This document shows, one piece after another, positions 1 through 64,000 of a DNA stretch of 64,000 nucleotides (its first letter is position 1; the number at the start of each line of letters is the position of its first letter). The stretch is from an uncultured Pseudomonadota bacterium (GTDB taxonomy: Bacteria > Pseudomonadota > Gammaproteobacteria > Steroidobacterales > Steroidobacteraceae), in assembly GCA_903868595.1 (NCBI GenBank), contig CAIPVV010000004.1, positions 1 through 64,000 on the forward strand, read 5' to 3'. Below the pieces are notes generated by a model. That model was not told the DNA's origin, did no database searches, and saw only the letters and a program-made list of their open reading frames with translations. Position numbers and translations under genes: made by a program.

Positions 1-459
1 CCCGACGCAACTGGCGCTCAAAAAAAAGGTCCGCAAGCCATCGGCAAGTCCCGAGCCGGGCGGACTAGCGAAATTCATAGGGTTGCCGCGGCTGCTCGGT
101 GGGCCAGCGCGTTCTGCCTGACCTGCGACCAGGCTGGCGATGCGCCGGCCGGTCACGAGCTGCTTCGTACGTTGCCAAAGCGGCCCGAGCGCTGCCGGGT
201 CCTGAGGGATCGCGCGTATGAAGGAAATGAAACCGGCCCGCTTGCCTTTGGTCTGGGATTTGTCCCGGTCGTTCCGCCGCTCTTTATCAGGGTGGAACCT
301 GGGACATACAGCAAAGCCTGGTATCGCCGCAGAAACGAAGTGGTCCGGCTGTTCCGCAGGCTTAAGCCCCTGCGCCGCATCTTTGGCCGCTTCGACAAGC
401 TCGATACGATGTTCCTGGCCTTCCTGTGCTTCGCGCCCGTGGTCGAAGCACTTCGTTAC
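1..459 (+). pseudogene. IS5-family transposase remnant (cut by left edge)
   Basis: One open frame from base 1 reads as the C-terminal half of an IS5-type DDE transposase. It has a KGPQAIGKSRAG stretch near bases 25-60, QAGDAP near 127, DRAYEGNET near 205, and the Y-(2)-R-(3)-E-(6)-K signature region at 322-366. The position of the catalytic glutamate (343-345) is GTC, valine, instead of Glu. The family normally ends shortly after the ...DALR stretch, but here no stop follows and the frame runs on into unrelated sequence. The element is therefore dead at the active site and at the C-terminus. No terminal inverted repeat was recognised. The N-terminal half lies outside the window. Confidence 0.8.
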
Positions 460-582
460 TGTGAACGGACCCTGGCGCTCTGCAAGGGTGCGTCAAAGCC
501 GCGCAAAAGTGGGAGCGATACGGGCGGTATCGGAACCAGGCCGACGGCCCATCCCGGGCCTGCACCGTGCAGGTCTGTGGTT

Positions 583-1380
583 TCAAAAGCGTTTGGTGAT
601 GCCGACGAACAGCCGCAGGTCTTCTGCGGGGCGGGTGATCCCGAGGTTCGTACCGGCGTCCAGTTGCAGGTCTTCGCCGATGCCGTAGGTCAGGCCCGCA
701 TTGAAACTGAGTGCCGGCCGCCCCGGGCCGACCTCCGACACCAGTTCCAGGAAGCTCGAGAGATCCCCAACGAGCTTGTGGTCGAAGGAGGCGCTGTTGA
801 CCCAGACATACTCGTAGCCGCTGTCCGCAGCGTTGCGCACGACGTCGACCTCGGTCATGGCGGCCAGTCCCCAGCCGGCGCCCAGTTCCAGGGAGACCGG
901 CAGAATGACGCCACCCTCGAAGGATCGGTTGCCGAGCCCCGATCGCGCCGTGGGCAGCTTGATGAACGGCAGGATCCCCAGCGCCGGGCCGCCGCCGTCG
1001 TTGCCGAAGAAGTTGTACTTGTAGCGCAGCGTGATGTCGCCCGTGCCATTGGCCTTGGCCTGCTGTCCGGTACTGCGGTCCAGGGTCCGCTCCTGGCGGT
1101 AGGTCTCCACCACGATGTGGAGGTCGCTGTCGGGCGTGAGGCCGATACGCAGGTTGAACGGGGCGATGTTGAGCGCTCCCGTGCGAACGGGGGCATGGTC
1201 CGGGTTGTGGTTGTCCTGTGCGAACTCCACCAGGCTCGCCTCGATCTGCAGACGGCCTGGCTCCACGGTGTAGGGGCTCTCGGTGGTGTCCGGCCGGTCC
1301 GTAGTCAATTCACGGGCCGCGAGCGCCGGCAGGGCGCAAGTCGCGAGCAGGGGTCCCAGGGCGAAGAGGGTTGGACGCAA
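583..1380 (-). CDS. MetA-pathway-type outer-membrane protein
   Basis: A 265-residue exported protein with an N-terminal signal peptide ending near ALPALA and the phrase TDRPDTTESPYTVEPG at mature residues about 5-20. That phrase is typical of the 'transporter' / phenol MetA-pathway family (PF13557-like), which are predicted outer-membrane beta-barrels. The rest alternates hydrophobic and polar residues and ends in Phe (TKRF), as barrel proteins usually do. The substrate is unknown and the family name is historical. It stands alone between the dead transposase and a SnoaL-like gene on the same strand, about 137 bp apart. Family assignment is firm; function is not. Confidence 0.8.
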   Translation of the reverse strand: MRPTLFALGPLLATCALPALAARELTTDRPDTTESPYTVEPGRLQIEASLVEFAQDNHNPDHAPVRTGALNIAPFNLRIGLTPDSDLHIVVETYRQERTLDRSTGQQAKANGTGDITLRYKYNFFGNDGGGPALGILPFIKLPTARSGLGNRSFEGGVILPVSLELGAGWGLAAMTEVDVVRNAADSGYEYVWVNSASFDHKLVGDLSSFLELVSEVGPGRPALSFNAGLTYGIGEDLQLDAGTNLGITRPAEDLRLFVGITKRF

Positions 1381-1517
1381 GCGTGACCTCGGTTTTGGGG
1401 GGGGCGCAGCGCGGGCGACTGACCGCGCCGGTGCTGCGCGGTCCTGATCTCACCGCAAGCCTGGGCATCGATCGTCAGATCGATACCCGGCTTGTGCCGC
1501 GGCCAGGCGCGAGTCGG

Positions 1518-2048
1518 CTACTGCTTGGTGCTGACGTTGGGGTTGATTTTGAGCTGGGCCTTGCCCTTCGGGACGCTGTCCCAATGCTCGGCAATCTTGC
1601 CGTTTTCGATGCGGAACAGGTCGAAGTGGACGCCGGCATAGCGCTTGCCCGGGTTGTCCGGATCATCGGCATAGCTGACCGAGGCAAGCATGACCTTGTC
1701 GCCCTCGGCCATGATGGAGATCAGCGGGAACGTGATGGTCGGCTCGATGGGCTTTACCGGCCGCGTGGAGCGCATGTAGGCGACCATGGCATCGCGGCCG
1801 GTGGCCACGTTGGGATTGTGCTGGATGTAGTCCTTGGTGAAGTACTGTTCGGCCATCTCCGTGTGGGCAGCCTGGATGATCGCGCGCCACATGTCGAAAA
1901 CCAGCTTCTTGTTGGCGGCGAGCTTGGGGTCCGAGCTCTGCAGCAGCGCCGCCTGGTCGGGGGCCGCGGTGGGCGGGACCTGGGCGTAGGTGGCGGCCGA
2001 GCCGGCCAGCGTCAGGCCGCAGCAGACGAGCAGTGATTTGATCTTCAA
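1518..2048 (-). CDS. Secreted SnoaL-like (NTF2-fold) protein
   Basis: About 176 residues: a signal peptide (KIKSLLVCCGLTLAGSAATYAQ region) followed by a SnoaL-like alpha+beta cone fold (MWRAIIQAAHTEMAEQYFT, YIQHNP, DLFRIENGKIAEHWD). I chose a TTG start at 2048 because GGGGGA lies about 6 bases upstream and the signal peptide then starts cleanly. An in-frame ATG at 2114 has no ribosome-binding site and would add a non-signal leader. SnoaL-like proteins are small-molecule isomerases, hydratases or binding proteins; no substrate can be named. This is one of four NTF2-like genes in the window (others near 10.0, 33.7 and 59.7 kb). Confidence 0.75.
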   Translation of the reverse strand: MKIKSLLVCCGLTLAGSAATYAQVPPTAAPDQAALLQSSDPKLAANKKLVFDMWRAIIQAAHTEMAEQYFTKDYIQHNPNVATGRDAMVAYMRSTRPVKPIEPTITFPLISIMAEGDKVMLASVSYADDPDNPGKRYAGVHFDLFRIENGKIAEHWDSVPKGKAQLKINPNVSTKQ

Positions 2049-2244
2049 GAGTATCCCCCGGAACGTGTGGTTTTCGTCGGCCATAGCGTAGGTGTCGCGC
2101 GCGGGGATGTCCATGCGGCCGCTGCGCGCCGTAAGGCCTCGGATGGGGCAGAAAGGGGGCCAGAACGGCGTGTATTTGCCGGCGGTTGTTTGTACATTGA
2201 GCGCCCTTGAACCCGCCGTCTCCCGTGTGCCCCGTATCCTTCCT

Positions 2245-4074
<1,830 letters not shown>

Positions 4075-4130
4075 GCGGGGCGGGGGGCGGCGCGCGCGAA
4101 CGGCTATAGTTGGGAAAAGGGGGGAACACC

Positions 4131-5213
4131 ATGCCTGAACTCAAAGATCCCAACGCCTCGCCCGGGCGGCGCCAGCTCCTGTCGGCGGCCTGGCGCCTGG
4201 CCTCGCTGGGAGTGCTGTCCCCGTCGCTGCTTCCCGCGGCCTTCGCCCAGCAGAGCGGCGGCGGCAGCGCGGTCGGTGGGCCGCCGCCGCCCGTGCCGGT
4301 CACGCCGGGCACCTGGCTGGTGATGCTGGGCACGCGCGGCGGTCCCGGCGTGGACCTCGTGCGCTCCCAGACGGCCAGCGCGGTGGTGGTGGACGGGCGC
4401 CCTTACCTGGTGGACTGCGGCTATGGCACCGTCCGCCAGCTGGTGGCCTCCAACGTCGGCTACCTGAACGTAAGCCAAGTGTTCCTCACGCACCTGCACG
4501 ACGACCACACCAGCGACCTGGCCGCGATGCTCTCGTTCCAGTGGACCAACAGCAAGGCCTCCGGCACGGACGTCTATGGTCCGCACGGGACGGGCCGCCT
4601 GGTGGATGCGGCCGTCGGCTTCTTCAAGCCCAACGTGGAGATCCGCAGCGTCGATGAGGGCCGCACCAACCGGCCCGAGGACCTCTACCACGGCCACGAC
4701 GTGGCCGCGCAGGCCACCCCCGTGGTGGTGTTCAAGGACGACCGGGTGACGGTCACGGCGATCGAGAACGCCCACTATCCGGCGCGCTCCACCGCGAAGA
4801 TGGCGCACCGATCCCTCGCGCTGCGCTTTGATAGCAAGAACCGCTCGATCGTTTTCTCCGGCGATACCGCGTACTCGGAGAACCTGGTCAAGCTTGCACG
4901 CGGCGCGGACCTGTTCGTCTGCGAGATCATGGACGAGACGATCCACGAGCAGATGCAGGCCCGCTCCAAGGCCGCGGCCGCGGCCGGCAACCCCGACAAC
5001 ATCTTCCGCCACGTCGCCGAGACGCACTCGCCGCCAGCGGACGTCGCCCGCATGGCGTCGGAGGCCAAGGTCAAGACGCTGGTGCTCAACCACCTGCTGC
5101 CGGGCCCCTCGGCCCCCAACGGGCTGGCCTATCCGCTCTCCACCTTCATCGACGCGGTCCGCAAGGGCTACGGCGGCGAGGTGATCGTGGGACAGGACCT
5201 GCTGGTGCTATAG
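4131..5213 (+). CDS. Tat-exported metallo-beta-lactamase-fold hydrolase
   Basis: A 360-residue protein with a twin-arginine leader (SPGRRQLLSAA, then a hydrophobic stretch ending LLPAAFAQ), so it is probably exported folded with its metal. The metal-binding motif HLHDDH is at residues 121-126. Further conserved metallo-beta-lactamase elements follow: GDTAYS with the bridging Asp, and a late His in LVLNHLLP. Overall it resembles RNase Z/arylsulfatase-like periplasmic hydrolases rather than true beta-lactamases. The ATG at 4131 was chosen because AAGGGGGG lies about 7 bases upstream. The substrate is unknown. It is likely monocistronic. Confidence 0.85.
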   Translation: MPELKDPNASPGRRQLLSAAWRLASLGVLSPSLLPAAFAQQSGGGSAVGGPPPPVPVTPGTWLVMLGTRGGPGVDLVRSQTASAVVVDGRPYLVDCGYGTVRQLVASNVGYLNVSQVFLTHLHDDHTSDLAAMLSFQWTNSKASGTDVYGPHGTGRLVDAAVGFFKPNVEIRSVDEGRTNRPEDLYHGHDVAAQATPVVVFKDDRVTVTAIENAHYPARSTAKMAHRSLALRFDSKNRSIVFSGDTAYSENLVKLARGADLFVCEIMDETIHEQMQARSKAAAAAGNPDNIFRHVAETHSPPADVARMASEAKVKTLVLNHLLPGPSAPNGLAYPLSTFIDAVRKGYGGEVIVGQDLLVL

Positions 5214-5328
5214 CGCCGGGCTCGTCGGCGCGGTTTGCCCGGACAGGTCTCTGTGACAAGATCGGCCGCCCGCTTACAGGGCGCTTGCGCCGGGACCTGA
5301 CCAGACTGATGTGCGGACCGCAGACTCC

Positions 5329-6474
5329 ATGAGCGTGCACGCAAGCTGCCCGCACCGTCCCCCGTGCCCGGGCTGCCCCCGGTTCGGGGAGGCCGGCATT
5401 GCCTGGCCGGCGCGCCAGGCGCTGGCGGAGCTGGCGCAGGCCCAGGGGCTGTCGGACGTGGCCGAGGTGTCGGGGCCGACAGCGGGGTTTCGCCTGCGTG
5501 CGCGGCTGGCCATTCGCGGCCGGCTGGGATCCCCGAAGATCGGGCTGTTCGAGGAGGGCACGCACCACGTCGTGCACATCCCCCACTGCAGCGTGCAGCA
5601 CCCGTTGATCAACCACGTGGCCAGCGTCGTCCGGCGCGCGCTGGTGGACGCGCGAGTCACCTGCTACTCGGACCGGGCGCACCTGGGGCTGGCGCGCTAC
5701 CTGCAAGTGGTCGTGGAGCGCAGCACCCAGACAGCGCAGGTCGTGCTGGTGGGCAACTGCGAGGAACCCGAGCCGCTGGCGGACTGCCTGCGTTTGATCC
5801 GCGACCGGCTCGGCAGCCAGCTGCACAGCCTGTGGTTCAACGCCCAGACCGAGCGCGCCAACACGATCCTGGGTCCCCAGTTCCACAAGTGGTGCGGGCC
5901 GGAGGCGGTCATCGAGCATTTTGGCGGCGCATCCGTCTACTACCCACCGGGGGCCTTCGGGCAGAACAACCTGGACATCGCCGAGGCGATCATCGAGGCA
6001 GTGCGCCACCTGGTTCCGCCGGGCGCCCGCGTTACCGAGTTCTACGCAGGGGTCGGCGCCATCAGCCTCTCGCTGCTGTCCCGCGCCGGGCAGATCAGCA
6101 TCAATGAATTGAGCCCGCCGTCCCTGCGGGGGCTGGACCTGGGCCTGGCGGCGCTTTCGCCGGCGGACCGCCATCGCCTGACGGTGGTGGCGGGAAGCGC
6201 CGGCGCCGCCCATGGCGCGGCCCGCGGAGCGCAGGTGGTGATCGCCGATCCGCCCCGCAAGGGCTTGGATGCGGAGCTCACACGCGAGCTGTGCGAGGCG
6301 CCGCCGGAGCGTTTCATCTACGTAAGTTGCGGCCTGGAGTCCTTCCTGCGCGACGCGGCGCTGCTCACGGCCGGTGGCCGACTGCGCCTGACGGCGCTCA
6401 AGGCCTTCAACCTTGTGCCCTTCACCGAGCACGTGGAGACGGTGGCGTGTTTTGATCGCGCGCCAGTGACCTGA
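5329..6474 (+). CDS. Class I RNA m5U methyltransferase (TrmA/RlmC/RlmD-like)
   Basis: A 381-residue SAM-dependent methyltransferase of the TrmA/RumA superfamily, which makes 5-methyluridine in tRNA or rRNA. N-terminal cysteines 7, 13 and 16 (CPHRPPCPGC) look like part of the iron-sulfur cluster site of RlmC/RlmD-type members. The SAM-binding loop is FYAGVGAISL, the DPPRKG motif is at about residue 307, and the likely nucleophilic cysteine is 334 in YVSCGLESFLRD. No TRAM domain is obvious, so the N-terminus is short. A GTG at 5311 is an alternative start; neither candidate has a strong Shine-Dalgarno. The exact target base cannot be assigned from sequence alone. Confidence 0.85.
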   Translation: MSVHASCPHRPPCPGCPRFGEAGIAWPARQALAELAQAQGLSDVAEVSGPTAGFRLRARLAIRGRLGSPKIGLFEEGTHHVVHIPHCSVQHPLINHVASVVRRALVDARVTCYSDRAHLGLARYLQVVVERSTQTAQVVLVGNCEEPEPLADCLRLIRDRLGSQLHSLWFNAQTERANTILGPQFHKWCGPEAVIEHFGGASVYYPPGAFGQNNLDIAEAIIEAVRHLVPPGARVTEFYAGVGAISLSLLSRAGQISINELSPPSLRGLDLGLAALSPADRHRLTVVAGSAGAAHGAARGAQVVIADPPRKGLDAELTRELCEAPPERFIYVSCGLESFLRDAALLTAGGRLRLTALKAFNLVPFTEHVETVACFDRAPVT

Positions 6475-6485
6475 TCCCGCGGCTT

Positions 6486-6596
6486 CTAGGGCAGTGCGTG
6501 CTGCCGCTGGAACTGGCGCTGCTTGAGCTCCAGGTACGCCTCCCGGTCCAGCTCATGCAGCTGCTGCGCATAGCGTTCGGTGGCCTTGCCGGATTG
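6486..6596 (-). pseudogene. Truncated C-terminus of an unknown gene
   Basis: On the minus strand a frame ending at a TAG (6486-6488) encodes a charged, helical tail (RYAQQLHELDREAYLELKQR). Nearly every codon ends in G or C, as in the real genes here. Homology-like character stops near base 6596, exactly where a different gene remnant begins on the plus strand. I read it as the surviving end of a gene truncated by a deletion. No family is recognised. Confidence 0.3.
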
Positions 6597-6755
6597 GCGT
6601 ACGGCGGCTTCAGCTACACCAAGGAAACACACAGCGCTGACATTGGGGGTCTGCATCTGCAGGTCAACGAGAAGGAGCGCGTGAACATCCCGCTATGGGT
6701 TGGGGATGCCGCCGCGGTGGCCGGTGCTGCCCTGCTCGCGACGGGCAGCAAGCGG
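6570..6755 (+). pseudogene. Remnant of small DUF3185-like membrane protein
   Basis: The plus-strand frame reads LAYGGFSYTKETHSADIGG, then NEKERVNIPLW and a second hydrophobic helix ending ATGSKR. That is the pattern of small two-helix membrane proteins of about 70 residues (DUF3185-like). The expected start and first-helix N-terminus are missing, and the frame enters from antisense sequence of another remnant. No stop follows SKR where the family normally ends, so the frame runs on to 6947. An ATG at 6555 has no ribosome-binding site. Probably a broken gene left by the same rearrangement as the neighbouring minus-strand tail. Confidence 0.45.
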
Positions 6756-6943
6756 GAAGTCGAGCGCCAGCGAGTCGGCCTTCAGGCCGAAATCCGGGCC
6801 TCCGCCAGGACGCGGTGCCGGGCCGCTTGGCAGGGTACGCCGACTGGATTAGTTTGCCGCAAGGCGCAGGACCTTTGGCCGGTGATAGCCGACGCCTTCT
6901 TGGCAGTCGGGCCGGCGGTTTCTCTCAAGATAGGGGTAGCGAA

Positions 6944-7522
6944 ATGAATAAATTACTTCGTACGTTTTCGATGTTCTTTGCCGCGGCCTTGCTGGCCGGC
7001 ACCGCCCTGGCGGCCGATTCCCCGGCCCAGACGATCCAGCTCTTCAAGAACGCGGGGGAGAGTGGAAAGTTCTTCGCCAAGAGCTACGGCTATGCCGTGT
7101 TCCCGACGATCGGCAAGGGCGGCATTGGCATCGGCGGTGCCTTTGGCAAGGGCATGGTCTACGAGCACGGCGCCGCGGTGGGCGATGTCTCCATGGCCCA
7201 GTTGAGCGTGGGCTTCCAGTTCGGGGGCCAGGCCTACAGCGAGATCATCTTCTTCGAGAACAAGGCGGCCTTCGACGACTTTACGTCGGGCAACTTTGAA
7301 TTCGGCGCCGACGTGGGGGCCGTGGCGATCACCGCCAGCGTGAACGCGAGCGCCAGCAGCGCGGGCGGCGCGTCGGCCGGCGCAAGCGGCGACAAGAAGG
7401 ATGCGGTGGCCACCGGCGGTTTCCACCACGGGATGGCTGTCTTCACGATCGCCAAGGGCGGGCTCATGTACCAGGCGGCCGTTGCCGGCCAGAAGTTCTC
7501 CTACAAGCGCCACGGCAAGTAG
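6944..7522 (+). CDS. SYLF (Ysc84/DUF500) lipid-binding-type protein, exported
   Basis: A 192-residue protein with a signal peptide (MNKLLRTFSMFFAAALLAGTALA) and a SYLF-type body: KSYGYAVFPTIGKGGIGIGG, FGKGMVYEHG, QLSVGFQFGGQAYSEIIFF. SYLF domains bind phosphoinositides in eukaryotes; bacterial members are periplasmic and mostly uncharacterised. A low-complexity Ala/Ser/Gly segment (about residues 128-150) interrupts the domain before the last strands. The ATG at 6944 follows an AGGGG about 8 bases upstream. An upstream in-frame extension to 6695 is not credible because it overlaps decayed DNA. A short GC-rich repeat follows the stop. Confidence 0.85.
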   Translation: MNKLLRTFSMFFAAALLAGTALAADSPAQTIQLFKNAGESGKFFAKSYGYAVFPTIGKGGIGIGGAFGKGMVYEHGAAVGDVSMAQLSVGFQFGGQAYSEIIFFENKAAFDDFTSGNFEFGADVGAVAITASVNASASSAGGASAGASGDKKDAVATGGFHHGMAVFTIAKGGLMYQAAVAGQKFSYKRHGK

Positions 7523-7542
7523 GCGGGCCACGCGGCATCCTG

Positions 7543-7582
7543 CCGGTCGCGGCCGGTCGCGGCCGGACGCGGCCGGACGCGG
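7543..7582. repeat. Four tandem 10-bp repeats
   Basis: Four head-to-tail copies of a 10-base unit, two of CCGGTCGCGG followed by two of CCGGACGCGG, start 20 bases after the SYLF stop codon. No coding meaning is seen. It is probably a slipped-strand simple repeat in the spacer before the pseudouridine synthase gene. Confidence 0.8.
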
Positions 7583-7803
7583 CTGGCTTCCTGTCCCCGT
7601 TGCGACCCCTCGGACAGGCCGCTGGCGCCCGAGGCCGCGCGCGGCGTGGTCTCGGGCTCATGCCGCTGCGGCACTCGATCGTGCCGCGCAGGATCCACGC
7701 CCGTGGCGATGGTCCTGGCACCCGTGGCTCGCTGCTAGCCGGCGCGCTCCCTGCCGGTGGCGAAACCGGGCAGAACCGAACGACATGCCCCAGACTCCGC
7801 GAC

Positions 7804-8556
7804 ATGACTACCAAGGCGCCCCGGATCGCACACCCGACAGCACGCCATGGCGTCGTGCGGATCATCTCCAAGCTTGGACTCGGATCGCGCACGCAGGCCG
7901 CCGAATGGGTTCGCCAGGGCCGCGTGCGCGTCAATGGCAAGCTCGTGCGGGACACTGATCAGCCGGTGCGCCAGGGCGTGGATCGCATCGAGATCGAGGG
8001 CCAGGTGCAGGAGGCTGCCGAGCGCCTCGTCGTGATGCTCAACAAGCCTCGCGGACTGATTACCAGCACCCAGGACGAGAAGGGCCGCGAGACGGTCTAC
8101 AGCTGCCTGGCCGGCGCTGACTTGCCGTGGCTTGCGCCGGTGGGCCGCCTCGACAAGGCCAGCGAGGGCCTGCTGCTCTTTAGCAATGACCCGCAGTGGG
8201 CGGCCCAGCTCACCGATCCGGCCTCCGGTCCCGACAAGACCTACCACGTGCAGATCGACCGGGTTCCCGATGCAGCGCTCCTGGAGGCGCTGGAGCAGGG
8301 CGTGCCGGTGGAGGGGGAGACGTTGAGCGCGAAGGCCGTCCGTTGCCTTCGCCAGGGCGGTCGCAATGCCTGGCTGGAGGTCGTGCTCGATGAGGGTCGC
8401 AACCGCCAGATACGGCGCCTGCTGTCCGCGTTTGACGTGGCGGTGCTACGCCTCGTGCGCGTAGCCATTGGGCCGCTGGTCCTGGGGGAGCTGCCGAAGG
8501 GGCAGTGGCGGGTCCTCACAACCGCCGAGGTCGATGCCTTCAAGCCGCGCGGCTAG
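7804..8556 (+). CDS. RsuA/RluB-family pseudouridine synthase
   Basis: A 250-residue enzyme converting uridine to pseudouridine in rRNA. An N-terminal S4 RNA-binding domain (about residues 15-70, with RVRVNGKLV) precedes the catalytic domain. That domain holds the GRLDKASEGLLL motif with catalytic Asp about 117, LNKPRGLITS, and the C-terminal DEGRNRQIRRLL element. The order S4-synthase and the size fit the RsuA/RluB/RluE/RluF group; which position it modifies cannot be read from sequence. The ATG at 7804 was chosen because the upstream open frame is not conserved-looking. A divergent start further upstream cannot be excluded. Confidence 0.9.
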   Translation: MTTKAPRIAHPTARHGVVRIISKLGLGSRTQAAEWVRQGRVRVNGKLVRDTDQPVRQGVDRIEIEGQVQEAAERLVVMLNKPRGLITSTQDEKGRETVYSCLAGADLPWLAPVGRLDKASEGLLLFSNDPQWAAQLTDPASGPDKTYHVQIDRVPDAALLEALEQGVPVEGETLSAKAVRCLRQGGRNAWLEVVLDEGRNRQIRRLLSAFDVAVLRLVRVAIGPLVLGELPKGQWRVLTTAEVDAFKPRG

Positions 8557-8600
8557 GCTCGGCGCTCACAGCGGGAGGCGTTGCCCCTGCGCAGGATCGG

Positions 8601-9320
8601 CTAGTGGCCGATCGCACCGAATACCTTGCGCAGGATGCTGCTGCCTTGGCCCTGCGGGTCCTTGCGGATCGCTGCCTCTTCCTTTGCCATCATAAGGAAG
8701 AGGCCGTCCATCGCCTTGTTGGTGACGTAGGAGTCCAGGTTCGCGTCCTTGGCACTGACCAGGCCGAGCTGCGAAGCCTTGCCGGCGACATCGTTGTAGC
8801 GCTGTGCGAGCTGCACCTTGCGCGTTTCCTTGCTGATGATCGGCGTGAAGCGCGCGGCCAGTTTCTCCGACGCGGTGCGCCGAAAATACTGGGTTGCCGA
8901 ATCCTCGCCGCCGGTCAGGATGCCCACCGCGTCCTGGACCGACATCTGCTTGACCGAATCCAGCAGCAGCTGCTTGGCCTCGGGAACCGCGGCCTCCGCG
9001 GCACGGTTCATCGCGGTGACCAGGGCATCGGTCTGTTTGTTGGCCCCCAGCATCTTGAGCAGGCCCTGGGCCTGTTCCAGTTTGCCGGGCAGGGGGATGC
9101 GAACTTCCGGGTTGCCTAGGAATCCGTCCGGCTTGCCAAGGTTGGCGAGCGCCACCTGGGCGGCCTGCGAAAGCGCGTTCTTGAGTCCTTCGGTGCGCTG
9201 CTGGGACGTGAGGTCCTCCAGTCCGGCGCCAGGACTAACGGAAACGCCTGCCAGCGTGGCCAGCAGCGCGCAGGCGCACCATCGGGCAACTCGTTGGGCG
9301 GGGGCGTTCAACACCGGCAT
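8601..9320 (-). CDS. DUF4197 family exported protein
   Basis: A 239-residue protein with a signal peptide (RWCACALLATLAGVSVSPGAG) and the DUF4197 pattern: GLKNALSQAAQVALANLGKP, DGFLGNPEVRIPLP, then alternating helices with DAVGILTGGEDSATQYFRR and DLFLMM-type C-terminal helices (MDGLFLMMAKEEAAIRKDP). The family is all-alpha, periplasmic and of unknown function. It converges on the pseudouridine synthase gene with 44 bp between the stops and has no operon partner. Assignment to the family is confident. Confidence 0.85.
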   Translation of the reverse strand: MPVLNAPAQRVARWCACALLATLAGVSVSPGAGLEDLTSQQRTEGLKNALSQAAQVALANLGKPDGFLGNPEVRIPLPGKLEQAQGLLKMLGANKQTDALVTAMNRAAEAAVPEAKQLLLDSVKQMSVQDAVGILTGGEDSATQYFRRTASEKLAARFTPIISKETRKVQLAQRYNDVAGKASQLGLVSAKDANLDSYVTNKAMDGLFLMMAKEEAAIRKDPQGQGSSILRKVFGAIGH

Positions 9321-9483
9321 GACTCCCGGGGCCTGCAGCGTGAGGGCGGCGGAGGATTGTGTCGATTCAATCTACTGCCGGCACCGGGGCAGTGGCAAGC
9401 CCACACCCTTACTTCGGCAACTGTTCGGGATACACGAGATAATCCGCCGAATCGCTTCGCCGCAGCGCGCTAGCCCAGCTTGA

Positions 9484-9621
9484 CCGAGCCAGGACGGCGG
9501 TGGCGATTTCTCGCCGTCCGATGCGCGGGCCGTCTACGAGGCAGCTGCCAGGCGGGACGGCTCCGTCGGTTGGGCCGTGATGATCGGCTCCGGTGGCGGT
9601 ATGCGAGCGGTGCGCACTACG
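9484..9621 (+). pseudogene. Acyl-CoA dehydrogenase-like fragment
   Basis: A short open stretch reads SDARAVYEAAARRDGSVGWA followed by VMIGSGGGM. This resembles the helix-rich 'RADGSVGW' region of acyl-CoA dehydrogenase/HsaA-type flavin monooxygenases. A TGA precedes it at 9481 and the similarity fades after about 9621, so neither the FAD-binding nor the catalytic part is present. I infer a residual piece of a deleted gene. A chance match is possible. Confidence 0.35.
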
Positions 9622-10022
9622 CTCCGGTCTTTACAGCCACTTGTCGCTTGGGGGAGGCGGACGGCACGCCCGCCGCGGCGGCTCGGCACGCACCGCGTCG
9701 ACGGACATCAGCTTCGGCCAGGGCCTGGGGCAGAAGGCCCTGCAGGCCGCCGCCTCGACCTACCTGCCCTTGGCCTCCCGAAGGAAAGTGGGTCTTGCCC
9801 GGGCCTACGCCTTCTCATCCACCGGTAACGCCGCGAGGCAAAAGGCTACTCCACAGCCCCCTGTCCCGCAGTGCCCGTTCGGATCCTGACGTACGGCTGG
9901 ATTTCGTAGCCACTTAGTCGGTGAGTGGCGGGTCCCCTTCGCAGGCAAGAACCCTCCGAAGAGGCAAGACCCGTCGCCCGACCGTATTGGTCTGCTGGCA
10001 GACGGGAAATTTCAACAAACGC
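9622..10022. other. Non-coding, probably eroded DNA
   Basis: No intact gene is visible. Short open frames on the plus strand (for example 9593-9889) have no ribosome-binding site and match nothing I recognise. Together with 9321-9483 this looks like degraded sequence between two minus-strand genes. Confidence 0.5.
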
Positions 10023-10577
10023 TCACTTTCCCAGGGACAGCGCGGGATTGACAGCTGGTGCCAGGCGGCTTGCCATCATCTCGTTGAAGATCTTGCGGCG
10101 CGCCCAGAGCCAATGGCCGTCGATCTTCTTGTATTCGTCTTCGGAGTGACCGTAAGCCCGGACTACTGGATCTGCGCCGGCTGGAACGTCATTGAACAAT
10201 TCAAACCAGTACGCACGGCCAACTGCGCGGTCGCCACTCACCTCGATTACGTTACTGGTGATGAAGTGACGAAGGCTGGGTTTGTCATTGTTTTTCCCAC
10301 CCTTCGCGAACTTCTCCTTCATGATCTGAGTCTCGTTAACAATGTTTTCCCGCCCCTTGATCACTCCATTGGCCCAGTCAAGCTCGCCGTCCGGCGCGAA
10401 CACACTTGCATAGGTTTTGCCATCATTGAAGTCGAGCGCGAAAAGATACCGCGCCTGGAGGTTTTCGATCTCCGCACGATCATTTGCGTAGTTGCTGTTA
10501 TCAGAACGCCCGCCGGAGCAACCAACCGCAAAAGTCGCTGCGCCGATGAGAGCCAGCGCAAGTAGAAATTTAGTCAC
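10023..10577 (-). CDS. SnoaL-like lipoprotein
   Basis: A predicted outer- or inner-membrane lipoprotein of 184 residues. The leader TKFLLALALIGAATFAVGC ends at a lipobox Cys and is followed by a SnoaL-like domain (NDRAEIENLQARYLFALD, YASVFAPDGELDW, GHSEDEYKKIDGHWLWARR). I chose the GTG start at 10577 because GGAGGGG sits about 6 bases upstream; an ATG at 10592 overlaps that Shine-Dalgarno. The gene is clearly less GC-rich, and its codons less biased, than those around it, suggesting a more recent arrival. The decayed SnoaL-like gene near 59.7 kb shares the NDRAxIENL-type opening. Function unknown. Confidence 0.75.
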   Translation of the reverse strand: MTKFLLALALIGAATFAVGCSGGRSDNSNYANDRAEIENLQARYLFALDFNDGKTYASVFAPDGELDWANGVIKGRENIVNETQIMKEKFAKGGKNNDKPSLRHFITSNVIEVSGDRAVGRAYWFELFNDVPAGADPVVRAYGHSEDEYKKIDGHWLWARRKIFNEMMASRLAPAVNPALSLGK

Positions 10578-10592
10578 TGAATACCCCTCCAT

Positions 10593-11053
10593 AGCTGTTT
10601 TTTGTATCAAACGACCCCCCAGATATAGCGCCATTCCCGGCAACGTCAACCCATCCATCGCCTGCGATGCTTTAGCAATAGCGCACGACACTCAGCGGCA
10701 ATCCGTAGGCATTGGACGGCGTTGGTTGGCGGGCAAAATGCTTGCGGGTCGACTCCAGAGCCGCCGCTCTAGCGCCCATAAAAGGAGCGCAAGTTTGGAG
10801 GGCTTGCCGACTACGAGCTTGTAGTATTCGTTTTGCACGTCAATCACTTACGCTGACTTTTCAAGTGATGTCGGCGCGTTCGTGCAGCGCGGATGCCTTG
10901 GGTTGGGGGCGGCCGCCGTGGTGGCGGCGGTGGCGGTGACTTCCCGGGGGTCTCGGCCGCGGTCCGGGCGCCCCCGTTAGGGGGCTTCGGGGGTTCGCAT
11001 TACCGCCTGTTCTGACCCTAGAATGGCGACCTCTTTGTCCGGGGGCCTACACG
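10593..11053. other. Intergenic region upstream of the PQQ dehydrogenase
   Basis: About 460 bases without a gene. The left half is relatively AT-rich and carries an inverted repeat (10843-10869). The right half is G/C-rich, with a compact hairpin GCCCCC-GTTA-GGGGGC at 10970-10985 that lacks a U-tract. The hairpin sits about 70 bases before the dehydrogenase start, so it could be a leader structure rather than a terminator. No convincing sigma-70 promoter was found. Confidence 0.45.
10843..10869. repeat. Inverted repeat, 7-bp arms
   Basis: ATCACTT and its exact complement AAGTGAT are separated by 13 bases in the spacer between the SnoaL-like lipoprotein and the PQQ dehydrogenase, which are divergently transcribed. 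It could be an operator or a hairpin. Nothing in the sequence decides between them. Confidence 0.4.
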
Positions 11054-13204
11054 ATGAGTCGCGTCCGCTATCTGGGTCTCACTGCCCTGCTGTCCCTGTC
11101 ACTGCTGGGTTGCCAGAAGGCCAAGCCGCCCGAGCCCGTCAGCCCGCCTGCCGCGCAGGTCTCCGCCGCACGCCTCACCAAGGCTGCCGAGGAGCCGGGT
11201 CAGTGGATGACCTATGGCGGCACCTACGCCGAGCAGCGCTTCAGCACGCTGGCCAAGATCACGCGCGATAACGTCAAGGCCCTGGGCCTCTCCTGGTTCG
11301 CTGATTACGACACGAACCTACAGCAGACCGGAACGCCCTTGTTCATCGATGGTGTGCTGTACGTCTCCACGGCCTGGAGCAAGGTCTACGCGTACGACGC
11401 GAAGAGCGGAAAGCAGCTGTGGCAATACAACCCCAAGGTCCCGGGCGAGTGGGCCGCGAAGGTCTGCTGCGGCCTCGTGAACCGCGGCATCGCCGCGTAC
11501 AACGGGAAGATATTCGTCGGTACGCTCGATGCGCGCCTGGTCGCGATCGACGCTAAGACCGGCAAGGAAGCCTGGTCGACGGTCACGCTGGATGACGCCA
11601 ATCGCGACGCGCCGATACAGCGCTACTCGATCACGATGGCGCCGCGCGTCGTCAAGGGCAAGGTCATGATCGGCGCCTCCGGTGGCGAGTTCGGGGTGCG
11701 CGGCTGGATCGCGGCGTACGACGCCGAGACCGGCAAGCAGGTCTGGCGCTTCTACACGGTGCCCGGTGATCCGTCCAAGCCGCAGGAGAACGCGGCCCTG
11801 GAGAAGGCAGCCAAGACCTGGCCCAAGACCGGAGACTGGTGGTCGGTGGGCGGCGGCGGCACCGTGTGGGATGCGGCCGTGTACGACCCCAAGACGGACC
11901 TGTTGTACTTCGGCACGGGTAACGGTACGCCCTGGAACGACCAGCATCGTGACCCCTCGGGTGGCGACAACCTGTACCTGGCCTCCATCGTCGCGCTGAA
12001 GCCGGATACCGGCGAGTACGTCTGGCACTACCAGGAGACGCCGGCCGACACCTGGGACTACGACGCGGTCAGCCCGATGATGACGGCGGACATCACCGTC
12101 GACGGCAAGGAGCGTCACGTCATCATGCAGCCGTCCAAGAACGGCTTCTTCTACATGCTGGATGCTGCCACGGGCGAACTGCTGCGGGCTGCGCCGTTCA
12201 CGGACGTCAACTGGGCCAAGGGCGTGGACCTGAAGACCGGTCGCCCCAACGTCGTCAAGGAAGCGCGCTACCACGACAAGCCCTGGAACCTGCAGCCCGG
12301 CGTGCAGGGTGGGCATGGCTGGCATGCGAACGCGTTCAGCCCGGAGACGGGCCTGATCTACATCGCCACGCAGAATGCGTATTTCCCGATGGTCGCGGAC
12401 CCGAAATACAAGCACACGGACGTGGGCTACAACCTGGGCCTGGACTTCACTGCGCCGATGACCTACTACCAGAAGAACCCGAAGGAAAAGTCGGGCTTCG
12501 TGGGCTACCTGCAGGCCTGGGATCCGGTCAGCGGCAAGCAGGTCTGGAAGGGGGAGGAGAACCAGGGTCCGACGGGCGGCGCGCTTGCGACGGCCGGCGG
12601 GCTGGTATTCCAGGGCGGTGGCAGTGCCTCGGAGCTGCGCGCCTACGACGCCAAGACCGGCGAGAAGGTGTGGAGCGTCTCCACGCAGACCGCTGTGCTC
12701 GCGCCCCCGATCACCTACGAGTTGGCCGGCACGCAGTACGTGGCGGTGAGCGTCGGCGGCCCGGTGCCGGGCGGCTATTTCGCGCCCAACTACTCGCGCC
12801 TGCTCGTTTTCGCGCTCAACGGCAAGGCTGTGCTGCCGCCCACCAAGGAATACACGCCGCCGCCGATCGACCCGCCAGCCGCGGATGCCAGCCCGGAGGT
12901 CGTGCAGCTGGGTAGCGAGCGCTACGGCAGCTATTGCGCGGCCTGCCATGGCCAGAACGGGCAGACGCGTGGTGCGACCTTCCCGGACCTGACGCGCACG
13001 CCGCTGCTGCACACGCAGGAGGGATTCAACCAGGTCGTCCTGCAGGGTGGCCGCACCGATAAAGGCATGGTCGGCTTTGACTCGGTGCTGAAGGTGGAGG
13101 ATGCCGCGGCGATCCGTGCCTACCTCATCGCGCGTGCCACGGAGTTGAAGAACGCACCGCCGCCGCCGGGCACTGCTCCGAAGCAGGCGCACGAGGAGAA
13201 ATAG
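11054..13204 (+). CDS. PQQ-dependent quinohaem alcohol dehydrogenase, lipoprotein, lanthanide-type site
   Basis: A 716-residue periplasmic alcohol dehydrogenase that oxidises alcohols with PQQ and passes electrons to its own c-haem. A lipoprotein leader (LLSLSLLGC, Cys20) suggests membrane anchoring. The eight-bladed propeller holds the vicinal disulfide Cys138-Cys139, metal ligands Glu212 (GGEFGVRG) and Asn290 (GTGNG), and catalytic Asp335. Asp337, in DTWDYDAV, occupies the position that in XoxF-type enzymes coordinates a lanthanide. Repeated W-motifs such as AYDAKTGEKVW mark the blades. A C-terminal cytochrome c domain has CAACH at 628-632 and a likely Met672 axial ligand (KGMVGF). No PQQ-synthesis or cytochrome partner genes are adjacent. 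Confidence 0.92.
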   Translation: MSRVRYLGLTALLSLSLLGCQKAKPPEPVSPPAAQVSAARLTKAAEEPGQWMTYGGTYAEQRFSTLAKITRDNVKALGLSWFADYDTNLQQTGTPLFIDGVLYVSTAWSKVYAYDAKSGKQLWQYNPKVPGEWAAKVCCGLVNRGIAAYNGKIFVGTLDARLVAIDAKTGKEAWSTVTLDDANRDAPIQRYSITMAPRVVKGKVMIGASGGEFGVRGWIAAYDAETGKQVWRFYTVPGDPSKPQENAALEKAAKTWPKTGDWWSVGGGGTVWDAAVYDPKTDLLYFGTGNGTPWNDQHRDPSGGDNLYLASIVALKPDTGEYVWHYQETPADTWDYDAVSPMMTADITVDGKERHVIMQPSKNGFFYMLDAATGELLRAAPFTDVNWAKGVDLKTGRPNVVKEARYHDKPWNLQPGVQGGHGWHANAFSPETGLIYIATQNAYFPMVADPKYKHTDVGYNLGLDFTAPMTYYQKNPKEKSGFVGYLQAWDPVSGKQVWKGEENQGPTGGALATAGGLVFQGGGSASELRAYDAKTGEKVWSVSTQTAVLAPPITYELAGTQYVAVSVGGPVPGGYFAPNYSRLLVFALNGKAVLPPTKEYTPPPIDPPAADASPEVVQLGSERYGSYCAACHGQNGQTRGATFPDLTRTPLLHTQEGFNQVVLQGGRTDKGMVGFDSVLKVEDAAAIRAYLIARATELKNAPPPPGTAPKQAHEEK

Positions 13205-13232
13205 GGATCTGGGCGTCCCGAAAGGCGCGCCC

Positions 13233-13925
13233 TCAGGGATCCACCTGCCGGACCAGCAGCCCATGCCAGCCGGTGCGGTAGGTCTGGAAGCCGGGTGACG
13301 CCGCCTGGGCGACGACGACCTTCGCGGGGTCCAGGTGCGCCGCGGCGGCTCCGCGGGCTGCGCGCAAGAGCGGGGCGCGCTCCGGAAAATCCGGTCGCTG
13401 CTTGCCGGTGCGGTCCGAGGTATCGGCCAGGACCAGCCCGTCCTGGTCGACCACGCAGGCACGCGTAGTCCGGCGTTCGGATGCGCCAAGCGGCACCTGC
13501 TCCACCACGCGCTGGCCCAGTGCCGCCCAGTTGAAGACGATCCCCAGCACGCCCGGCATCCGGGAGTCCAGGCGCGTCGTCTCGCGCAACGGACAGGAAG
13601 AGATCAGCACGCGCTGCTCCGCCACGAGGGGTGACCGGTGCACGGACTGGAAGCCGAAGTCATCGGCGGTCCGCGCGGCCGGGGTGGAACTAGACCACGG
13701 GGCCCCGGTGAGGTTGCGCCCGACCGAGGGATACTGCGCCGGTCATCCGTTGGCGATAAGACGCCCCCAGGTGTCAGCCAGGATCCGGTCGACGTACACG
13801 GTGTAGGACTTGAGGATGTCGCCTAGGCGCTGGCTCGCATAACGGCAATTGGCAAGGCTCGGATCCGCCAGGTCGTTGATGGCTCGAACGGATTCGCGCA
13901 AGTGAGCAGGCCGCCCGGGGATAGG
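13233..13925 (-). pseudogene. Sensory/chemotaxis-type protein, N-truncated and stop-interrupted
   Basis: One minus-strand frame carries a helical segment (DLADPSLANCRYASQRLGDI) and then, after an in-frame TGA at 13743-13745, a sensor-like domain: YPSVGRNLTG, DDFGFQSVHRSPLV, RVLISSCPLRE, GIVFNWAALGQRVVEQ, CVVDQDGLVLADT, FQTYRTGWHGLLVRQ. The pattern resembles the cache/GAF-like C-terminal part of chemotaxis-linked sensors. The single TGA is the only interruption seen in the domain. The N-terminal part is missing, and the methyltransferase gene now ends at 13954. A GTG at 13643 is internal and not a true start. Confidence 0.6.
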
Positions 13926-13953
13926 TGGCAGCAAAGAACCGACAGCGCGTGCG

Positions 13954-14784
13954 TTACTGCTTGACCGCCAGCACGCCGTCGCCCGCCAGCTGCGGCTTGA
14001 ATCCCGCGCGCACGAGCCGGCGGGAGACTTCCTGGGGCACGTCCCGTCCGCTGGTGAGCTTGTTGGGCGTGCCGGTGTAGTGGAACAGGCGACCCTTGCG
14101 CACGAGCACGCGTGCCAGCTGGTCGTAGAAGTCCTGCGAGTACAGCTCCCCGGCAATGCCGAAGCGGGGTGGATCGTGCAGGGCGGCGTCGAAGCTTAAG
14201 GGCGGGAGCGTGCGGATCTGCGCTGCCACGTCCGCATGCGCAAGCGACAGCGCGCCGCCGACCACGGGCGACCAGGGGTTCAGTCCCCGCAGCCAGATCA
14301 CGCTCTGGTTCTTCTCGAAGGAGCTGATTGCCAGCGCGCCGCCGCTCAGCGCGCAGGCCGCGAAGTAACCCAGCCCACCGCAGGTATCAAGGACGCGCTT
14401 GCCGCGGGGCTGGATGAGGGCGACCTTGCGCTCGGCATCGGCATAGGGCGACACGTGCAGCGTCGGCAGCATCTTGATGCCGTCGATCTCGAAGGTCGGG
14501 GGGCCCCAGTCGGTGGGTACCAGCTTGATCAGCGAACCCTGGAAGCGTGCGACCGGTTCAAACGCTTCCCCCCTCCAGTAGTAGATCGTGCGGTCCTTGC
14601 AGACCGTGGGGTACGGGAAGTGCTGCCCCGCAGAGGAAAATCCCGCGGTATCCACGTCAACGCGCTGCGTGCTGCGCTCCAGATCCAGCGAGCAGTCGAC
14701 GTGGCGCAGTCCCTCCGCGGCGGCGGCGCGCAGGCGCGCGAGCACCGATGCGGTGAGCAGGGGGCCCGTACCTGGATGGGCCAT
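13954..14784 (-). CDS. Class I SAM-dependent methyltransferase
   Basis: A 276-residue protein with a Rossmann methyltransferase core: motif I VLDTCGGLGYFA, an acidic loop SSFEKNQSV, and a DPPRFG motif near LHDPPRF that is more typical of RNA/DNA or spermidine-synthase-like methyltransferases than of small-molecule ones. The N-terminal 100 residues have an unassigned beta-rich domain (FPYPTVCKDRTIYYWRGEAF). The ATG at 14784 lies 2 bases after the stop of the TlpA-like gene, so the two are almost certainly co-transcribed. The substrate is unknown. Confidence 0.75.
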   Translation of the reverse strand: MAHPGTGPLLTASVLARLRAAAAEGLRHVDCSLDLERSTQRVDVDTAGFSSAGQHFPYPTVCKDRTIYYWRGEAFEPVARFQGSLIKLVPTDWGPPTFEIDGIKMLPTLHVSPYADAERKVALIQPRGKRVLDTCGGLGYFAACALSGGALAISSFEKNQSVIWLRGLNPWSPVVGGALSLAHADVAAQIRTLPPLSFDAALHDPPRFGIAGELYSQDFYDQLARVLVRKGRLFHYTGTPNKLTSGRDVPQEVSRRLVRAGFKPQLAGDGVLAVKQ

Positions 14785-14786
14785 GG

Positions 14787-15308
14787 TCAGTGCCTGCCCG
14801 GGGCAACCGTGAAGGCCTTGCGGATCATCTGCTGGGCCTCGGGGCTGTCCCACTCCCGTGAGCCGTAGGTCTTGGACAGGACGCGGCCGTTGGCATCCAC
14901 CAGCACCGTCAGCGGCAGGTTCCTGGCACCCAGCATGTGTTCCATCTGCAGGTGGGAATCGATGTACTGGGAGATCGTGGCGTTGGTCATCCGCATGAAC
15001 GCCTGCGCCGCCTCGGCCTCATCGTCCGTGGAAATGCCGATGAGGGAGAACGACGGCGTGAGGCCAAGCCACGCAAGGCGCTCCAGGGAGGCCATTTCCT
15101 CGCGGCAGGGTCCGCACCAGCTGGCCCACACATTGATCAGCAGCGGCTTGCCGCGGTAGCTGGAGAGCTTGCGGGCGGGGCCGTTCAGACCCTGAAGCAG
15201 CGCCTCGCCCAGCACCTGTCCGACCTGGATCTCGCCTGGCGTGTTCGCACCGGCCGCGGGCAGGCAGGCAGCCAGCAACAGCACAAGGGAAAGGGCGGTG
15301 CGCTTCAT
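14787..15308 (-). CDS. TlpA-family thiol:disulfide oxidoreductase
   Basis: A 173-residue thioredoxin-fold protein with a signal peptide (MKRTALSLVLLLAACLPAAGA), so it acts in the periplasm. The active site is WCGPC within NVWASWCGPCREEM, followed by a cis-Pro region LPLTVLVDANG. A lipobox-like Cys sits in the leader (LAAC), so membrane anchoring is possible. Members reduce c-type cytochrome apoproteins, copper proteins or other periplasmic thiols; this one is too divergent to pick. It is the first gene of a two-gene unit with the methyltransferase. Confidence 0.88.
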   Translation of the reverse strand: MKRTALSLVLLLAACLPAAGANTPGEIQVGQVLGEALLQGLNGPARKLSSYRGKPLLINVWASWCGPCREEMASLERLAWLGLTPSFSLIGISTDDEAEAAQAFMRMTNATISQYIDSHLQMEHMLGARNLPLTVLVDANGRVLSKTYGSREWDSPEAQQMIRKAFTVAPGRH

Positions 15309-15600
15309 AGTGCCCCGCTACATGCCAGTTTGAGGCGCAGAACGCAACGCCACGCTCGCCTTGTAGCACGCTGCGGGCCTCCGCACACCGGACCACGCGG
15401 GTTAAGAGCTTGAGAAGGTTATCTATTTTTATGTTGGTGATCGCCGGAGCGCAGCGTGGCAGGTCGCTTGCGGGCTTGCCTCGTCACGGGCAGCCGCAGT
15501 CCGCAAGCGGGCGGTCAGCCGCAGCCGGCGCGCGGCGGGGAGATCTCGGACGGCCCTGGGCACTGCAGTCCCCTGGTGCTCCTGGCGGTTGGCGCAGACT

Positions 15601-15640
15601 ACGGCGGTACGGGGGTACGGGGGTACGGCGGTACGGCGGT
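15601..15640. repeat. Five tandem 8-bp repeats
   Basis: Five copies of an 8-base unit, ACGGCGGT or ACGGGGGT, lie at the left edge of the decayed effector locus. An 8-base unit changes reading frame on expansion or contraction. The surrounding frame is already broken, so present phase variation is doubtful. Confidence 0.8.
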
Positions 15641-15660
15641 GCGGCCTAATCCGTGCGCTG

Positions 15661-16157
15661 CGGGTGCTGCACGGCCGATCCGCGATCCACCAGCCCGTGA
15701 TGGTCGCCGAGTTCAAGAGGATATACAGAGAGGAGCGCATCGACGACCAGCTGGCCTGCTTCGTCGGCCAGGCAAGCCGCGCGGTCAATCTGTTCGCCCG
15801 CCTGCGTGGTTCTGGATCGCCACCTCCCTCGCGCTCGGCTGCACGCTGGTCTACACGGGCACCTCGACGCTGGGCATCCAGGTGCCGGAATGGATGCATG
15901 CCTCGCTGTTCGACGTCCTGCCCATCACGCTGCCGGTGGTCGCCGCTGCGCTGATCTGCCTGATTTCCCTCAACGACCTGCAGCGCCGCGTCGCCCGCTA
16001 CCGTGCAATGCGTACGGAGCTGGAGGCCGGACGGCCCCAGATTGGGTTCTGCGATACTTGGAGCAGTATCGAGCGGGTCGTCTTGAAGATCGAGCGGGCG
16101 CGGCTGCAGGAGGTTCTGGAGTGGCCCTCCACGACCAGCTTCGCCGAGTCGCATTGA
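15661..16157 (+). pseudogene. Frameshifted 2TM effector-like protein
   Basis: Two pieces of one protein lie in different frames. The first (about 15694-15807) reads VMVAEFKRIYREERIDDQLA. The second (about 15804-16157) holds two hydrophobic helices (WFWIATSLALGCTLVY and PITLPVVAAALICLISL) and then a conserved-looking tail, NDLQRRVARYRAMRTELEAG and ERARLQEVLEW, ending at a TGA. The architecture resembles SLATT/2TM membrane effectors that accompany nucleotide-sensing defence genes. The N-terminus is lost and there is a frame change near 15805. The family name is an inference from pattern memory. Confidence 0.5.
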
Positions 16158-16197
16158 ACTCGGAGGCCGGCCTTGCCGGGTTGGAATCGATGACCCG

Positions 16198-16470
16198 ATG
16201 CAACAGGGTTTCCGGTACCGCGCCTTCATCAACTATTCGCATGCAGGTGCAAAGTGGGCGAGGAGGCTGCACCGCCGCCTGAAACCTATCGGCTTCCCCA
16301 AGTGCTCCTGGGGCAGCCGACGCCCTTCGCGCCGGTCCCGGTGCGCAGCGCGAAGGTGTTTCGCGACCGGGACGAGCGGGCCACGGCAATGAGCCCGGGC
16401 TCCACCCTCACGGAGGCGCTGGAGCAGTCTGCCTTCCCAATCGTGATCTGTTCGCAGGCCGCATCGCGCT
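16198..16470 (+). pseudogene. TIR-domain protein remnant (frameshift, truncation)
   Basis: From an ATG at 16198 the frame reads QGFRYRAFINYSHAGAKWAR, a typical TIR beta-1/alpha-1 opening. After base 16281 the TIR continues only in the next frame: ETYRLPQVLLGQPTPF, KVFRDRDERATAMS, TLTEALEQSAFPIVICSQAA. Loss of a single G at CTG-(G)AA explains the shift. Similarity stops at about 16470, before the segment with the catalytic glutamate, and is followed by unrelated sequence. The gene is therefore dead. It lies 40 bases after the 2TM remnant, so the two probably formed one defence or signalling unit. Confidence 0.7.
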
Positions 16471-16575
16471 TCTGCCGGCGGCGCGTTTGGATGTCATCGG
16501 CCACCCCTACGACACGCGGTTCGTGCCGTCGATCCCGGGCATGGGTTTCTGCCGCGAGAAGGGCGCTAGCCGCAG

Positions 16576-17430
16576 TCATTCGGCTGCGGCTTCCTCCAGG
16601 CGTCTCTGACGCTCCTCGGCCTCGCGCCGCTCGTCCTCGATCACCTCGAGGACGCCGATGACATCCACCTCGGTCTGGTCGAACTCAAAGCGCCCGGTCA
16701 GCGCCGACTCGGGCTTGAGCTCGCCACTCTCGTAGAGCTTCCAGATCTCGTGTGCATACTGCGTCTCCAGCAGCTCCGGCGCCGCGCGGCCGAAGGTCTC
16801 GCGCATGTTGTTCACGTCGCGCTCCAGCATGCGAAACGCGTTGTTGTTGCCGGCCGCGTTGACGGCCTGCGGCAGGTCGATGATCACCGGGCCTGAGGCA
16901 TCCAGCAGGACGTTGAACTCCGAGAGATCCCCGTGGATCACGCCGGCACACAGCATCTTCACGATCTGCTCGATCAGGAAGCTGTGCCAGGTGAGCGCCT
17001 GCTCCGGCGTCAGCTCCACATCGTTCAGTCGTGGTGCGGGCTGGCCCGCCGCGTCGCAGACCAGCTCCATGATCAGCACGCCGTCGAATACGCCGAATGC
17101 CCGCGGCACGCGCACGTCGGCGGCGGCCAGGCGGTAGAGGGCGTCGACCTCGGCGTTCTTCCATTCGGTTTCCTGGACGCTGCGCCCATGGCGGCCGTGC
17201 TTGGCCAGTGCCCGGGCATCGCGACTGCCGCGCGTCTTGCGTCCTTCCTGGTACTGCGCGAGCTTGTGGAAGCCGCGATGGTTGGCGTCCTTGTAGACCT
17301 TGGCGCAGCGAATCTCCGCCCCGCAGGCCACCAGGAAGACGGAGGCTTCCTTGCCACTCTTGAGGCGCCGCACGACCGAGTCGATGATTCCGTCCTCGAT
17401 GAGGGGCTCAAGTTCGCGTGGGGTCTTCAT
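16576..17430 (-). CDS. RIO-family serine kinase
   Basis: A 284-residue atypical protein kinase of the RIO1 family. It shows a flexible ATP-binding loop (RRLKSGKEASVFLV), catalytic lysine region (RCAKVYKD), RVPRAFGVFDGVLIMELV, the catalytic HGDLSEFNVL (Asp as base) and VIIDLPQAV for the metal-binding Asp. The C-terminus is a charged helical tail (ERREAEERQRRLEE). Bacterial RIO kinases are widespread in proteobacteria but their substrates are not known. I chose the ATG at 17430; a TTG at 17439 is possible. It is divergent from the GST gene with about 210 bp between starts. Confidence 0.88.
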   Translation of the reverse strand: MKTPRELEPLIEDGIIDSVVRRLKSGKEASVFLVACGAEIRCAKVYKDANHRGFHKLAQYQEGRKTRGSRDARALAKHGRHGRSVQETEWKNAEVDALYRLAAADVRVPRAFGVFDGVLIMELVCDAAGQPAPRLNDVELTPEQALTWHSFLIEQIVKMLCAGVIHGDLSEFNVLLDASGPVIIDLPQAVNAAGNNNAFRMLERDVNNMRETFGRAAPELLETQYAHEIWKLYESGELKPESALTGRFEFDQTEVDVIGVLEVIEDERREAEERQRRLEEAAAE

Positions 17431-17576
17431 TGGCGGCAAGTGTAGTGATTATTTTCCCTGCCGTGACCGCGATCGGGCCCGGCAGGGGCTGTAGGGGCGG
17501 CCGCGCCCGCGGTACCCGGACGCAGGGCCGGCACAGGTGGCGCGGGCCGGGTGATTCCGGCGCCTGCCGGCGGCGG

Positions 17577-17582
17577 TATAAT
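17577..17582 (+). promoter_or_regulatory. Candidate -10 hexamer before GST gene
   Basis: An exact TATAAT stands 59 bases upstream of the GST start in otherwise very GC-rich spacer. No good -35 is visible 16-18 bases upstream (only a weak GATTCC region), so this is suggestive rather than firm. Confidence 0.3.
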
Positions 17583-17641
17583 CTCGCCACTGCTGGGGTC
17601 GCAGCGTACGCGACCGCCGGTTCAGGTCAGGCCCGGGCCCC

Positions 17642-18322
17642 ATGTACACGCTCTACATCGCCAACAAGAACTACTCCTCCTGGTCGCTGCGGCCGTGGGT
17701 GCTCATGCGTACGCAGGGCATCCCGTTCACGGAGAAACTGATCCCTTTTGGCCCGCAGCCCGCCGGCCAGTCGATCGCCGAGCTCACGCCCAGCGGCAAG
17801 GTGCCCTGCCTGAAGGATGACGCCCTGTGGGTCTGGGACTCGCTGGCGATCGTGGAGTACCTGGCCGAGCGACATCCCGGCGTCTGGTCGGCCGATGCCA
17901 GCGCTCGCGCCTGGTCGCGCAGCGCGGCGGCCGAGATGCACGCCAGCTTCGGCGCGCTGCGCACGCATTGCGGCATGAGCTGCGGCCAGCGGGTCATGCT
18001 GCAGGCCGTCCCCGCCGCCGTCGGCGCCGACCTGGCGCGCCTTTCCACGCTCTGGGAGCAGGGACTGGTACGTCAGGGCGGGCCCTTCCTCGCCGGGCGT
18101 GCCTTTACCGCTGTCGACGCGTTCTTTGCGCCGGTGGCGTTTCGCATCCAGACCTACGGGCTGAAGTTGAGCCAGAACGCGCTGGACTACGCGGCGCGGC
18201 TGCGGGCGCTGCCCGCCATGCAGCAGTGGTATGAGGAGGCGCTGGCGGAGGTCTGGCGCGATCCGGAGCACGAGTCGCAGGTTCGGGCGAGCGGGCGGGT
18301 GCTGGAGGACCTGCGGGCCTAG
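17642..18322 (+). CDS. Glutathione S-transferase family protein
   Basis: A 226-residue cytosolic protein with the thioredoxin-like GST N-terminal domain: NYSSWSLRPWVLM places a Ser in the usual catalytic loop, TPSGKVPCL carries the cis-Pro, and DSLAIVEYLAE is the glutathione-gamma-Glu binding segment. The all-alpha C-terminal domain follows (AEMHASFGALRTHC, FTAVDAFFAPVAFR). GSTs conjugate or isomerise electrophiles using glutathione; this subgroup (SSWSLRPW type) is largely uncharacterised. It is probably monocistronic. About 195 bases downstream to the next gene show nothing. Confidence 0.9.
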   Translation: MYTLYIANKNYSSWSLRPWVLMRTQGIPFTEKLIPFGPQPAGQSIAELTPSGKVPCLKDDALWVWDSLAIVEYLAERHPGVWSADASARAWSRSAAAEMHASFGALRTHCGMSCGQRVMLQAVPAAVGADLARLSTLWEQGLVRQGGPFLAGRAFTAVDAFFAPVAFRIQTYGLKLSQNALDYAARLRALPAMQQWYEEALAEVWRDPEHESQVRASGRVLEDLRA

Positions 18323-18517
18323 GCGGTGGAGTGTTCCCGCCTGGGTCTGTTCTGCCTGACGACCGTGCTGATGCCGCTCTCGCCGGGCCTGCGGGGCGGC
18401 AGCTCGCCGATGCCTCCAATCGATTCGTGAATCTGATGGGCTCCAGGGGATGGGCAGCCCGGCGCTGTCCTCCGGGACGTCTATACGAGCTCCCCGCAGG
18501 CGTGGTAATACCTAGCC

Positions 18518-19384
18518 ATGAGCAGTACCAACGCGACGATGCTGGCCACGCACGTGGAGGACTGGAGCGGCGACATGGGCGAGCGCTGGCTCGCCAACCT
18601 GGACCGCTTCGAGAGCATGATTTCCCCGGTGGGCGACGCGTTGCTGGCGCGCGCTGCCTTCAGGCCCGGCGAGCAGGTGGTGGACATCGGCTGCGGTGGC
18701 GGTGCCAGCACACGGGCCATCGCGGCCAGCATCCTGCCCGGCGGCCGCGTGACCGGCGTGGATGTCTCGGCGAGCCTCATCGCCGAGGCCGCGCGCCGCG
18801 CGGCACAGGACGGATTGACCAACGCGAGCGTCCTCGCGGCGGATGCCGCGACGGCCGCGGTACCCGGTGCGCCGTTCGGGCGCCTCTTCTCGCGCTTTGG
18901 CTGCATGTTCTTCGCCGATCCGCAGGCCGCCTTCGTGAACCTGGGGAGGCTGCTGCATCCCGGCGGGCGCGCGGACTTTGCCGTCTGGGCGCCGGCCCGC
19001 GGCAACCCTTGGGTTTCGGGCCTCATGGGCATCGTGCGCAACCACGTCGAGGTGCCCAAGCCCGAGCCGGGAACGCCCGGCCCGTTTTCCCTCGATGATC
19101 CGGATCACTTTCGCGCCCTGCTGGAGGGCGGTGGGTTCACGGACCTGGATTTTCATTTCTGGCAGGGCAAGCAGCTGGTGGGCGGTGCCGGTGCCAGCGC
19201 AGCCAGTGCCGCACGGTTCGTGCTGGATGCGATGTCCTTCGGGCAGCTGCTGGCCGACCAGCCAGCGGCGGTGCGGGCCACTGCGGAGGCGGAGATCCGC
19301 GAGTTGTTCGTCGCCCACGAGACGCCCTCGGGCGTCATCATGGGCGCCAATGCCTGGCTGGTCAGTGCCCGACGAGACGGCTAG
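18518..19384 (+). CDS. Class I SAM-dependent methyltransferase (UbiE-like fold)
   Basis: A 288-residue methyltransferase with motif I VVDIGCGGGAST, an acidic loop GVDVSASLI, motif II AADAATAAVPGAPF and LLHPGGRADFAVW. The pattern is that of UbiE/COQ5-like small-molecule methyltransferases. The C-terminal part has a lid-like region (PGPFSLDDPDHFRALLEGGG) seen in several natural-product and quinone methyltransferases. The substrate is unknown and no pathway neighbours are present. It converges on the glycine-zipper lipoprotein gene with only 6 bases between the stops. Confidence 0.85.
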   Translation: MSSTNATMLATHVEDWSGDMGERWLANLDRFESMISPVGDALLARAAFRPGEQVVDIGCGGGASTRAIAASILPGGRVTGVDVSASLIAEAARRAAQDGLTNASVLAADAATAAVPGAPFGRLFSRFGCMFFADPQAAFVNLGRLLHPGGRADFAVWAPARGNPWVSGLMGIVRNHVEVPKPEPGTPGPFSLDDPDHFRALLEGGGFTDLDFHFWQGKQLVGGAGASAASAARFVLDAMSFGQLLADQPAAVRATAEAEIRELFVAHETPSGVIMGANAWLVSARRDG

Positions 19385-19390
19385 CGCCAG

Positions 19391-20299
19391 CTAGCGCGGA
19401 TAGATCGTCAGCGCGGCATCCAGCGTCACGCTGAACGAGCTGCCGGCCGGCAGCTCAACTTCCGTACCGCTCTTCCGCGCGACCACGGTGCCGGCGGCAG
19501 CCCCCAGCAGGCCGCCGATCAGCCGGCCCTTGTTGTCGCCGATCTGCTTGCCCAGGATCGCGCCCGCCAGCGCGCCACCGGCGATCTTGGCCGTATCGCG
19601 CGCCGTATCGCTCTTTCCAAGTTCGCGCACGCTGCCGTTGATGCCGACGGTCTTGCCGGGCGAGAGCTCGATACCGTCAAAGCGCAGCGCCAAGGTGGGC
19701 GTTCCGCCGATCTTGTTGCTGCCCGAGACGACCTCCGAGACGGTACCGCGCACCAGCGTGCCGGCCTCGATGGCAGTGCGTCCGTCGACAATCAGCGGTT
19801 CGGCCACCTGCGCATCGACCGGATCGCCCACTCGCGCGGTCTTGGTGGATACCTCGCTTGTCACGGTGACGTGGATCGGCGTGCCGGCGCGCACGACCAG
19901 CGGTGCAGGCGGCGGAGGCGGCGCGACAGCGACGGATCCAGGCGGCGCAGGCGCCTCGTGCACTTCCGGCGGCACCTCGCGGACCGTGGCCTTGTTGTCC
20001 GGGGCGGCATGTGGCTTCGCAGCCGCCTTTCCTGGTGCGCTGCCAGCAGATGCGGCTTTTGCCGACTTCGCCTCGCGGGCCGCCAGTTCCGCCTCGCGGC
20101 GGGCGAGGTCCGCCTCGCGAGCCGCCAGCGCTGCCGACTGTGCGGCGTTACTCTGGGCAGTCGGCGCCGGAACTTCGGCGACTGCCGGGGCGGGGGCGGC
20201 CGTTGCAGCAGGTGGCACGGACTTGCTGCAGGCGCCCAAGGCGCCGGCCAGAAGCAGGGTCGCGAGGCTCGGTAGCAGGGGGAGGCGATGGGGACGCAT
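19391..20299 (-). CDS. Glycine-zipper lipoprotein with Ala/Glu coiled coil
   Basis: A 302-residue lipoprotein: leader LPSLATLLLAGALGAC with a lipobox Cys, a Pro/Ala-rich linker, a predicted coiled coil built of AREADLARREAELAAREA, another Pro/Ala linker, a beta-rich domain (VTVTSEVSTKTARVGDPVDA, LVRGTVSEV), and a glycine zipper (IAGGALAGAILGKQIGDNKG, then GGLLGAAAGTVVA). The ATG at 20299 follows GGAG about 7 bases upstream; the frame is open to 20347 but that leader would bury the signal peptide. Such proteins sit at the outer membrane with no known enzymatic role. Name is descriptive only. Confidence 0.7.
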   Translation of the reverse strand: MRPHRLPLLPSLATLLLAGALGACSKSVPPAATAAPAPAVAEVPAPTAQSNAAQSAALAAREADLARREAELAAREAKSAKAASAGSAPGKAAAKPHAAPDNKATVREVPPEVHEAPAPPGSVAVAPPPPPAPLVVRAGTPIHVTVTSEVSTKTARVGDPVDAQVAEPLIVDGRTAIEAGTLVRGTVSEVVSGSNKIGGTPTLALRFDGIELSPGKTVGINGSVRELGKSDTARDTAKIAGGALAGAILGKQIGDNKGRLIGGLLGAAAGTVVARKSGTEVELPAGSSFSVTLDAALTIYPR

Positions 20300-20383
20300 G
20301 GATCTACTCCGCGTTCTGGACGTGGATAATGTTCCCTTCCAGCACAAATTTTACGCGGTCTCCAGACACGGATGTGAGTACCC

Positions 20384-20611
20384 ATGATCGAGCCTCCCGC
20401 CATCCGCCTGGGCCGTTACCGCCACTTCAAGGGACAGGAGTACGCCGTCGTCGGCCTCGCGCGGCACTCCGAGACCCTGCAGTGGCAGGTCGTTTACCGG
20501 GCCCTCTACGGGGAGGGCGGCCTGTGGGTGCGGCCTGCCGCCCTGTGGGTTGAGCAGGTGGAACGGGAAGGCGTTACGATGCCCCGCTTCGCCTTCCTCG
20601 GTGATGCCTGA
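20384..20611 (+). CDS. DUF1653 domain protein
   Basis: A 75-residue cytosolic protein that is essentially one DUF1653 domain: LGRYRHFKGQEYAVVGLARH, SETLQWQVVYRALYG, GLWVRPAALWVEQV. The family is common in proteobacteria; its function is unknown. It diverges from the lipoprotein gene (start 20299) and is followed 16 bases later by the DUF4279 gene, so the two could be co-transcribed. Confidence 0.88.
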   Translation: MIEPPAIRLGRYRHFKGQEYAVVGLARHSETLQWQVVYRALYGEGGLWVRPAALWVEQVEREGVTMPRFAFLGDA

Positions 20612-20627
20612 AAACGGAGTCCGCCCG

Positions 20628-21152
20628 ATGAAATCCAAGAGTCGGCCGCAAGAACAGCTCGAGGCGTTCGCGCTCTCGCTGCGCATCCGTCACCCCAGCA
20701 TCGATCCGGCGGAACTCACCAGCGCCTTTGGCGTGGAGCCGCTGCACAGCTTCCGAGCGGGCGACCCGCGCAACGGCCCCGGCCAGCGTTCCGGTTCCTC
20801 GCGCCACACGGGCAGCTACTGGTTGGCGGATCTGAAGGAAGGGTTGCCCTTCGCGGTCATGTCGCCTGCCTCAGGCTTTCCGCCCAATGCCGTGGACGCC
20901 CTTCGAGAATCACGCAAGCGCCTGGAGACGATGGTCGGCGAGAACCTGGGCCTCGCGCTGAACGTCCTGGTGATGCGCGTGTTGCAGCCGCGTGCCAGCT
21001 TGCTGGAGCGTCTGCGGGCCGAGGAAGGGGAGGTCGCGCTGCTGATTGAGGTCAACACCGTCGTTGCCGAACCGTTTTCGCTGGCGCCCCAGGTCCTCAA
21101 GGGCCTGGCGGACCTGGGGATCACGATCGAATTTGAGTTCAGCGGGAATTAA
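20628..21152 (+). CDS. DUF4279 domain protein
   Basis: A 174-residue protein with the DUF4279 signature: SLRIRHPSIDPAELTSAFGV, EPLHSFRAGDPR, a GSYWLADL strand, and a C-terminal DLGITIEFEF strand. Some DUF4279 proteins are immunity-like, but there is no toxin next to this one. The ATG at 20628 has GGAG about 8 bases upstream. An in-frame upstream start at 20550 would overlap the DUF1653 gene. The next gene starts 5 bases after its stop, implying a three-gene run with the porin. Confidence 0.8.
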   Translation: MKSKSRPQEQLEAFALSLRIRHPSIDPAELTSAFGVEPLHSFRAGDPRNGPGQRSGSSRHTGSYWLADLKEGLPFAVMSPASGFPPNAVDALRESRKRLETMVGENLGLALNVLVMRVLQPRASLLERLRAEEGEVALLIEVNTVVAEPFSLAPQVLKGLADLGITIEFEFSGN

Positions 21153-21157
21153 TAAAA

Positions 21158-22495
21158 GTGTATTTGAAGTTGGCTGCCAGCGCGTTGCTGGCGATGGGTC
21201 CGTCTGCCTATGCGTCTGTCGATGAACCGCTTGAGCTCAGTGGCTCGGTGCGCACGCGTTACGAGGCGCTCTCGGGTCAACCACGAACGACCTTCAAGGA
21301 TGGGGATCAGTGGATCTCCATCCGTTCCTCGTTCCTGGCGAAGTACGATGCCGGAGACGGGCTGCGCTTTGCGGCGCAGCTAACCGACAGCCGGGCCTAT
21401 CTTGCCGACCGGCGCAGCGCCATCAGCACCAACGAGGTCAATACCTTCGAGTTCACGGAGGCGTATGTCGCCAAGGACTACCGGGAGCCGTTCGGAAGAG
21501 ACAGCCTACTGACCCTGCGGGCCGGTCGCATGAGCCTGGACGTCGGCTCCCGCCGCCTGGTCGCGGCCGAAGACTACCGCAACACGAGCAACTCCGTGAC
21601 CGGCGTGAAGGCTGACGTGAAGCTGGGGAGCCGCTATACGGGCACAGCCTTCTATACCTTCCCCCAGACGCGCCTGCCGGACGACCTGACCTCGGTGCTG
21701 AATAACGACACGCAGTGGGACCTGGAGAGTTCCGCGGTCGTGCTCTATGGCGCCAGCGTGCAGTCACCGCATCGCCTGTTTGGCGGCGCGCTGGAGGCCA
21801 CGATGGTGGAGTTCCGCGAGCGCGATGCGCCGGGGCGCCCGACACGCGATCGCGCGCTGCGTACCCTTGACCTGCGCACTTTCCGGGACGCGTCTGCCGG
21901 TCACTGGGACTGGGAGGTGGAGCTTGCCTCGCAGGACGGGCGTGCGCGCACGACAACCATCGCGACCGCGCCGATGAGGGAAGTGGCGGCCTCCTTTGCA
22001 CACGGTCGCGTGGGCTACGAGTGGGACTTGCGGTGGAAGCCGCGGCTGGCGCTGGAATACGACTGGGTGAGTGGCGAGGGCCGCGGCGGCGAGAGCCACC
22101 GCTTCGATACGCTGCTGGGCATGCGCCGTTCGGACTTCGCGCCATCCGGTCTTTATAACCTGGTGGGTCGCGCCAACATCAGTTCGCCTGGCCTGCGCTT
22201 TGAGGCCGCGCCGAGCCCGCGCCTGGATCTGATGGCCACCTTCCGCGGCCTCTGGCTGGCCGATCGTCGCGACGCCTTCTCCACCATTGGCATCAAGGAC
22301 TCCACCGGCCGTTCAGGCAGCTTCGCGGGCACGCAGGTGGATACGCGCGCCCGCTACTGGCTGGTGCCGGCGGTCCTGCGTTTCGAGTTCGATGGCGTCG
22401 TGCTGTTCAAGGGGCGATTCCTGGAGGAGGCGCCCAATGCCCGCCACAACGGCGATGCGCGGTTCCTGTCGCTGAACCTGCAGGTGATGTTCTAG
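21158..22495 (+). CDS. Alginate-export-like outer-membrane porin
   Basis: A 445-residue predicted 16-18 strand beta-barrel with a signal peptide (YLKLAASALLAMGPSAYAS). It then follows the alginate-export domain pattern (PF13372-like): LSGSVRTRYEAL, SIRSSFLAKYDAG, ADRRSAISTNEVNTFEFTEA, RAGRMSLDVGSRRLVAAEDY. The barrel ends in Phe (LNLQVMF). It starts at a GTG at 21158, 5 bases after the DUF4279 stop, with no strong Shine-Dalgarno. Alginate-type transport is a family label only; no alginate genes are nearby, so the substrate is unknown. Confidence 0.82.
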   Translation: MYLKLAASALLAMGPSAYASVDEPLELSGSVRTRYEALSGQPRTTFKDGDQWISIRSSFLAKYDAGDGLRFAAQLTDSRAYLADRRSAISTNEVNTFEFTEAYVAKDYREPFGRDSLLTLRAGRMSLDVGSRRLVAAEDYRNTSNSVTGVKADVKLGSRYTGTAFYTFPQTRLPDDLTSVLNNDTQWDLESSAVVLYGASVQSPHRLFGGALEATMVEFRERDAPGRPTRDRALRTLDLRTFRDASAGHWDWEVELASQDGRARTTTIATAPMREVAASFAHGRVGYEWDLRWKPRLALEYDWVSGEGRGGESHRFDTLLGMRRSDFAPSGLYNLVGRANISSPGLRFEAAPSPRLDLMATFRGLWLADRRDAFSTIGIKDSTGRSGSFAGTQVDTRARYWLVPAVLRFEFDGVVLFKGRFLEEAPNARHNGDARFLSLNLQVMF

Positions 22496-22501
22496 GCCCC
22501 T

Positions 22502-22880
22502 CTACAGGCCAAAGCGCAACGCCACGTTGAAGCTGCGGCGCGGGTAGGGGTGGAACTGGTAGTAGAGGCGGTTGGTCAGGTTATCGATGCCTGCATCCCT
22601 CGCCCGCTGCGCCCGCTGCGCCCGCGGCTACCCGGTCGCCCGCGCGTCGAGCACCCGGAACGGCGCACAACCCAGGCAGGTGTTGGGGCGGATATCGGCG
22701 TTGGGGTAGCCGTTGCGCTGCGGGCCGCTGTAGCGGCCGCTGGCGGCGAAGCTCCAGGCCTCCGACGCGCGGCAGTTGCCCACGAGCCGCGCCCGCCACT
22801 GCGGGACGCGGTTCTGCCAGCCGCCGGCGCAGGCTAACCCGTGGCGGTTGTCGCGGCTGATGATCGTGGTGCGCACCCAG
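22502..22880 (-). pseudogene. TonB-dependent receptor, C-terminal remnant
   Basis: A minus-strand frame reads as the last strands of a TonB-dependent receptor: GWQNRVPQWRARLVG, EAWSFAASGRYSGPQRNGYP, APFRVLDARA. After an in-frame TAG (22628-22630) and a block containing the 9-base unit GCCCGCTGC in tandem, it continues GIDNLTNRLYYQFHPYPRRS and FNVALRFGL before the true stop at 22502. The replaced segment and the internal stop kill it, and the plug and most of the barrel are absent. It sits head-on with the alginate-export porin, whose stop is 6 bases away. Confidence 0.7.
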
Positions 22881-23164
22881 CGCCGCCCGGCGCGCGAGCG
22901 TCTCCGCGACGTCCCTCCTTGGAGTGCGCCTGGGCACTCTTCAGCGTCATTGTCCCCGGCGTCAGCGCGCCGGGTCTGGGACCTGGATGTCCCTGCCGGC
23001 CACCTGCAGGGATATCTGGGCGAGCGCCACGTTGCAGGCGTCGCACTGCACAGGGGATGTCTGTGTCGCAGCGGGTGGGGTCATCCCAACTCGATACCCT
23101 GTCCGGTTGCCGCTTTCGCGTCCCGGCGGCTTGGGCCATAGTGCAGCGCTAAGAGGTGTGCGCA
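22881..23164. other. Degraded spacer upstream of PPK2
   Basis: About 280 bases without an intact gene. A minus-strand stretch reads VQCDACNVALAQISLQVAG but is closed by a stop at 22962 and has no recognisable family. The last 20 bases hold the AAGAGGTG Shine-Dalgarno of the PPK2 gene. Confidence 0.4.
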
Positions 23165-24043
23165 ATGAAGATTGATCCCGACGATTTTCGGGTGGACGCC
23201 GGACACAGGGTGCAGCTGCGCAAGTGGCCCACGCGGGTCGACCCGTTCTACAAGTCCGAGGAGGAGGCGGGGCGCTTGCTGGCGGAGCAGGTGGCGCGAA
23301 CCAGCGAGCTGCAGGACGTACTCTATGCCAGCAACACGCATTCCCTGCTGCTGATCTTCCAGGCCCTGGACGCGGCCGGCAAGGATGGCGCCATCAAGCA
23401 CGTCATGTCCGGCGTCAATCCGACCGGCTGCGAGGTCACCAGTTTCAAGCAGCCCAGCGTCGAGGAACTGGACCACGACTTTCTCTGGCGCACCACGATG
23501 CACCTGCCGCGGCGCGGCAACATCGGCATCTTCAACCGTTCCTACTACGAGGAAGTGCTGGTCGTCCGCGTGCATCCGGAGCTGCTGCAGCGGGAGGGCC
23601 TGCCGCCCAAGCGCCTCGAGTCCGGCAAGCTCTGGGCGCAGCGGTTCGAGTCGATCCGCAACTACGAGACGCACCTCAGCCGCAACGGTACCCAGGTGGT
23701 GAAGTTCTACCTGCATGTCTCGAAGGAGGAGCAGCGCCGCCGCTTCCTGGAGCGGATCGACCACCCGGAGAAGAACTGGAAGTTTGCGCTGGGCGACGTC
23801 GCCGAACGCGACCACTGGGAGAGCTATCGCGTGGCATACGAGGACTGCATGGCGGCGACCAGCACCCAGGAAGCACCGTGGTTCGTGGTGCCCGCCGATG
23901 ACAAGAAGAACGCGCGGCTGGTGATCTCGCGCATCGTGAACCAGACGCTGGAGTCGATGGGGCTCAAGTACCCCAAGCTGGACAAGCAGCGTCGCGTGGA
24001 ACTCAACGCCAGCCGCAACCTGCTGACGCGCCCAAAGCCCTGA
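23165..24043 (+). CDS. ppk2: Polyphosphate kinase 2 (PPK2) family
   Basis: A 292-residue kinase that uses polyphosphate to phosphorylate nucleoside mono- or diphosphates. The P-loop-like phosphate site is FQALDAAGKDGAIKHVMSGV, followed by PTGCEVTSFKQPS, the Walker-B-like FNRSYYEEVLVVRVHPE, and the lid arginines in KEEQRRRFLERIDHPEKNWKF. All hallmark segments are present and the length fits single-domain PPK2. The ATG at 23165 has AAGAGGTG just upstream. It converges with the MFS gene: stops are adjacent (24043/24044). Whether it prefers NMP or NDP cannot be told from these motifs. Confidence 0.92.
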   Translation: MKIDPDDFRVDAGHRVQLRKWPTRVDPFYKSEEEAGRLLAEQVARTSELQDVLYASNTHSLLLIFQALDAAGKDGAIKHVMSGVNPTGCEVTSFKQPSVEELDHDFLWRTTMHLPRRGNIGIFNRSYYEEVLVVRVHPELLQREGLPPKRLESGKLWAQRFESIRNYETHLSRNGTQVVKFYLHVSKEEQRRRFLERIDHPEKNWKFALGDVAERDHWESYRVAYEDCMAATSTQEAPWFVVPADDKKNARLVISRIVNQTLESMGLKYPKLDKQRRVELNASRNLLTRPKP

Positions 24044-25201
24044 TCAGCGGTCGCGAACCGGTAGTAGCGCCAGCGCCGCGGCCCAGGCGATGACCACGAT
24101 CGCCAGGAAGCCCGGCCAGTAGCCCGCGACCCGCAGCGGCAGCCAGACCTGCGGGGTGACGAAGGTCGTAAGCGCCGCCACCTGGCTCAGCAGACCTGCG
24201 GCCGAGGCTCCCTGCGCGGGGTTGCTGAGCACCCTGGGGAGGCTTGACGTGACGACCGCCGTGGCGGCACCCGACGACAGCAGCCACACGCCCAGGCTCC
24301 CCAGGCACAGCGCGACGGTCGTGCCCGGCGTAAAGACCCCGATGCTCGCCACCACGCCCACCGCGGCAAGGCCTACGAAGATGCGCAGCGGCGCGACGCC
24401 CCGGCCCAGCAGCAGGGCGGTGAGGATGCCACCCACGATCATCAGCAGGTTGGCGCCGGCCAGGATCGAGGAGGCCGCGCCAATCGACACGTCGTGCTGG
24501 CCGGCATACCAGGATGGGAAGACCGTGCTCGTGCCAAAGCCCATGACGACCAAGGCGCCGAAGGTGAGCGCGATGCGCAGCGGGCCCCTCTGGCGGTAGG
24601 TGTCCAGCAGGCTGACCCGCCTGCGGGCGACGCCGTCGGCATGCGCCCGCGGCGCGGGTAGCAGAAAGCCCAGGCCCGCCAGCAGCGCGAACAATCCCGC
24701 GTGCAGCAGATACCCGCCGCGCCAGTGCGCCGAGCCCGCAAAGGCGCCGGAGAGCAGCAGGCCCGTGGAGATGCCCACGGGCGTGTAGGTGGACCAGAAG
24801 GCCATCGCCTTGCCGCGACGCGCGTCGCTGGTGGTGGCCATGATGAGCGCCGGTGCCGCCGAATAGACGCCGATCAGCACGCAGCCTTCGAAGACCCGCA
24901 GCAGCTGGAACTCCCGCATCGAGCCGGCCTGCAGGTACAAGAGGTTGGCGGCGGCACCTGCCAGGGCTGCCACGATCAGCGTGCTGCGGGCCCCGACGCG
25001 ATCGGCAATGGATCCACCGACCGTGGCGAGGAGCGCCGGCGGAATGCTCAGCAGCGAGAGCAGCAGCGCAAACTGTGCCGGGCTTGCGCCCAGGTGGACG
25101 TGGAAATCCCCCTGCAGCGGGATCACCTTGCTCAGCGAAGCCGAGCCCAGCACGCCGTACAGGTAGATGAGGCCGACCGAGGACCAGCTGCCCGCCTTCA
25201 A
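24044..25201 (-). CDS. MFS transporter (last gene of RND operon)
   Basis: A 385-residue major-facilitator protein with about twelve hydrophobic helices and an A-like loop GGSIADRVGARS between helices 2 and 3. It reads like a drug/proton antiporter of the AraJ/YfcJ sort (ARRGKAMAFWSTYTPVGIST). Its ATG overlaps the stop of the RND pump by 4 bases, so it is translationally coupled and is the third gene of the adaptor-pump-MFS operon. An MFS partner in place of an outer-membrane channel is unusual. The substrate is unknown. Confidence 0.85.
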   Translation of the reverse strand: MKAGSWSSVGLIYLYGVLGSASLSKVIPLQGDFHVHLGASPAQFALLLSLLSIPPALLATVGGSIADRVGARSTLIVAALAGAAANLLYLQAGSMREFQLLRVFEGCVLIGVYSAAPALIMATTSDARRGKAMAFWSTYTPVGISTGLLLSGAFAGSAHWRGGYLLHAGLFALLAGLGFLLPAPRAHADGVARRRVSLLDTYRQRGPLRIALTFGALVVMGFGTSTVFPSWYAGQHDVSIGAASSILAGANLLMIVGGILTALLLGRGVAPLRIFVGLAAVGVVASIGVFTPGTTVALCLGSLGVWLLSSGAATAVVTSSLPRVLSNPAQGASAAGLLSQVAALTTFVTPQVWLPLRVAGYWPGFLAIVVIAWAAALALLPVRDR

Positions 25202-28200
25202 CGCGCCCAGCGGCGCACAGCCACGTAGAACACCGGCACGAAGAAGATCGCCAACGCCGAGCCGGTCACCATGCCGCCGACCACCGCCGTACCGATGGCG
25301 TTCTGGCTGCCAGCGCCGGCGCCATCGGCAATCATCAGCGGGAAGGTGCCGGCCATGAAGGCCAGGGAGGTCATGAGGATGGGGCGCAGGCGCTGCCGTG
25401 CGCCCTGCAGCGTGGCGGCCACCGTCTCGCGCCCATGGCGCTCCGCCTCGGCGGCGAACTCCACGATCAGGATGGCGTTCTTGGCCGCCAGTCCCATGGT
25501 GGTGAGCAGGCCGACCTGGAAGAAAATGCCGTTCTCCATCCCGCGCAGCAGCGCGGCGATCAGCGCACCGATGATGCCCAGGGGCACCACCAGCAGCACG
25601 GAGGCCGGGATGACCCAGCTCTCGTACAGCGCAGCGAGCGCCAGGAATACCACCAGCAGGGAGAGTCCGTAGAGCGGCAGCGACTGGCCGGAGGAGAGCT
25701 TCTCCTGGTAGGAGATGCCTGACCAGGCGAAGGACATGCCGGCATTCATGTCGTTGATGATCCGCTCGACATGCTGCAGGGCCGTGCCTGTACTCTGGCC
25801 CGGGGCGGTGGAGCCCTGGATGTTGAAGGAGGCAACGCCGTTGTAGCGCGACAGGGAGGCCGGCCCGTAGGTCCAGTGGACCTTGGCGATGGAGTCAAAC
25901 GGCGCCATCGTGCCGGTGTTGGTGCGCAGGCTCCAGACGCCGATGTCCTCCGGCTTCATGCGGAAGGGGGCATCGGCCTGCAGGTAGACGCGCTTGACGC
26001 GCTCCCCGTCGATGAAGTCGTTGACGTAGGTGCCGCCCAGCGCCGTGGAGAGCAGCGTGTTGACATCCTGCTGCGAGATCCCCAGCGCGCCGGCCTTGGC
26101 GCGGTCGATATCGATCTGCAGCTGCGCCTGGTCCTCCAGTCCGTTGTAGCGGACGTTGGAGAGCACCGGGTCCTTGCGCGCGATCTCCAGGAAGCGCTCG
26201 CGCGTCTTGATGAAGTCCTCGCGGCTCATCCCCGAGATGTTCTGCAGCTGCAGGTCGAAGCCCGCGGCGTTACCCAGCTCCTGCACCGCAGGCGGCACGG
26301 TGGTGAAGATGCGGGCGCGCCGGTCCTTGGCGAAGAAGGCCGTCGTGCGCGCGGCGATGGCCGAAACGTGCTGCCCCTTGTCCGTGCGCTTGCTCCAGTC
26401 GTACAGGTGGGCGAAGGCCTGGCCCTGGTTCTGGCCGTTGCCCGCGTTGCTGAAGCCCGGGATGGCGAAGACGCCCTCCACGCCCAGCTTCTCGTGCTCG
26501 TTGAGGTAGGCGGCGACGCTGTCGGCCACTTCCCCGGTCTGCTCGAGCGTCGCGCCCTCCGGCAGCTGGTACTGCACGCCCAGGCGGCCCTGGTCCTCGT
26601 TGGGCAGGAAGCCGGTCGGCGTACGCACGAACATCACGACCATCGCGATGCAGATGAGCCCATAGACGCCGAACCACAGGGCGCGGCGCGGGATCATCTT
26701 GGCGACCCGGCTCTCGTAGCGGTTCACGCTGCGCGTGAAGCTGCGGTTGAACCAGCCGAAGGGGCCGGAGGTGCGCACGCTGCTCTCGGCATCGTGAGGG
26801 CGCAGGATCGTCGCGCACAGCGCCGGGGTCAGCACCACCGCGACGAACAGCGACAGCAGCATCGCCGAGACGATGGTCACGGAGAACTGGCGATAGATGA
26901 TGCCGGTGGCGCCGCCGAAGAAGGCCATGGGCAGGAATACCGCCGAGAGCACTACCGCGATGCCCACCAGGGCGCCGGTGATCTCCTGCATGGACTTGCG
27001 CGTGGCCTCGCGGGGCGAGAGGCCCTGCTCGTGCATCAGGCGCTCCACGTTCTCCACCACCACGATCGCATCGTCCACCAGCAAGCCGATGGCCAGCACC
27101 ATGCCGAACATCGTCAGCATGTTGACCGACAGGCCGAAGGCATACAGCACCGAGAAGGTGCCCAGCAGCACCACCGGCACCGCGATGGAGGGGATCAGGG
27201 TCGCGCGCCAGCTCTGCAGGAACAGGAAGATCACGACGACCACCAGCGCGATGCCTTCCAGCAGCGTCACGATCACGCTCTGGATCGCCTGCTCGACGAA
27301 GGGCGAGGTGTCCTGAGGAAAGGCGACCTTCAGGCCGGGCGGCAGGTTGGGGCGGAAGCGCTCCACGGTCGCCTTGACCGCGGCGATCGTCTGCAGCGCG
27401 TTGGCCTCGGGCGTCAGCCGGATGACGAAGGCGGCGCTGGGGTAGCCGTTGTAGCGGGCAGCGAAATTATAGTTCTCGGTGCCCAGTTCAACGCGTGCCA
27501 CATCCCCCACCCGTACGGTGGAGCCGTTGGGGTTGGAGCGCAGCAGGATGTTGCGGAACTGGTCCGCGTTGGTGAAGCGGGACTGTGCGTTGACGATGGC
27601 GTTCAGGCGCTGGCCCGGGACTGCCGGCAACGCGCCGATCTGGCCCGCCGAGACCTGCGTGTTCTCGTTCTGGATTGCGTTTTGCACGTCGGCGGGGGTA
27701 AGGCCGAAGCTGCGCAGCTTGAACGGATCCAGCCAGATGCGCATCGCGTACTGGCCGCCGAAGATCTGCACCTCGCCGATGCCGCTGATGCGGCTGACCG
27801 GATCCTGCAGGTTGCTGCCCAGGTAGTCGGCGATGTCCGCGGCGTTCATCTTCCGCGTGGTGTCGTACAGGGCGACCATCAGGGCATTGGTCGTGTTCGC
27901 CTTGCGAACCGTGATGCCCTGCTGCTGGACCTGCTGGGGTAGGCGCGGCAGCGCCTGCTGCACGCGGTTCTGCACCTGGACCTGCGCGGTATCCGGGTTG
28001 GTGCCCGGCTGGAAACTCACCGTGATCTGGCCCTGGCCGTTCGAGTTGCTGCTCGAGGACATGTACAAAAAGCCGTCGAGGGCGGCCAGCTGCTGTTCGA
28101 TGAGCTGCGTGACCGTCTTCTCCACGATGTCGCCGCTGGCGCCCGGGTAGTTGGCGGTGATGGAGACCGAGGGCGGCGCGACCGCGGGGTACTGGGCGAC

Positions 28201-28296
28201 CGGCAGCTGGCGCAGGGACAGCGCGCCCGCCACGGCCACGAAGATGGCGATGACCCAGGCGAAGATCGGCCGGTCGACGAAGAAGCTGGAGATCAT
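25198..28296 (-). CDS. RND efflux pump permease (HAE1/AcrB-type)
   Basis: A 1032-residue inner-membrane proton-driven pump. It has the classical opening FFVDRPIFAWVIAIF, the pore-domain QNRVQQALPRLPQ, and in TM4 the proton-relay pair DD in GLLVDDAIVVVENVER. A second half repeats the fold, with ALYESWVIPASVLLVVPLG and MGLAAKNAILIVEFA (TM10 Lys). It exports drugs, bile-salt-like or aromatic compounds from the periplasm in complex with the adaptor and an outer-membrane channel. No TolC-type gene lies in the operon, so an external channel must be borrowed. Its start overlaps the adaptor stop by 4 bases. Confidence 0.95.
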   Translation of the reverse strand: MISSFFVDRPIFAWVIAIFVAVAGALSLRQLPVAQYPAVAPPSVSITANYPGASGDIVEKTVTQLIEQQLAALDGFLYMSSSSNSNGQGQITVSFQPGTNPDTAQVQVQNRVQQALPRLPQQVQQQGITVRKANTTNALMVALYDTTRKMNAADIADYLGSNLQDPVSRISGIGEVQIFGGQYAMRIWLDPFKLRSFGLTPADVQNAIQNENTQVSAGQIGALPAVPGQRLNAIVNAQSRFTNADQFRNILLRSNPNGSTVRVGDVARVELGTENYNFAARYNGYPSAAFVIRLTPEANALQTIAAVKATVERFRPNLPPGLKVAFPQDTSPFVEQAIQSVIVTLLEGIALVVVVIFLFLQSWRATLIPSIAVPVVLLGTFSVLYAFGLSVNMLTMFGMVLAIGLLVDDAIVVVENVERLMHEQGLSPREATRKSMQEITGALVGIAVVLSAVFLPMAFFGGATGIIYRQFSVTIVSAMLLSLFVAVVLTPALCATILRPHDAESSVRTSGPFGWFNRSFTRSVNRYESRVAKMIPRRALWFGVYGLICIAMVVMFVRTPTGFLPNEDQGRLGVQYQLPEGATLEQTGEVADSVAAYLNEHEKLGVEGVFAIPGFSNAGNGQNQGQAFAHLYDWSKRTDKGQHVSAIAARTTAFFAKDRRARIFTTVPPAVQELGNAAGFDLQLQNISGMSREDFIKTRERFLEIARKDPVLSNVRYNGLEDQAQLQIDIDRAKAGALGISQQDVNTLLSTALGGTYVNDFIDGERVKRVYLQADAPFRMKPEDIGVWSLRTNTGTMAPFDSIAKVHWTYGPASLSRYNGVASFNIQGSTAPGQSTGTALQHVERIINDMNAGMSFAWSGISYQEKLSSGQSLPLYGLSLLVVFLALAALYESWVIPASVLLVVPLGIIGALIAALLRGMENGIFFQVGLLTTMGLAAKNAILIVEFAAEAERHGRETVAATLQGARQRLRPILMTSLAFMAGTFPLMIADGAGAGSQNAIGTAVVGGMVTGSALAIFFVPVFYVAVRRWAR

Positions 28297-29459
28297 GGCG
28301 CGCGCTTCGCCGCCGCAGGCTTGGCGCCCGCCTCGACGATTTCAACGCCGCTGCCGGGCTGCGCGGTACTGGCGCCTTCCACCACCACGCGATCCCCTTC
28401 GTCCAGGCCACCGGTCACCAGCCAGGTGTTGCCCAGCGCGCGCTCGACGGTGAGGGTGCGCACTTCCAGCTTGTTCTCGGCGTTGACGATGCGCGCCATC
28501 GGGTCGCCCTTGCGGTCGCGCGTGACGGCTGCCTGCGGAACGAGCATGCCCTTGTCGCTGGTGCCCTCGGTGACCACCGCGCGCACGTACATGCCCGGCA
28601 GCAGCACCCCCTCCGGGTTGGGGAAGAGGGCGCGCACGAGCACGGTGCCGGTGGTGGCATCCACCGTGACCTCCGAGAGCTGGATCCGGCCTTCCAGGGG
28701 ATAGCTGGAGCCGTCCTCCAGGACCAGCGAGACCTTCTGGGTGCCGGCCTCGCCGCGCTTCATCGCGCCGTCCTTGGCCGCCCGGCGAAGGCGCAGCAGC
28801 TCCGCGCTGGACTGCGTGAGGTCGACATAGATGGGATCAAGCTGGGAGATGGTGGTCAGCGCGGTCGTCTGGTTGGCGCTGACGAGGGCGCCCGGCGTCA
28901 CGACGCTGCGGCCGGAGCGGCCGGAGATCGGGGCGGTGATGCGGGTTCGCTGCAGGTCGATGCGGGCGGCGTTTACCGCGGCCTCGCGCTGGCGCACCGT
29001 GGCCTGCGCCTGGCCGAAGTTGGCCTCGGCGTTGTCATAGTCCTGCTGGCTGATCGACTTGGCCGGCAGCAGCTGGCGGTATCTCTGCACCAGCAGCTCC
29101 GAGATGCGGGCCGCGGCGCGCGCGGCCTGCAGGGCCGCGTCGGCCTGCTCCAGGGCCGCCGCGTACGGGGCCGGGTCGATCTGGTAGAGCACCTGGCCGG
29201 CCTTGACCGTGGAGCCTTCGGTGAACAGGCGGTCATGGACCAACCCGGATACCTGCGGGCGCACCTCGGCGACCTCGTGGGCCGCGGTGCGGCCGGGCAG
29301 CTCGGAGCGCAGCTGCACGACCTGGGCGTGCATAACTTGCACGACGACCTGGGGGGTGGCCTTGGGCGGGCTCTTGGGCGCCTGCTGGCAGCCGGCGATC
29401 AGAGCGGCAACCACGATGGGTGCAAAAAAGGCCTTCAATCCGCTGCTGCGCTGTCCCAC
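28293..29459 (-). CDS. RND periplasmic adaptor (membrane-fusion) lipoprotein
   Basis: A 388-residue adaptor with a lipoprotein leader (LKAFFAPIVVAALIAGC), lipoyl half-motifs (AEVRPQVSGLVHDRLFTEGS and RTRITAPISGRSGRS), a helical hairpin, and beta-barrel/membrane-proximal domains (LLPGMYVRAVVTEG). It bridges the RND pump to an outer-membrane channel. I chose the GTG at 29459 because AGGTGG lies just upstream and the leader then begins correctly. An ATG at 29540 would add 27 basic residues ahead of the signal peptide. First gene of the adaptor-pump-MFS operon; no local regulator is adjacent apart from the MarR gene, which lies upstream on the same strand. Confidence 0.9.
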   Translation of the reverse strand: MGQRSSGLKAFFAPIVVAALIAGCQQAPKSPPKATPQVVVQVMHAQVVQLRSELPGRTAAHEVAEVRPQVSGLVHDRLFTEGSTVKAGQVLYQIDPAPYAAALEQADAALQAARAAARISELLVQRYRQLLPAKSISQQDYDNAEANFGQAQATVRQREAAVNAARIDLQRTRITAPISGRSGRSVVTPGALVSANQTTALTTISQLDPIYVDLTQSSAELLRLRRAAKDGAMKRGEAGTQKVSLVLEDGSSYPLEGRIQLSEVTVDATTGTVLVRALFPNPEGVLLPGMYVRAVVTEGTSDKGMLVPQAAVTRDRKGDPMARIVNAENKLEVRTLTVERALGNTWLVTGGLDEGDRVVVEGASTAQPGSGVEIVEAGAKPAAAKRAP

Positions 29460-29706
29460 CCGTCCACCTGCCCTTTGGTATTTTTCTGGCCCCCCGTTAG
29501 AGGTGGGCTGCGACCGACAAGTTCGCCGGCGTGACCTCATATAATAACGGGCTGCTACAGCGACGTGCAGCTGGCTGGGGGCGCCGCAGGACCGGCATGG
29601 CGCTCTATTCCGGCCGCCGTGTCCGCGATATCCGCTGCAAAACGCGGTTCGGCGGCCGCCCGGGCCGCCTCCCGCTGCGTGCGCGCCGCCGCCAGGCCCC
29701 CCGCCG

Positions 29707-30102
29707 CTACCGCAGCAGGGCCAGGTTGTTGTGGGCCGGGACGGCTTCCGCGCGATCGCCAGCAGCTGGCGCGGGCTGGCCTCGGCGGCGGCGGGCTCTC
29801 CGGCACGGCGTTGTGCGCTGGCCAGCGCGAACCCGGCGGCCGGTTCCGTGGGCTACTTGCCGGCGGGCCCGTTCCGGGTCGCCCCGCAGAGCGATCGCGC
29901 TGCGGGCGATGAGCTCGCTGGCGGTGTCCTGGTCTGCGGCGGCGGCCGGCAAGGCCGGCAGCAGGCCCAGCGCCAGGGCAAGTCCAAACAGGGCGACCAG
30001 GGGCGGCCTGAGTGACCTGTTCGGGGATACTCGCAGAGACGACGCGCCGGAATGTCCCACCGGCCCGGCCCGGCCTGTCCAGGCTGGCGGCCAACGCACC
30101 AC
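29707..30102 (-). pseudogene. Decayed exported TPR-type protein
   Basis: The minus frame contains a good signal peptide (VALFGLALALGLLPALPAAA) followed by SELIARSAIALRGDPERA, which looks like the start of a TPR protein. The frame then degenerates, and it ends with AHNNLALLR, a typical TPR tail, just before a stop at 29707. No proper start codon or ribosome-binding site precedes the leader, and the middle is out of frame. About 590 bases between the MarR and adaptor genes hold nothing else. Confidence 0.4.
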
Positions 30103-30127
30103 TAGCCGGCCCCTCTGGGCCGGCGGA

Positions 30128-30643
30128 TCAGCCCTTCAGGCAGCCCTTGGTGATGTCCCACAGGGCGCGGTTGGCCGCGGCCAGGTCGCGGGCGCTGATG
30201 TCCTCAATCAGGTGAACGATGAAATTGCTGATCGGCTTGCGCACGACGGCGTACCGGCGCCGGCCGGCCAGTGTCAGGGAGAACACCGGGCTGCGGCGGT
30301 CGGCCGCGTCTTCCCGCCGGCGCACCAGGCCCCGCTTCTCCAGATCGCGGGTGGCTCGGCTGATCTCGGCGCGGTCCACGGCTGCACCGTCAGCGAGCGA
30401 ACGCACCGTGCCCTCGGGGACCAGGCCCAGCTGGGCCATGACCCGCCACTGCGGCAGGGTCAGGTCGCTGTGCTCGGACAGCAGCTTGCTGATGGCGCGG
30501 TCGAAGATCTTTGCGGCCAGCACCACGCGGTAGCCAAAATAGGAGCGTCCGCCGATATCGTACAGCGGCAAAAGCTGGCTGATTTCCGACGAGGGTCGGG
30601 CGGGTGCGGTGACGGAGCGGCGGGTGGCGGCTTTCTTTTTCAT
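30128..30643 (-). CDS. MarR-family transcriptional regulator
   Basis: A 171-residue winged-helix regulator. Helices and wing are recognisable: FDRAISKLLSEHSDLTLPQW, RSLADGAAVDRAEISRATRD (recognition helix), LEKRGLVRRREDAADRRSPV (wing, with the DxRS/P motif) and FSLTLAGRRR. It diverges from the aldehyde dehydrogenase gene of the cleavage-oxygenase operon with 126 bases between starts. An 18-bp palindrome between them is a plausible operator. MarR proteins usually repress the neighbouring operon and are released by a phenolic or other small ligand, here presumably the pathway substrate. Confidence 0.9.
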   Translation of the reverse strand: MKKKAATRRSVTAPARPSSEISQLLPLYDIGGRSYFGYRVVLAAKIFDRAISKLLSEHSDLTLPQWRVMAQLGLVPEGTVRSLADGAAVDRAEISRATRDLEKRGLVRRREDAADRRSPVFSLTLAGRRRYAVVRKPISNFIVHLIEDISARDLAAANRALWDITKGCLKG

Positions 30644-30709
30644 CGTTTCCTGCGGGTATAACGTTGGGAATGGTCGCAGGCCAGAGGGTTGTTGACAAAT
30701 CCACGTGCA

Positions 30710-30727
30710 TCATTGAGCTTTCAATGA
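30710..30727. promoter_or_regulatory. Candidate MarR operator palindrome
   Basis: TCATTGA-GCTT-TCAATGA, two perfect 7-base arms with a 4-base centre, lies between the divergent MarR gene and the catabolic operon, 43 bases before the aldehyde dehydrogenase start. A TTGACA at 30692-30697 sits just upstream on the plus strand, which would place a bound repressor over the promoter. Size and symmetry fit MarR operators. Confidence 0.6.
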
Positions 30728-30769
30728 ATTAGAAAGTACGACGCCGGACAGGGGCACAGGCAGGGGAAA

Positions 30770-32215
30770 ATGCAACATTCTGGGACTGCACGGCGGCTTG
30801 CCGTGCGCGATCCGCGCACCAGCGGCGTGGAATTCGATCTGGTGGTGGCCGACCGCGCCGCCGTGGGTGTGGTGGCGGCGCGACTGAGGCAGGGCCAGTC
30901 CGAATGGGCCGCCATGGGCCTGGAGGCGCGGATCGCCATTCTGATGCGCTGGGCCCAGCTGATCGACGGTCCTTTCCGCCAGCCGCTCATCGATGCGGAC
31001 TCCCGCGACACCGGCGGCGGGGAGATTTCGCGCATCGCCCCGGACATGATGCTGGGCGTCCTGCGCGGCACGGCGGCCAGCGCGAAGGCCCAGCTGGCCG
31101 CTGCCCACCGCGAGGGAGTCTCGCGCGCCGACCCGCAGATCGCCTATCGCACGATTCTCAAGCCCTACCCGCTGGTGGGCGTCATCAGCCCGTGGAATGC
31201 GCCCACGATGCTGTCGATGCTGCGGGCGATCCCGCCGTTGTTCGCCGGCTGCGCCGTGCTGGTGAAGCCGTCCGAGGTCACGCCGCGCTTTGCCGCGCCG
31301 CTGCGCGCCTCGATCCAGACCATCCCGGAGCTGGCCGCGGTATTTGATTTCGTCTTCGGCGACGGGGAGACCGGGCAGGCCGTGATCGACAGCGTGGACT
31401 ATGTGTCCTTTACAGGAAGCGTGCCCAACGGGCGCCGCGTCGCGGAGTCCTGCGCGCGGCGCCTGATCCCTTGCGACCTGGAGCTGGGGGGCAAGGACCC
31501 GCTGGTCGTGCTGGCGAGCGCGGATATCGCCGCGGCCGTGTCGGCGGCGCTGCGGGGCGCCGTGACCTCCACGGGACAGGTCTGCTTCTCGATCGAACGC
31601 ATCTACGTGGCCGAGTCGATCCACGATGAGTTTGTCGCCCAGCTGGTCGAGCGCGCCTCCCACATCGCGATCAACTACCCGGATCCCAAGGTGGGCCAGT
31701 TGGGGCCGTTCATTGGTCCCCAGCAGGCGGGCATCGTCGATGCGCACCTGGACGATGCCGTGGCCAAGGGGGCGGTGATCGTGGCGGGCGGCAAGAGCTT
31801 CGTGGAGGACGGTGGCCGCTACATGCGGCCCACGATCCTCACCCACGTGAACCACGGCATGCTGCTGATGCAGGAGGAGACCTTCGGTCCGGTGATGCCG
31901 GTCATGAAGTTCCGCGATGCCGAGGAGGCCGTGCGCCTGGCCAATGACACGCAGTTCGGGCTCTCGGCCGCGGTCATGGCCGGGACGGAGGCGGAGGCGC
32001 TGGCCGTGGCGGAGCGGATCGATGCCGGCAACGTCAGCGTCCAGGATGCGTTCCTGACGTTCCATGCCGGCGAGGCGCAGTCGGATCGCTTCGGCGTGTC
32101 CGGCGTGGGCAGTGCGCGGCCGGGCCTGACGCGCTACCTGCGGCGCCAGGCACTTCTTATTAATCGCGGGACCCCCGCCTGTCTGGTTACCAGCGCGCTG
32201 CGCGCGGCCGGTTGA
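30770..32215 (+). CDS. Aldehyde dehydrogenase family protein
   Basis: A 481-residue NAD(P)-dependent aldehyde dehydrogenase, with the cofactor region VGVISPWNAPTML and KPSEVTP, the general-base Glu238 in LELGGKDP, the nucleophile Cys272 in GQVCFS, and EETFGPVMPV. It oxidises an aldehyde to an acid. In this context it probably handles an aromatic or terpenoid aldehyde released by the cleavage oxygenase encoded next. An AGGGG precedes the ATG. It is the first gene of a six-gene run: the next gene starts 9 bases after its stop, and all later ones overlap by 4 bases. Confidence 0.9.
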   Translation: MQHSGTARRLAVRDPRTSGVEFDLVVADRAAVGVVAARLRQGQSEWAAMGLEARIAILMRWAQLIDGPFRQPLIDADSRDTGGGEISRIAPDMMLGVLRGTAASAKAQLAAAHREGVSRADPQIAYRTILKPYPLVGVISPWNAPTMLSMLRAIPPLFAGCAVLVKPSEVTPRFAAPLRASIQTIPELAAVFDFVFGDGETGQAVIDSVDYVSFTGSVPNGRRVAESCARRLIPCDLELGGKDPLVVLASADIAAAVSAALRGAVTSTGQVCFSIERIYVAESIHDEFVAQLVERASHIAINYPDPKVGQLGPFIGPQQAGIVDAHLDDAVAKGAVIVAGGKSFVEDGGRYMRPTILTHVNHGMLLMQEETFGPVMPVMKFRDAEEAVRLANDTQFGLSAAVMAGTEAEALAVAERIDAGNVSVQDAFLTFHAGEAQSDRFGVSGVGSARPGLTRYLRRQALLINRGTPACLVTSALRAAG

Positions 32216-32224
32216 GGACTCTCC

Positions 32225-33670
32225 ATGGAAATACAGTTTCCCGAAATACAGTTGTACCAGGGCTGGGGCAAGCCCCTGCGCACGGAGTCCACGGTGGATG
32301 GCCTGGAGCTGGTCTCCGGCCACGTCCCGGAAGGCATCCAGGGGACCTGGTACCGCGCGGGTCCGGACCGCCAGTACCCCTCGATGTTCCGGGATGACGT
32401 GTTTGTAGATGGGGAGGGTATGGCCCATCTGTTTCGGTTCGATGGCGGCCACGTGACCTATGTCAGCCGCTGGGTGCGTACCGCGCGCTTCCTGGCGCAG
32501 GAGCAGGCGCGTCGCAGCCTCTTCGGCCGCTACCGCAATCGCTACAACGATGCGCCGGAGGCGAGCGGCATCAATGGCGGCACGGGCAACACCAACATGC
32601 TCTTCCACGCCGGCAAGCTCACCGTGCTGAAGGAGGATGACCTTCCCTACGAGATGGACCCCGACACGCTGGCCACCGGCCCGCGCACGGACCTGAACGG
32701 CGCGGTCACGGCGGTGAGCCTCTCGGCGCACCCGAAGCTCGACCAGCAACGCGATGAAGTCATCACCTATTCCTTCCAGGCCCGCGGCACCGGCAGCCGC
32801 GACATCGCGATCTATATCTTCGGACCCGATGGCAGCAAGCAGCACGAGGTCTGGTTCGAGGCGCCGTGGGCGGGCGTCGTACATGACTTCGGCGTGACGG
32901 AGGAGCACATCATCATCCCGTTCTTCCCGCTCATCACGGATGTGGAAGTGCTGAAGAAGGGCGGCAGCTTCTACCAGTGGCACGACGACAAGCCCGTGCA
33001 CGTGGCGGTCCTGCCGCGCCGTGGCACGGCAGCGCAGGTGCGCTGGTTCGAGGGACCGACCGCCAGCGCCGGCCACATGATGAATGCCTACACCGATGGG
33101 ACGGACGTGCACCTGGACGTCGTGCTGTATGCCGGCAACTGCTTCCCGTTCTTCCTGACCCCTGACGGCAGAGTCTGCGATTCCCCGCCGCCGCTGCTCA
33201 CGCGCTTTACCTTCGACCTGGCCAGCGGCAGCAAGCACTACGCGCAGCGTCGCGTCTGCGACAGGCCCGGCGAGATGCCCCGGACCGATGACCGCTACCA
33301 GGGCCGACATTGCCGCAACGGCTTCATGATCATGGGCCGCAGCCCCGCGGGCACCAGTTCCGTGGGCCGCATCGACCTGGACACCGGCGCCGTGGACTAC
33401 TGGGAGCATGGCGAGCGCCTCTCGGTGCACGAGCCGCAGTTCGTGCCGCGCAGCCCCGACTCGCCCGAGGGCGATGGCTGGCTGCTGGTGATCCTCAACT
33501 GCCTGGACAGGGGGCACAGCGAGCTGGCGATCCTCGATGCGGGCCGCGTCGCGGCGGGACCCGTGGCGCGGCTTCACCTGCCGGTACGCGTGCGTTCCAC
33601 CTTCCATGGCAACTGGGTGCCGGAGCAAGTGCTGCGCAACGGCCGCTTCGGCGCGGGGGATAACTCATGA
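32225..33670 (+). CDS. Carotenoid/stilbene cleavage oxygenase
   Basis: A 481-residue non-haem iron(II) dioxygenase of the carotenoid oxygenase (RPE65-like) family, which splits a C=C bond with O2. The four iron-ligand histidines are visible at 169 (SAHPKLD), 220 (VVHDFGVT), 284 (AGHMMN) and 461 (TFHGNW). The seven-bladed propeller strands surround them. Bacterial members near dehydrogenases often cleave lignostilbene, resveratrol-type stilbenes or isoeugenol, giving aldehydes. That fits the aldehyde dehydrogenase before it and the zinc alcohol dehydrogenase after it. Its stop overlaps the start of the SnoaL-like gene by 4 bases. Confidence 0.93.
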   Translation: MEIQFPEIQLYQGWGKPLRTESTVDGLELVSGHVPEGIQGTWYRAGPDRQYPSMFRDDVFVDGEGMAHLFRFDGGHVTYVSRWVRTARFLAQEQARRSLFGRYRNRYNDAPEASGINGGTGNTNMLFHAGKLTVLKEDDLPYEMDPDTLATGPRTDLNGAVTAVSLSAHPKLDQQRDEVITYSFQARGTGSRDIAIYIFGPDGSKQHEVWFEAPWAGVVHDFGVTEEHIIIPFFPLITDVEVLKKGGSFYQWHDDKPVHVAVLPRRGTAAQVRWFEGPTASAGHMMNAYTDGTDVHLDVVLYAGNCFPFFLTPDGRVCDSPPPLLTRFTFDLASGSKHYAQRRVCDRPGEMPRTDDRYQGRHCRNGFMIMGRSPAGTSSVGRIDLDTGAVDYWEHGERLSVHEPQFVPRSPDSPEGDGWLLVILNCLDRGHSELAILDAGRVAAGPVARLHLPVRVRSTFHGNWVPEQVLRNGRFGAGDNS

Positions 33671-34170
33671 GCGCGACCTGGCCCAACGGCGTGCCGGCCG
33701 TGATGCCGGCGCAGGACCGGGGCGAGATCGAGGAGACCTACGCGCGCTACGCCTGGGGCATCGACCTGGCCGACAAGGAGCTGGCCCTCAGCGCTTTTGC
33801 CGAGGACGCGAGCTTCGACCACCTCTGGCAGGGTCGCGTCAGCGGCCATGCAGCGATCCTCAAGAGCCTGGAGGACCTCTGGTACAGCCGCCAGCACTGG
33901 TGGCTGGGGCGGCATCACCTCTTCAATCACTTCCTGATGACGCCGACCGTCGAGGGCGCCAGCGTCCGCTGCTTCTTCCAGATCATCCAGTTCAACGTCG
34001 ACTACGGGACGAACTTCGTGTTCGGCATCGGCACGCGCATCGATACCCTGCGCAAGATCCACGGCCGCTGGCTCTTCCAGACGCTGGAGGTCAATGCCTG
34101 GCGCTCGCTGGCGGACGTCCCGTGGAAAGGGGATCTCGTCATGAAGGATCGCCCCGGAGCACCCAAGTGA
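33667..34170 (+). CDS. SnoaL-like (NTF2-fold) protein
   Basis: A 167-residue cytosolic protein of the SnoaL-like/ring-hydroxylating beta-subunit-like fold: EETYARYAWGIDLADKELAL, AFAEDASFDHLWQG, HHLFNHFLMTPTVEGASV, RWLFQTLEVNAWRS. A His and an Asp in the pocket (SFDHLW) could act as acid/base. Such proteins in catabolic clusters act as dehydratases, isomerases or small-molecule binders. Coupled at both ends: it overlaps the oxygenase stop and the alcohol dehydrogenase start by 4 bases, so it belongs to the pathway. Confidence 0.85.
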   Translation: MSATWPNGVPAVMPAQDRGEIEETYARYAWGIDLADKELALSAFAEDASFDHLWQGRVSGHAAILKSLEDLWYSRQHWWLGRHHLFNHFLMTPTVEGASVRCFFQIIQFNVDYGTNFVFGIGTRIDTLRKIHGRWLFQTLEVNAWRSLADVPWKGDLVMKDRPGAPK

Positions 34171-35270
34171 AGATCCGTGCCGCCATATCCCGCTCCGGCG
34201 AGGCTGCCCCCGTGATCGAGGAGGCGGAACTGGGCCCGCCGCGCAGCGATGAGATCCTCGTGCGCATCGTGGCCGCCGGCATCTGCCATACCGACGTGCG
34301 CGCGCATCGCGGCGGGGCCGTGCCGACCCCGCATCCGGTCGTGCTGGGACACGAGGGCGCCGGCGTCGTGGAGGCGGCGGGCTCGGGCGTTATGCACCTG
34401 AAGGCCGGCGACCACGTCGTGCTGTCCGGCTCCAGCTGCGGCACCTGCCCGTCCTGCCGCGAGAACTACCCCAGCTACTGCCGCGAGGTGATCCCGCGCA
34501 GCTTCGGCGGTTCGCGGATGGACGGCTCCAGTGCCCTCTCGCAGGGGGGAGCACCGCTGCACGGCCACTTCTTCGGGCAGTCGAGCTTTGCGACCTATGC
34601 GATCGCCGATGCCCGGGGGGCCGTGCGCGTGTCCAAGGAGATACCGCTGGAGATCGCTGCACCCCTGGGCTGCGGCGTGCTGACGGGCGCCGGGGCGGTC
34701 CTCTACACCTTCGGCCTGAAGGCGGGCCAGTCCCTGGTCGTGTTCGGCAGCGGCAGCGTGGGGCTCAGCGCCATCATGGCCGCGCGCCTGGCCGGTGCGC
34801 AGCAGGTCATCGCCGTGGACCCGCTGCCGCAGCGCCGCGCGCTGGCGCTGGAGCTGGGCGCCACCGCGGCGCTGGATGCGGCCAGCGAGAACCTGGTGGA
34901 TGCGATCCGCGCCGTCTTGCCGGGCGGTGCCGACTTCGCGCTCAACACGACCATCGTACCGCAGGTCTACGAGGCCTCCCTGCGGGTGCTGGGCATGCGC
35001 GGCGTGGCGGCCTTCGTCTCCGCGCCGCGCGAACCGTTCACCACGTCCCTGCAGACGCTGCTGCACGGCGGGCGGTCGCTGCGCGGGCTCATCGGCGGGG
35101 ACGCCGCGCCGCAGGTGGCGATCCCGATGCTGCTGTATTTCTGGCAACAGGGACGCTTCCCCATGGATCGCCTGATAACGAGTTTTGAGTTCAGCGCGAT
35201 CGGCGCCGCGTTCGAGGCGCTGCATCACGCCCGCGTCATCAAGCCGGTGCTGCGCATGGGGGCGCCATGA
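34167..35270 (+). CDS. Zinc-dependent alcohol dehydrogenase (aryl-alcohol type)
   Basis: A 367-residue medium-chain dehydrogenase. The catalytic zinc cysteine is in GICHTDVRAH, with His in LGHEGAGVVEAAG. The structural zinc cysteines are in CGTCPSCRENYPSYC. The Rossmann motif is VVFGSGSVGLSAI. It resembles aryl-alcohol/benzyl-alcohol dehydrogenases, consistent with aromatic-aldehyde metabolism. It begins with a GTG at 34167 that overlaps the previous stop as GTGA. Within the operon it may interconvert the alcohol and aldehyde of one cleavage product while the aldehyde dehydrogenase oxidises the other. Confidence 0.9.
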   Translation: MKIRAAISRSGEAAPVIEEAELGPPRSDEILVRIVAAGICHTDVRAHRGGAVPTPHPVVLGHEGAGVVEAAGSGVMHLKAGDHVVLSGSSCGTCPSCRENYPSYCREVIPRSFGGSRMDGSSALSQGGAPLHGHFFGQSSFATYAIADARGAVRVSKEIPLEIAAPLGCGVLTGAGAVLYTFGLKAGQSLVVFGSGSVGLSAIMAARLAGAQQVIAVDPLPQRRALALELGATAALDAASENLVDAIRAVLPGGADFALNTTIVPQVYEASLRVLGMRGVAAFVSAPREPFTTSLQTLLHGGRSLRGLIGGDAAPQVAIPMLLYFWQQGRFPMDRLITSFEFSAIGAAFEALHHARVIKPVLRMGAP

Positions 35271-36160
35271 GCATCGCGGACGTGTATGCGCGCCTGCGCG
35301 CACTGGGCCGGGACTTCACGCCGGCGCAGATGGTCGCGACCCGGGAGATTTTTGCCCCGCGCGTCGCGCGCGTGGATCCGGCGCGCTGCCGCGTGCTGCG
35401 CGACGTGGCCTACGGCGCGGATCCGCGCCAGCGCCTGGATGTGTTTGCGCCGGTCGAGCCGGACGCCGCGCTACGACCGGTGTTCGTGTTCGTGCACGGT
35501 GGGGGCTTCGTGCAGGGGGACAAGGGCGCGCCCGATGCGCCCTTCTATAACAACGTCGGTGCGTGGGCGGCGGCCCAGGGCTATGTCGGCGTGACGGTCA
35601 CGTACCGCCTGGCGCCGGTCCATCCATGGCCGGCCGGATCGGCCGACCTGGAGCTGGCGGTCCAGTGGCTGCAAGCGAACATCGCCGCGCAGGGCGGGGA
35701 CCCCGCGCGGATCATCCTCTGCGGCCAGTCGGCCGGCGCGGTGCACGTGGCGGGCTATCTGGCGCGCCACGGGGCCGAGCCCGGTACCGTCGCGCAGGTG
35801 GCCGCGGCGGTGCTGGTGTCCGGCATCTACGACCTCTCGCTGGCGACGAGCAACCCGATGCACGAGGCGTACTACGGCGCCGATCGCGGCAGCGATGCGC
35901 TGCATGCGACGCTTCCGGCCTTGCTGGCGACGCCGGTTCCCTGCCTGTATGTCGTGTGCGAATTCGATCCGCTGGAGTTCCAGCGACAGACGGCGCGTGT
36001 CGTGGAGGAATACGTGGCGGTGCGCGGCGAGTGGCCCTACCTCGTGTACCTGGCCGGCCACAACCACCTCTCCAGCGTCCTGCAGGTGGGCAGCGATGCG
36101 GATCGCCTGGGACCCCAGCTCGTGCAGTTCATCGACCAGCTGCCGCAGGCGGATCCATGA
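35267..36160 (+). CDS. Alpha/beta hydrolase (HSL/carboxylesterase type)
   Basis: A 297-residue hydrolase of the hormone-sensitive-lipase group. The oxyanion-hole HGGGF is in VFVHGGGFVQGDKG, and the nucleophile elbow GQSAG is in LCGQSAGAVHVAG. The later CEFDPLEFQ and AGHNHLSS supply the Asp and His. It cleaves an ester, perhaps freeing the pathway substrate from a conjugate or opening a lactone. Coupled by 4-base overlaps with the alcohol dehydrogenase before it and the MFS gene after it. Confidence 0.9.
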   Translation: MSIADVYARLRALGRDFTPAQMVATREIFAPRVARVDPARCRVLRDVAYGADPRQRLDVFAPVEPDAALRPVFVFVHGGGFVQGDKGAPDAPFYNNVGAWAAAQGYVGVTVTYRLAPVHPWPAGSADLELAVQWLQANIAAQGGDPARIILCGQSAGAVHVAGYLARHGAEPGTVAQVAAAVLVSGIYDLSLATSNPMHEAYYGADRGSDALHATLPALLATPVPCLYVVCEFDPLEFQRQTARVVEEYVAVRGEWPYLVYLAGHNHLSSVLQVGSDADRLGPQLVQFIDQLPQADP

Positions 36161-37539
36161 ACGAGGGCCTGCTCGCACCATCCTACAAGCGTCGCTTCCT
36201 GTTCATCCTCTTCCTGGTCTGCCTGTTCAACCTCGGCGACCGCGCCGTTTTCTCGGTCGTGGCACCGGCGATGCGCGCGGAGCTGGGACTGACCGACTTC
36301 CAGATCGGCATCCTGCAGGGCTTCTGCTTCGCGCTGTTGTACGGTGGCCTGGGGATACCGATCGGCCGCCTGGCCGAGCGGCGCAGCCGCGTCGGCATCA
36401 TTGCGGCCGCCACGGCGGTGTGGTCGCTGGCCACGATCCTCTCCGGCGTCGCGCTGAACTTCCTCCACATGATGGTCGCGCGTGTCGCGGTTGGCATGGG
36501 GGAGGCGGGGTTCTCCGCCCCGGCGGCCTCGCTGGTGGCCGATCAGTTCGAGCCGAGGCGTCGGGCCTCGGCGTGGTCGGTGATCTGGCTGGGCCTGCCG
36601 ATGGGAACCTTGCTGGGGGCCATCGGGGGCGGCCAGGTCGCGCAGCACTATGGCTGGCGCATGGCGTTCCTGGCGCTCGGCGCGCCGGGCCTTCTGGTGG
36701 CCCTGCTCGTCTGGTGCTTGCTGCGCGAGCCCCGCCGCGGCCTCGTGGAAGGCGGTGCAGCGCCGAGCGCCGAGGTGCCGGCCTTCCGGGCGGTCGTACG
36801 GCATATCCTCTCGATGCCGACGCTGCGGCACGTGATGCTGGGCGGCGCGATCTGCACGATCGGCGTGCAGGGCGTGGCGCAGTTCATGCCGCTCTTCTTT
36901 ACCCGGCTCTTCCACCTGCCGATCGGCGCGGCGGCCGGGCTCTTCGGCGCGGTGTCGGGCGTGTCGCTGTCGGTGGGGCTGCTGCTGGGCGCGTTGGGCA
37001 CGGACCGGCTCTCCCACACGGACGAGCGCTGGCCGGCCTGGGGGCCGGCGCTCGCGCTCCTCGTGGCACCGCTGTGCTACGTGCTGGGCTTCAGCCAGCA
37101 CAGCATCGGAGCCACCGCGGCGCTGCTGGTCGGGGGCGGCGTGCTGGCGATGGTGTATTACGGCCCGTCGGTGGGCGTGCTGCAGAACCTCACGCCCCCG
37201 TCGATGCGCGCCTCCACGACCGCCGTGTTCGCGATGCTCACCGCCCTGGTGGGCACGGGCATCGGGCCGACCGCCGTGGGGTTCCTGAGCGACCGGCTGG
37301 CGGGGGCGTCATTTGCAGGAGGGCGCTATGCGGAGCTCTGCGGCCCGGGCCGGCCGGCGCCGGATAGCGCGGTACTGCGGGCCTGCGGCGAGGCGGCCAC
37401 GCTGGGGCTTCGAGAGGCGATGATGCTGTCGGTGCTCAGCTTCGGCTGGGCAGCCGTGCATTTCTACCTGGCCTCGCGCAGCCTGCGCGCGGACCTGCAA
37501 ATCGCCCGCGAACAGACGCGTCTGGCGCGCAGCGCCTAG
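36157..37539 (+). CDS. MFS transporter (spinster-like/ACS-like)
   Basis: A 460-residue major-facilitator transporter with twelve predicted helices and the loop GRLAERRSRVGIIA between helices 2 and 3. The opening KRRFLFILFLVCLFNLGDRA and DFQIGILQGFCFALLYGG are typical of spinster-like or aromatic-acid/anion:cation symporter families. As the last gene of the coupled catabolic operon it is the likely uptake route for the substrate or an exporter for a product. Its stop overlaps the stop of the convergent DUF3106 gene by 4 bases. Confidence 0.9.
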   Translation: MNEGLLAPSYKRRFLFILFLVCLFNLGDRAVFSVVAPAMRAELGLTDFQIGILQGFCFALLYGGLGIPIGRLAERRSRVGIIAAATAVWSLATILSGVALNFLHMMVARVAVGMGEAGFSAPAASLVADQFEPRRRASAWSVIWLGLPMGTLLGAIGGGQVAQHYGWRMAFLALGAPGLLVALLVWCLLREPRRGLVEGGAAPSAEVPAFRAVVRHILSMPTLRHVMLGGAICTIGVQGVAQFMPLFFTRLFHLPIGAAAGLFGAVSGVSLSVGLLLGALGTDRLSHTDERWPAWGPALALLVAPLCYVLGFSQHSIGATAALLVGGGVLAMVYYGPSVGVLQNLTPPSMRASTTAVFAMLTALVGTGIGPTAVGFLSDRLAGASFAGGRYAELCGPGRPAPDSAVLRACGEAATLGLREAMMLSVLSFGWAAVHFYLASRSLRADLQIAREQTRLARSA

Positions 37540-38033
37540 CGGCTGCCGGGGGCCTGTGGCAGGCCGAGGCAGTCCAGTCGCTGCTGCAGGCTACCGGGGC
37601 AGGCCCGGTCGATGCCACCCGGCTGGGCGCTCAGCTGCAGGAAGCGGTCGCGAATGCGCCGCCGCTCGGGCAGCGGCAGGCGGCGCAGTTGCTCGTAGCG
37701 TGCGCGGGCACGCTCGCGTTCTTCCTGCTTCAGGCCCCGAAACTCCGCACGCCGCTCCTGGATGCGCGCCTGCTGCACGGGGGTGAGTTCCCGCCAGCGC
37801 TTGAGTCGCTGCGTGGCGCGCTTGCGCTGCTCCGGATTCATCTGGTTCCAGCGTGTGGCACCCGTGGCCAGTCGTTCCCGGCGTTGCTCCGGCAGCTGGT
37901 CCCAGCCCGGCTCCAGCGGCTTGAGGACCGCCTGCTGGCCGGCGCTCAGCTCGCTCCAGCGCGGCGCGGCGGCCAGCGTGGGCAGCGCCACCAGCGCGAG
38001 CAGCAGGATGAGTAGTGTGGGGAGGTTCTTCAT
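37536..38033 (-). CDS. DUF3106 protein (paralogue 1)
   Basis: A 165-residue exported protein with signal peptide MKNLPTLLILLLALVALPTLA and a DUF3106 body of helical, Arg/Glu/Gln-rich repeats: WSELSAGQQAVLKPLEPGWD, MNPEQRKRATQRLKRWRELT, ERARARYEQLRRLPLPERRR. The C-terminal tail carries two cysteines (DRACPGSLQQRLDCLGLP) absent from the neighbouring paralogue. DUF3106 members show Spy/CpxP-like LTPxQ patterning and may bind metal or act as chaperones, but this is unproven. It is last in the sigma-factor operon, 62 bases after its paralogue. Confidence 0.85.
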   Translation of the reverse strand: MKNLPTLLILLLALVALPTLAAAPRWSELSAGQQAVLKPLEPGWDQLPEQRRERLATGATRWNQMNPEQRKRATQRLKRWRELTPVQQARIQERRAEFRGLKQEERERARARYEQLRRLPLPERRRIRDRFLQLSAQPGGIDRACPGSLQQRLDCLGLPQAPGSR

Positions 38034-38095
38034 GGTGCCTTGTCTATGGGTATCGGTCGCGCCGCGGCTACTCCTGTGCCGGCACGGCGCGCACC

Positions 38096-38518
38096 TTATT
38101 TCCCCGGCCGAGGATGCTCGTTGATGAAGCGCTCGCGGATGCGCTGGCGTTGGGCAGGGGGCAGGCTACGCAGCTCCTGGTAACCCTTCAGCGCGCGCTC
38201 CCGCTCCTCCGGTGAGAGCTTGCGGAACTCCGCCCGCCGCTTCTGGAGTAAGTCCCGCTGCTCCGGCGTGAGCGCCTGCCAGCGCTGCAGCCGATCCTGG
38301 GCGCGCTCGCGCTGTTGCGGGTTCATGTCGTTCCAGCGCTGTGCTCCGGCCGCGAGCCGCTCGCGGCGCTCCTCCGGCAACTGCTCCCAGTCCTTCTCCA
38401 GCGACTGGAGCACCGACTGCTGGGCGGGACTCAGCTCCTCCCAGCGCGGTGCCGCGGACATCGCGGGCAATGCACAGAACGCCAAGGCCAAGGCCAACAG
38501 CAGGCGTTGGTACTTCAT
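38096..38518 (-). CDS. DUF3106 protein (paralogue 2)
   Basis: A 140-residue exported paralogue of the downstream gene: signal peptide LLLALALAFCALPAMSA, then WEELSPAQQSVLQSLEKDWE, MNPQQRERAQDRLQRWQALT and RERALKGYQELRSLPPAQRQ. The two genes evidently arose by tandem duplication. Its ATG overlaps the stop of the small upstream gene by 4 bases, so it is translationally coupled. The envelope location and the upstream ECF sigma factor suggest an envelope or stress role. Confidence 0.85.
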   Translation of the reverse strand: MKYQRLLLALALAFCALPAMSAAPRWEELSPAQQSVLQSLEKDWEQLPEERRERLAAGAQRWNDMNPQQRERAQDRLQRWQALTPEQRDLLQKRRAEFRKLSPEERERALKGYQELRSLPPAQRQRIRERFINEHPRPGK

Positions 38519-38742
38519 GGTGACTTACCTTCGGTATTGCGTTGCCCGCGGCGGCGACGGCCATCCGGTGCGGCCGGCTTCTGCTCGCCGGCGGCCTCGC
38601 CATCGATGAGCTTGGCGTCCTCTTCGGACCACTCGCCCAGGAACTCCAGCAGTTCCACCGGCGGTACGGTGACCTTGACCGGCGGGGACGCTGCGGGCGG
38701 GGCAGTGGCTTGGGCGGCCATCAGTACGAAGGCTTCAAGCAT
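38515..38742 (-). CDS. Small hypothetical protein in sigma operon
   Basis: A 75-residue protein, LEAFVLMAAQATAPPAASPP followed by VELLEFLGEWSEEDAKLID and a basic tail. The LEFLGEW segment is a recognisable motif in small proteins next to ECF sigma/DUF3106 genes. The start overlaps the upstream stop by 8 bases and the stop overlaps the DUF3106 start by 4, which supports it being real. No signal peptide or domain name can be given. Confidence 0.65.
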   Translation of the reverse strand: MLEAFVLMAAQATAPPAASPPVKVTVPPVELLEFLGEWSEEDAKLIDGEAAGEQKPAAPDGRRRRGQRNTEGKSP

Positions 38743-39118
38743 CGCCGTCGTGACTCCGTGCCAGCCAGCGGTAGAGATCCAGGTCCTCGTAGAAGTCCGC
38801 GTCCACCTCATCGGTGAGCACGTCCAGCGCATCGGCCTGGGTGCCGGCGCCGCTCTCCGGGAACGGTGGCGCGGCCACTTGCGACAGGTGCGGGGCCTGC
38901 AGCAGGAGGACCGCTGCGACGATCGCGGCGGCGGTGAGTCCGCCGGACGCATACAACCAGCCGCGCGCAGGGCGACGAGCCGCCGCCACGGCGCGCGCGC
39001 GGGCCGCCCGCAGTCGCGATGCCGTCACGTAGTCCAGCTCTTCACTGGCACGCAAGCCAGCCTGCAGCGACTGGGCCAGCTGCTGGTCCGCCTCGGGCAG
39101 TTCCTTGAACGGGCTCAT
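38735..39118 (-). CDS. Putative anti-sigma/DUF3619-like membrane protein
   Basis: A 127-residue protein with one membrane helix (LYASGGLTAAAIVAAVLLL) preceded by a cytoplasmic helical region (AQSLQAGLRASEELDYVTAS, RLRAARARAVAAARR) and followed by an acidic periplasmic tail (DVDADFYEDLDLYRWL-type). The position right after an ECF sigma gene, overlapping it by 4 bases, and the topology fit an anti-sigma factor or the DUF3619 family. I choose ATG 39118; the frame is open upstream to 39238, inside the sigma gene. Function by context only. Confidence 0.65.
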   Translation of the reverse strand: MSPFKELPEADQQLAQSLQAGLRASEELDYVTASRLRAARARAVAAARRPARGWLYASGGLTAAAIVAAVLLLQAPHLSQVAAPPFPESGAGTQADALDVLTDEVDADFYEDLDLYRWLARSHDGDA

Positions 39119-39669
39119 GGCCACACTCCTTCCAGATCGGCCCGCAGGCTCTGCAGAGCCCGCGAGAGATGAGTCTTCACGCTGCCTGCCGAGCAACCCA
39201 TGGCTTGGGCAGATTCCTCGACGCTCAGGCCTTCCCACACACGCAGCTCGAATGCCTCTCGCTGCCGTCTCGGCAGCTGGCTCAGCGCCTGCGACAGGCG
39301 CTGCATCACTTCGTCCTGTTCAAGCTGCCTTGAACTCTCCACCTGCGCACCGTCGGCGATGCCGTCCAGGGGGTCCTCGCCATCCTCCGCGGCCGCCGGC
39401 CCGTCGCGCCAGAAGAAGATCCGCCGCGTGAGCACCTGCCTTCGCTGCCAGTCGCGTATGCGATTGGTCAGGATCCGCTGGAACAGCGCGGCCCATTCCG
39501 CGGCAGGACGCTGCGCGTAGCGACGAGCCAGTTGCAGCATCGCGTCTTGCACCAGGTCCAACGCCTCCTCGCGGTCCCGCGTCGCCAGTTGCGCGCGCCG
39601 AAAGGCGCGACGCTCCACGCCACCCAGGAAGGCGTCGAGGCTGGCAGGAGGCGGGGCAGGATCATCCAC
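39115..39669 (-). CDS. ECF-type RNA polymerase sigma factor
   Basis: A 184-residue sigma-70-family factor with region 2 (EEALDLVQDAMLQLARRYAQ, AALFQRILTNRIRDWQRR) and region 4 (LSQALSQLPRRQREAFELRV, EGLSVEESAQAMGCSAGSVK, THLSRALQSLRADL). It would direct transcription of an envelope or stress regulon. A GTG at 39669 seems the best start, though its ribosome-binding site is poor; a longer GTG start at 39732 overlaps the previous gene. It is followed by four coupled genes, the first likely its anti-sigma. Confidence 0.88.
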   Translation of the reverse strand: MDDPAPPPASLDAFLGGVERRAFRRAQLATRDREEALDLVQDAMLQLARRYAQRPAAEWAALFQRILTNRIRDWQRRQVLTRRIFFWRDGPAAAEDGEDPLDGIADGAQVESSRQLEQDEVMQRLSQALSQLPRRQREAFELRVWEGLSVEESAQAMGCSAGSVKTHLSRALQSLRADLEGVWP

Positions 39670-39700
39670 GGCCTGAATTCTATTCCGATCGGTGCAACTC

Positions 39701-39949
39701 CTATCGAACAACCAGTACGCTGCCCGGCCCACGGGGTCGAACGGTCGCCTCGGCGCGAGGGGACTTGCCGTCTTCGGCCGCCCGGTCCGCGCGCTCCTGC
39801 AGGTAGCGATCGGCGCGCCCGCCGAGGGCCTCCGTGTGGGGCGATGCGGGCCCGACCCGGCTGGCCGCGGCGCAGAGGGAACTGGCGGCAGTCAACAGGG
39901 CGCCGGCGACGACCCACAGGCGGCCGGGATGACGGGTGGCTGGGATCAT
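39701..39949 (-). CDS. Small exported hypothetical protein
   Basis: An 82-residue protein with a signal peptide (RLWVVAGALLTAASSLCAAA) and a charged mature part (GGRADRYLQERADRAAEDG). GAGGT is about 8 bases before the ATG. It lies 31 bases upstream of the sigma gene on the same strand and is probably the first gene of that operon. No domain is recognised. Codon third positions are G/C-rich as in real genes here. Confidence 0.5.
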   Translation of the reverse strand: MIPATRHPGRLWVVAGALLTAASSLCAAASRVGPASPHTEALGGRADRYLQERADRAAEDGKSPRAEATVRPRGPGSVLVVR

Positions 39950-40474
39950 CAGCAAGGACCTCTGAGCGCCCACAGGGGCGTACTGTGGTGTTAAACGCGG
40001 TGGCCGCCGCCGCGTTGACACCGCCGGCAAATAAAAGTCATCGGCCCGCGGGGGCAAGAGCCCGGGCGCCTCCCCCCGATGCTTCGCCCAGCAGGGGCCG
40101 GGTGCGGCGAGGGATCCCCATGCACGGCAGGTGGCGCGGCCGGAGGGCCATCACGCCGAGGCCGTGGCGGTGGCCGCTCCCGATCAAGTCGCGCGGGCTG
40201 GGACGGTGTCGTCCGTACGGCGCGGACTGGGTATGCGGCACGCCCGTCGATCCGGGGCTTGGCGGCTCGATGCGCCACAACGCAGGTCCTGTCTTAGCCA
40301 GTTCTTATGGCCCTGGTGTTACGCGCTGCGGGCCGATGCGGCATGCGGACACGAAGGGTCCTCTGTGCTCGGCGTATCGTGAGCGCTCACGCATCTGCGA
40401 GCCATGTCGCTTCCAACAGACATTGGACGGTGGCAGGATCGGCTGAGTTAAATCGAACCAATGAACAAGGCGTC
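39950..40474. other. Divergent promoter region, no gene seen
   Basis: About 520 bases between the sigma operon and the DUF2844 gene, which point away from each other. An inverted repeat AACGCGG-N9-CCGCGTT occupies 39994-40016, close to the start of the sigma operon, and could be an operator. The stretch near 40380-40470 is less GC-rich and leads into the DUF2844 gene. No consensus promoter can be pinned down. Confidence 0.4.
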
Positions 40475-40930
40475 ATGAACAACTTACCTCGCCACCTCAT
40501 GGCCGTCGCGGCCGTCCTGGTGGCGTCCGCAGCCCAGGCTAGCCTTGGCAACGCGCAGTCCAGCGTCACGGCGGATGCGCTGGCGATGCAGGGCCAGGTC
40601 GTTGTCATCGATCATTCGCGCTACACGGCGCAGGAGATCACCGCGCCTTCCGGCCTGCGGGTACGCGAGTACGTGGATGCCAAGGGCGTGGTGTTCGCCG
40701 TCAGCTGGGACGGACCCGTCATGCCCGACCTGATGGGCTTGCTGGGCTCCCACTATTCCGAATACACCGATGCGGTGGCGGCGCAAGCGCCGGTCGGCCT
40801 GCACCGTGCGCTGAACATCGCCCTTCCGGGCCTGGTGGTGCAGTCGGGCGGCCACCTGCGCGCCTACGCCGGGCAGGCCTACCTCCCGCAGCTACTGCCG
40901 GCAGGCGTTACCGCTGCGGAAGTGCAGTGA
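40475..40930 (+). CDS. DUF2844 domain protein, exported
   Basis: A 151-residue protein with a signal peptide (LPRHLMAVAAVLVASAAQAS) and the DUF2844 pattern: YTAQEITAPSGLRVREYVDA, GVVFAVSWDGPVMPDLMGLL, LVVQSGGHLRAYAGQAYLPQ. The ATG at 40475 has AAGG about 6 bases upstream. It overlaps the DUF3443 start by 4 bases; this pairing recurs in other proteobacteria, so the two proteins probably work together in the envelope. Function unknown. Confidence 0.85.
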   Translation: MNNLPRHLMAVAAVLVASAAQASLGNAQSSVTADALAMQGQVVVIDHSRYTAQEITAPSGLRVREYVDAKGVVFAVSWDGPVMPDLMGLLGSHYSEYTDAVAAQAPVGLHRALNIALPGLVVQSGGHLRAYAGQAYLPQLLPAGVTAAEVQ

Positions 40931-42192
40931 CCGTGCCAGTTCTCCAAGCTTCAAGGGCCGCATGCCTGCGCCTGGTCGCCCTGGGTCTGGCGGTCGCGCT
41001 GTCCGGCTGCGTCGGCGGAGCCGGGACCGGAACGGTCGCGGGCACGACGCCGCCCAAGGCCAATACCCTCACGCTGACGGTGGACTCCGGTCCGCAGTCC
41101 GTGACCGGCGCCTTCAACCGCGCCTACGTGACCGTGCATGTGTGCGCTCCCGGCAGTACCACGCAGTGTGCTGACATCGACCACGTGCTGGTGGACACTG
41201 GCTCGTGGGGATTGCGGCTCGTGGGCTCCGTGCTGGCCGCGCACTCGGTTCCGCTGCCGTCGGAAACCGACTCCCAGGGACATGTCATCGAGGAGTGCGT
41301 GCCGTTTGGTGGCGGTGAGACCTGGGGCCCGGTGGCCCAGGCGGATATCACCATGGCCGGCGAAAGCGCTTCCAAGGTCCCGGTGCAGATCATGGATGAC
41401 CTGGCAAGCAGCGCGCCGATACCGGCCACCTGCGGGAGCAACGGCTCGGTCATCAACGATGTATCGGCGTTCGTCGCCAACGGCGTGCTGGGCATTGGGG
41501 TCTTCGCGCAGGACTGTGGCACTGCCTGCGTCGCACCGACCACGCCGTTGCCGCTGTACTACGCCTGCACGACCGGCACGGCTGGCGTGTGTGCCCCCGC
41601 CAATGTCGCGCTGGCTCAGCAAGTCACCAATCCGGTGGCGCTGTTCGGCGCAGACAACAACGGCGTCATCATCAGCCTGCCCAATCTGCAGGACGCCAAC
41701 GGCGACCGCACGCTACAGGGCACGCTGACCTTCGGCATCGCAACGCAGGCGGACAACGCCTTGCCGGCGGTCCCGCTGTCGGTACTGGGGGCCAACGCCC
41801 AGGGCGACTTCACGGCGACCTACAACGGTGGGAAGACGGCACTACCGGCATCGCTGGACTCCGGCACGGATGCCTACAGCTTCGATGACCCGACGACGGC
41901 TGTTTGCTCCACGGGAGCCTGGGTGGGCTATTACTGCCCGGCCGTCGCGCCGAAGTCGGTGTTTGCCATCAACACCGGGCTGGGGTCGTACACCAACAAC
42001 AGCACGATAAACTTTGCGATCGCGGACCCCAATTCCTTCGTGGCCGGCGCGGCGGCCTTGGGTGGGCTTGCGGCCGGTCCGGGTTCCAGCCGCCTGATTT
42101 GGGGATTGCCGTTCTTCTACGGCCGCAAGGTCTACATCGGAATCGACAAGCGCACGGTGGGATCCTATTTGGGTCCCTTCTACGCTTACTGA
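40927..42192 (+). CDS. DUF3443 lipoprotein with pepsin-like motifs
   Basis: A 421-residue protein beginning with GTG; lipobox leader LRLVALGLAVALSGC. It belongs to DUF3443. Two aspartyl-protease-like motifs stand out: VLVDTGSWGLRLV (Asp90) and ASLDSGTDAYSF (Asp311). Between them lie ANGVLGIGVF, which resembles the pepsin DGILGLG segment, and GTLTFGIA. I infer a bilobed pepsin-like fold, anchored in the envelope; catalytic activity is unproven. Cysteine pairs (CGTACVAP, CTTGTAGVC) suggest disulfides. The gene is coupled to the DUF2844 gene and converges on the ankyrin gene with 9 bases between the stops. Confidence 0.85.
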   Translation: MTVPVLQASRAACLRLVALGLAVALSGCVGGAGTGTVAGTTPPKANTLTLTVDSGPQSVTGAFNRAYVTVHVCAPGSTTQCADIDHVLVDTGSWGLRLVGSVLAAHSVPLPSETDSQGHVIEECVPFGGGETWGPVAQADITMAGESASKVPVQIMDDLASSAPIPATCGSNGSVINDVSAFVANGVLGIGVFAQDCGTACVAPTTPLPLYYACTTGTAGVCAPANVALAQQVTNPVALFGADNNGVIISLPNLQDANGDRTLQGTLTFGIATQADNALPAVPLSVLGANAQGDFTATYNGGKTALPASLDSGTDAYSFDDPTTAVCSTGAWVGYYCPAVAPKSVFAINTGLGSYTNNSTINFAIADPNSFVAGAAALGGLAAGPGSSRLIWGLPFFYGRKVYIGIDKRTVGSYLGPFYAY

Positions 42193-42201
42193 ACTCGGCA
42201 G

Positions 42202-44181
42202 TTAGCCCTTACCCGAAAGTTCCTGGGCGACGGCCGCGAACCCGCGGCCCGCCGCAACGTCACTGGCGCTGAGGCGCGCGCTGTTGCGCAGGGCACGGTT
42301 GGCGCCGGCCTTCAGCAGCAGTCGGCAGACGTTCAAATGCCCGCCGCGCCCGGCCGCAATCAATGCCGTATCACCCGACTTGTTTTGCGCATTGAGCTCC
42401 GGGGCGCGCCCCAGCAGCGCGGTAACCGCCTCGACATGCCCGCCGGCGGCCGCCAGCATCAGGGCCGTGTCGCCGTTGGCGGTGCGCCGACTAGTGTGCG
42501 TGTCCACAGCCAGCAGTGCGCCGAGGGCGGCGGACTGGCCGCGCGCGGCCGCCGCGTGCAGCGCCGTCAATCCTTGTTCATCGGCTGCATCGGCACTGGC
42601 GCCCGCGGCAAGTAGCGCTGCCACGCTTTCCTGCGCGCCGGCGTCGGCTGCAAGCCACAGCGCCGTGCGGTGTTCCTTGTCGGTCGCATCGGGCTTGGCA
42701 TGGTGCGCGAGGAGGGCCTGGGTCATCGCGGCATGGCCCGCGACCGCGGCGGCCATCAGGGCGGTGCGCCCCTGGGCATCGCTGGCTTCCGCCGAGCCTC
42801 CCGCGGCCAACAGCAACTCCAATGCCTCACCGTGATTGGTGCGCACGGCCTCCAGCACGGGGGTCGATTCGCCCGAGGCATGCAGGTCGGGCTTGGCGCC
42901 CGCGGCCAGCAGCGCGCGCAGCACCGGCAGGTCGTTGCGGTTGGCAGCCAGCCACAGCGCGCTGTGGCCGGCGTGATCGGCGCTGGCCGCGTCGGCACCC
43001 CGGGCCAGTAGCAGGGGCAGGATGTCGAGCGCACGCGCATCGATGGCGACCTGCAGCAGTGTGTCGCCTTGTGGCAGGCGCTGCTCGGCGGCAGCGCCGC
43101 CGGCGAGCAGTTGCTGGACCGCTGCGGTGTCGTTGCGCACGATGGCCAGGGCGAGCGGGGGCCAGCCGCGATAGATATCGCCCGGATGGGCGGGATCAAA
43201 CTTGCCCGTCTGGCGATCCCCCTGGACCGGCGCGACGGTGGCGCGCAGGCCTTGACCGCGCAGCTCGGCAGCGGCGGCCTGCGCGTTGACGGTCAGCGCG
43301 GCATCCAGGGCGTTGTAGCCCCGGCTGTCGCGGGCGGTCAGCACGGCGCCAGCGCGCAGCAGCGCCTGGAGGTTGCTCGTGCGGTTCTCGCGCGCCGCAT
43401 AGAAGAGGGCCGTGCGCTGCTGCGCATCCACCGCACGCGGATCGGCGCCGTGCTGGAGCAGCAGTTCCGTGACGTTGGGCTCCGGGTTGCCCGCGGCGAG
43501 CATCAGCGCCGTTGTGCCGACCTTGTCGGTGGCACGGAGGTCCGCGCCGAGCTCTAGCAGTGCCGTGGCGGCCTCCAGCGCCGCGTTTTGCGCAGCGTGA
43601 TGCAGCGCGCCGCGTCCGAACTCATCGTGGACGGCGATCACGCTCTTGCCCAGGCGGCGCAGCTCCGCGGCATCGTTCCTGCCGCTGCTGTAGATGACCC
43701 AGGTTCCCAGCAGCGTGGGGTCGGAGAGGCCGACGATTTCGCGTTGTCGCAGCGGTCGCCCGCTCTTGAGCGCGTCCTGTGCGCGCGGGTAGCCCAGGCT
43801 GGCAGCGCGAGCCAGCCACTGGCTGGCCGCCGCCGAGCTTGGGCCTTCCTGCTTGTACAGTTCGGCGGACAGCACGTAGGCGGCAGCGCCCTGGCCATGC
43901 TCCGCGGCAGACTGCAGCAAGGTCCGGGCGCGGTCCGCATCCACGGCCGTGCCCACGCCGTTGAGGTAGATCAGGCCCAGCAGGTACTGCGCCTCGGCGT
44001 TGCCGGTCGAGCCGACCTTGCCCAGCAGGTCAATGGCCTTGCCGTACTGCAGCGTCCGCAATGCCGCCCGCGCCGGCTCCAGGGGATCCTTCTCGCCGAC
44101 GCTGCGGGGCGGGGCCGCCGCCGCCGACAGGCTGAGCGCGGCGCACAGCATCGCCAGCGCGCTACTGCGCAAGTGCCGCAT
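42202..44181 (-). CDS. Exported ankyrin-repeat protein with Sel1-type repeats
   Basis: A 659-residue protein with signal peptide RSSALAMLCAALSLSAAAA. Residues about 35-135 contain Sel1/TPR-like repeats (EAQYLLGLIYLNGVGTAVDA). From about residue 185 to the end there are roughly thirteen ankyrin repeats, such as GRTALMAAAVAGHAAMTQ and GDTALMLAAAGGHVEAV, followed by a degenerate last repeat. The protein is periplasmic, a binding scaffold. Its start is 2 bases after the stop of the FAD/iron-sulfur oxidoreductase, so the two form an operon facing away from the multihaem cluster. It may organise proteins of that system, but this is a context guess. Confidence 0.88.
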   Translation of the reverse strand: MRHLRSSALAMLCAALSLSAAAAPPRSVGEKDPLEPARAALRTLQYGKAIDLLGKVGSTGNAEAQYLLGLIYLNGVGTAVDADRARTLLQSAAEHGQGAAAYVLSAELYKQEGPSSAAASQWLARAASLGYPRAQDALKSGRPLRQREIVGLSDPTLLGTWVIYSSGRNDAAELRRLGKSVIAVHDEFGRGALHHAAQNAALEAATALLELGADLRATDKVGTTALMLAAGNPEPNVTELLLQHGADPRAVDAQQRTALFYAARENRTSNLQALLRAGAVLTARDSRGYNALDAALTVNAQAAAAELRGQGLRATVAPVQGDRQTGKFDPAHPGDIYRGWPPLALAIVRNDTAAVQQLLAGGAAAEQRLPQGDTLLQVAIDARALDILPLLLARGADAASADHAGHSALWLAANRNDLPVLRALLAAGAKPDLHASGESTPVLEAVRTNHGEALELLLAAGGSAEASDAQGRTALMAAAVAGHAAMTQALLAHHAKPDATDKEHRTALWLAADAGAQESVAALLAAGASADAADEQGLTALHAAAARGQSAALGALLAVDTHTSRRTANGDTALMLAAAGGHVEAVTALLGRAPELNAQNKSGDTALIAAGRGGHLNVCRLLLKAGANRALRNSARLSASDVAAGRGFAAVAQELSGKG

Positions 44182-44183
44182 CG

Positions 44184-45491
44184 TCAGGCCGTCCCGTACT
44201 TGGTTTCAACGTTGATGCCAATGGAGCGAAGGAAGTCATTCGGCAGGATGCCACCGGCGCTGATGATGACCGCGTCGTTGACCAGGTCCGCGGCGGTCTC
44301 GCCCTGGTAGATGACGACCGTCTCCGGCTGAATGTCGCGGACCTGGGAGTTGAGCAGCACCTGCAGCTGCCCTCGATCGCAGGCTTCTTGCACGCGCTGC
44401 CGATTGCGCTGCTTGGCGCGCTGGAAGGCTTCCCCGCGGTAGGACAGCACCACCTGCGTATCCCCCAGTTCCGCAATGCTTGCCGCTGCCTCAAGCGCGC
44501 TGTCACCGCCACCGACGACGATGACCTTCTTGCCGCGGTATTGCTCCGGGTCGATGAGGCGATACACGACCTTCGGCAGTTCCTCTCCCGCGACGCCCAA
44601 CTTGCGCGGCGTGCCGCGCCGGCCGATGGCCAGCAGCACGCTGCAGGCCTGGTACTCGCCGCCCGTCGTGCGCACGTGGAACACGCCCTCCTTGGACTCG
44701 ATGGCCTCCACGCGCTCCTTGTAGCGGATGTTCAGGTCGTTGTTCCTGCAGGTGTCCGTCCAGAACTTCAGCAGGCTCTCTTTGGTCGTGTTGCGGAAAT
44801 GGACCTTGCCAATGATTGGCAGCTCAACCGGTGCGGTCATGACGAGCTTGCCACGGGGATACTGGAATACCGCGCCGCCGAGCGATTCCTGTTCGACTGC
44901 CTGGTAGCTCAATCCTTTGGCCTTGGCCGACAGGGCGGCGGCAAGTCCGGCGGGCCCCGCGCCCACGATCAGGACGTCCAATACCCCTGCGCGCTTGCGG
45001 CCGGTCTTGGCGATGGCCTCCATCGCCTGCTGGCCCTGGGTCAGGGCGTTCTTGATCAGTCCCATGCCGCCCAGCTCACCGGCGACGAAGATGCCCGGTA
45101 CGTTGGACTCGAAATTCGGCTTGAGCACGGGGATATCGATGCCACGGCGCTCGGTGCCCAGCACCAGTGTGATCGCATCGAACGGGCAGGCAGTCTTGCA
45201 GGCCCCGTGACCAATGCAGTCGGTCGGGCCAACGAGCACGGCCTTGCCGTTGATGAGTCCCAGCACCGTGTGATTGGGCTGCTCCGGGCAGGCCCGGACG
45301 CAGGCACCGCAGCCGAGGCAGCGGCTCGCGTCGATGACGGGGTGCAGGGAGGCCGGTTCGGTCAGGCCCGCGCTTACCGAATCAGCGTGCGCCGCGCGAT
45401 GCCGCACCGTGATGCGGTGCTGCCGCACCATGTAGCCGATGAGGATCGCGGCGAGCGGCAGGGCGTATACGGCAATCGTCAGAATATCCAT
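44184..45491 (-). CDS. FAD-dependent oxidoreductase with two [4Fe-4S] motifs and a membrane anchor
   Basis: A 435-residue protein. The N-terminus is a membrane segment (ILTIAVYALPLAAILIGYMV). Next come two ferredoxin-type cluster motifs, CLGCGACVRACPEQ and CIGHGACKTACPF; the second has a His instead of the second Cys, so its cluster may be altered. The rest is a thioredoxin-reductase-like flavoprotein: FAD motif VGAGPAGLAAALSAKAKG and NAD(P) motif VIVVGGGDSALEAAASIAEL. It lacks the CxxC of true thioredoxin reductases. It diverges from the multihaem operon and could deliver or accept electrons at the inner membrane. Confidence 0.88.
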   Translation of the reverse strand: MDILTIAVYALPLAAILIGYMVRQHRITVRHRAAHADSVSAGLTEPASLHPVIDASRCLGCGACVRACPEQPNHTVLGLINGKAVLVGPTDCIGHGACKTACPFDAITLVLGTERRGIDIPVLKPNFESNVPGIFVAGELGGMGLIKNALTQGQQAMEAIAKTGRKRAGVLDVLIVGAGPAGLAAALSAKAKGLSYQAVEQESLGGAVFQYPRGKLVMTAPVELPIIGKVHFRNTTKESLLKFWTDTCRNNDLNIRYKERVEAIESKEGVFHVRTTGGEYQACSVLLAIGRRGTPRKLGVAGEELPKVVYRLIDPEQYRGKKVIVVGGGDSALEAAASIAELGDTQVVLSYRGEAFQRAKQRNRQRVQEACDRGQLQVLLNSQVRDIQPETVVIYQGETAADLVNDAVIISAGGILPNDFLRSIGINVETKYGTA

Positions 45492-45948
45492 ACCTTGCCA
45501 CTACCCACAGTAAACCGTGTAAGTCCCACAAACAGGCCGTACGAGGCTACGTGGAGGCTTCCCCCCGGACGACGACGCTCGTCACGGCCTTGACGTTACG
45601 GCGAAGGCTGCGCCTCGCCGCAGGTGCTGTCTGCCTGTCTGCCCGCGGGGACAGCCCGTGCCTGTGGCAACGCAGAATAGGGGCACAAGCTTCACGATTC
45701 CTTAAGGCCGCTAATTTCGAAACGACCGTGATTGCGATTCTGTGAATTAGCGCACACGTCAAGGCGTAGCGGCCGCGGCGACAGTGTATCCATTCACATA
45801 CATTGTACGTCGCAGCACGGGACACTTAGTATTCGCTCGTCTCCGGCTGCCGGGACGACATATATCCGCTACGGAATGGTACGGCGGCAGACGGCGCACG
45901 CAGCGCATGGGCTGTGGAGCGGCAGATTCTGGCTAAGGGAGAAAGGCA
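45492..45948. other. Divergent promoter region of the cytochrome cluster
   Basis: A 457-base spacer between the divergent FAD oxidoreductase and the multihaem operon, less GC-rich than its surroundings. It holds a CRP-like site at 45741 and a weak sigma-70-like pair TTGTAC (45803-45808) and TAGTAT (45827-45832), 18 bases apart, for the rightward operon. AAGGGAGAAAGG directly precedes the TTG start at 45949. No gene is seen. Confidence 0.5.
45741..45756. promoter_or_regulatory. CRP/FNR-like binding site
   Basis: TGTGA-N6-GCACA differs from the CRP consensus TGTGA-N6-TCACA by one base. It lies between the two divergent transcription units of the cytochrome cluster, 193 bases before the rightward start. 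It would fit control by a CRP/Clp/FNR-type regulator. By chance alone such a near-match is not negligible. Confidence 0.4.
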
Positions 45949-47241
45949 TTGGCATTGTTCTGGCTACTGGCAGGCGTGATGGCGACCTTGGCGGCACTTA
46001 TCCTGCTGCTGCCGTGGTTGCGCCGAATTCCGAGCCTGGGTCCGCTGCCGACCGTGGCCTGGCCCCTCGTGGCCGGTGCCGCCGTGGCGCTGGTGGCCGT
46101 GGTGGGGCTGTACCTGCACTGGGGCCGCCCCGACATGGCGCGCGGCGCCGCCGCGCCAGCGCCCGTGGCCGCCATGCCGACATCCGATGCACCCACGCAG
46201 GCGACTACGACGGCAAAACCCGCCGGTGCCGCGGCCGCGGGCTCGATGTTCACTGCGATATCTGGCTTGCAGGGACGCCTGGCCAAGGGCGGCGGCACGA
46301 GCGATGACTGGGAACTGCTGGCCAAGTCCTATGAATTCCTCGGCCAGCCGGAGAATGCGGCCAAGGTGCGCAAGCACCAGTTGCCGGCGCTGCCGGCCGA
46401 AGGCCCCGGGCCAGCCGCTGTGGGTAACGCCGCCGCGCCGGTGGCACCGGTCGCGATGGCCCCGAAACTCAGCACCGACTCGGTGCAGTGGCTGGCGAAG
46501 GCCGATGCGGCGCGCCGGGCCAAGAAGTTCGACGACGCGGCGGCCATCTACGCGCAGCTCGCCGCGCGCAACCAGATGACCGCCGACAGCTGGGCGGACT
46601 ACGCCGATACCGCGGCATCGATCCAGGATCACAAGCTGGCAGGCAAGCCGGAAACCTACATCGCCAGGGCGCTGGCGCTGGATCCGCAGAACCCGAAGGC
46701 GTTGTGGCTGAAGGCGAGTGCGGATGAAGAGGCCGGCCGCCTGGGCGCGGCGGTCGTCGCCTGGCAGCAGCTGCAGGGGCTGCTGCCCCCGGGTTCCGCC
46801 GACGCCAAGATCGTCGCCGCGAGCCTGGAGCGAGACCGTGGCGCGTCGGGCCCGGCGCCTGGGGCGGCGGCACCCGCGGCCGGCGCGGCGGCCGGCACGC
46901 GCGTCGGTGGCGAGATCACGGTGAGCGCGGCGCTGCAGTCCCGGGTTACCGCCGGCGCCACGCTGTTCATCGTCGCCAAGGCGGCGGAGGGCGGCGGCGT
47001 TCCGCTGGCCGTCATGCGGCAGCCCGTCGGCAGCTGGCCGGCGCCGTTCATGCTGAGTGATGCGCAGGCGATGATGCCGGGGCGCAATCTCTCCTCGACC
47101 GCGAAGGTGATCGTGGAGGCACGGATCTCCAAGAGCGGGGACGCGATCCGCGCCCCCGGGGACCTGCTGGGTTCCAGCGGCGTGATCAGTCCCGCCGACC
47201 ACAAGACGCTGAAGATCCAGATTGCCGAGGTGGTCAAGTGA
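45949..47241 (+). CDS. CcmI-like TPR protein, cytochrome c maturation type
   Basis: A 430-residue protein whose first 65 residues form two membrane helices (ALFWLLAGVMATLAALILLL; VAGAAVALVAVVGLYLHW) followed by a periplasmic TPR region (EDWELLAKSYEFLGQPENAA-type, ADAARRAKKFDDAAAIYAQL) and a beta-rich C-terminal domain (GTRVGGEITVSAALQSRV). This layout matches CcmI/CycH, which present apocytochromes to the haem lyase. It starts with TTG, with AAGG/GGAG just upstream. First gene of the multihaem operon, so it may be a dedicated chaperone for the giant cytochromes. Confidence 0.82.
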   Translation: MALFWLLAGVMATLAALILLLPWLRRIPSLGPLPTVAWPLVAGAAVALVAVVGLYLHWGRPDMARGAAAPAPVAAMPTSDAPTQATTTAKPAGAAAAGSMFTAISGLQGRLAKGGGTSDDWELLAKSYEFLGQPENAAKVRKHQLPALPAEGPGPAAVGNAAAPVAPVAMAPKLSTDSVQWLAKADAARRAKKFDDAAAIYAQLAARNQMTADSWADYADTAASIQDHKLAGKPETYIARALALDPQNPKALWLKASADEEAGRLGAAVVAWQQLQGLLPPGSADAKIVAASLERDRGASGPAPGAAAPAAGAAAGTRVGGEITVSAALQSRVTAGATLFIVAKAAEGGGVPLAVMRQPVGSWPAPFMLSDAQAMMPGRNLSSTAKVIVEARISKSGDAIRAPGDLLGSSGVISPADHKTLKIQIAEVVK

Positions 47242-48113
47242 GCGCCGTCGCGCAGGGTGATCCGGCGGTCCGCGCCACGCGCATCAGGTGGCCGCTGGTC
47301 TGGGGCGTTATCACGACGGTCCTGCTCATCTGGGGCGCGCTGTCGCACCTGGACCTGTACATCACGCCGCAACGCGGCCTGGGCTACTGGTTGGGCATCA
47401 TCGGCGGCTCCATGATGGTGCTGCTGCTGATCTACTCGGCCCGCAAGCGCGTGAGCTGGCTGCGCTGGATGGGGTCCATGCCGGTCTGGTTCGACATCCA
47501 CATGTCGCTGGGCGTCGTCGGCCCGATGCTGGTGTTGTTCCACTCCGGCTTCCACCTGGGCGCGACCAACAGCAACGTCGCGTTGATCAGCATGCTGCTG
47601 GTGGCCGGCAGCGGCGTGGTGGGTCGCTATATCTACACCCGTATCCACCTGAAGCTCGACGGTCTGGAGGACACGCTGGACGACCTGCGATCCACCGCCG
47701 AGCGCCTGCGCAGCCAGACCACCTCCACGCCGTTCCTGCCCGGCCTCTTCGACCTGCTGGACCGGGAAGAGAAGCGCCTCATGTACCCGGCCAAGAGTGC
47801 CATCGGGCGCTTCCTGCACCTGTTCACGGCGGACACGCGCCTGTTCCTGGCCCGCCGGCGCACCCACCGGGCGATCGATGACGCCGTGAGGCGTGCACTG
47901 AACGACGACGCCGACATGGTCGTCCGCCAGGCGCAGCGCATCGCCAAGGTATCGAAGATCTATGCATCGCGGCGGCTCGACGCGGGTCGGCGGGTGACGG
48001 AGTACAAGACCTACACCCAGCTCTTCTCGCTGTGGCACGTGCTGCACATACCGCTCTTCTTCATGCTGCTGGTCGCGGGCATCGTGCATGTCATCGCGGC
48101 CAACGTCTATTGA
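47238..48113 (+). CDS. Membrane protein with b-haem-like histidines
   Basis: A 291-residue integral membrane protein with about four to five helices. Histidines at 88 (FDIHMSLG), 102 and 106 (LFHSGFHLG), 267 and 270 (LWHVLHIPLFF) and 284 (GIVHVIA) lie in or next to helices, as expected for bis-His b-haems that take electrons from quinol. A long cytoplasmic helical insert (about 140-245) separates the helical parts. It starts 4 bases before the previous stop. In this operon it is the candidate inner-membrane quinol-to-cytochrome module. No family name is certain. Confidence 0.7.
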   Translation: MSAVAQGDPAVRATRIRWPLVWGVITTVLLIWGALSHLDLYITPQRGLGYWLGIIGGSMMVLLLIYSARKRVSWLRWMGSMPVWFDIHMSLGVVGPMLVLFHSGFHLGATNSNVALISMLLVAGSGVVGRYIYTRIHLKLDGLEDTLDDLRSTAERLRSQTTSTPFLPGLFDLLDREEKRLMYPAKSAIGRFLHLFTADTRLFLARRRTHRAIDDAVRRALNDDADMVVRQAQRIAKVSKIYASRRLDAGRRVTEYKTYTQLFSLWHVLHIPLFFMLLVAGIVHVIAANVY

Positions 48114-48122
48114 TCCGAGCCA

Positions 48123-49694
48123 ATGAGGTTTCACGGTGTGGGCACAGGGAGGATGGCTGGGTGGCTGCTGACGCTCTCGCTGCTGTTGTCCGCGTTCGCC
48201 CACGGCGCGTCGGTGGAGACCCTGTTGATGCCTGGCAAGGTGTCCAACGCACATGTGAAGCAGGAGGAGACGTGTGCCAACTGCCATGACCGCTCCAACA
48301 AGCGGACGCAGTCCTCGCTCTGCCTGGACTGCCACAAGGACGTGGCTGCCGACGTGCGCGAGCACCGTGGCTTCCACGGCCGCATGCCAAATGCCACGAC
48401 CGGCGAGTGCCGGGTGTGCCACACGGAACACAAGGGTCGCGAAGAGGACATCGTGAAGTTCAACAGCGCGCAATTCGACCACCGCCAGACGAACTTCGCG
48501 CTCGAGGGCGCGCATGCGTCGCTGGCGTGCGCGAGTTGCCACAGGAAGGGCGAGCCCCTGCGCAAGGCGGCCTCCAGCTGTGCCACGTGCCACAAGAACG
48601 ACGATGCCCACAAGGGCCAGTTCACGCAGTCCTGCGACCAGTGCCACGGTACCCTGAGCTGGGCGGGTGGCAAGTTCGACCACGAAAAGACTGAATTCAA
48701 ACTCACCGGTGCGCATGCAAGCGTTTCCTGCGGCGCCTGTCACGTTGGTGGCCGTTACAAGCAGACGCCCAAGTCCTGCAGCGGCTGCCACGCCACGGAC
48801 GATGAGCATCGCGGAACCCGCGGTCCGGATTGCGGCAAGTGCCACGTCACGCAGGACTGGAAGCGCGCCAAGTACGATCACCTGAAGGAGACCGGCTTTG
48901 AGCTGCTGGGTGCGCATTCACAGGCGGATTGCACCGCCTGCCACCGCAGCGGCAACTACAAGGACAAGATTCCAAAGGATTGCAACGGCTGCCATCAGGC
49001 CGATGACCCGCATGCCGGCCGGTTCGGCGTGAAGTGTGCGGATTGCCATGACAACAAGCAGTGGCCGCTGCAGCAGTACGATCATGCTGGCCGCCACCAC
49101 TTCGCGCTGGAGGGCGCGCACGAGAAGATCAGCTGCTACGCCTGCCACTCGGCGCGCATCGAGACGCAGAAACTGCCGAAGGATTGCGCCAGCTGCCATC
49201 GCAGCGAGGATCCGCATGGCGGCAAGCTGAAGGGTGGCTGCGACAGCTGTCACCGCGTGCAGTCGTGGAAGACGGGCATCGTGTTCGACCATGACCTGAC
49301 GAACTACCCGCTTCTGGGCCTGCATCGCGTCGCCAGCTGCGCGCAGTGCCACGCCTCCCTGGCCTTTACCGGTGCCCAGACCAAGTGCGTGGACTGCCAC
49401 GCCCCGGACGATGTCCACAAGGGTGGGCTCGGCAAGAAGTGCGAGAGCTGCCATTCAACCAATGGCTGGGCACTGTGGGATTTCGACCATGGAAAGCAGG
49501 CGCATTTCCGCCTGCTGGGCGCGCACGCCAAGCTTAAGTGTGCCGACTGCCACCGGGAGGTCCCGGGGACGGACAAGATGTCGCAGCAGTGCATTGCCTG
49601 TCACCGCAAGGATGACCGGCACCTAGGGCAGTACGGCGCGCAATGCGGGCGCTGCCACTCCAATGATTCGTGGAAAGGCGCTCGAATCCAGTAG
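48123..49694 (+). CDS. 21-haem c-type cytochrome (triheme repeats)
   Basis: A 523-residue periplasmic cytochrome with a signal peptide (LLTLSLLLSAFAHGAS). I count 21 CXXCH motifs. After an N-terminal group of three, six near-regular units of about 65 residues each hold three haems: an FDH..T.F.L.GAHA lead-in, then CxxCH, CxxCH..DD.H.G, and CxxCH....W. Nearby histidines (FDH, GAHA, DPHAG) can serve as distal ligands. It belongs to the cytochrome c3/c7-like superfamily. It would carry electrons between the inner-membrane module and the larger cytochrome, whose gene begins 9 bases later. Confidence 0.95.
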   Translation: MRFHGVGTGRMAGWLLTLSLLLSAFAHGASVETLLMPGKVSNAHVKQEETCANCHDRSNKRTQSSLCLDCHKDVAADVREHRGFHGRMPNATTGECRVCHTEHKGREEDIVKFNSAQFDHRQTNFALEGAHASLACASCHRKGEPLRKAASSCATCHKNDDAHKGQFTQSCDQCHGTLSWAGGKFDHEKTEFKLTGAHASVSCGACHVGGRYKQTPKSCSGCHATDDEHRGTRGPDCGKCHVTQDWKRAKYDHLKETGFELLGAHSQADCTACHRSGNYKDKIPKDCNGCHQADDPHAGRFGVKCADCHDNKQWPLQQYDHAGRHHFALEGAHEKISCYACHSARIETQKLPKDCASCHRSEDPHGGKLKGGCDSCHRVQSWKTGIVFDHDLTNYPLLGLHRVASCAQCHASLAFTGAQTKCVDCHAPDDVHKGGLGKKCESCHSTNGWALWDFDHGKQAHFRLLGAHAKLKCADCHREVPGTDKMSQQCIACHRKDDRHLGQYGAQCGRCHSNDSWKGARIQ

Positions 49695-49703
49695 GGATGT
49701 GAC

Positions 49704-52700
49704 ATGAAGACGCTCCAGGCCATTACACGGATATCAGTGCTTGCAGGATCGCTCCTGCTGCTGTGCTGTCTCGGCCTTGCGCAGGCAGCTACCCTGCCCG
49801 TTTCCGCTGCACCGCCCATTACCGTGGCCTTTGATCACCTGACCACGGGATTCGAGCTGGATGGGGTACATCGGGACCTCGCCTGCGAGTCCTGCCACGT
49901 CAATGCGATGTTCAAGGGCACGCCGCGCGATTGCGGCACCTGCCACAGCCCCAATACGGTCTACAACGCGGTGGCCAAGCCGCGTATGCACATCGCCAGC
50001 TCCAATAACTGCTCCGCGTGCCACAACACCATCGCATTCCGCCCCGCGCTACATTTCAGCCACACGGACGTGCTGGCCGCCTGCGCCACCTGCCACAACG
50101 GCTCAACCGCGCAGGGCGAGGGCCCCACCCATCCGGCCACGAGCCAGGCCTGCGAGGCCTGCCACACGACGCTGAGCTGGGCGCCGCCGAAGGCGGTGGA
50201 CCACAAGCAGATACCGCTCGCGGTCGCCGGCTTCTGCATCATCTGCCACAACGGCACCCAGGCCGCCGGGAAGCCCAAGACTCACATCACCACCAGCCTG
50301 GAGTGCGGCGACTGCCATCTGACCAATACCTGGGCCTCGGCCACCTTCAACCACACGGGTATCACGACGGGCTGCGTGAGCTGCCACGACGGCGTCAAGG
50401 CGGTGGGCAAGCAGGGCGGGCATATGCCCACGACCAACTCCTGCGAGAGCTGCCATACGACCGGCCTCGGCACGGTCACGCCCAGCTGGGCCCCGGCGCT
50501 GTTCATTCATACGCAGATGACGGTTGCGACCTGCCAGACCTGCCATAGCGGCACCGTGAAGGTCACCACTGGCTTCGTATCCGGCCAGCCGACCAACCAC
50601 GTGCCGCCGATTCCTTCGAAGGTGGATTGCAGCGTCTGCCACGGCAACACGCCCACGGCGGAGACCTGGGACGTGATCGCGGTCGGCATCCCGGCGCTGC
50701 ACAGCGGCCTGAACGTCAACAACTGCCTCATGTGCCACGCGGGGCAGACGTTTGCCGGCGTGCCCAAGCCCTACACGCCGATGGCGACGAGCGGCATTTC
50801 CCCGACCAACAGCGTGCCGCTGTCGCCGCAGCACATTCCGGTCCTGGCCGGGACCGATTGCAGCGCCTGCCACTCGGCGGCCTACCTGGCGGGGGGCTTC
50901 GGGCCGGCCACCGCCATGAGCGGCCCCAAGCACGCTTTCGTCACGACCGCCTGCAATACCTGCCACGAAGCGGGGCGCAGCTTCTACACCGGTGGCGGCA
51001 CGCCGCTGCAGCTGCGGCCTGCCAACCACTCATCGCCGGAGATGGCGGCCCCGAACGATTGCAGCGGCTGCCACCAGACGACGGACTGGAACAGCACCCA
51101 GCTGCCGGCTGGCCACATGCCCAATCCGGGCAACCAGGCTTGCGCCACCTGCCATGTCGGCCTGCCGGGCAACTACACCACGCTCGCCGCCAATGCCGTC
51201 CTGCATACCGGCATTAGCGGCAATTGCGTGCAGTGCCACGGCGCGACCTCGACGCTGACTTTCTACAACAACTTCCCCGTCAAGTCGGCCGCGCTGACCC
51301 CCGCGCACATCCCGTTCATTCCGGGTACCGACTGCAATGCCTGCCATACCGGCGGCAACTATGCGGTCGGCGGCTTTGCCAGCATGACCATGACGGCGGC
51401 GACCCACGCCTTCGTGTCCACCAGCTGCAACATCTGCCACGAGACCGGTCGCAGCTTCTACCCGGGCGCCTCGCTCAACCTGCAGGACCGCCCCGCGGAC
51501 CACAATGCGGGCAACATGTTGGCGCCCAACGACTGCAGCGCCTGCCATACCACCGCCAACTGGAACAGCACGGTACTGCCGGCCGGGCACATGCCCAATC
51601 CGGCGAACCAGACCTGCAGCGTCTGCCATACGAGCGCGCCGACCGACTACAAGTCCGGAACGCTGGCCAGCTACCCCGTGCTGCACACCGGGATCACCAC
51701 CAACTGCGGGCTGTGCCACGGCAGCACCAGCGCCACGCTGACCTTCTACAACAACTACCCGGTCAAGTCGGCGCGGCTCTCGCCGGCGCACATCCCGTAC
51801 CTGACGGGCACGGACTGCGCCGCCTGCCACGGCACCACCTTCGCCGCCGGCGGCTTTGCCGGCACGACGATGAACGCCGCCAAGCACGCCTTCGTGGCCA
51901 CGGCCTGCAATACCTGCCATGAGGTCGGGCTGAGCTTCTATCCCGGGGCGGCGCTGAACCTGGAGACGCGCCCGGCCGACCACACCGCACCCACCATGGT
52001 GTCGCCGAACGATTGCAAGAACTGCCACCAGACCACGGACTGGAGCAGCGCCATCCTCCCGGCCGGCCACATGCCGAACCCGGCCAACAAGGCTTGCAAC
52101 GTCTGCCACACCGGGCTGCCCGCCAACTACACGACGCTGGCCGCCAACCCCATCCTGCACAGCGGCATCACCAGCGGCTGCGCGCAGTGCCACGGCACCA
52201 ATACGACGCTGACCTTCTACAACAACTACCCGGTCAAGTCCTCGCTGCTCTCGCCGGCGCACATCCCGATCCTGGCCGGCACGGACTGCAGTTCCTGCCA
52301 TGGCGCCAGCAACTTCGCGGTGGGCGGCTTTGCCGGCATGACCATGACGTCCGCGGCGCACGCCTTCGTGTCCACCAGCTGCAACATCTGCCACGAGGCC
52401 GGCCTGTCGTTCTACCCGGGCGCGGGGCTCAACCTGCAGGGCCGCCCGGCGAACCATAACGCCGGCACGCAGCTCGCACCGAACGACTGCAACCTGTGCC
52501 ACACGACCCTGAACTGGAACGCCACGGCGCTGCCGGCCAACCACCTGCCCAACCCGGGCGGCCTGGGCTGCACCAGCTGCCATACGACGCTCGCGGCCGG
52601 CGCCACCGACTTCACCCAGTACTCGCTGAGCGGTACCCACGGCGGGCCGATCTCCGGCAGCTGCTCGATCTGCCACTCCGGCGGTTCCTGGGTCGGCTCC

Positions 52701-55040
52701 CCGACGAACATCAACCCCAAGTCGACCGCCGGGCTCTCGCCCGCGCACATCCCGGTGCTGGCCGGCGTGGACTGCAGCGCCTGCCACAACCCCACCTCCA
52801 CGGGCATCGGCGGTTTTGCCGGCACGACGATGAGCGCGGCCAAGCACGCCTTCGTCACGACCGCCTGCAATACCTGCCACGAGGCGGGCCTGAGCTTCTA
52901 CCCGGGCGCCGCGCTCAAGCTGGACACGCGCCCGGCGGACCACACGGCGCCCAACATGCTGGCGCCGAACGACTGCAAGAACTGCCACCAGACCACCGAC
53001 TGGACCAGCGCCATCATCCCGGCCGGGCACATGCCGAACCCGTCCAACCTGGCCTGCACGGTCTGCCACACGGGCTTGCCCACGAGCTACACGACGCTGG
53101 CCTCCAACGCGGTGCTGCACACCGGCATCACCGCCAACTGCACGCAGTGCCATGGCAGCCTCGCCAGCACGCTGACCTTCTACAACAACTACGCGGTGAA
53201 GTCGGGCGTGCTCACGCCGGCCCACATCCCGGTGCTGGCTGGCATCGACTGCGGCGCCTGCCACAAGTCCACGACGTTTGCGGCCGGCGGCTTCGCCGGC
53301 ATGACGATGACGTCGGCGACCCACGCCTACGTCGCCACGACCTGCAACACCTGCCACGAGACCGGCCGCAGCTTCTATCCGGGCGCGGCGCTGAACCTGC
53401 AGCTGCGCCCGGCGGACCACACTTCGGGCAACATGGTCTCGCCGAACGACTGCAGCGGCTGCCACACGACGGTGGACTGGAACAGCACGACGCTGCCCAC
53501 CGGGCACATGCCCAACCCGTCGAACCTGGCCTGTGCGACCTGCCATACCGCGGCCCCGGCCAACTACACGACGCTGGCCTCCAACGCCGTGCTGCACACC
53601 GGCATCACCGGCAACTGCGCGCAGTGCCATGGCAGCCTCGCCACCACGCTGACCTTCTACAACAACTACGCGGTGAAGTCGGGCGTGCTCACGCCGGCCC
53701 ACATCCCGGTGCTCGCCGGCACGGACTGCGGCGCCTGCCACGTCTCCACGACCTACGCGGTGGGCGGCTTCGCCGGCATGACGATGACCGCGGCGACCCA
53801 CGCCTACGTCGCCACGACCTGCAATACCTGCCACGAGACCGGCCGCAGCTTCTATCCCGGCGCGGCGCTGAACCTGCAGCTGCGCCCGGCGGACCACACG
53901 ACGGGCACGATGGCCTCGCCGAACGACTGCAACCTGTGCCATACGACGGCGAACTGGAACAGCACGACGCTGCCGTCCGGCCACATGCCCAACCCCGGCA
54001 ACCAGGCCTGCGCGACCTGCCATACCGCGGCGCCGACCAACTACAAGACCCTGGCCAGCAACACGATCCTGCACACCGGGATCACCAAGGCCTGCATCAC
54101 CTGCCACGGCGCGCCCAACGCGACGCCGCCGGTGTACTACCTGAACTTCACCCCGAAGTCGGCGGTCCTCACGCCGGTGCACATCCCGACCTCCACCACG
54201 GCGTGCGAGGCCTGCCATGCGGCCACCAACTTCACCGCCTTCAGCGGCACGACGATGAGCTCCGCCAAGCACACCTCGATGTTCGCGGTCATCGGCAGCA
54301 CCTGCAATGCCTGCCACAACAAGGTGACGCCGGCGCTGAGCTTCTACGGCGTGACCAACCTGCAGACGCGACCCGGCGACCACAGCTCGGGCAATAAGTT
54401 GACCCAGGACTGCGCCAGCTGCCACAACACCACCAGCTGGGGTGGCGGCGGACAGGTGCGGGCGGTCAGCGCCAAGTCGACGGCCGCCACCGGCACCGTC
54501 GGCACCGTGGTGACCGCGGCGGCGGCGACCAACGCGTCGGCAGCCGCTGCCGCCACGCCCGCGCTGCCGCACACCGGCGTCACCGCCAACTGCGTGAGCT
54601 GCCACGACGGGCAGCTGGCGACCGGCAAGGGACCCAAGCACATCGCCAGCGACAACCAGTGCCAGAACTGCCACACCACGGCGGCCTGGCTGCCGGCACG
54701 CTATGACCACCGGGGCCTTACCGCCAGCTGCGTGAGCTGCCACAACGGCGCGGTCGCCACCGGCAAGCCGATTCGGCATATCCAGACCAACCTGGACTGC
54801 ACGACCTGCCATGGCACGCTGGCTTGGCTGCCGGTCGTCTACAGCCACGTCGGTGTCACCGCGACCTGCCAGAGCTGCCACAACGGCCACAATGCCGAGG
54901 GCAAGCCGCTGCAGCACGTGGCCAGCATCCAGGACTGCTCGCAGTGCCACAACGTGTTCAGCTGGACCGTGATCACGCCGTCCGCGCCCTTGCGGCCGCT
55001 GGTGCCGCGGCTGAATCCCCGAACCGGCCCGAAGCCGTAA
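49704..55040 (+). CDS. Giant multihaem cytochrome c, 56 CXXCH motifs
   Basis: A 1778-residue exported protein (signal peptide ITRISVLAGSLLLLCCLGLA) with 56 CXXCH motifs by my count. The first 12 motifs are irregular, with N-terminal units similar to those of the 21-haem protein (FDHLTTGFELDG). Then seven tandem units of about 159 residues carry five haems each, a partial eighth carries three, and six more follow after an Ala/Thr-rich linker (about residues 1585-1620). Unit landmarks are TPAHIPVLAGTDC, GGFAGMTM, CHETGRSFYPGAALNL, LPAGHMPNP and LTFYNNY. Histidines (HMPNP, PAHIP, VLHTGI) likely supply distal ligands. Probably a long periplasmic or surface electron wire. Confidence 0.95.
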   Translation: MKTLQAITRISVLAGSLLLLCCLGLAQAATLPVSAAPPITVAFDHLTTGFELDGVHRDLACESCHVNAMFKGTPRDCGTCHSPNTVYNAVAKPRMHIASSNNCSACHNTIAFRPALHFSHTDVLAACATCHNGSTAQGEGPTHPATSQACEACHTTLSWAPPKAVDHKQIPLAVAGFCIICHNGTQAAGKPKTHITTSLECGDCHLTNTWASATFNHTGITTGCVSCHDGVKAVGKQGGHMPTTNSCESCHTTGLGTVTPSWAPALFIHTQMTVATCQTCHSGTVKVTTGFVSGQPTNHVPPIPSKVDCSVCHGNTPTAETWDVIAVGIPALHSGLNVNNCLMCHAGQTFAGVPKPYTPMATSGISPTNSVPLSPQHIPVLAGTDCSACHSAAYLAGGFGPATAMSGPKHAFVTTACNTCHEAGRSFYTGGGTPLQLRPANHSSPEMAAPNDCSGCHQTTDWNSTQLPAGHMPNPGNQACATCHVGLPGNYTTLAANAVLHTGISGNCVQCHGATSTLTFYNNFPVKSAALTPAHIPFIPGTDCNACHTGGNYAVGGFASMTMTAATHAFVSTSCNICHETGRSFYPGASLNLQDRPADHNAGNMLAPNDCSACHTTANWNSTVLPAGHMPNPANQTCSVCHTSAPTDYKSGTLASYPVLHTGITTNCGLCHGSTSATLTFYNNYPVKSARLSPAHIPYLTGTDCAACHGTTFAAGGFAGTTMNAAKHAFVATACNTCHEVGLSFYPGAALNLETRPADHTAPTMVSPNDCKNCHQTTDWSSAILPAGHMPNPANKACNVCHTGLPANYTTLAANPILHSGITSGCAQCHGTNTTLTFYNNYPVKSSLLSPAHIPILAGTDCSSCHGASNFAVGGFAGMTMTSAAHAFVSTSCNICHEAGLSFYPGAGLNLQGRPANHNAGTQLAPNDCNLCHTTLNWNATALPANHLPNPGGLGCTSCHTTLAAGATDFTQYSLSGTHGGPISGSCSICHSGGSWVGSPTNINPKSTAGLSPAHIPVLAGVDCSACHNPTSTGIGGFAGTTMSAAKHAFVTTACNTCHEAGLSFYPGAALKLDTRPADHTAPNMLAPNDCKNCHQTTDWTSAIIPAGHMPNPSNLACTVCHTGLPTSYTTLASNAVLHTGITANCTQCHGSLASTLTFYNNYAVKSGVLTPAHIPVLAGIDCGACHKSTTFAAGGFAGMTMTSATHAYVATTCNTCHETGRSFYPGAALNLQLRPADHTSGNMVSPNDCSGCHTTVDWNSTTLPTGHMPNPSNLACATCHTAAPANYTTLASNAVLHTGITGNCAQCHGSLATTLTFYNNYAVKSGVLTPAHIPVLAGTDCGACHVSTTYAVGGFAGMTMTAATHAYVATTCNTCHETGRSFYPGAALNLQLRPADHTTGTMASPNDCNLCHTTANWNSTTLPSGHMPNPGNQACATCHTAAPTNYKTLASNTILHTGITKACITCHGAPNATPPVYYLNFTPKSAVLTPVHIPTSTTACEACHAATNFTAFSGTTMSSAKHTSMFAVIGSTCNACHNKVTPALSFYGVTNLQTRPGDHSSGNKLTQDCASCHNTTSWGGGGQVRAVSAKSTAATGTVGTVVTAAAATNASAAAAATPALPHTGVTANCVSCHDGQLATGKGPKHIASDNQCQNCHTTAAWLPARYDHRGLTASCVSCHNGAVATGKPIRHIQTNLDCTTCHGTLAWLPVVYSHVGVTATCQSCHNGHNAEGKPLQHVASIQDCSQCHNVFSWTVITPSAPLRPLVPRLNPRTGPKP
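50820..54167 (+). repeat. Seven tandem pentaheme-coding repeats (~478 bp each)
   Basis: Units begin at 50820, 51294, 51777, 52248, 52734, 53211 and 53688, with a partial eighth at 54168. Each encodes five CXXCH motifs, starting at the ...PAHIPVLAG segment. Units 6 and 7 are both 477 bases and almost identical in sequence, indicating a recent duplication, whereas units 1-5 have drifted. The array could expand or contract by homologous recombination without changing frame. Confidence 0.9.
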
Positions 55041-55052
55041 AGGGTCGTGTCC

Positions 55053-57518
55053 ATGTTTGAAAAGAGGTTGGGGCTGCTGCCGCTGGGCGTGCTGATGGCG
55101 CTGCCGATGCTAGGGCTCCAGGTGCTGTCGGCGTCCCAGGTGGCGCAGGCCGCGGCCCCCCGGGGACTGGGCCTGCAGGGTCCGCTGGTGCAGTTCATCG
55201 ATACCAACGTGACCAGCGACCACGCCGACATCTCGGTGCAGTTCGCCTGCTCGGTGCGCTACATCACCAACAACCCGATGAACCACGGATCCAGCACCCG
55301 TATCACCCTGCGACTGGGCCCGGACTGCGGCACCCTTCTCAATATGCCGGTCTCGGAGCTGCCGATCGTGGGCGGCGCCGGGGAGCTGGTGACCGGTGCG
55401 CGCCTGGACTCCGTCGTGCCCGGCGAGGTCACGCTGGAGCTGACCTGGTCGCGCGAGCTGGACTTCGTGATCGCCCCCACGGCCAACCAGCAGGGCCTGC
55501 GTCTGCGGCTGCTGGGCCTGGGCAAGCGCAAGTCCAGCGTCAAATTCACCGACGCAGAGGCCCCGGAGGGCTACGCGGTGAACCTGGATTCCGGGTTCGC
55601 TCCCTTCGACGACGCGGCGGTGCGCGCCGCCGCCGCGCTCCTCAACACCCAGGCCTATGTGTCCGAGACGGACATCGAGGAGCAGCACTGGTTCCGGCTG
55701 CGCGTCGGGCCATTCGCCTCGCGTGTGGAAGCTGAACGCGTGCTCAAGCTCGCCCAGGCGCAGTACCCGCGCGCCTGGCTGGCCCTCAATGACGAGGATA
55801 CGAGCCTTGCCGTGGTACAGCGTGCCGGCGCCGCCTCCACCCTGTCGGCGTTGCCGTCGGATCCGGCCTTGCCGGACGCCGAGCGCGCGACCCTGCTGCG
55901 CACGGCGCGCGACGCGATGACCAAACGCCTGTATCCGGAGGCCGTCGAGGCGTTGACCCGCCTGCTGCGCCAGCCGGAATACGCGGGGCGCGCCGAGGCG
56001 CAGGAACTGCTGGGACTGGTGCGGGAGCGCGCCGGACAGCTGGCCATGGCCAAGGCGGAGTACGAGGAGTACCTGCGCCGCTACCCGGATGGCCCCGCCG
56101 CGCCACGCGTGCGCGAGCGCCTGCAGTCGCTCATCCAGGCTTCCCTCACGGCCAAGTCGGTCGGGGATTCGACGATCACGGCTGACAAGCGCTGGACCAT
56201 GGCCGGCAGTTCCGCCGTGACCTACCAGTACGGCAAGGCGATGACGCAGACGCCGACCAGCTCCAGCAGCGTCACCTCCCTTAACTCGATCCTGGTCTAT
56301 GGCGGCCTGCTGCTGCGCGACCACGGCGAGCGCTATGACTTCACGACGCGCATCGACGCCGGCTATACGCACAACCTGATCAACTCCTTCGGGGGCAGCC
56401 AGGACCGCACCACGGCCGCCTACGTGGAGGCGACGGATCGGCACCTCGGGCTCACCGGTCGATTCGGGCGCCAGTCGCTGGCGAGCATCGGCGTGATCGG
56501 CCTGTTCGACGGCCTGTCGGTCGGCTACCAGGTCAACTCCAAGCTCACGGTCAGCGCGGCGGCGGGCTTCCCGGCCTATGCCAGCTATTCCGCCTTGAGC
56601 AGCAAGCAGCAGTTCGCGACGGTAACGGCCGAGTACGGCCCGTTCAAACAGGCTTGGGTCTTCGATGCCTACGTCATCGACGAGGTGGCGGGCGGCAACA
56701 CGGAGCGACGGGCACTGGGGTTGCAGACACGCTACTCGGGGCAGGGGCATTCGGCAGTGCTGATGGCCGACTACGACACGGTGTTCCAGCAGTTCAACTC
56801 GGTTACCCTCATCGGCAATACGCGGGTGCCGGGGAACTGGCTCATCGGGTTTGACGCGGACCATCGCCGCAGTCCGCTGCTGGCGCTCAGCAACGCGCTC
56901 ATCGGGCAGACGGCGCCCGACCTGAGTGCCCTGCAGCTGGAATTCACGCCCTCGCAAATCCGGCAGCTGGCGCTGGATCGCACCGCCAGCAGCAACACTT
57001 TCGTGCTGTCCGGGTCCCGCGCACTGGGGGATCGTTGGCAGTTCATGGCGGACATCGCGACGCTTCAGTTCGGCGGCACCCAGGCCTCCGGCGGCGTGGC
57101 GGCCACGACCTCCACTGGCCTGGACAAGAACCTCGCCGTGCACCTGTCGGGCTCAAGCCTGCTGCAGTCGGGCGATTTCAACCTCTTTGGCCTGCGTTTC
57201 GATGACTCACCGACCTCGCGCAGCGCGACCGTGTCCTGGGATGCGCGCTTCCGCCTGCCGGGTGCCTGGCGCATTGGCCCGCGCTTCAGCGTAGAGCAGC
57301 TGAACGACAAGACTTCGGGCACCAAGCAGATGCTGTACCTGCCGGAGCTGCGCAGCGACTGGACGGGTCGCCGGGCCGTGTTCGAAGTCACCACGGGCTA
57401 CCAGATGCAGAGCCAGACGCTGCAGGTGCAGCCGGGAACGCTGACCGGCGACGTGCAAAACGGGAGCTTCAACCAGCGCAACTACTACGTTTCCGCGGCC
57501 TACAGGTTCCGATTCTGA
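55053..57518 (+). CDS. Outer-membrane barrel protein with SPOR and TPR domains
   Basis: An 821-residue exported protein. After the signal peptide (LGVLMALPMLGLQVLSASQV) comes a beta-rich AMIN-like domain (about 35-160), a SPOR domain (about 205-250: WFRLRVGPFASRVEAERVL) that typically binds denuded peptidoglycan, a TPR region (about 265-355: YPEAVEALTRLLRQPEYAGR) and a C-terminal beta-barrel (about 375-821) ending in YRFRF. I chose ATG 55053, with AAAGGG 8 bases upstream, over GTG 55047. In the operon it is the natural candidate for the outer-membrane sheath of the multihaem conduit. It is not a recognisable MtrB. Confidence 0.85.
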   Translation: MFEKRLGLLPLGVLMALPMLGLQVLSASQVAQAAAPRGLGLQGPLVQFIDTNVTSDHADISVQFACSVRYITNNPMNHGSSTRITLRLGPDCGTLLNMPVSELPIVGGAGELVTGARLDSVVPGEVTLELTWSRELDFVIAPTANQQGLRLRLLGLGKRKSSVKFTDAEAPEGYAVNLDSGFAPFDDAAVRAAAALLNTQAYVSETDIEEQHWFRLRVGPFASRVEAERVLKLAQAQYPRAWLALNDEDTSLAVVQRAGAASTLSALPSDPALPDAERATLLRTARDAMTKRLYPEAVEALTRLLRQPEYAGRAEAQELLGLVRERAGQLAMAKAEYEEYLRRYPDGPAAPRVRERLQSLIQASLTAKSVGDSTITADKRWTMAGSSAVTYQYGKAMTQTPTSSSSVTSLNSILVYGGLLLRDHGERYDFTTRIDAGYTHNLINSFGGSQDRTTAAYVEATDRHLGLTGRFGRQSLASIGVIGLFDGLSVGYQVNSKLTVSAAAGFPAYASYSALSSKQQFATVTAEYGPFKQAWVFDAYVIDEVAGGNTERRALGLQTRYSGQGHSAVLMADYDTVFQQFNSVTLIGNTRVPGNWLIGFDADHRRSPLLALSNALIGQTAPDLSALQLEFTPSQIRQLALDRTASSNTFVLSGSRALGDRWQFMADIATLQFGGTQASGGVAATTSTGLDKNLAVHLSGSSLLQSGDFNLFGLRFDDSPTSRSATVSWDARFRLPGAWRIGPRFSVEQLNDKTSGTKQMLYLPELRSDWTGRRAVFEVTTGYQMQSQTLQVQPGTLTGDVQNGSFNQRNYYVSAAYRFRF

Positions 57519-57520
57519 TC

Positions 57521-58123
57521 ATGAACGCCACGACCACTTACTGCAGTCGCACGGGCTTGGGCCTCGCCATGCTGCTCTGGCTGGCGGCCCTGGCCGGCTG
57601 TGCGTCGACCCCGGCACTGGGCACGCACCAGTACCTGGATGAGCACAGCGGCGACACGCTGGTCGTGGTGACGCAGCCCCTGCAGTTCTCCCGCGACCGC
57701 ACGGACGTCGCGGCGCATGCGAAGGACTTCGCGACGCTGGTCGCGGCCGAGGCGAGCAACGGCGGCAAGTACAGCGACTACCTGCTGCTGTATCGCTGGT
57801 CGACCGTGGACCCCCGGATGTGGGCGCCGCCGGGGCCGGAGGAGGGCAAGCTGCGCCTGCTGGCGGAGGGGCGCGTCCTGGAGTTCACCCCGTTGGAGAG
57901 CGTGCCCTTTGACTTGAGCCGCCGCACGGAGCTGCAGCTGCCCCGCAAGGCGCAGGTGGTCGTGCGTGCCTACGTGGTGGATGCGCAGACCCTGCGCTTC
58001 CTGGCCGGCAGCCGCGATCCGGTGCTGCGCCTGCCGCAGGAACAGCTGGACATACCGTTCTCGCTGTCCGGCGACGGCCGTCCCGCGCTGACTCAGTTCG
58101 TGCAGGGCCTGGAAGGACGCTAG
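57521..58123 (+). CDS. Lipoprotein, last gene of the cytochrome operon
   Basis: A 200-residue lipoprotein with leader LAMLLWLAALAGC and mostly beta-rich mature sequence (TLVVVTQPLQFSRDRTDVAA, DYLLLYRWSTVDPRMW, RKAQVVVRAYVVDAQTLRFL). It starts 3 bases after the barrel gene's stop and is clearly part of the operon. No family is recognised. It might help insert the barrel or dock a cytochrome at the outer membrane, by analogy with lipoproteins in other envelope machines. Confidence 0.72.
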   Translation: MNATTTYCSRTGLGLAMLLWLAALAGCASTPALGTHQYLDEHSGDTLVVVTQPLQFSRDRTDVAAHAKDFATLVAAEASNGGKYSDYLLLYRWSTVDPRMWAPPGPEEGKLRLLAEGRVLEFTPLESVPFDLSRRTELQLPRKAQVVVRAYVVDAQTLRFLAGSRDPVLRLPQEQLDIPFSLSGDGRPALTQFVQGLEGR

Positions 58124-58140
58124 CGGGCCACGGCCGACCG

Positions 58141-58917
58141 TTACTGCGGGCGCGGGCGGGCCGGAAAGAAGGCGGCGGTGCGCCGCACATACTCGGCGTA
58201 TTGGGGGCGCCGCTCGCCGATGTCCCGCTCAAGCAGGGTAACGCCCGACACCCGCATCAGCAGCAGCGACATCAGCAGGGGGCCCGGCACGCTCCACCAC
58301 GCGCCATTGGCCAGCGCAAACGCGTAGAAGCCCCACCAGATGCAGAAGTCGCCGAAGTAGTTGGGGTGCCGGGTGTAGCGCCACAGGCCCCGGTCCATGA
58401 CGCGGCCCGCGTTGGTCGGCTGCGCCTTGAAGCGCGCCAACTGCAGGTCGCCGCCGGCCTCGAACACGAACCCCACCAGCCACACTGCCGCACCCAGCGC
58501 ATCCAGGGGTCCCAGCGCCGCCTGGCCGGTTGCCGCGCCCAGCAGCGGCAGGCTGATGATCCACGCCAGCAGGGCCTGCAGTCCGAACACGATGTAGAGG
58601 CTCTTCCACGCAAATCCGGGCTCGTTGTTGCGGCGGATCTCCTGGTAGCGGCGATCCTCGCCGTGGCCGCGGTTGCGCCAGGTGATGTGCCCCGCCAACC
58701 GCAGGGACCACACCGCCAGCAGGGCCAGCACGAGGTAGCCCCGCGGTCCCGGATGCGCCTGTGCCACCACGTACAGCAGCCCGCACAACAGGAACTTCAG
58801 CGACCAGAGGCTATCCACGATGCTCACGTTGCGAAGCGGCAGGCTGACAAGCCAGCCGGCCACGGCAACCCCGAGCAATGCGGCGAGGGCCTCAAACCAC
58901 AAGGCGGGGTCAAACAT
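58141..58917 (-). CDS. DUF1295 membrane protein (steroid 5-alpha-reductase-like)
   Basis: A 258-residue membrane protein with about six helices and the DUF1295 signature: SIVDSLWSLKFLL, LRLAGHITWRNRGHGEDRRY, GGDLQLARFKAQPTNAG and GLWRYTRHPNYFGDFCIWWG. The last motif is shared with steroid 5-alpha-reductases and ICMT-type enzymes and binds NADPH or SAM-like cofactors. In many proteobacteria it sits beside DUF2878 and cyclopropane-fatty-acid-synthase genes. Here only DUF2878 remains, so the cluster seems incomplete. Its start overlaps the DUF2878 stop by 8 bases. Confidence 0.88.
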   Translation of the reverse strand: MFDPALWFEALAALLGVAVAGWLVSLPLRNVSIVDSLWSLKFLLCGLLYVVAQAHPGPRGYLVLALLAVWSLRLAGHITWRNRGHGEDRRYQEIRRNNEPGFAWKSLYIVFGLQALLAWIISLPLLGAATGQAALGPLDALGAAVWLVGFVFEAGGDLQLARFKAQPTNAGRVMDRGLWRYTRHPNYFGDFCIWWGFYAFALANGAWWSVPGPLLMSLLLMRVSGVTLLERDIGERRPQYAEYVRRTAAFFPARPRPQ

Positions 58918-59473
58918 GGTCGGTGGTGCCTTCGGCCACGACGGCCGGGTGGGTCTGGAAATGCTGCGCCAGGCGCGCCAGCAGCGGCGTGAGGAGCGCC
59001 CAGCCCAGGCCTTGCGCGATCAGGGCCGGCCACACCTGGGGCAGCCAGAGCGCGCCCAGTCGCTGGCCGCTCAGATAGGCCAGGGGCCCGCCGATGCCTC
59101 CAAAGAGCACCGCCAGCAGCACCCGGCCCTTGATCCAGTCCAGCGAGACGTTGAGCGTTGTGGCGAACAGCGCCCACATCGCAAGGATCCACAGCGGGGC
59201 CAGCGGTAGCCCCTGCGGGGCCGGTGAGTAGACGAGCAGGCCGCGCCAGGCCAGCAGGCTGTCCCATACCGCGCCGATCAAGGTGACGCAAAGGATCAGG
59301 CGCAGCTCGGGCAGCCGCCGCGGGGTGAGCAGCAGGTGTAGCAGGACAATCGCGAAGGCCAGCGCGGTTCCGATCGCGGGCCACCCGTGGGCCACGCCCA
59401 GCACGCAGGCGAACCACCCGGTCTGGAAGGCCACCACGTTCAGCACCAATCGTTGCATCTGTGTCAGGGACAT
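58910..59473 (-). CDS. DUF2878 membrane protein
   Basis: A 187-residue protein with about five helices (VVAFQTGWFACVLGVAHGWP, LILCVTLIGAVWDSLLAWRG, LAPLWILAMWALFATTLNVS, GGIGGPLAYLSGQRLGALWL), as in DUF2878. It is coupled to the DUF1295 gene. The two are usually part of a lipid-modifying cluster, which supports a membrane-lipid role by association only. ATG 59473 seems the right start; an earlier in-frame start at 59512 is possible, and neither ribosome-binding site is strong. Confidence 0.8.
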   Translation of the reverse strand: MSLTQMQRLVLNVVAFQTGWFACVLGVAHGWPAIGTALAFAIVLLHLLLTPRRLPELRLILCVTLIGAVWDSLLAWRGLLVYSPAPQGLPLAPLWILAMWALFATTLNVSLDWIKGRVLLAVLFGGIGGPLAYLSGQRLGALWLPQVWPALIAQGLGWALLTPLLARLAQHFQTHPAVVAEGTTDHV

Positions 59474-59639
59474 CGGCAGTATCCGTTTCCCCAGCGCCGT
59501 CGAGGGCAGCACGATGGCCGCTTGTCGGTCCGGCGGGGTGACTGCAGCATAGCGCGTTCGGCCAGCGGTGCATCACGGGTGAAACCGGGTGAGGGTGCCT
59601 CAAGGGCATGCGGCGCGCAGAAGCGCGCGCGGCCGAGGG

Positions 59640-60326
59640 GGCGGGCCTGCGCCGGCCCAGAACGCCGTGGGCCGCCGGCCACCGGCCGAGCGCCGCTCCA
59701 GCTGCTCGGTATAGATCTCGGGTCGCTCGAAGGGCCACTGCCCGTTCACCTTCTCCGGTCATCCTCGTAGTGGCCGAAAGGCCTTCACGTAGGGCACGCG
59801 GTCCGCGTGATCGTTGGTGAGCATCGTCCAGTAGGCACGCGCCTTGGCGGTATCACCGTCGATCTTTACCACCCGGTGCGTGTAGCGGTGCCGCGTTCGC
59901 GGGGGGACGCGGCCCGTCCTTCAGTGCATTGGCCTGCAGGCTCGCGCGCCACTTCAGAAGCAACGCCTGAATCTCCGCCCTCACGCGGGCTTCCCTGGTG
60001 CCATGCACCAGCAGGCCGTCTTCGGTGAACGTATCGGCGTAGGCCTGCGCGCCCACCCCGTCGTTGGCAACCCGGTAGTGCCCCATCAGATCCTCGATCT
60101 GCGCGCGGTCATCGGCGTAACCAGCGTAACCGGCGTGGGCCGCTGGGGTGGCGGCGACCCGCAGCAGGGTCAGGCAGGGCGTCAGTTTCTTCCTGGCGAC
60201 TGCCTGGTCCTTGCAGCCTGGTCGGTAGTCCTTGGGCGGGGTCGCAGTCAATTCGGTTCCGCCCCCTGCCAGGGCAAGCGCCGGCAGCAGTAAGCTCTGC
60301 AGAGTCCGCCCGGCCGCCCCCGGCAC
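59640..60326 (-). pseudogene. SnoaL-like protein, multiply frameshifted
   Basis: The minus strand reads a leader (RTLQSLLLPALALAGG), then YADDRAQIEDLMGHYRVAND and AYADTFTEDGLLVHGTREAR. After about 59890 the frame is lost, and the domain continues one frame over as HRYTHRVVKIDGDTAKARAY, WTMLTNDHADRVPYVKAF, followed by a premature TGA. EKVNGQWPFERPEIYTEQLE continues past that stop. The pieces in order make one SnoaL-like domain similar to the lipoprotein gene at 10.0 kb. At least one frameshift and one stop make it non-functional. Confidence 0.65.
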
Positions 60327-60389
60327 GGGGCTCGAACAGCCTCCCGGCGCCCCGCGTCGCGCGCGGACACTGAAAAGAAGGAGCCTGGC

Positions 60390-60953
60390 ATCGCCATCCT
60401 GAGCCCCGCCTTACGGCCGCTGCGTCTGCTGGGCGAGGAGTCGCTGCGCCAGCGCTTCGATGACGCCATAGCCCGCGGTGCAGGCGAGGAGGCGGCGCAC
60501 TGCGTCCACGAGTGGTGCATGCGGGGTGAGTTTCCGTCGCGCATCGAGGCGGCCAAGGAATTGCTGTGGAAACGCTGCGCTGCGAGCGTGCCGGAGTGGC
60601 TGCCGATGAACTACGTGCACTGGCTGCCGACGGTCTATGAAGTCAGTGCCGGGTTCCAGGCGGCAGCGAGCGGCCGCTCGCACATCTATCTGGTGCTGCT
60701 GGACTACGCCGATCGCCGCGGCGATCCGCAGGGGATCTATGTCGGCATGAGCCGCTATCCGGCTGCGCAGCGCTTCGACCAGCACAAAGCCGGGATACGG
60801 GCCGCCCGCAGCGTGCTCAAGCGGGGCGTGGAGGTGCTGACCGGTCCGGTGCTGCACCTGCAGTTCATCGCACGCGCTGAAGCCGAGCGCATCGAGTCGC
60901 AGCTCGCCGAGGCGCTCGCGGCCGCGGGCCTGCACGTGGAGGGTGGCCACTAG
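60390..60953 (+). CDS. GIY-YIG-like nuclease-fold protein, apparent ATC start
   Basis: The C-terminal part holds a GIY-YIG-like core (HIYLVLLDYADR, GIYVGMSRYPAAQRFDQHKA, GIRAARSVLKRGVEVL). The coding-looking frame extends upstream to ILSPALRPLRLLGEESLRQR. An ideal AAGGAG at 60378-60383 stands 6 bases before an ATC (60390) that would open the protein as AILSPALRP. No ATG, GTG or TTG occurs in frame until 60519, which would remove 43 residues and has no Shine-Dalgarno. So either ATC is used as a rare start or the ATG was lost. Full form 187 residues, short form 144. Function: unknown, possibly nucleic-acid cleavage. Confidence 0.65.
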   Translation: MAILSPALRPLRLLGEESLRQRFDDAIARGAGEEAAHCVHEWCMRGEFPSRIEAAKELLWKRCAASVPEWLPMNYVHWLPTVYEVSAGFQAAASGRSHIYLVLLDYADRRGDPQGIYVGMSRYPAAQRFDQHKAGIRAARSVLKRGVEVLTGPVLHLQFIARAEAERIESQLAEALAAAGLHVEGGH

Positions 60954-60960
60954 TGCGCTG

Positions 60961-61623
60961 CTACAGCGCGCGGCGAAAGGTGAGGTTGATGCGCGCCTCG
61001 CCGGCAAACGGATGGCGCGCGGCCTTGAGCTTGGCGATCCCGTGGAAATGCAGTCGGGACGCACCGCCCCAGACCACGACGTCGCCGTGGGCAAGCTCCA
61101 CGCGCCGGGTGGGGTCGCTGCGCTGTGCGCCACCGAAGAGGAACGTGGCGGCGATACCCAGCGACACCGAGACGATCGGCTGGCTGAGGTCGCGCTCGTT
61201 GCGGTCCTGGTGCAGGCCCATCGCCGTGCCCGGCAGGTAGCGGTTGAGGAGGCAGGCATCGGGCGTGAACCGCGCGTAGCCCGCCGCTGCGGCGGCTCGC
61301 GCAGCCAGGTCCTGCAGCACGGGCGGCAGCGCAGGCCAGTCCTGGCCGGTGAGCGGATCGGTGGTCGAGTAGCGGTAGCCGCGACGGTCGCTGATCCAGC
61401 CGGCTGTGCCGCAATTGCTCATCGCAACCGACATGGTGTAGCCGCGCATCGTGGTCATCTGCCGCCACGGCGAGCGCGCCAGCACGGCCTGGATCGCCTC
61501 CTGCAGCGGTGCATCCGCCATCACGAAGCTGCGCAGCAGCAGCGCATCGGCGGCCAGGTCCTCGCGCGTCGGTGCCTGCGGCGGTCCACCAAACAGGTCC
61601 TGCGTGCCGCCGGCCTGCTTCAT
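60961..61623 (-). CDS. alkB: AlkB-type 2-oxoglutarate/Fe(II) DNA-repair dioxygenase
   Basis: A 220-residue oxygenase that removes alkyl groups from DNA bases. The HxD iron motif is in GLHQDRNERDL, the distal His in SRLHFHGIAKL and the 2-oxoglutarate Arg in EARINLTFRR. It has the nucleotide-recognition lid RGYTMSVAMSNCGTAGW and the TDPLTGQDWPALPPVLQDLA segment found in AlkB. The start overlaps the stop of ada by 4 bases, so the two form the classical adaptive-response pair in one operon. Confidence 0.93.
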   Translation of the reverse strand: MKQAGGTQDLFGGPPQAPTREDLAADALLLRSFVMADAPLQEAIQAVLARSPWRQMTTMRGYTMSVAMSNCGTAGWISDRRGYRYSTTDPLTGQDWPALPPVLQDLAARAAAAAGYARFTPDACLLNRYLPGTAMGLHQDRNERDLSQPIVSVSLGIAATFLFGGAQRSDPTRRVELAHGDVVVWGGASRLHFHGIAKLKAARHPFAGEARINLTFRRAL

Positions 61624-62711
61624 TTCTTGGCTTCCCGCTTCAGCAACTCGCGCTTGCGCTCAATACCCCAGCGATAGCCAGACAGCGCGCCGTCGCGGCG
61701 CACGACGCGGTGGCAGGGGATGGCCACGGCCAGCGGATTGGCGCCGCAGGCCTGGGCGATGGCGCGCACGGCCCGCGGGGCACGGATCTCCCGTGCGATC
61801 TGCGTGTAGCTGGCCGTGCTGCCGGCGGGGATCTCCCGCAGTGCCTTCCAGACCCGCTGCTGAAACGCCGTGCCGCGTATATCCAGCGGCAGCGCGAGCC
61901 CCAGCGTGGGTCTATCGATCAGCGCCACGACCTGCTGAACCTGCGCGCGGAAGGATTCCCCCGCGCGCGTGAGCTGCGCGCGGGGGAATCGGCCGGAGAG
62001 TTCCTGCCGCAGCGATCCGACGCTATCGCCCAGCAGGATCGCGCACAGCCCGCGCCCGGTGCTGGCCACCAGCACCCTGCCCAGCGCGCAGGGTGCCGTG
62101 GCGTACTGGATGTGCTCGCCGGCGCCGCCGGTCTTGCAGCGCGTGGCGGGCGTGCCGATGACGGCGGCCGACTCCTCGTAAAACGGGCCACTGGAGCCGT
62201 AGCCGGCGGCAGGGAGCGCGTCGGTCACGGTGCCCGGGGCCGCCAGGCCCTGGCCGATGCGCTCGCGCCGACGCTGGGCGCGGTATTCGCGTGGCGTCAG
62301 GCCGAGCGCCCTGCGGAACTGCCGCTGCAGGTGAAATCGACCGAGCCCGGCTTCCCGGCAGAGCGATTCCAGCGTGGGCTGGGTCTTCGCCGTCTCGAGC
62401 CACCGGTACCGGCGCACGACGAGCGCGCTGCGCTGGTGGATCGCCGGCAGCTCCCGCGGATGGCCCAGAAGGCAGGCCCTGAAGCCCGCTGCCTCGGCGG
62501 CAGCTGGGTTCGCGAAGTACTCGACGTGTTCCGCGCGCGGGCGGCGGGAAGGGCAGGAGGCACGGCAGTACACGCCGGTGGTGCGCAGGCCATAGACGAA
62601 GGCCCGGTCGGCACGCCTGTCGCGGGCGAGGAGCGCCTGCCAGCGCTCGGCCGCCCTCGCAAAGCGCGTGCCGTGGCAGGGTGCCGGAGGGTTGCGGGAA
62701 TCGGGCTGCAT
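61620..62711 (-). CDS. ada: Ada-type methyltransferase/regulator lacking one zinc Cys
   Basis: A 363-residue Ada protein: an N-terminal zinc domain whose Cys accepts methyl from phosphotriesters, an AraC-type helix-turn-helix region (about 105-180: CREAGLGRFHLQRQFRRALG) and a C-terminal O6-alkylguanine transferase (IPCHRVV active site). The zinc domain shows Cys49 and Cys53 (GVYCRASCP) and Cys80, but the fourth ligand is Gly83 (FRACLLG instead of CxxC). The methyl-accepting Cys49 is kept. Zinc binding may be weakened, which would alter induction of the operon. The C-terminal repair activity looks intact. Followed by alkB with a 4-base overlap. Confidence 0.92.
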   Translation of the reverse strand: MQPDSRNPPAPCHGTRFARAAERWQALLARDRRADRAFVYGLRTTGVYCRASCPSRRPRAEHVEYFANPAAAEAAGFRACLLGHPRELPAIHQRSALVVRRYRWLETAKTQPTLESLCREAGLGRFHLQRQFRRALGLTPREYRAQRRRERIGQGLAAPGTVTDALPAAGYGSSGPFYEESAAVIGTPATRCKTGGAGEHIQYATAPCALGRVLVASTGRGLCAILLGDSVGSLRQELSGRFPRAQLTRAGESFRAQVQQVVALIDRPTLGLALPLDIRGTAFQQRVWKALREIPAGSTASYTQIAREIRAPRAVRAIAQACGANPLAVAIPCHRVVRRDGALSGYRWGIERKRELLKREAKK

Positions 62712-62850
62712 GGGGCCTCCATTGTCGGCGGCGCGGCGTTCTGCCGCCAGTTTCCCTGCAGCCTGCCGGTAGGCCGGCCGCGGCGCACGGCCCTATCTTT
62801 TCCTGCCCCGATATTGCTACCTTGCGGACGGGTTTTGGCTAGGAAAAACA

Positions 62851-64000
62851 ATGACAACGACCGCCGACAAGGGCTCTGGCTACCAGACCCGCATGATGAT
62901 CCTGCTGACGTTGAGCTTTGGCTTCGTCTTCCTGGATCGCAACGCCTTCAGCTACCTGGCGCCCTTCATTGCGCCGGAACTCGGGCTCAACTATTCCCAG
63001 ATTGGCTGGCTCACCTCGGCGCTGTCCTTTACGTGGGCGATCGGCGGCTACCTGATCAGCCGCTTCTCCGATTCCAGCGGCCGTCGCAAGTCCTTGCTGG
63101 TGGCGGCCTTCCTGGTGTTCTCGGTCAGCTCGGTCCTCAGTGGTCTCGCGCACAGCTTTGTGATGCTGATGGCAGCCCGCCTGATCATGGGCGTGGCCGA
63201 GGGCCCGATCCTGCCGATCTCCCAGTCGCTGGTGGCCCTTGAGACCAGCGAAGCGCGTCGCGGCCACGCGATGGGCGTCATGCAGAACTTCGGCAGCAAC
63301 TTCATTGGCAGCTTCGTGGCGCCGCTGCTGTTGATCGCGATCGCCGAGGCCTACAACTGGCGGGCGTCGTTCTTCGTGGCCGCCGTGCCGGGCCTGATCA
63401 TCGTGGTGCTCATGGCTAAGATGCTGCGCGAGCCGCCGAAGGCGGCGGTGGTGGCCGGAGCCGCCGTCGTGGCCGCCGACGAGGCCCACATGGGTCCGCT
63501 GGCGATGCTGGCCATTCGCAACATCGGCCTGAGCGTGCTCATCTGCTGCGCGATGGTGGCGTGGATGGTGCTGGGCTGGGCGTTCCTGCCCAAGTTCTTC
63601 ACGGACGTTCGCCACATCGCCCCGGGGGAGATGAAGTGGATCGTGAGCGTGCTGGGCCTGTCGGCCGCGGCCTTCGCCTTCGTCGTGCCACGGCTCTCCG
63701 ACCACTATGGCCGCAAGCCGATCCTGGTGATCTTCTGCCTCGTGGGTGCGCTGGTGCCGGCCGCGGCGCTGTACTTCCAGGGCTCCAACTACGGGCTCGC
63801 GGCGCTGATCTTCCTGGGCTGGTCGGCCAGCGGCGCGATCCCGATCTTCATGGCGACGATTCCCGCCGAGACGCTGCCGCCGCGCTACATCGCGACGGCG
63901 CTGGGCCTGGTGATGGGGCTGGGCGAGTTGATCGGGGGCGTGTCCGCCCCGTCGCTGGCCGGCATGGCGGCCGACCACTATGGCCTGCAGGTCACGATGC
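62851..64000 (+). CDS. MFS transporter (truncated by right edge)
   Basis: At least 383 residues of a major-facilitator transporter that runs off the window. It opens MMILLTLSFGFVFLDRNAFS, has GYLISRFSDSSGRRKSLL (signature loop 2-3), RLIMGVAEGPILPISQSLVA and LSDHYGRKPILVI (second half-signature). This is the pattern of anion:cation symporters (hexuronate, phthalate or aromatic-acid type). AGGA is about 7 bases upstream of the ATG. It diverges from ada with a 139-base spacer that must hold both promoters. The substrate is unknown. Confidence 0.88.
   Translation, partial: MTTTADKGSGYQTRMMILLTLSFGFVFLDRNAFSYLAPFIAPELGLNYSQIGWLTSALSFTWAIGGYLISRFSDSSGRRKSLLVAAFLVFSVSSVLSGLAHSFVMLMAARLIMGVAEGPILPISQSLVALETSEARRGHAMGVMQNFGSNFIGSFVAPLLLIAIAEAYNWRASFFVAAVPGLIIVVLMAKMLREPPKAAVVAGAAVVAADEAHMGPLAMLAIRNIGLSVLICCAMVAWMVLGWAFLPKFFTDVRHIAPGEMKWIVSVLGLSAAAFAFVVPRLSDHYGRKPILVIFCLVGALVPAAALYFQGSNYGLAALIFLGWSASGAIPIFMATIPAETLPPRYIATALGLVMGLGELIGGVSAPSLAGMAADHYGLQVTM

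Follow-up and report, generated by a model that had tools for sequence, protein, structure and literature searches.

Judged by its sequence, the gene cluster described here is another example of the published PCC3 gene set, and a flavin/Fe-S protein is a near-obligate partner of its inner-membrane protein (IMP). The cluster lies in a window of 64,000 nucleotides (the whole stretch of DNA that was analysed) from an uncultured bacterium of the Steroidobacteraceae. We consider it moderately probable that the genes together encode a porin-cytochrome conduit of the PCC3 type, whose redox terminus is cytoplasmic and linked to NAD(P)H and in which outward electron flow is the likelier direction. The locus comprises these features:

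42202..44181, minus strand: Sel1-ankyrin protein, 659 aa, predicted signal peptide, Pfam Ank and Sel1; second gene of the minus-strand unit
44184..45491, minus strand: FAD/2x[4Fe-4S] pyridine-nucleotide oxidoreductase, 435 aa, one N-terminal hydrophobic helix, Pfam Pyr_redox_3 (4e-42) and Fer4 domains
45492..45948, no strand: divergent intergenic region of 457 bp, defined by the gene positions; both promoters presumably lie inside
45949..47241, plus strand: CcmI/CycH-like cytochrome c maturation protein, 430 aa, Pfam Ig_CycH (1e-27)
47238..48113, plus strand: PCC3 IMP, 291 aa, five TM helices, two WX3HX13H motifs and SGXXG
48123..49694, plus strand: 21-haem cytochrome, 523 aa, 21 CXXCH, 3-haem repeat, signal peptide; proposed periplasmic wire
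49704..55040, plus strand: 56-haem cytochrome, 1778 aa, 56 CXXCH; proposed outer wire
50931..54086, plus strand: tandem 5-haem modules within the 56-haem gene; Tandem Repeats Finder gives 6.6 copies of a 477-bp unit (73% matches), and the array is also seen in the spacing pattern
55047..57518, plus strand: outer-membrane barrel protein, 823 aa, with a beta-sandwich, SPOR, TPR helices and a 22-strand C-terminal barrel (Pfam SPOR and TPR; AF2)
57521..58123, plus strand: small lipoprotein, 200 aa, lipobox LAGC

The initial annotation had placed two cytochromes, the membrane protein, the barrel protein, the CcmI-like protein, the lipoprotein and the FAD protein here in divergent units, and these genes and their positions were confirmed, with 457 bp between the FAD and CcmI-like genes. 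The genes are nearly all coupled by overlaps or gaps of a few bases, as it had said. The CcmI-like and IMP genes overlap by 4 bp, and the plus-strand gaps after the IMP gene are, in order, 9, 9, 6 and 2 bp. The FAD gene is followed after 2 bp by the Sel1-ankyrin gene in the same minus-strand unit; the latter falls outside the range covered by that annotation. A Pfam search agrees with the FAD/2x[4Fe-4S], CcmI-like and SPOR-TPR identities, matching Pyr_redox and 4Fe-4S, Ig_CycH, SPOR and, weakly, TPR, and it also matches Cytochrome_C7; the IMP and the lipoprotein have no Pfam match at E up to 0.1. That the motifs carry haem, and where each protein resides, are predictions.

Relationship to PCC3 and other conduits

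PCC3 was described in 2017 by He et al. (PMC5566968) and is a proposed route for electrons across the inner and outer membranes by way of chained haem proteins. Among its outer cytochromes the median haem count is 34 and the highest 85, its periplasmic-type cytochrome has a median of 21, and up to 42 predicted segments are quoted for its barrel. The PCC3 IMP is about 300 aa long and has five TM helices, of which TM4 bears SGXXG and TM3 and TM5 each bear WX3HX13H (PMC5566968). All the sequence-testable features of PCC3 are found in the locus. The IMP of 291 aa contains W84-H88-H102, S125-G126-x-x-G129 and W266-H270-H284, the periplasmic-type cytochrome has 21 CXXCH and a signal peptide, and the second cytochrome is repetitive, with 56 CXXCH and 477-bp repeats. 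The cluster also includes an outer-membrane barrel (a 22-strand AF2 model and matches to known barrels). A homologous cluster is present in Bradyrhizobium sp. STM 3843 (L120), an organism named as bearing PCC3; there the IMP matches at 38%, the 21-type cytochrome matches at about 40% and has 18 haems, and the second cytochrome is found too. The likeness to PCC3 extends to the gene order.

A new class of conduit was ruled out because PCC3 is already published. The trans-envelope conduit proposed by the initial annotation, with parts in the inner membrane, periplasm and outer membrane, fits this anatomy and the literature. Its contrast with known conduits, which were said to be much poorer in haems and to have a barrel of another build, does not stand, since PCC3 has the same kinds of part and equal or larger haem numbers. 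It listed the FAD protein as a component, but missed the adjoining ankyrin gene and did not recognise PCC3.

Some features differ from PCC3 as published. The FAD/Fe-S and Sel1-ankyrin proteins are treated here as constitutive, this lineage adds the CcmI-like gene and the lipoprotein, the outer cytochrome has 5-haem modules and the barrel is modelled with 22 strands rather than up to 42 predicted segments. The FAD and ankyrin partners, the fixed 21 against variable 9-60 haems and the 22-strand barrel model go beyond the published accounts that were found. Literature searches on multihaem with ankyrin, SPOR-TPR-barrel with multihaem and NADPH with porin-cytochrome systems gave nothing relevant, and the literature yielded no experiment on the function of PCC3; an earlier mention of the extra partners in the supplements of He et al. 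is possible.

MtrCAB, MtoAB and PioAB offer an analogy, in that a barrel with periplasmic and outer cytochromes would lead through the outer membrane. These systems differ in having ten-haem cytochromes, and the outer cytochrome here has no lipobox. Membership of MtrCAB/MtoAB was ruled out, as the barrel and cytochromes have no family match above cut-offs. For the DmsE/MtrA family, the 21-haem protein has no DmsE match and the 56-haem protein scores 144.7 bits (cut-off 192.2); the OmcA/MtrC-family score is 78.5 bits (cut-off 209.3). There is no MtrB/PioB-family match for the barrel protein, to which Pfam assigns only SPOR and TPR at E up to 0.1.

The PCC4 and IMP-linked clusters of He et al. 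also have an IMP with HX13H pairs beside Fe-S redox proteins and multihaem cytochromes, and the distant loci L038-L044 resemble them. These clusters differ in their 10- and 4-haem cytochromes, their cNMP and FHA domains and the lack of a giant cytochrome, and their IMP is only about 20-27% identical to the IMP here.

The inner-membrane protein and its partners

IMP residues W84, H88, H102, S125, G126, G129, W266, H270 and H284 are invariant in 66 relatives. The protein had been called His-rich, which is not true of it generally; it has 10 His in 291 aa, four of which form two HX13H pairs. It is predicted to bind two b haems. The AF2 model contains the helices (pLDDT 88.4), and the rows obtained in VIA-align are helical bundles. 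Fold and profile searches against the PDB gave no significant match and Foldseek gave none at E <= 0.001, so the di-haem b reading leans on the motif. A plasmid search with the IMP gave seven weak matches. Two HX13H pairs on two helices, together with a flavin/pyridine-nucleotide enzyme, are reminiscent of ferric reductases and NADPH oxidases (FRE/NOX), and by analogy a split NOX is possible. However, the IMP has no sequence match to the FRE/NOX transmembrane family (Pfam, E up to 0.1) and gave no significant fold match, and the FAD protein belongs to the thioredoxin-reductase type and has Fe-S clusters.

The IMP occurs in 23 of 185 gammaproteobacterial genomes. The FAD protein is found in all 23 and in one IMP-less genome that is 72% complete (Fisher 2e-28, uncorrected for the phylogeny of the genomes). 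This co-occurrence holds even when the genes are unlinked and on different contigs, and an IMP in two copies is accompanied by two copies of the FAD protein. The FAD protein is also present with the IMP in three out of three cases in a phylum sample and in 59 of 60 related loci, and an FAD/4Fe-4S protein adjoins distant IMPs too. So constant a partner suggests that the conduit is perhaps fed by NAD(P)H. The relatives of the FAD protein are YpdA/thioredoxin-reductase proteins, and its fold family and GGGDSA motif suggest NAD(P)H as a candidate redox partner; another donor is possible. We propose this protein as the cytoplasmic terminus of the conduit.

The same thioredoxin-reductase type of fold could belong to a maturation or repair factor, which would reduce thiols or haem for the large cytochromes and lie outside the electron path. 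The FAD gene here adjoins a second CcmI-like maturation gene; the other copy in the genome is on contig C56, next to ORFs that by inspection resemble CcmF, CcmG and CcmH. We regard such a role as very unlikely, as the FAD protein persists in loci that lack the CcmI-like gene (L103-L108, L113, L117 and L120 among them), distant loci pair a similar FAD/4Fe-4S protein with an IMP and 10-haem cytochromes, and the [4Fe-4S] clusters fit an electron relay.

All 51 informative related loci contain the Sel1-ankyrin protein, as do 22 of the 23 genomes with an IMP. This protein belongs to the system as a near-obligate partner and may act in scaffolding or assembly. A Dot/Icm-type effector was ruled out; the NCBIfam matches are far under the cut-offs and reflect the repeats only.

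The cytochromes and the barrel

The counts of 21 and 56 CXXCH in the initial annotation are exact. In the 21-haem protein every Cys lies within a motif, and in the 56-haem protein the two Cys outside motifs are both in the signal peptide. Residue shuffling (2000 shuffles) gave means of 0.30 and 0.47 motifs respectively, with a maximum of 3, which excludes a chance origin. Comparison of the 21-haem protein with PDB sequences gave weak cytochrome c3 and nitrite reductase matches.

Exactly 21 haems are found in the inner cytochrome of 69 of 71 complete relatives. The outer cytochrome of the relatives has 9-60 haems in lineage-specific repeats, with conserved caps and a variable centre. The fixed inner and freely varying outer wires suggest that the length of the inner cytochrome is matched to the periplasm. 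The 56-haem cytochrome is proposed to be extracellular. Its location is a prediction and it lacks a lipobox, so both cytochromes might instead form a periplasmic electron store, with nothing traversing the outer membrane. We hold this to be the least probable alternative: of 40 informative loci, 38 keep the barrel gene next to the cytochrome genes, and 21 against 9-60 haems fits one constrained and one unconstrained compartment.

The AF2 model of the barrel protein is confident (pLDDT 83.3) and has 22 C-terminal strands; its structural matches are TonB-dependent receptors (Z about 15-16). The small lipoprotein is present in 25 of 40 informative loci, a subset of the relatives. SLAM and PgaA are exporters that combine TPR with a barrel, and the barrel here could likewise be an export channel that places the large cytochrome on the surface, not a sheath around a cytochrome wire. 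As 61 of 65 outer cytochromes have no lipobox, another means of export or retention is needed. We consider an export channel unlikely, since PCC systems combine barrel and cytochromes within one cluster, and uniform outer-cytochrome rods are similar to DmsE/MtrA, the kind seated inside a barrel.

Proposed electron path and its direction

The proposed path links NAD(P)H by way of FAD and [4Fe-4S] to two b haems, and these through 21 c haems and the barrel to the outer cytochrome. The FAD/2x[4Fe-4S] protein would be anchored by its N-terminal helix and otherwise lie in the cytoplasm, where it would exchange electrons with NAD(P)H and pass them to the IMP, where the H88/H270 and H102/H284 pairs may hold two stacked b haems. 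The 21-haem cytochrome would receive electrons from the IMP as a wire of near-fixed length spanning the periplasm. It would meet the 56-haem cytochrome, which may run through the 22-strand barrel or dock on it and whose repeat modules, variable in number, would reach the outside. Two proteins so rich in haem may be helped to mature by the second CcmI-like protein, the SPOR and TPR parts may link the barrel to peptidoglycan and partners, and the Sel1-ankyrin protein would be a scaffold or assembly factor.

Electrons more probably flow outwards, with a putative role in redox disposal or extracellular respiration, because both PCC3 clusters of Sideroxydans lithotrophicus ES-1 (Slit_0867-0870 and Slit_1446-1449; PMC8788666) show lower levels on Fe(II) than with thiosulfate and no RuBisCO was found in the genome here, which is 94% complete, so that gene absences count weakly. 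The main rival is inward flow, in which PCC3 would oxidise extracellular Fe(II), minerals or another donor, the IMP would pass electrons to quinone, and the FAD protein would be auxiliary, for example in reducing NAD(P)+ from the IMP. He et al. modelled transfer from IMP to quinone (PMC5566968). Inward flow is favoured by the rise of the IMP of PCC3 copy 2 in iron-oxidising cells of Sideroxydans sp. CL21 and by the common presence of PCC3 in iron oxidisers. It nevertheless appears rather doubtful, given the fall of both ES-1 clusters on Fe(II) and the ES-1 PCC3 cytochromes being scarce or undetected in magnetite proteomes; a pure quinone model also leaves the near-obligate FAD/Fe-S partner without a place.

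We tentatively suggest, as a possibility, that PCC3 works as an NAD(P)H oxidase spanning the envelope, in which a split NOX-like pair, made up of the cytoplasmic FAD/Fe-S protein and the di-haem b IMP, feeds the 21-haem wire of fixed length and the modular outer wire and bypasses the quinone pool. If this is true, the Fe(II)-oxidation role usually given to PCC3 would be wrong or secondary. Many iron-cycling proteobacteria carry PCC3, and the near-obligate flavin/Fe-S partner is a candidate for its cytoplasmic end, which makes the direction of electron flow in PCC3 testable.

Gene layout and PCC3 membership

The initial annotation described a putative trans-envelope electron conduit, and all of its genes were found at the positions it gave. 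An additional Sel1-ankyrin gene lies beyond its range.

Genes of the locus
42202-44181, 2 bp past the FAD/2x[4Fe-4S] gene: Sel1-ankyrin gene
44184-45491, divergent from the plus-strand unit, 457 bp between them: FAD/2x[4Fe-4S] gene
45949-47241, plus: CcmI-like, first gene of the unit
47238-48113, plus: inner-membrane protein (IMP), second gene, 4-bp overlap with CcmI-like
48123-49694, plus: 21-CXXCH (inner) cytochrome, 9-bp gap after IMP
49704-55040, plus: 56-CXXCH (outer) cytochrome, 9-bp gap after the 21-CXXCH gene
55047-57518, plus: SPOR-TPR-barrel, 6-bp gap after the 56-CXXCH gene
57521-58123, plus: lipoprotein, 2-bp gap after the barrel gene

DUF2844 and DUF3443 genes (40307-42192, 4-bp overlap) lie just past the Sel1-ankyrin gene, in opposite orientation to it. 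A PQQ-dependent dehydrogenase with a C-terminal cytochrome domain is encoded elsewhere in the window (11054-13204). A second Ig_CycH protein of this genome (contig C56, L127, 8679-12656) adjoins CcmF-, CcmG- and CcmH-like ORFs, which suggests a separate complete ccm operon on that contig, the CcmI-like gene of the window thus being an extra copy.

PCC3 conduits, described by He et al. 2017 (PMC5566968), combine a barrel with two cytochromes, one extracellular (median 34 haems, up to 85) and one periplasmic (median 21 haems). The fourth part is an inner-membrane protein of ~300 aa and five helices, in which helix 4 carries SGXXG and helices 3 and 5 carry WX3HX13H. The window's IMP is likewise modelled with five long hydrophobic helices (pLDDT 88.4), and its W84-H88-H102, SGVVG (125-129) and W266-H270-H284 are invariant in 66 relatives. 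A homologous cluster is present in Bradyrhizobium sp. STM 3843 (L120), an organism named as PCC3-bearing by He et al. (PMC5566968). The locus is a clear PCC3 member; the system was therefore already known and the conduit as such is not new. The PCC3 haem numbers also contradict the earlier view that known conduits have far fewer haems. Later listings of PCC3 include Gallionellaceae and Leptothrix, the latter with 10-57 haems per subunit. We found no earlier description of the two near-obligate partners, the FAD and Sel1-ankyrin proteins, or of the haem-length pattern; 'FAD' and 'ankyrin' do not occur as words in the main text of He et al. (PMC5566968).

Conservation of the parts

A collection scan gave 241 IMP relatives, from which 80 loci were retained, almost all of them in metagenome-assembled genomes of Gamma- and Alphaproteobacteria. 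Among loci whose flanks allow scoring, the FAD protein is present in 59 of 60, the Sel1-ankyrin protein in 51 of 51, the 21-type cytochrome in 69 of 70, the barrel in 38 of 40, the CcmI-like protein in 42 of 51 and the lipoprotein in 25 of 40. Two PCC3 contigs, L109 and L114, are binned as Candidatus Planktophila and Nitrospira, respectively; members of Candidatus Planktophila lack an outer membrane, and L109 is likely misbinned.

Co-occurrence was scored in 185 evenly sampled gammaproteobacterial genomes (FAD protein by profile, E<=1e-120; ankyrin protein at >=320 bits). Of the 24 genomes with the FAD protein, 23 also have the IMP, which occurs in no others (Fisher's test 2e-28, uncorrected for phylogeny, although the genomes represent many families). 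The sole FAD-positive genome without an IMP is 72% complete. The ankyrin protein occurs in 22 of the 23 IMP genomes and in this same incomplete genome. The IMP and FAD genes are on separate contigs in some genomes (G040, G124), and each of the three genomes with two IMPs has two FAD proteins. In a phylum sample of 200 genomes, IMP and FAD protein occur in the same three. Distant IMPs (L038, L039, L040, L043, L044) belong to clusters resembling PCC4, where their neighbours are a 10-haem cytochrome that contains an FHA domain and a protein combining FAD, 4Fe-4S and two cNMP-binding domains; a flavin/Fe-S enzyme with this IMP type is thus a recurrent pairing.

Haem numbers and the barrel

Composition-matched shuffled proteins contain a mean of 0.3-0.5 CXXCH motifs and never more than 3, so the 21 and 56 motifs are not due to chance. 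The inner cytochrome is built as a 3-haem repeat. Of 71 complete relatives, which reach down to about 40% identity, 69 have exactly 21 haems, and the exceptions (18 and 24) are both multiples of 3; one apparent 22-haem protein is a reading-frame extension. Further 18-haem proteins occur in L036 and, at a contig end, in L115.

Haem number in the outer cytochrome ranges from 9 to 60. An N-terminal cap is kept, with spacings 16-26-24-23 in most relatives, and so, usually, is a C-terminal stretch with 23-residue spacing. Between them are lineage-specific modules, in the window of 5 haems/158 aa (477-bp unit, 6.6 copies). Elsewhere the module has 4 haems in about 168 aa or 7 haems in about 270 aa, or the region is a rod of uniform 23-residue spacing. 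One such rod (L111) exceeds the DmsE/MtrA model cut-off (232.6 vs 192.2 bits), and the window's 56-haem protein falls below it. MtrC has a lipobox; unlike it, most PCC3 outer cytochromes (61 of 65) have none. Read spatially, the constant inner wire would suit a ruler across the periplasm, and the variable outer wire a reach free of such constraint.

The AF2 barrel model (42 sequences, pLDDT 83.3) comprises a beta-sandwich, a SPOR region, TPR helices and 22 C-terminal strands, and its best structural matches are TonB-dependent receptors (Z about 15-16). As modelled, it is not a closed periplasmic domain, the outcome that would have counted against the conduit of the initial annotation. TPR is found in 34 of 42 relatives and SPOR in 26 of 42, so SPOR is not universal.

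A putative cytoplasmic terminus

The IMP loops between helices 2-3 and 4-5 are positively charged and hence predicted to be cytoplasmic; in this topology H88/H270 would bind one haem towards the cytoplasmic side and H102/H284 another towards the periplasmic side. In the FAD protein, Arg-rich residues come after a single hydrophobic stretch at the N-terminal end, which predicts a cytoplasmic body. The flavin half of this protein is nearest to YpdA/thioredoxin reductases, with the nucleotide motif GGGDSA. The last pyridine-nucleotide fold segment, VPGIFVAGELGGMG (residues 131-144), precedes the FAD Rossmann motif, and shifting it to the C-terminus raises the Pyr_redox_2 score from 89.9 to 102 bits with a complete profile; the protein (44184-45491) looks circularly permuted. 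In the second [4Fe-4S] motif, all complete relatives have His in place of the usual Cys (C-IGHG-AC-x3-CP); this invariant residue may be a ligand, or the cluster may be unusual.

The most economical path would run from NAD(P)H through FAD, [4Fe-4S], two b haems, 21 c haems and 56 c haems to the outside. In the proposal of He et al. (PMC5566968), electrons flow inward and the partner is the quinone pool. Inward flow is favoured by the distribution of PCC3 among iron oxidisers and by one IMP expression result. Outward flow is favoured by energetics and by lower PCC3 expression in Sideroxydans lithotrophicus ES-1 on Fe(II), and the absence of RuBisCO from this genome supports it weakly. The locus is useful in that it proposes a testable cytoplasmic terminus for PCC3.
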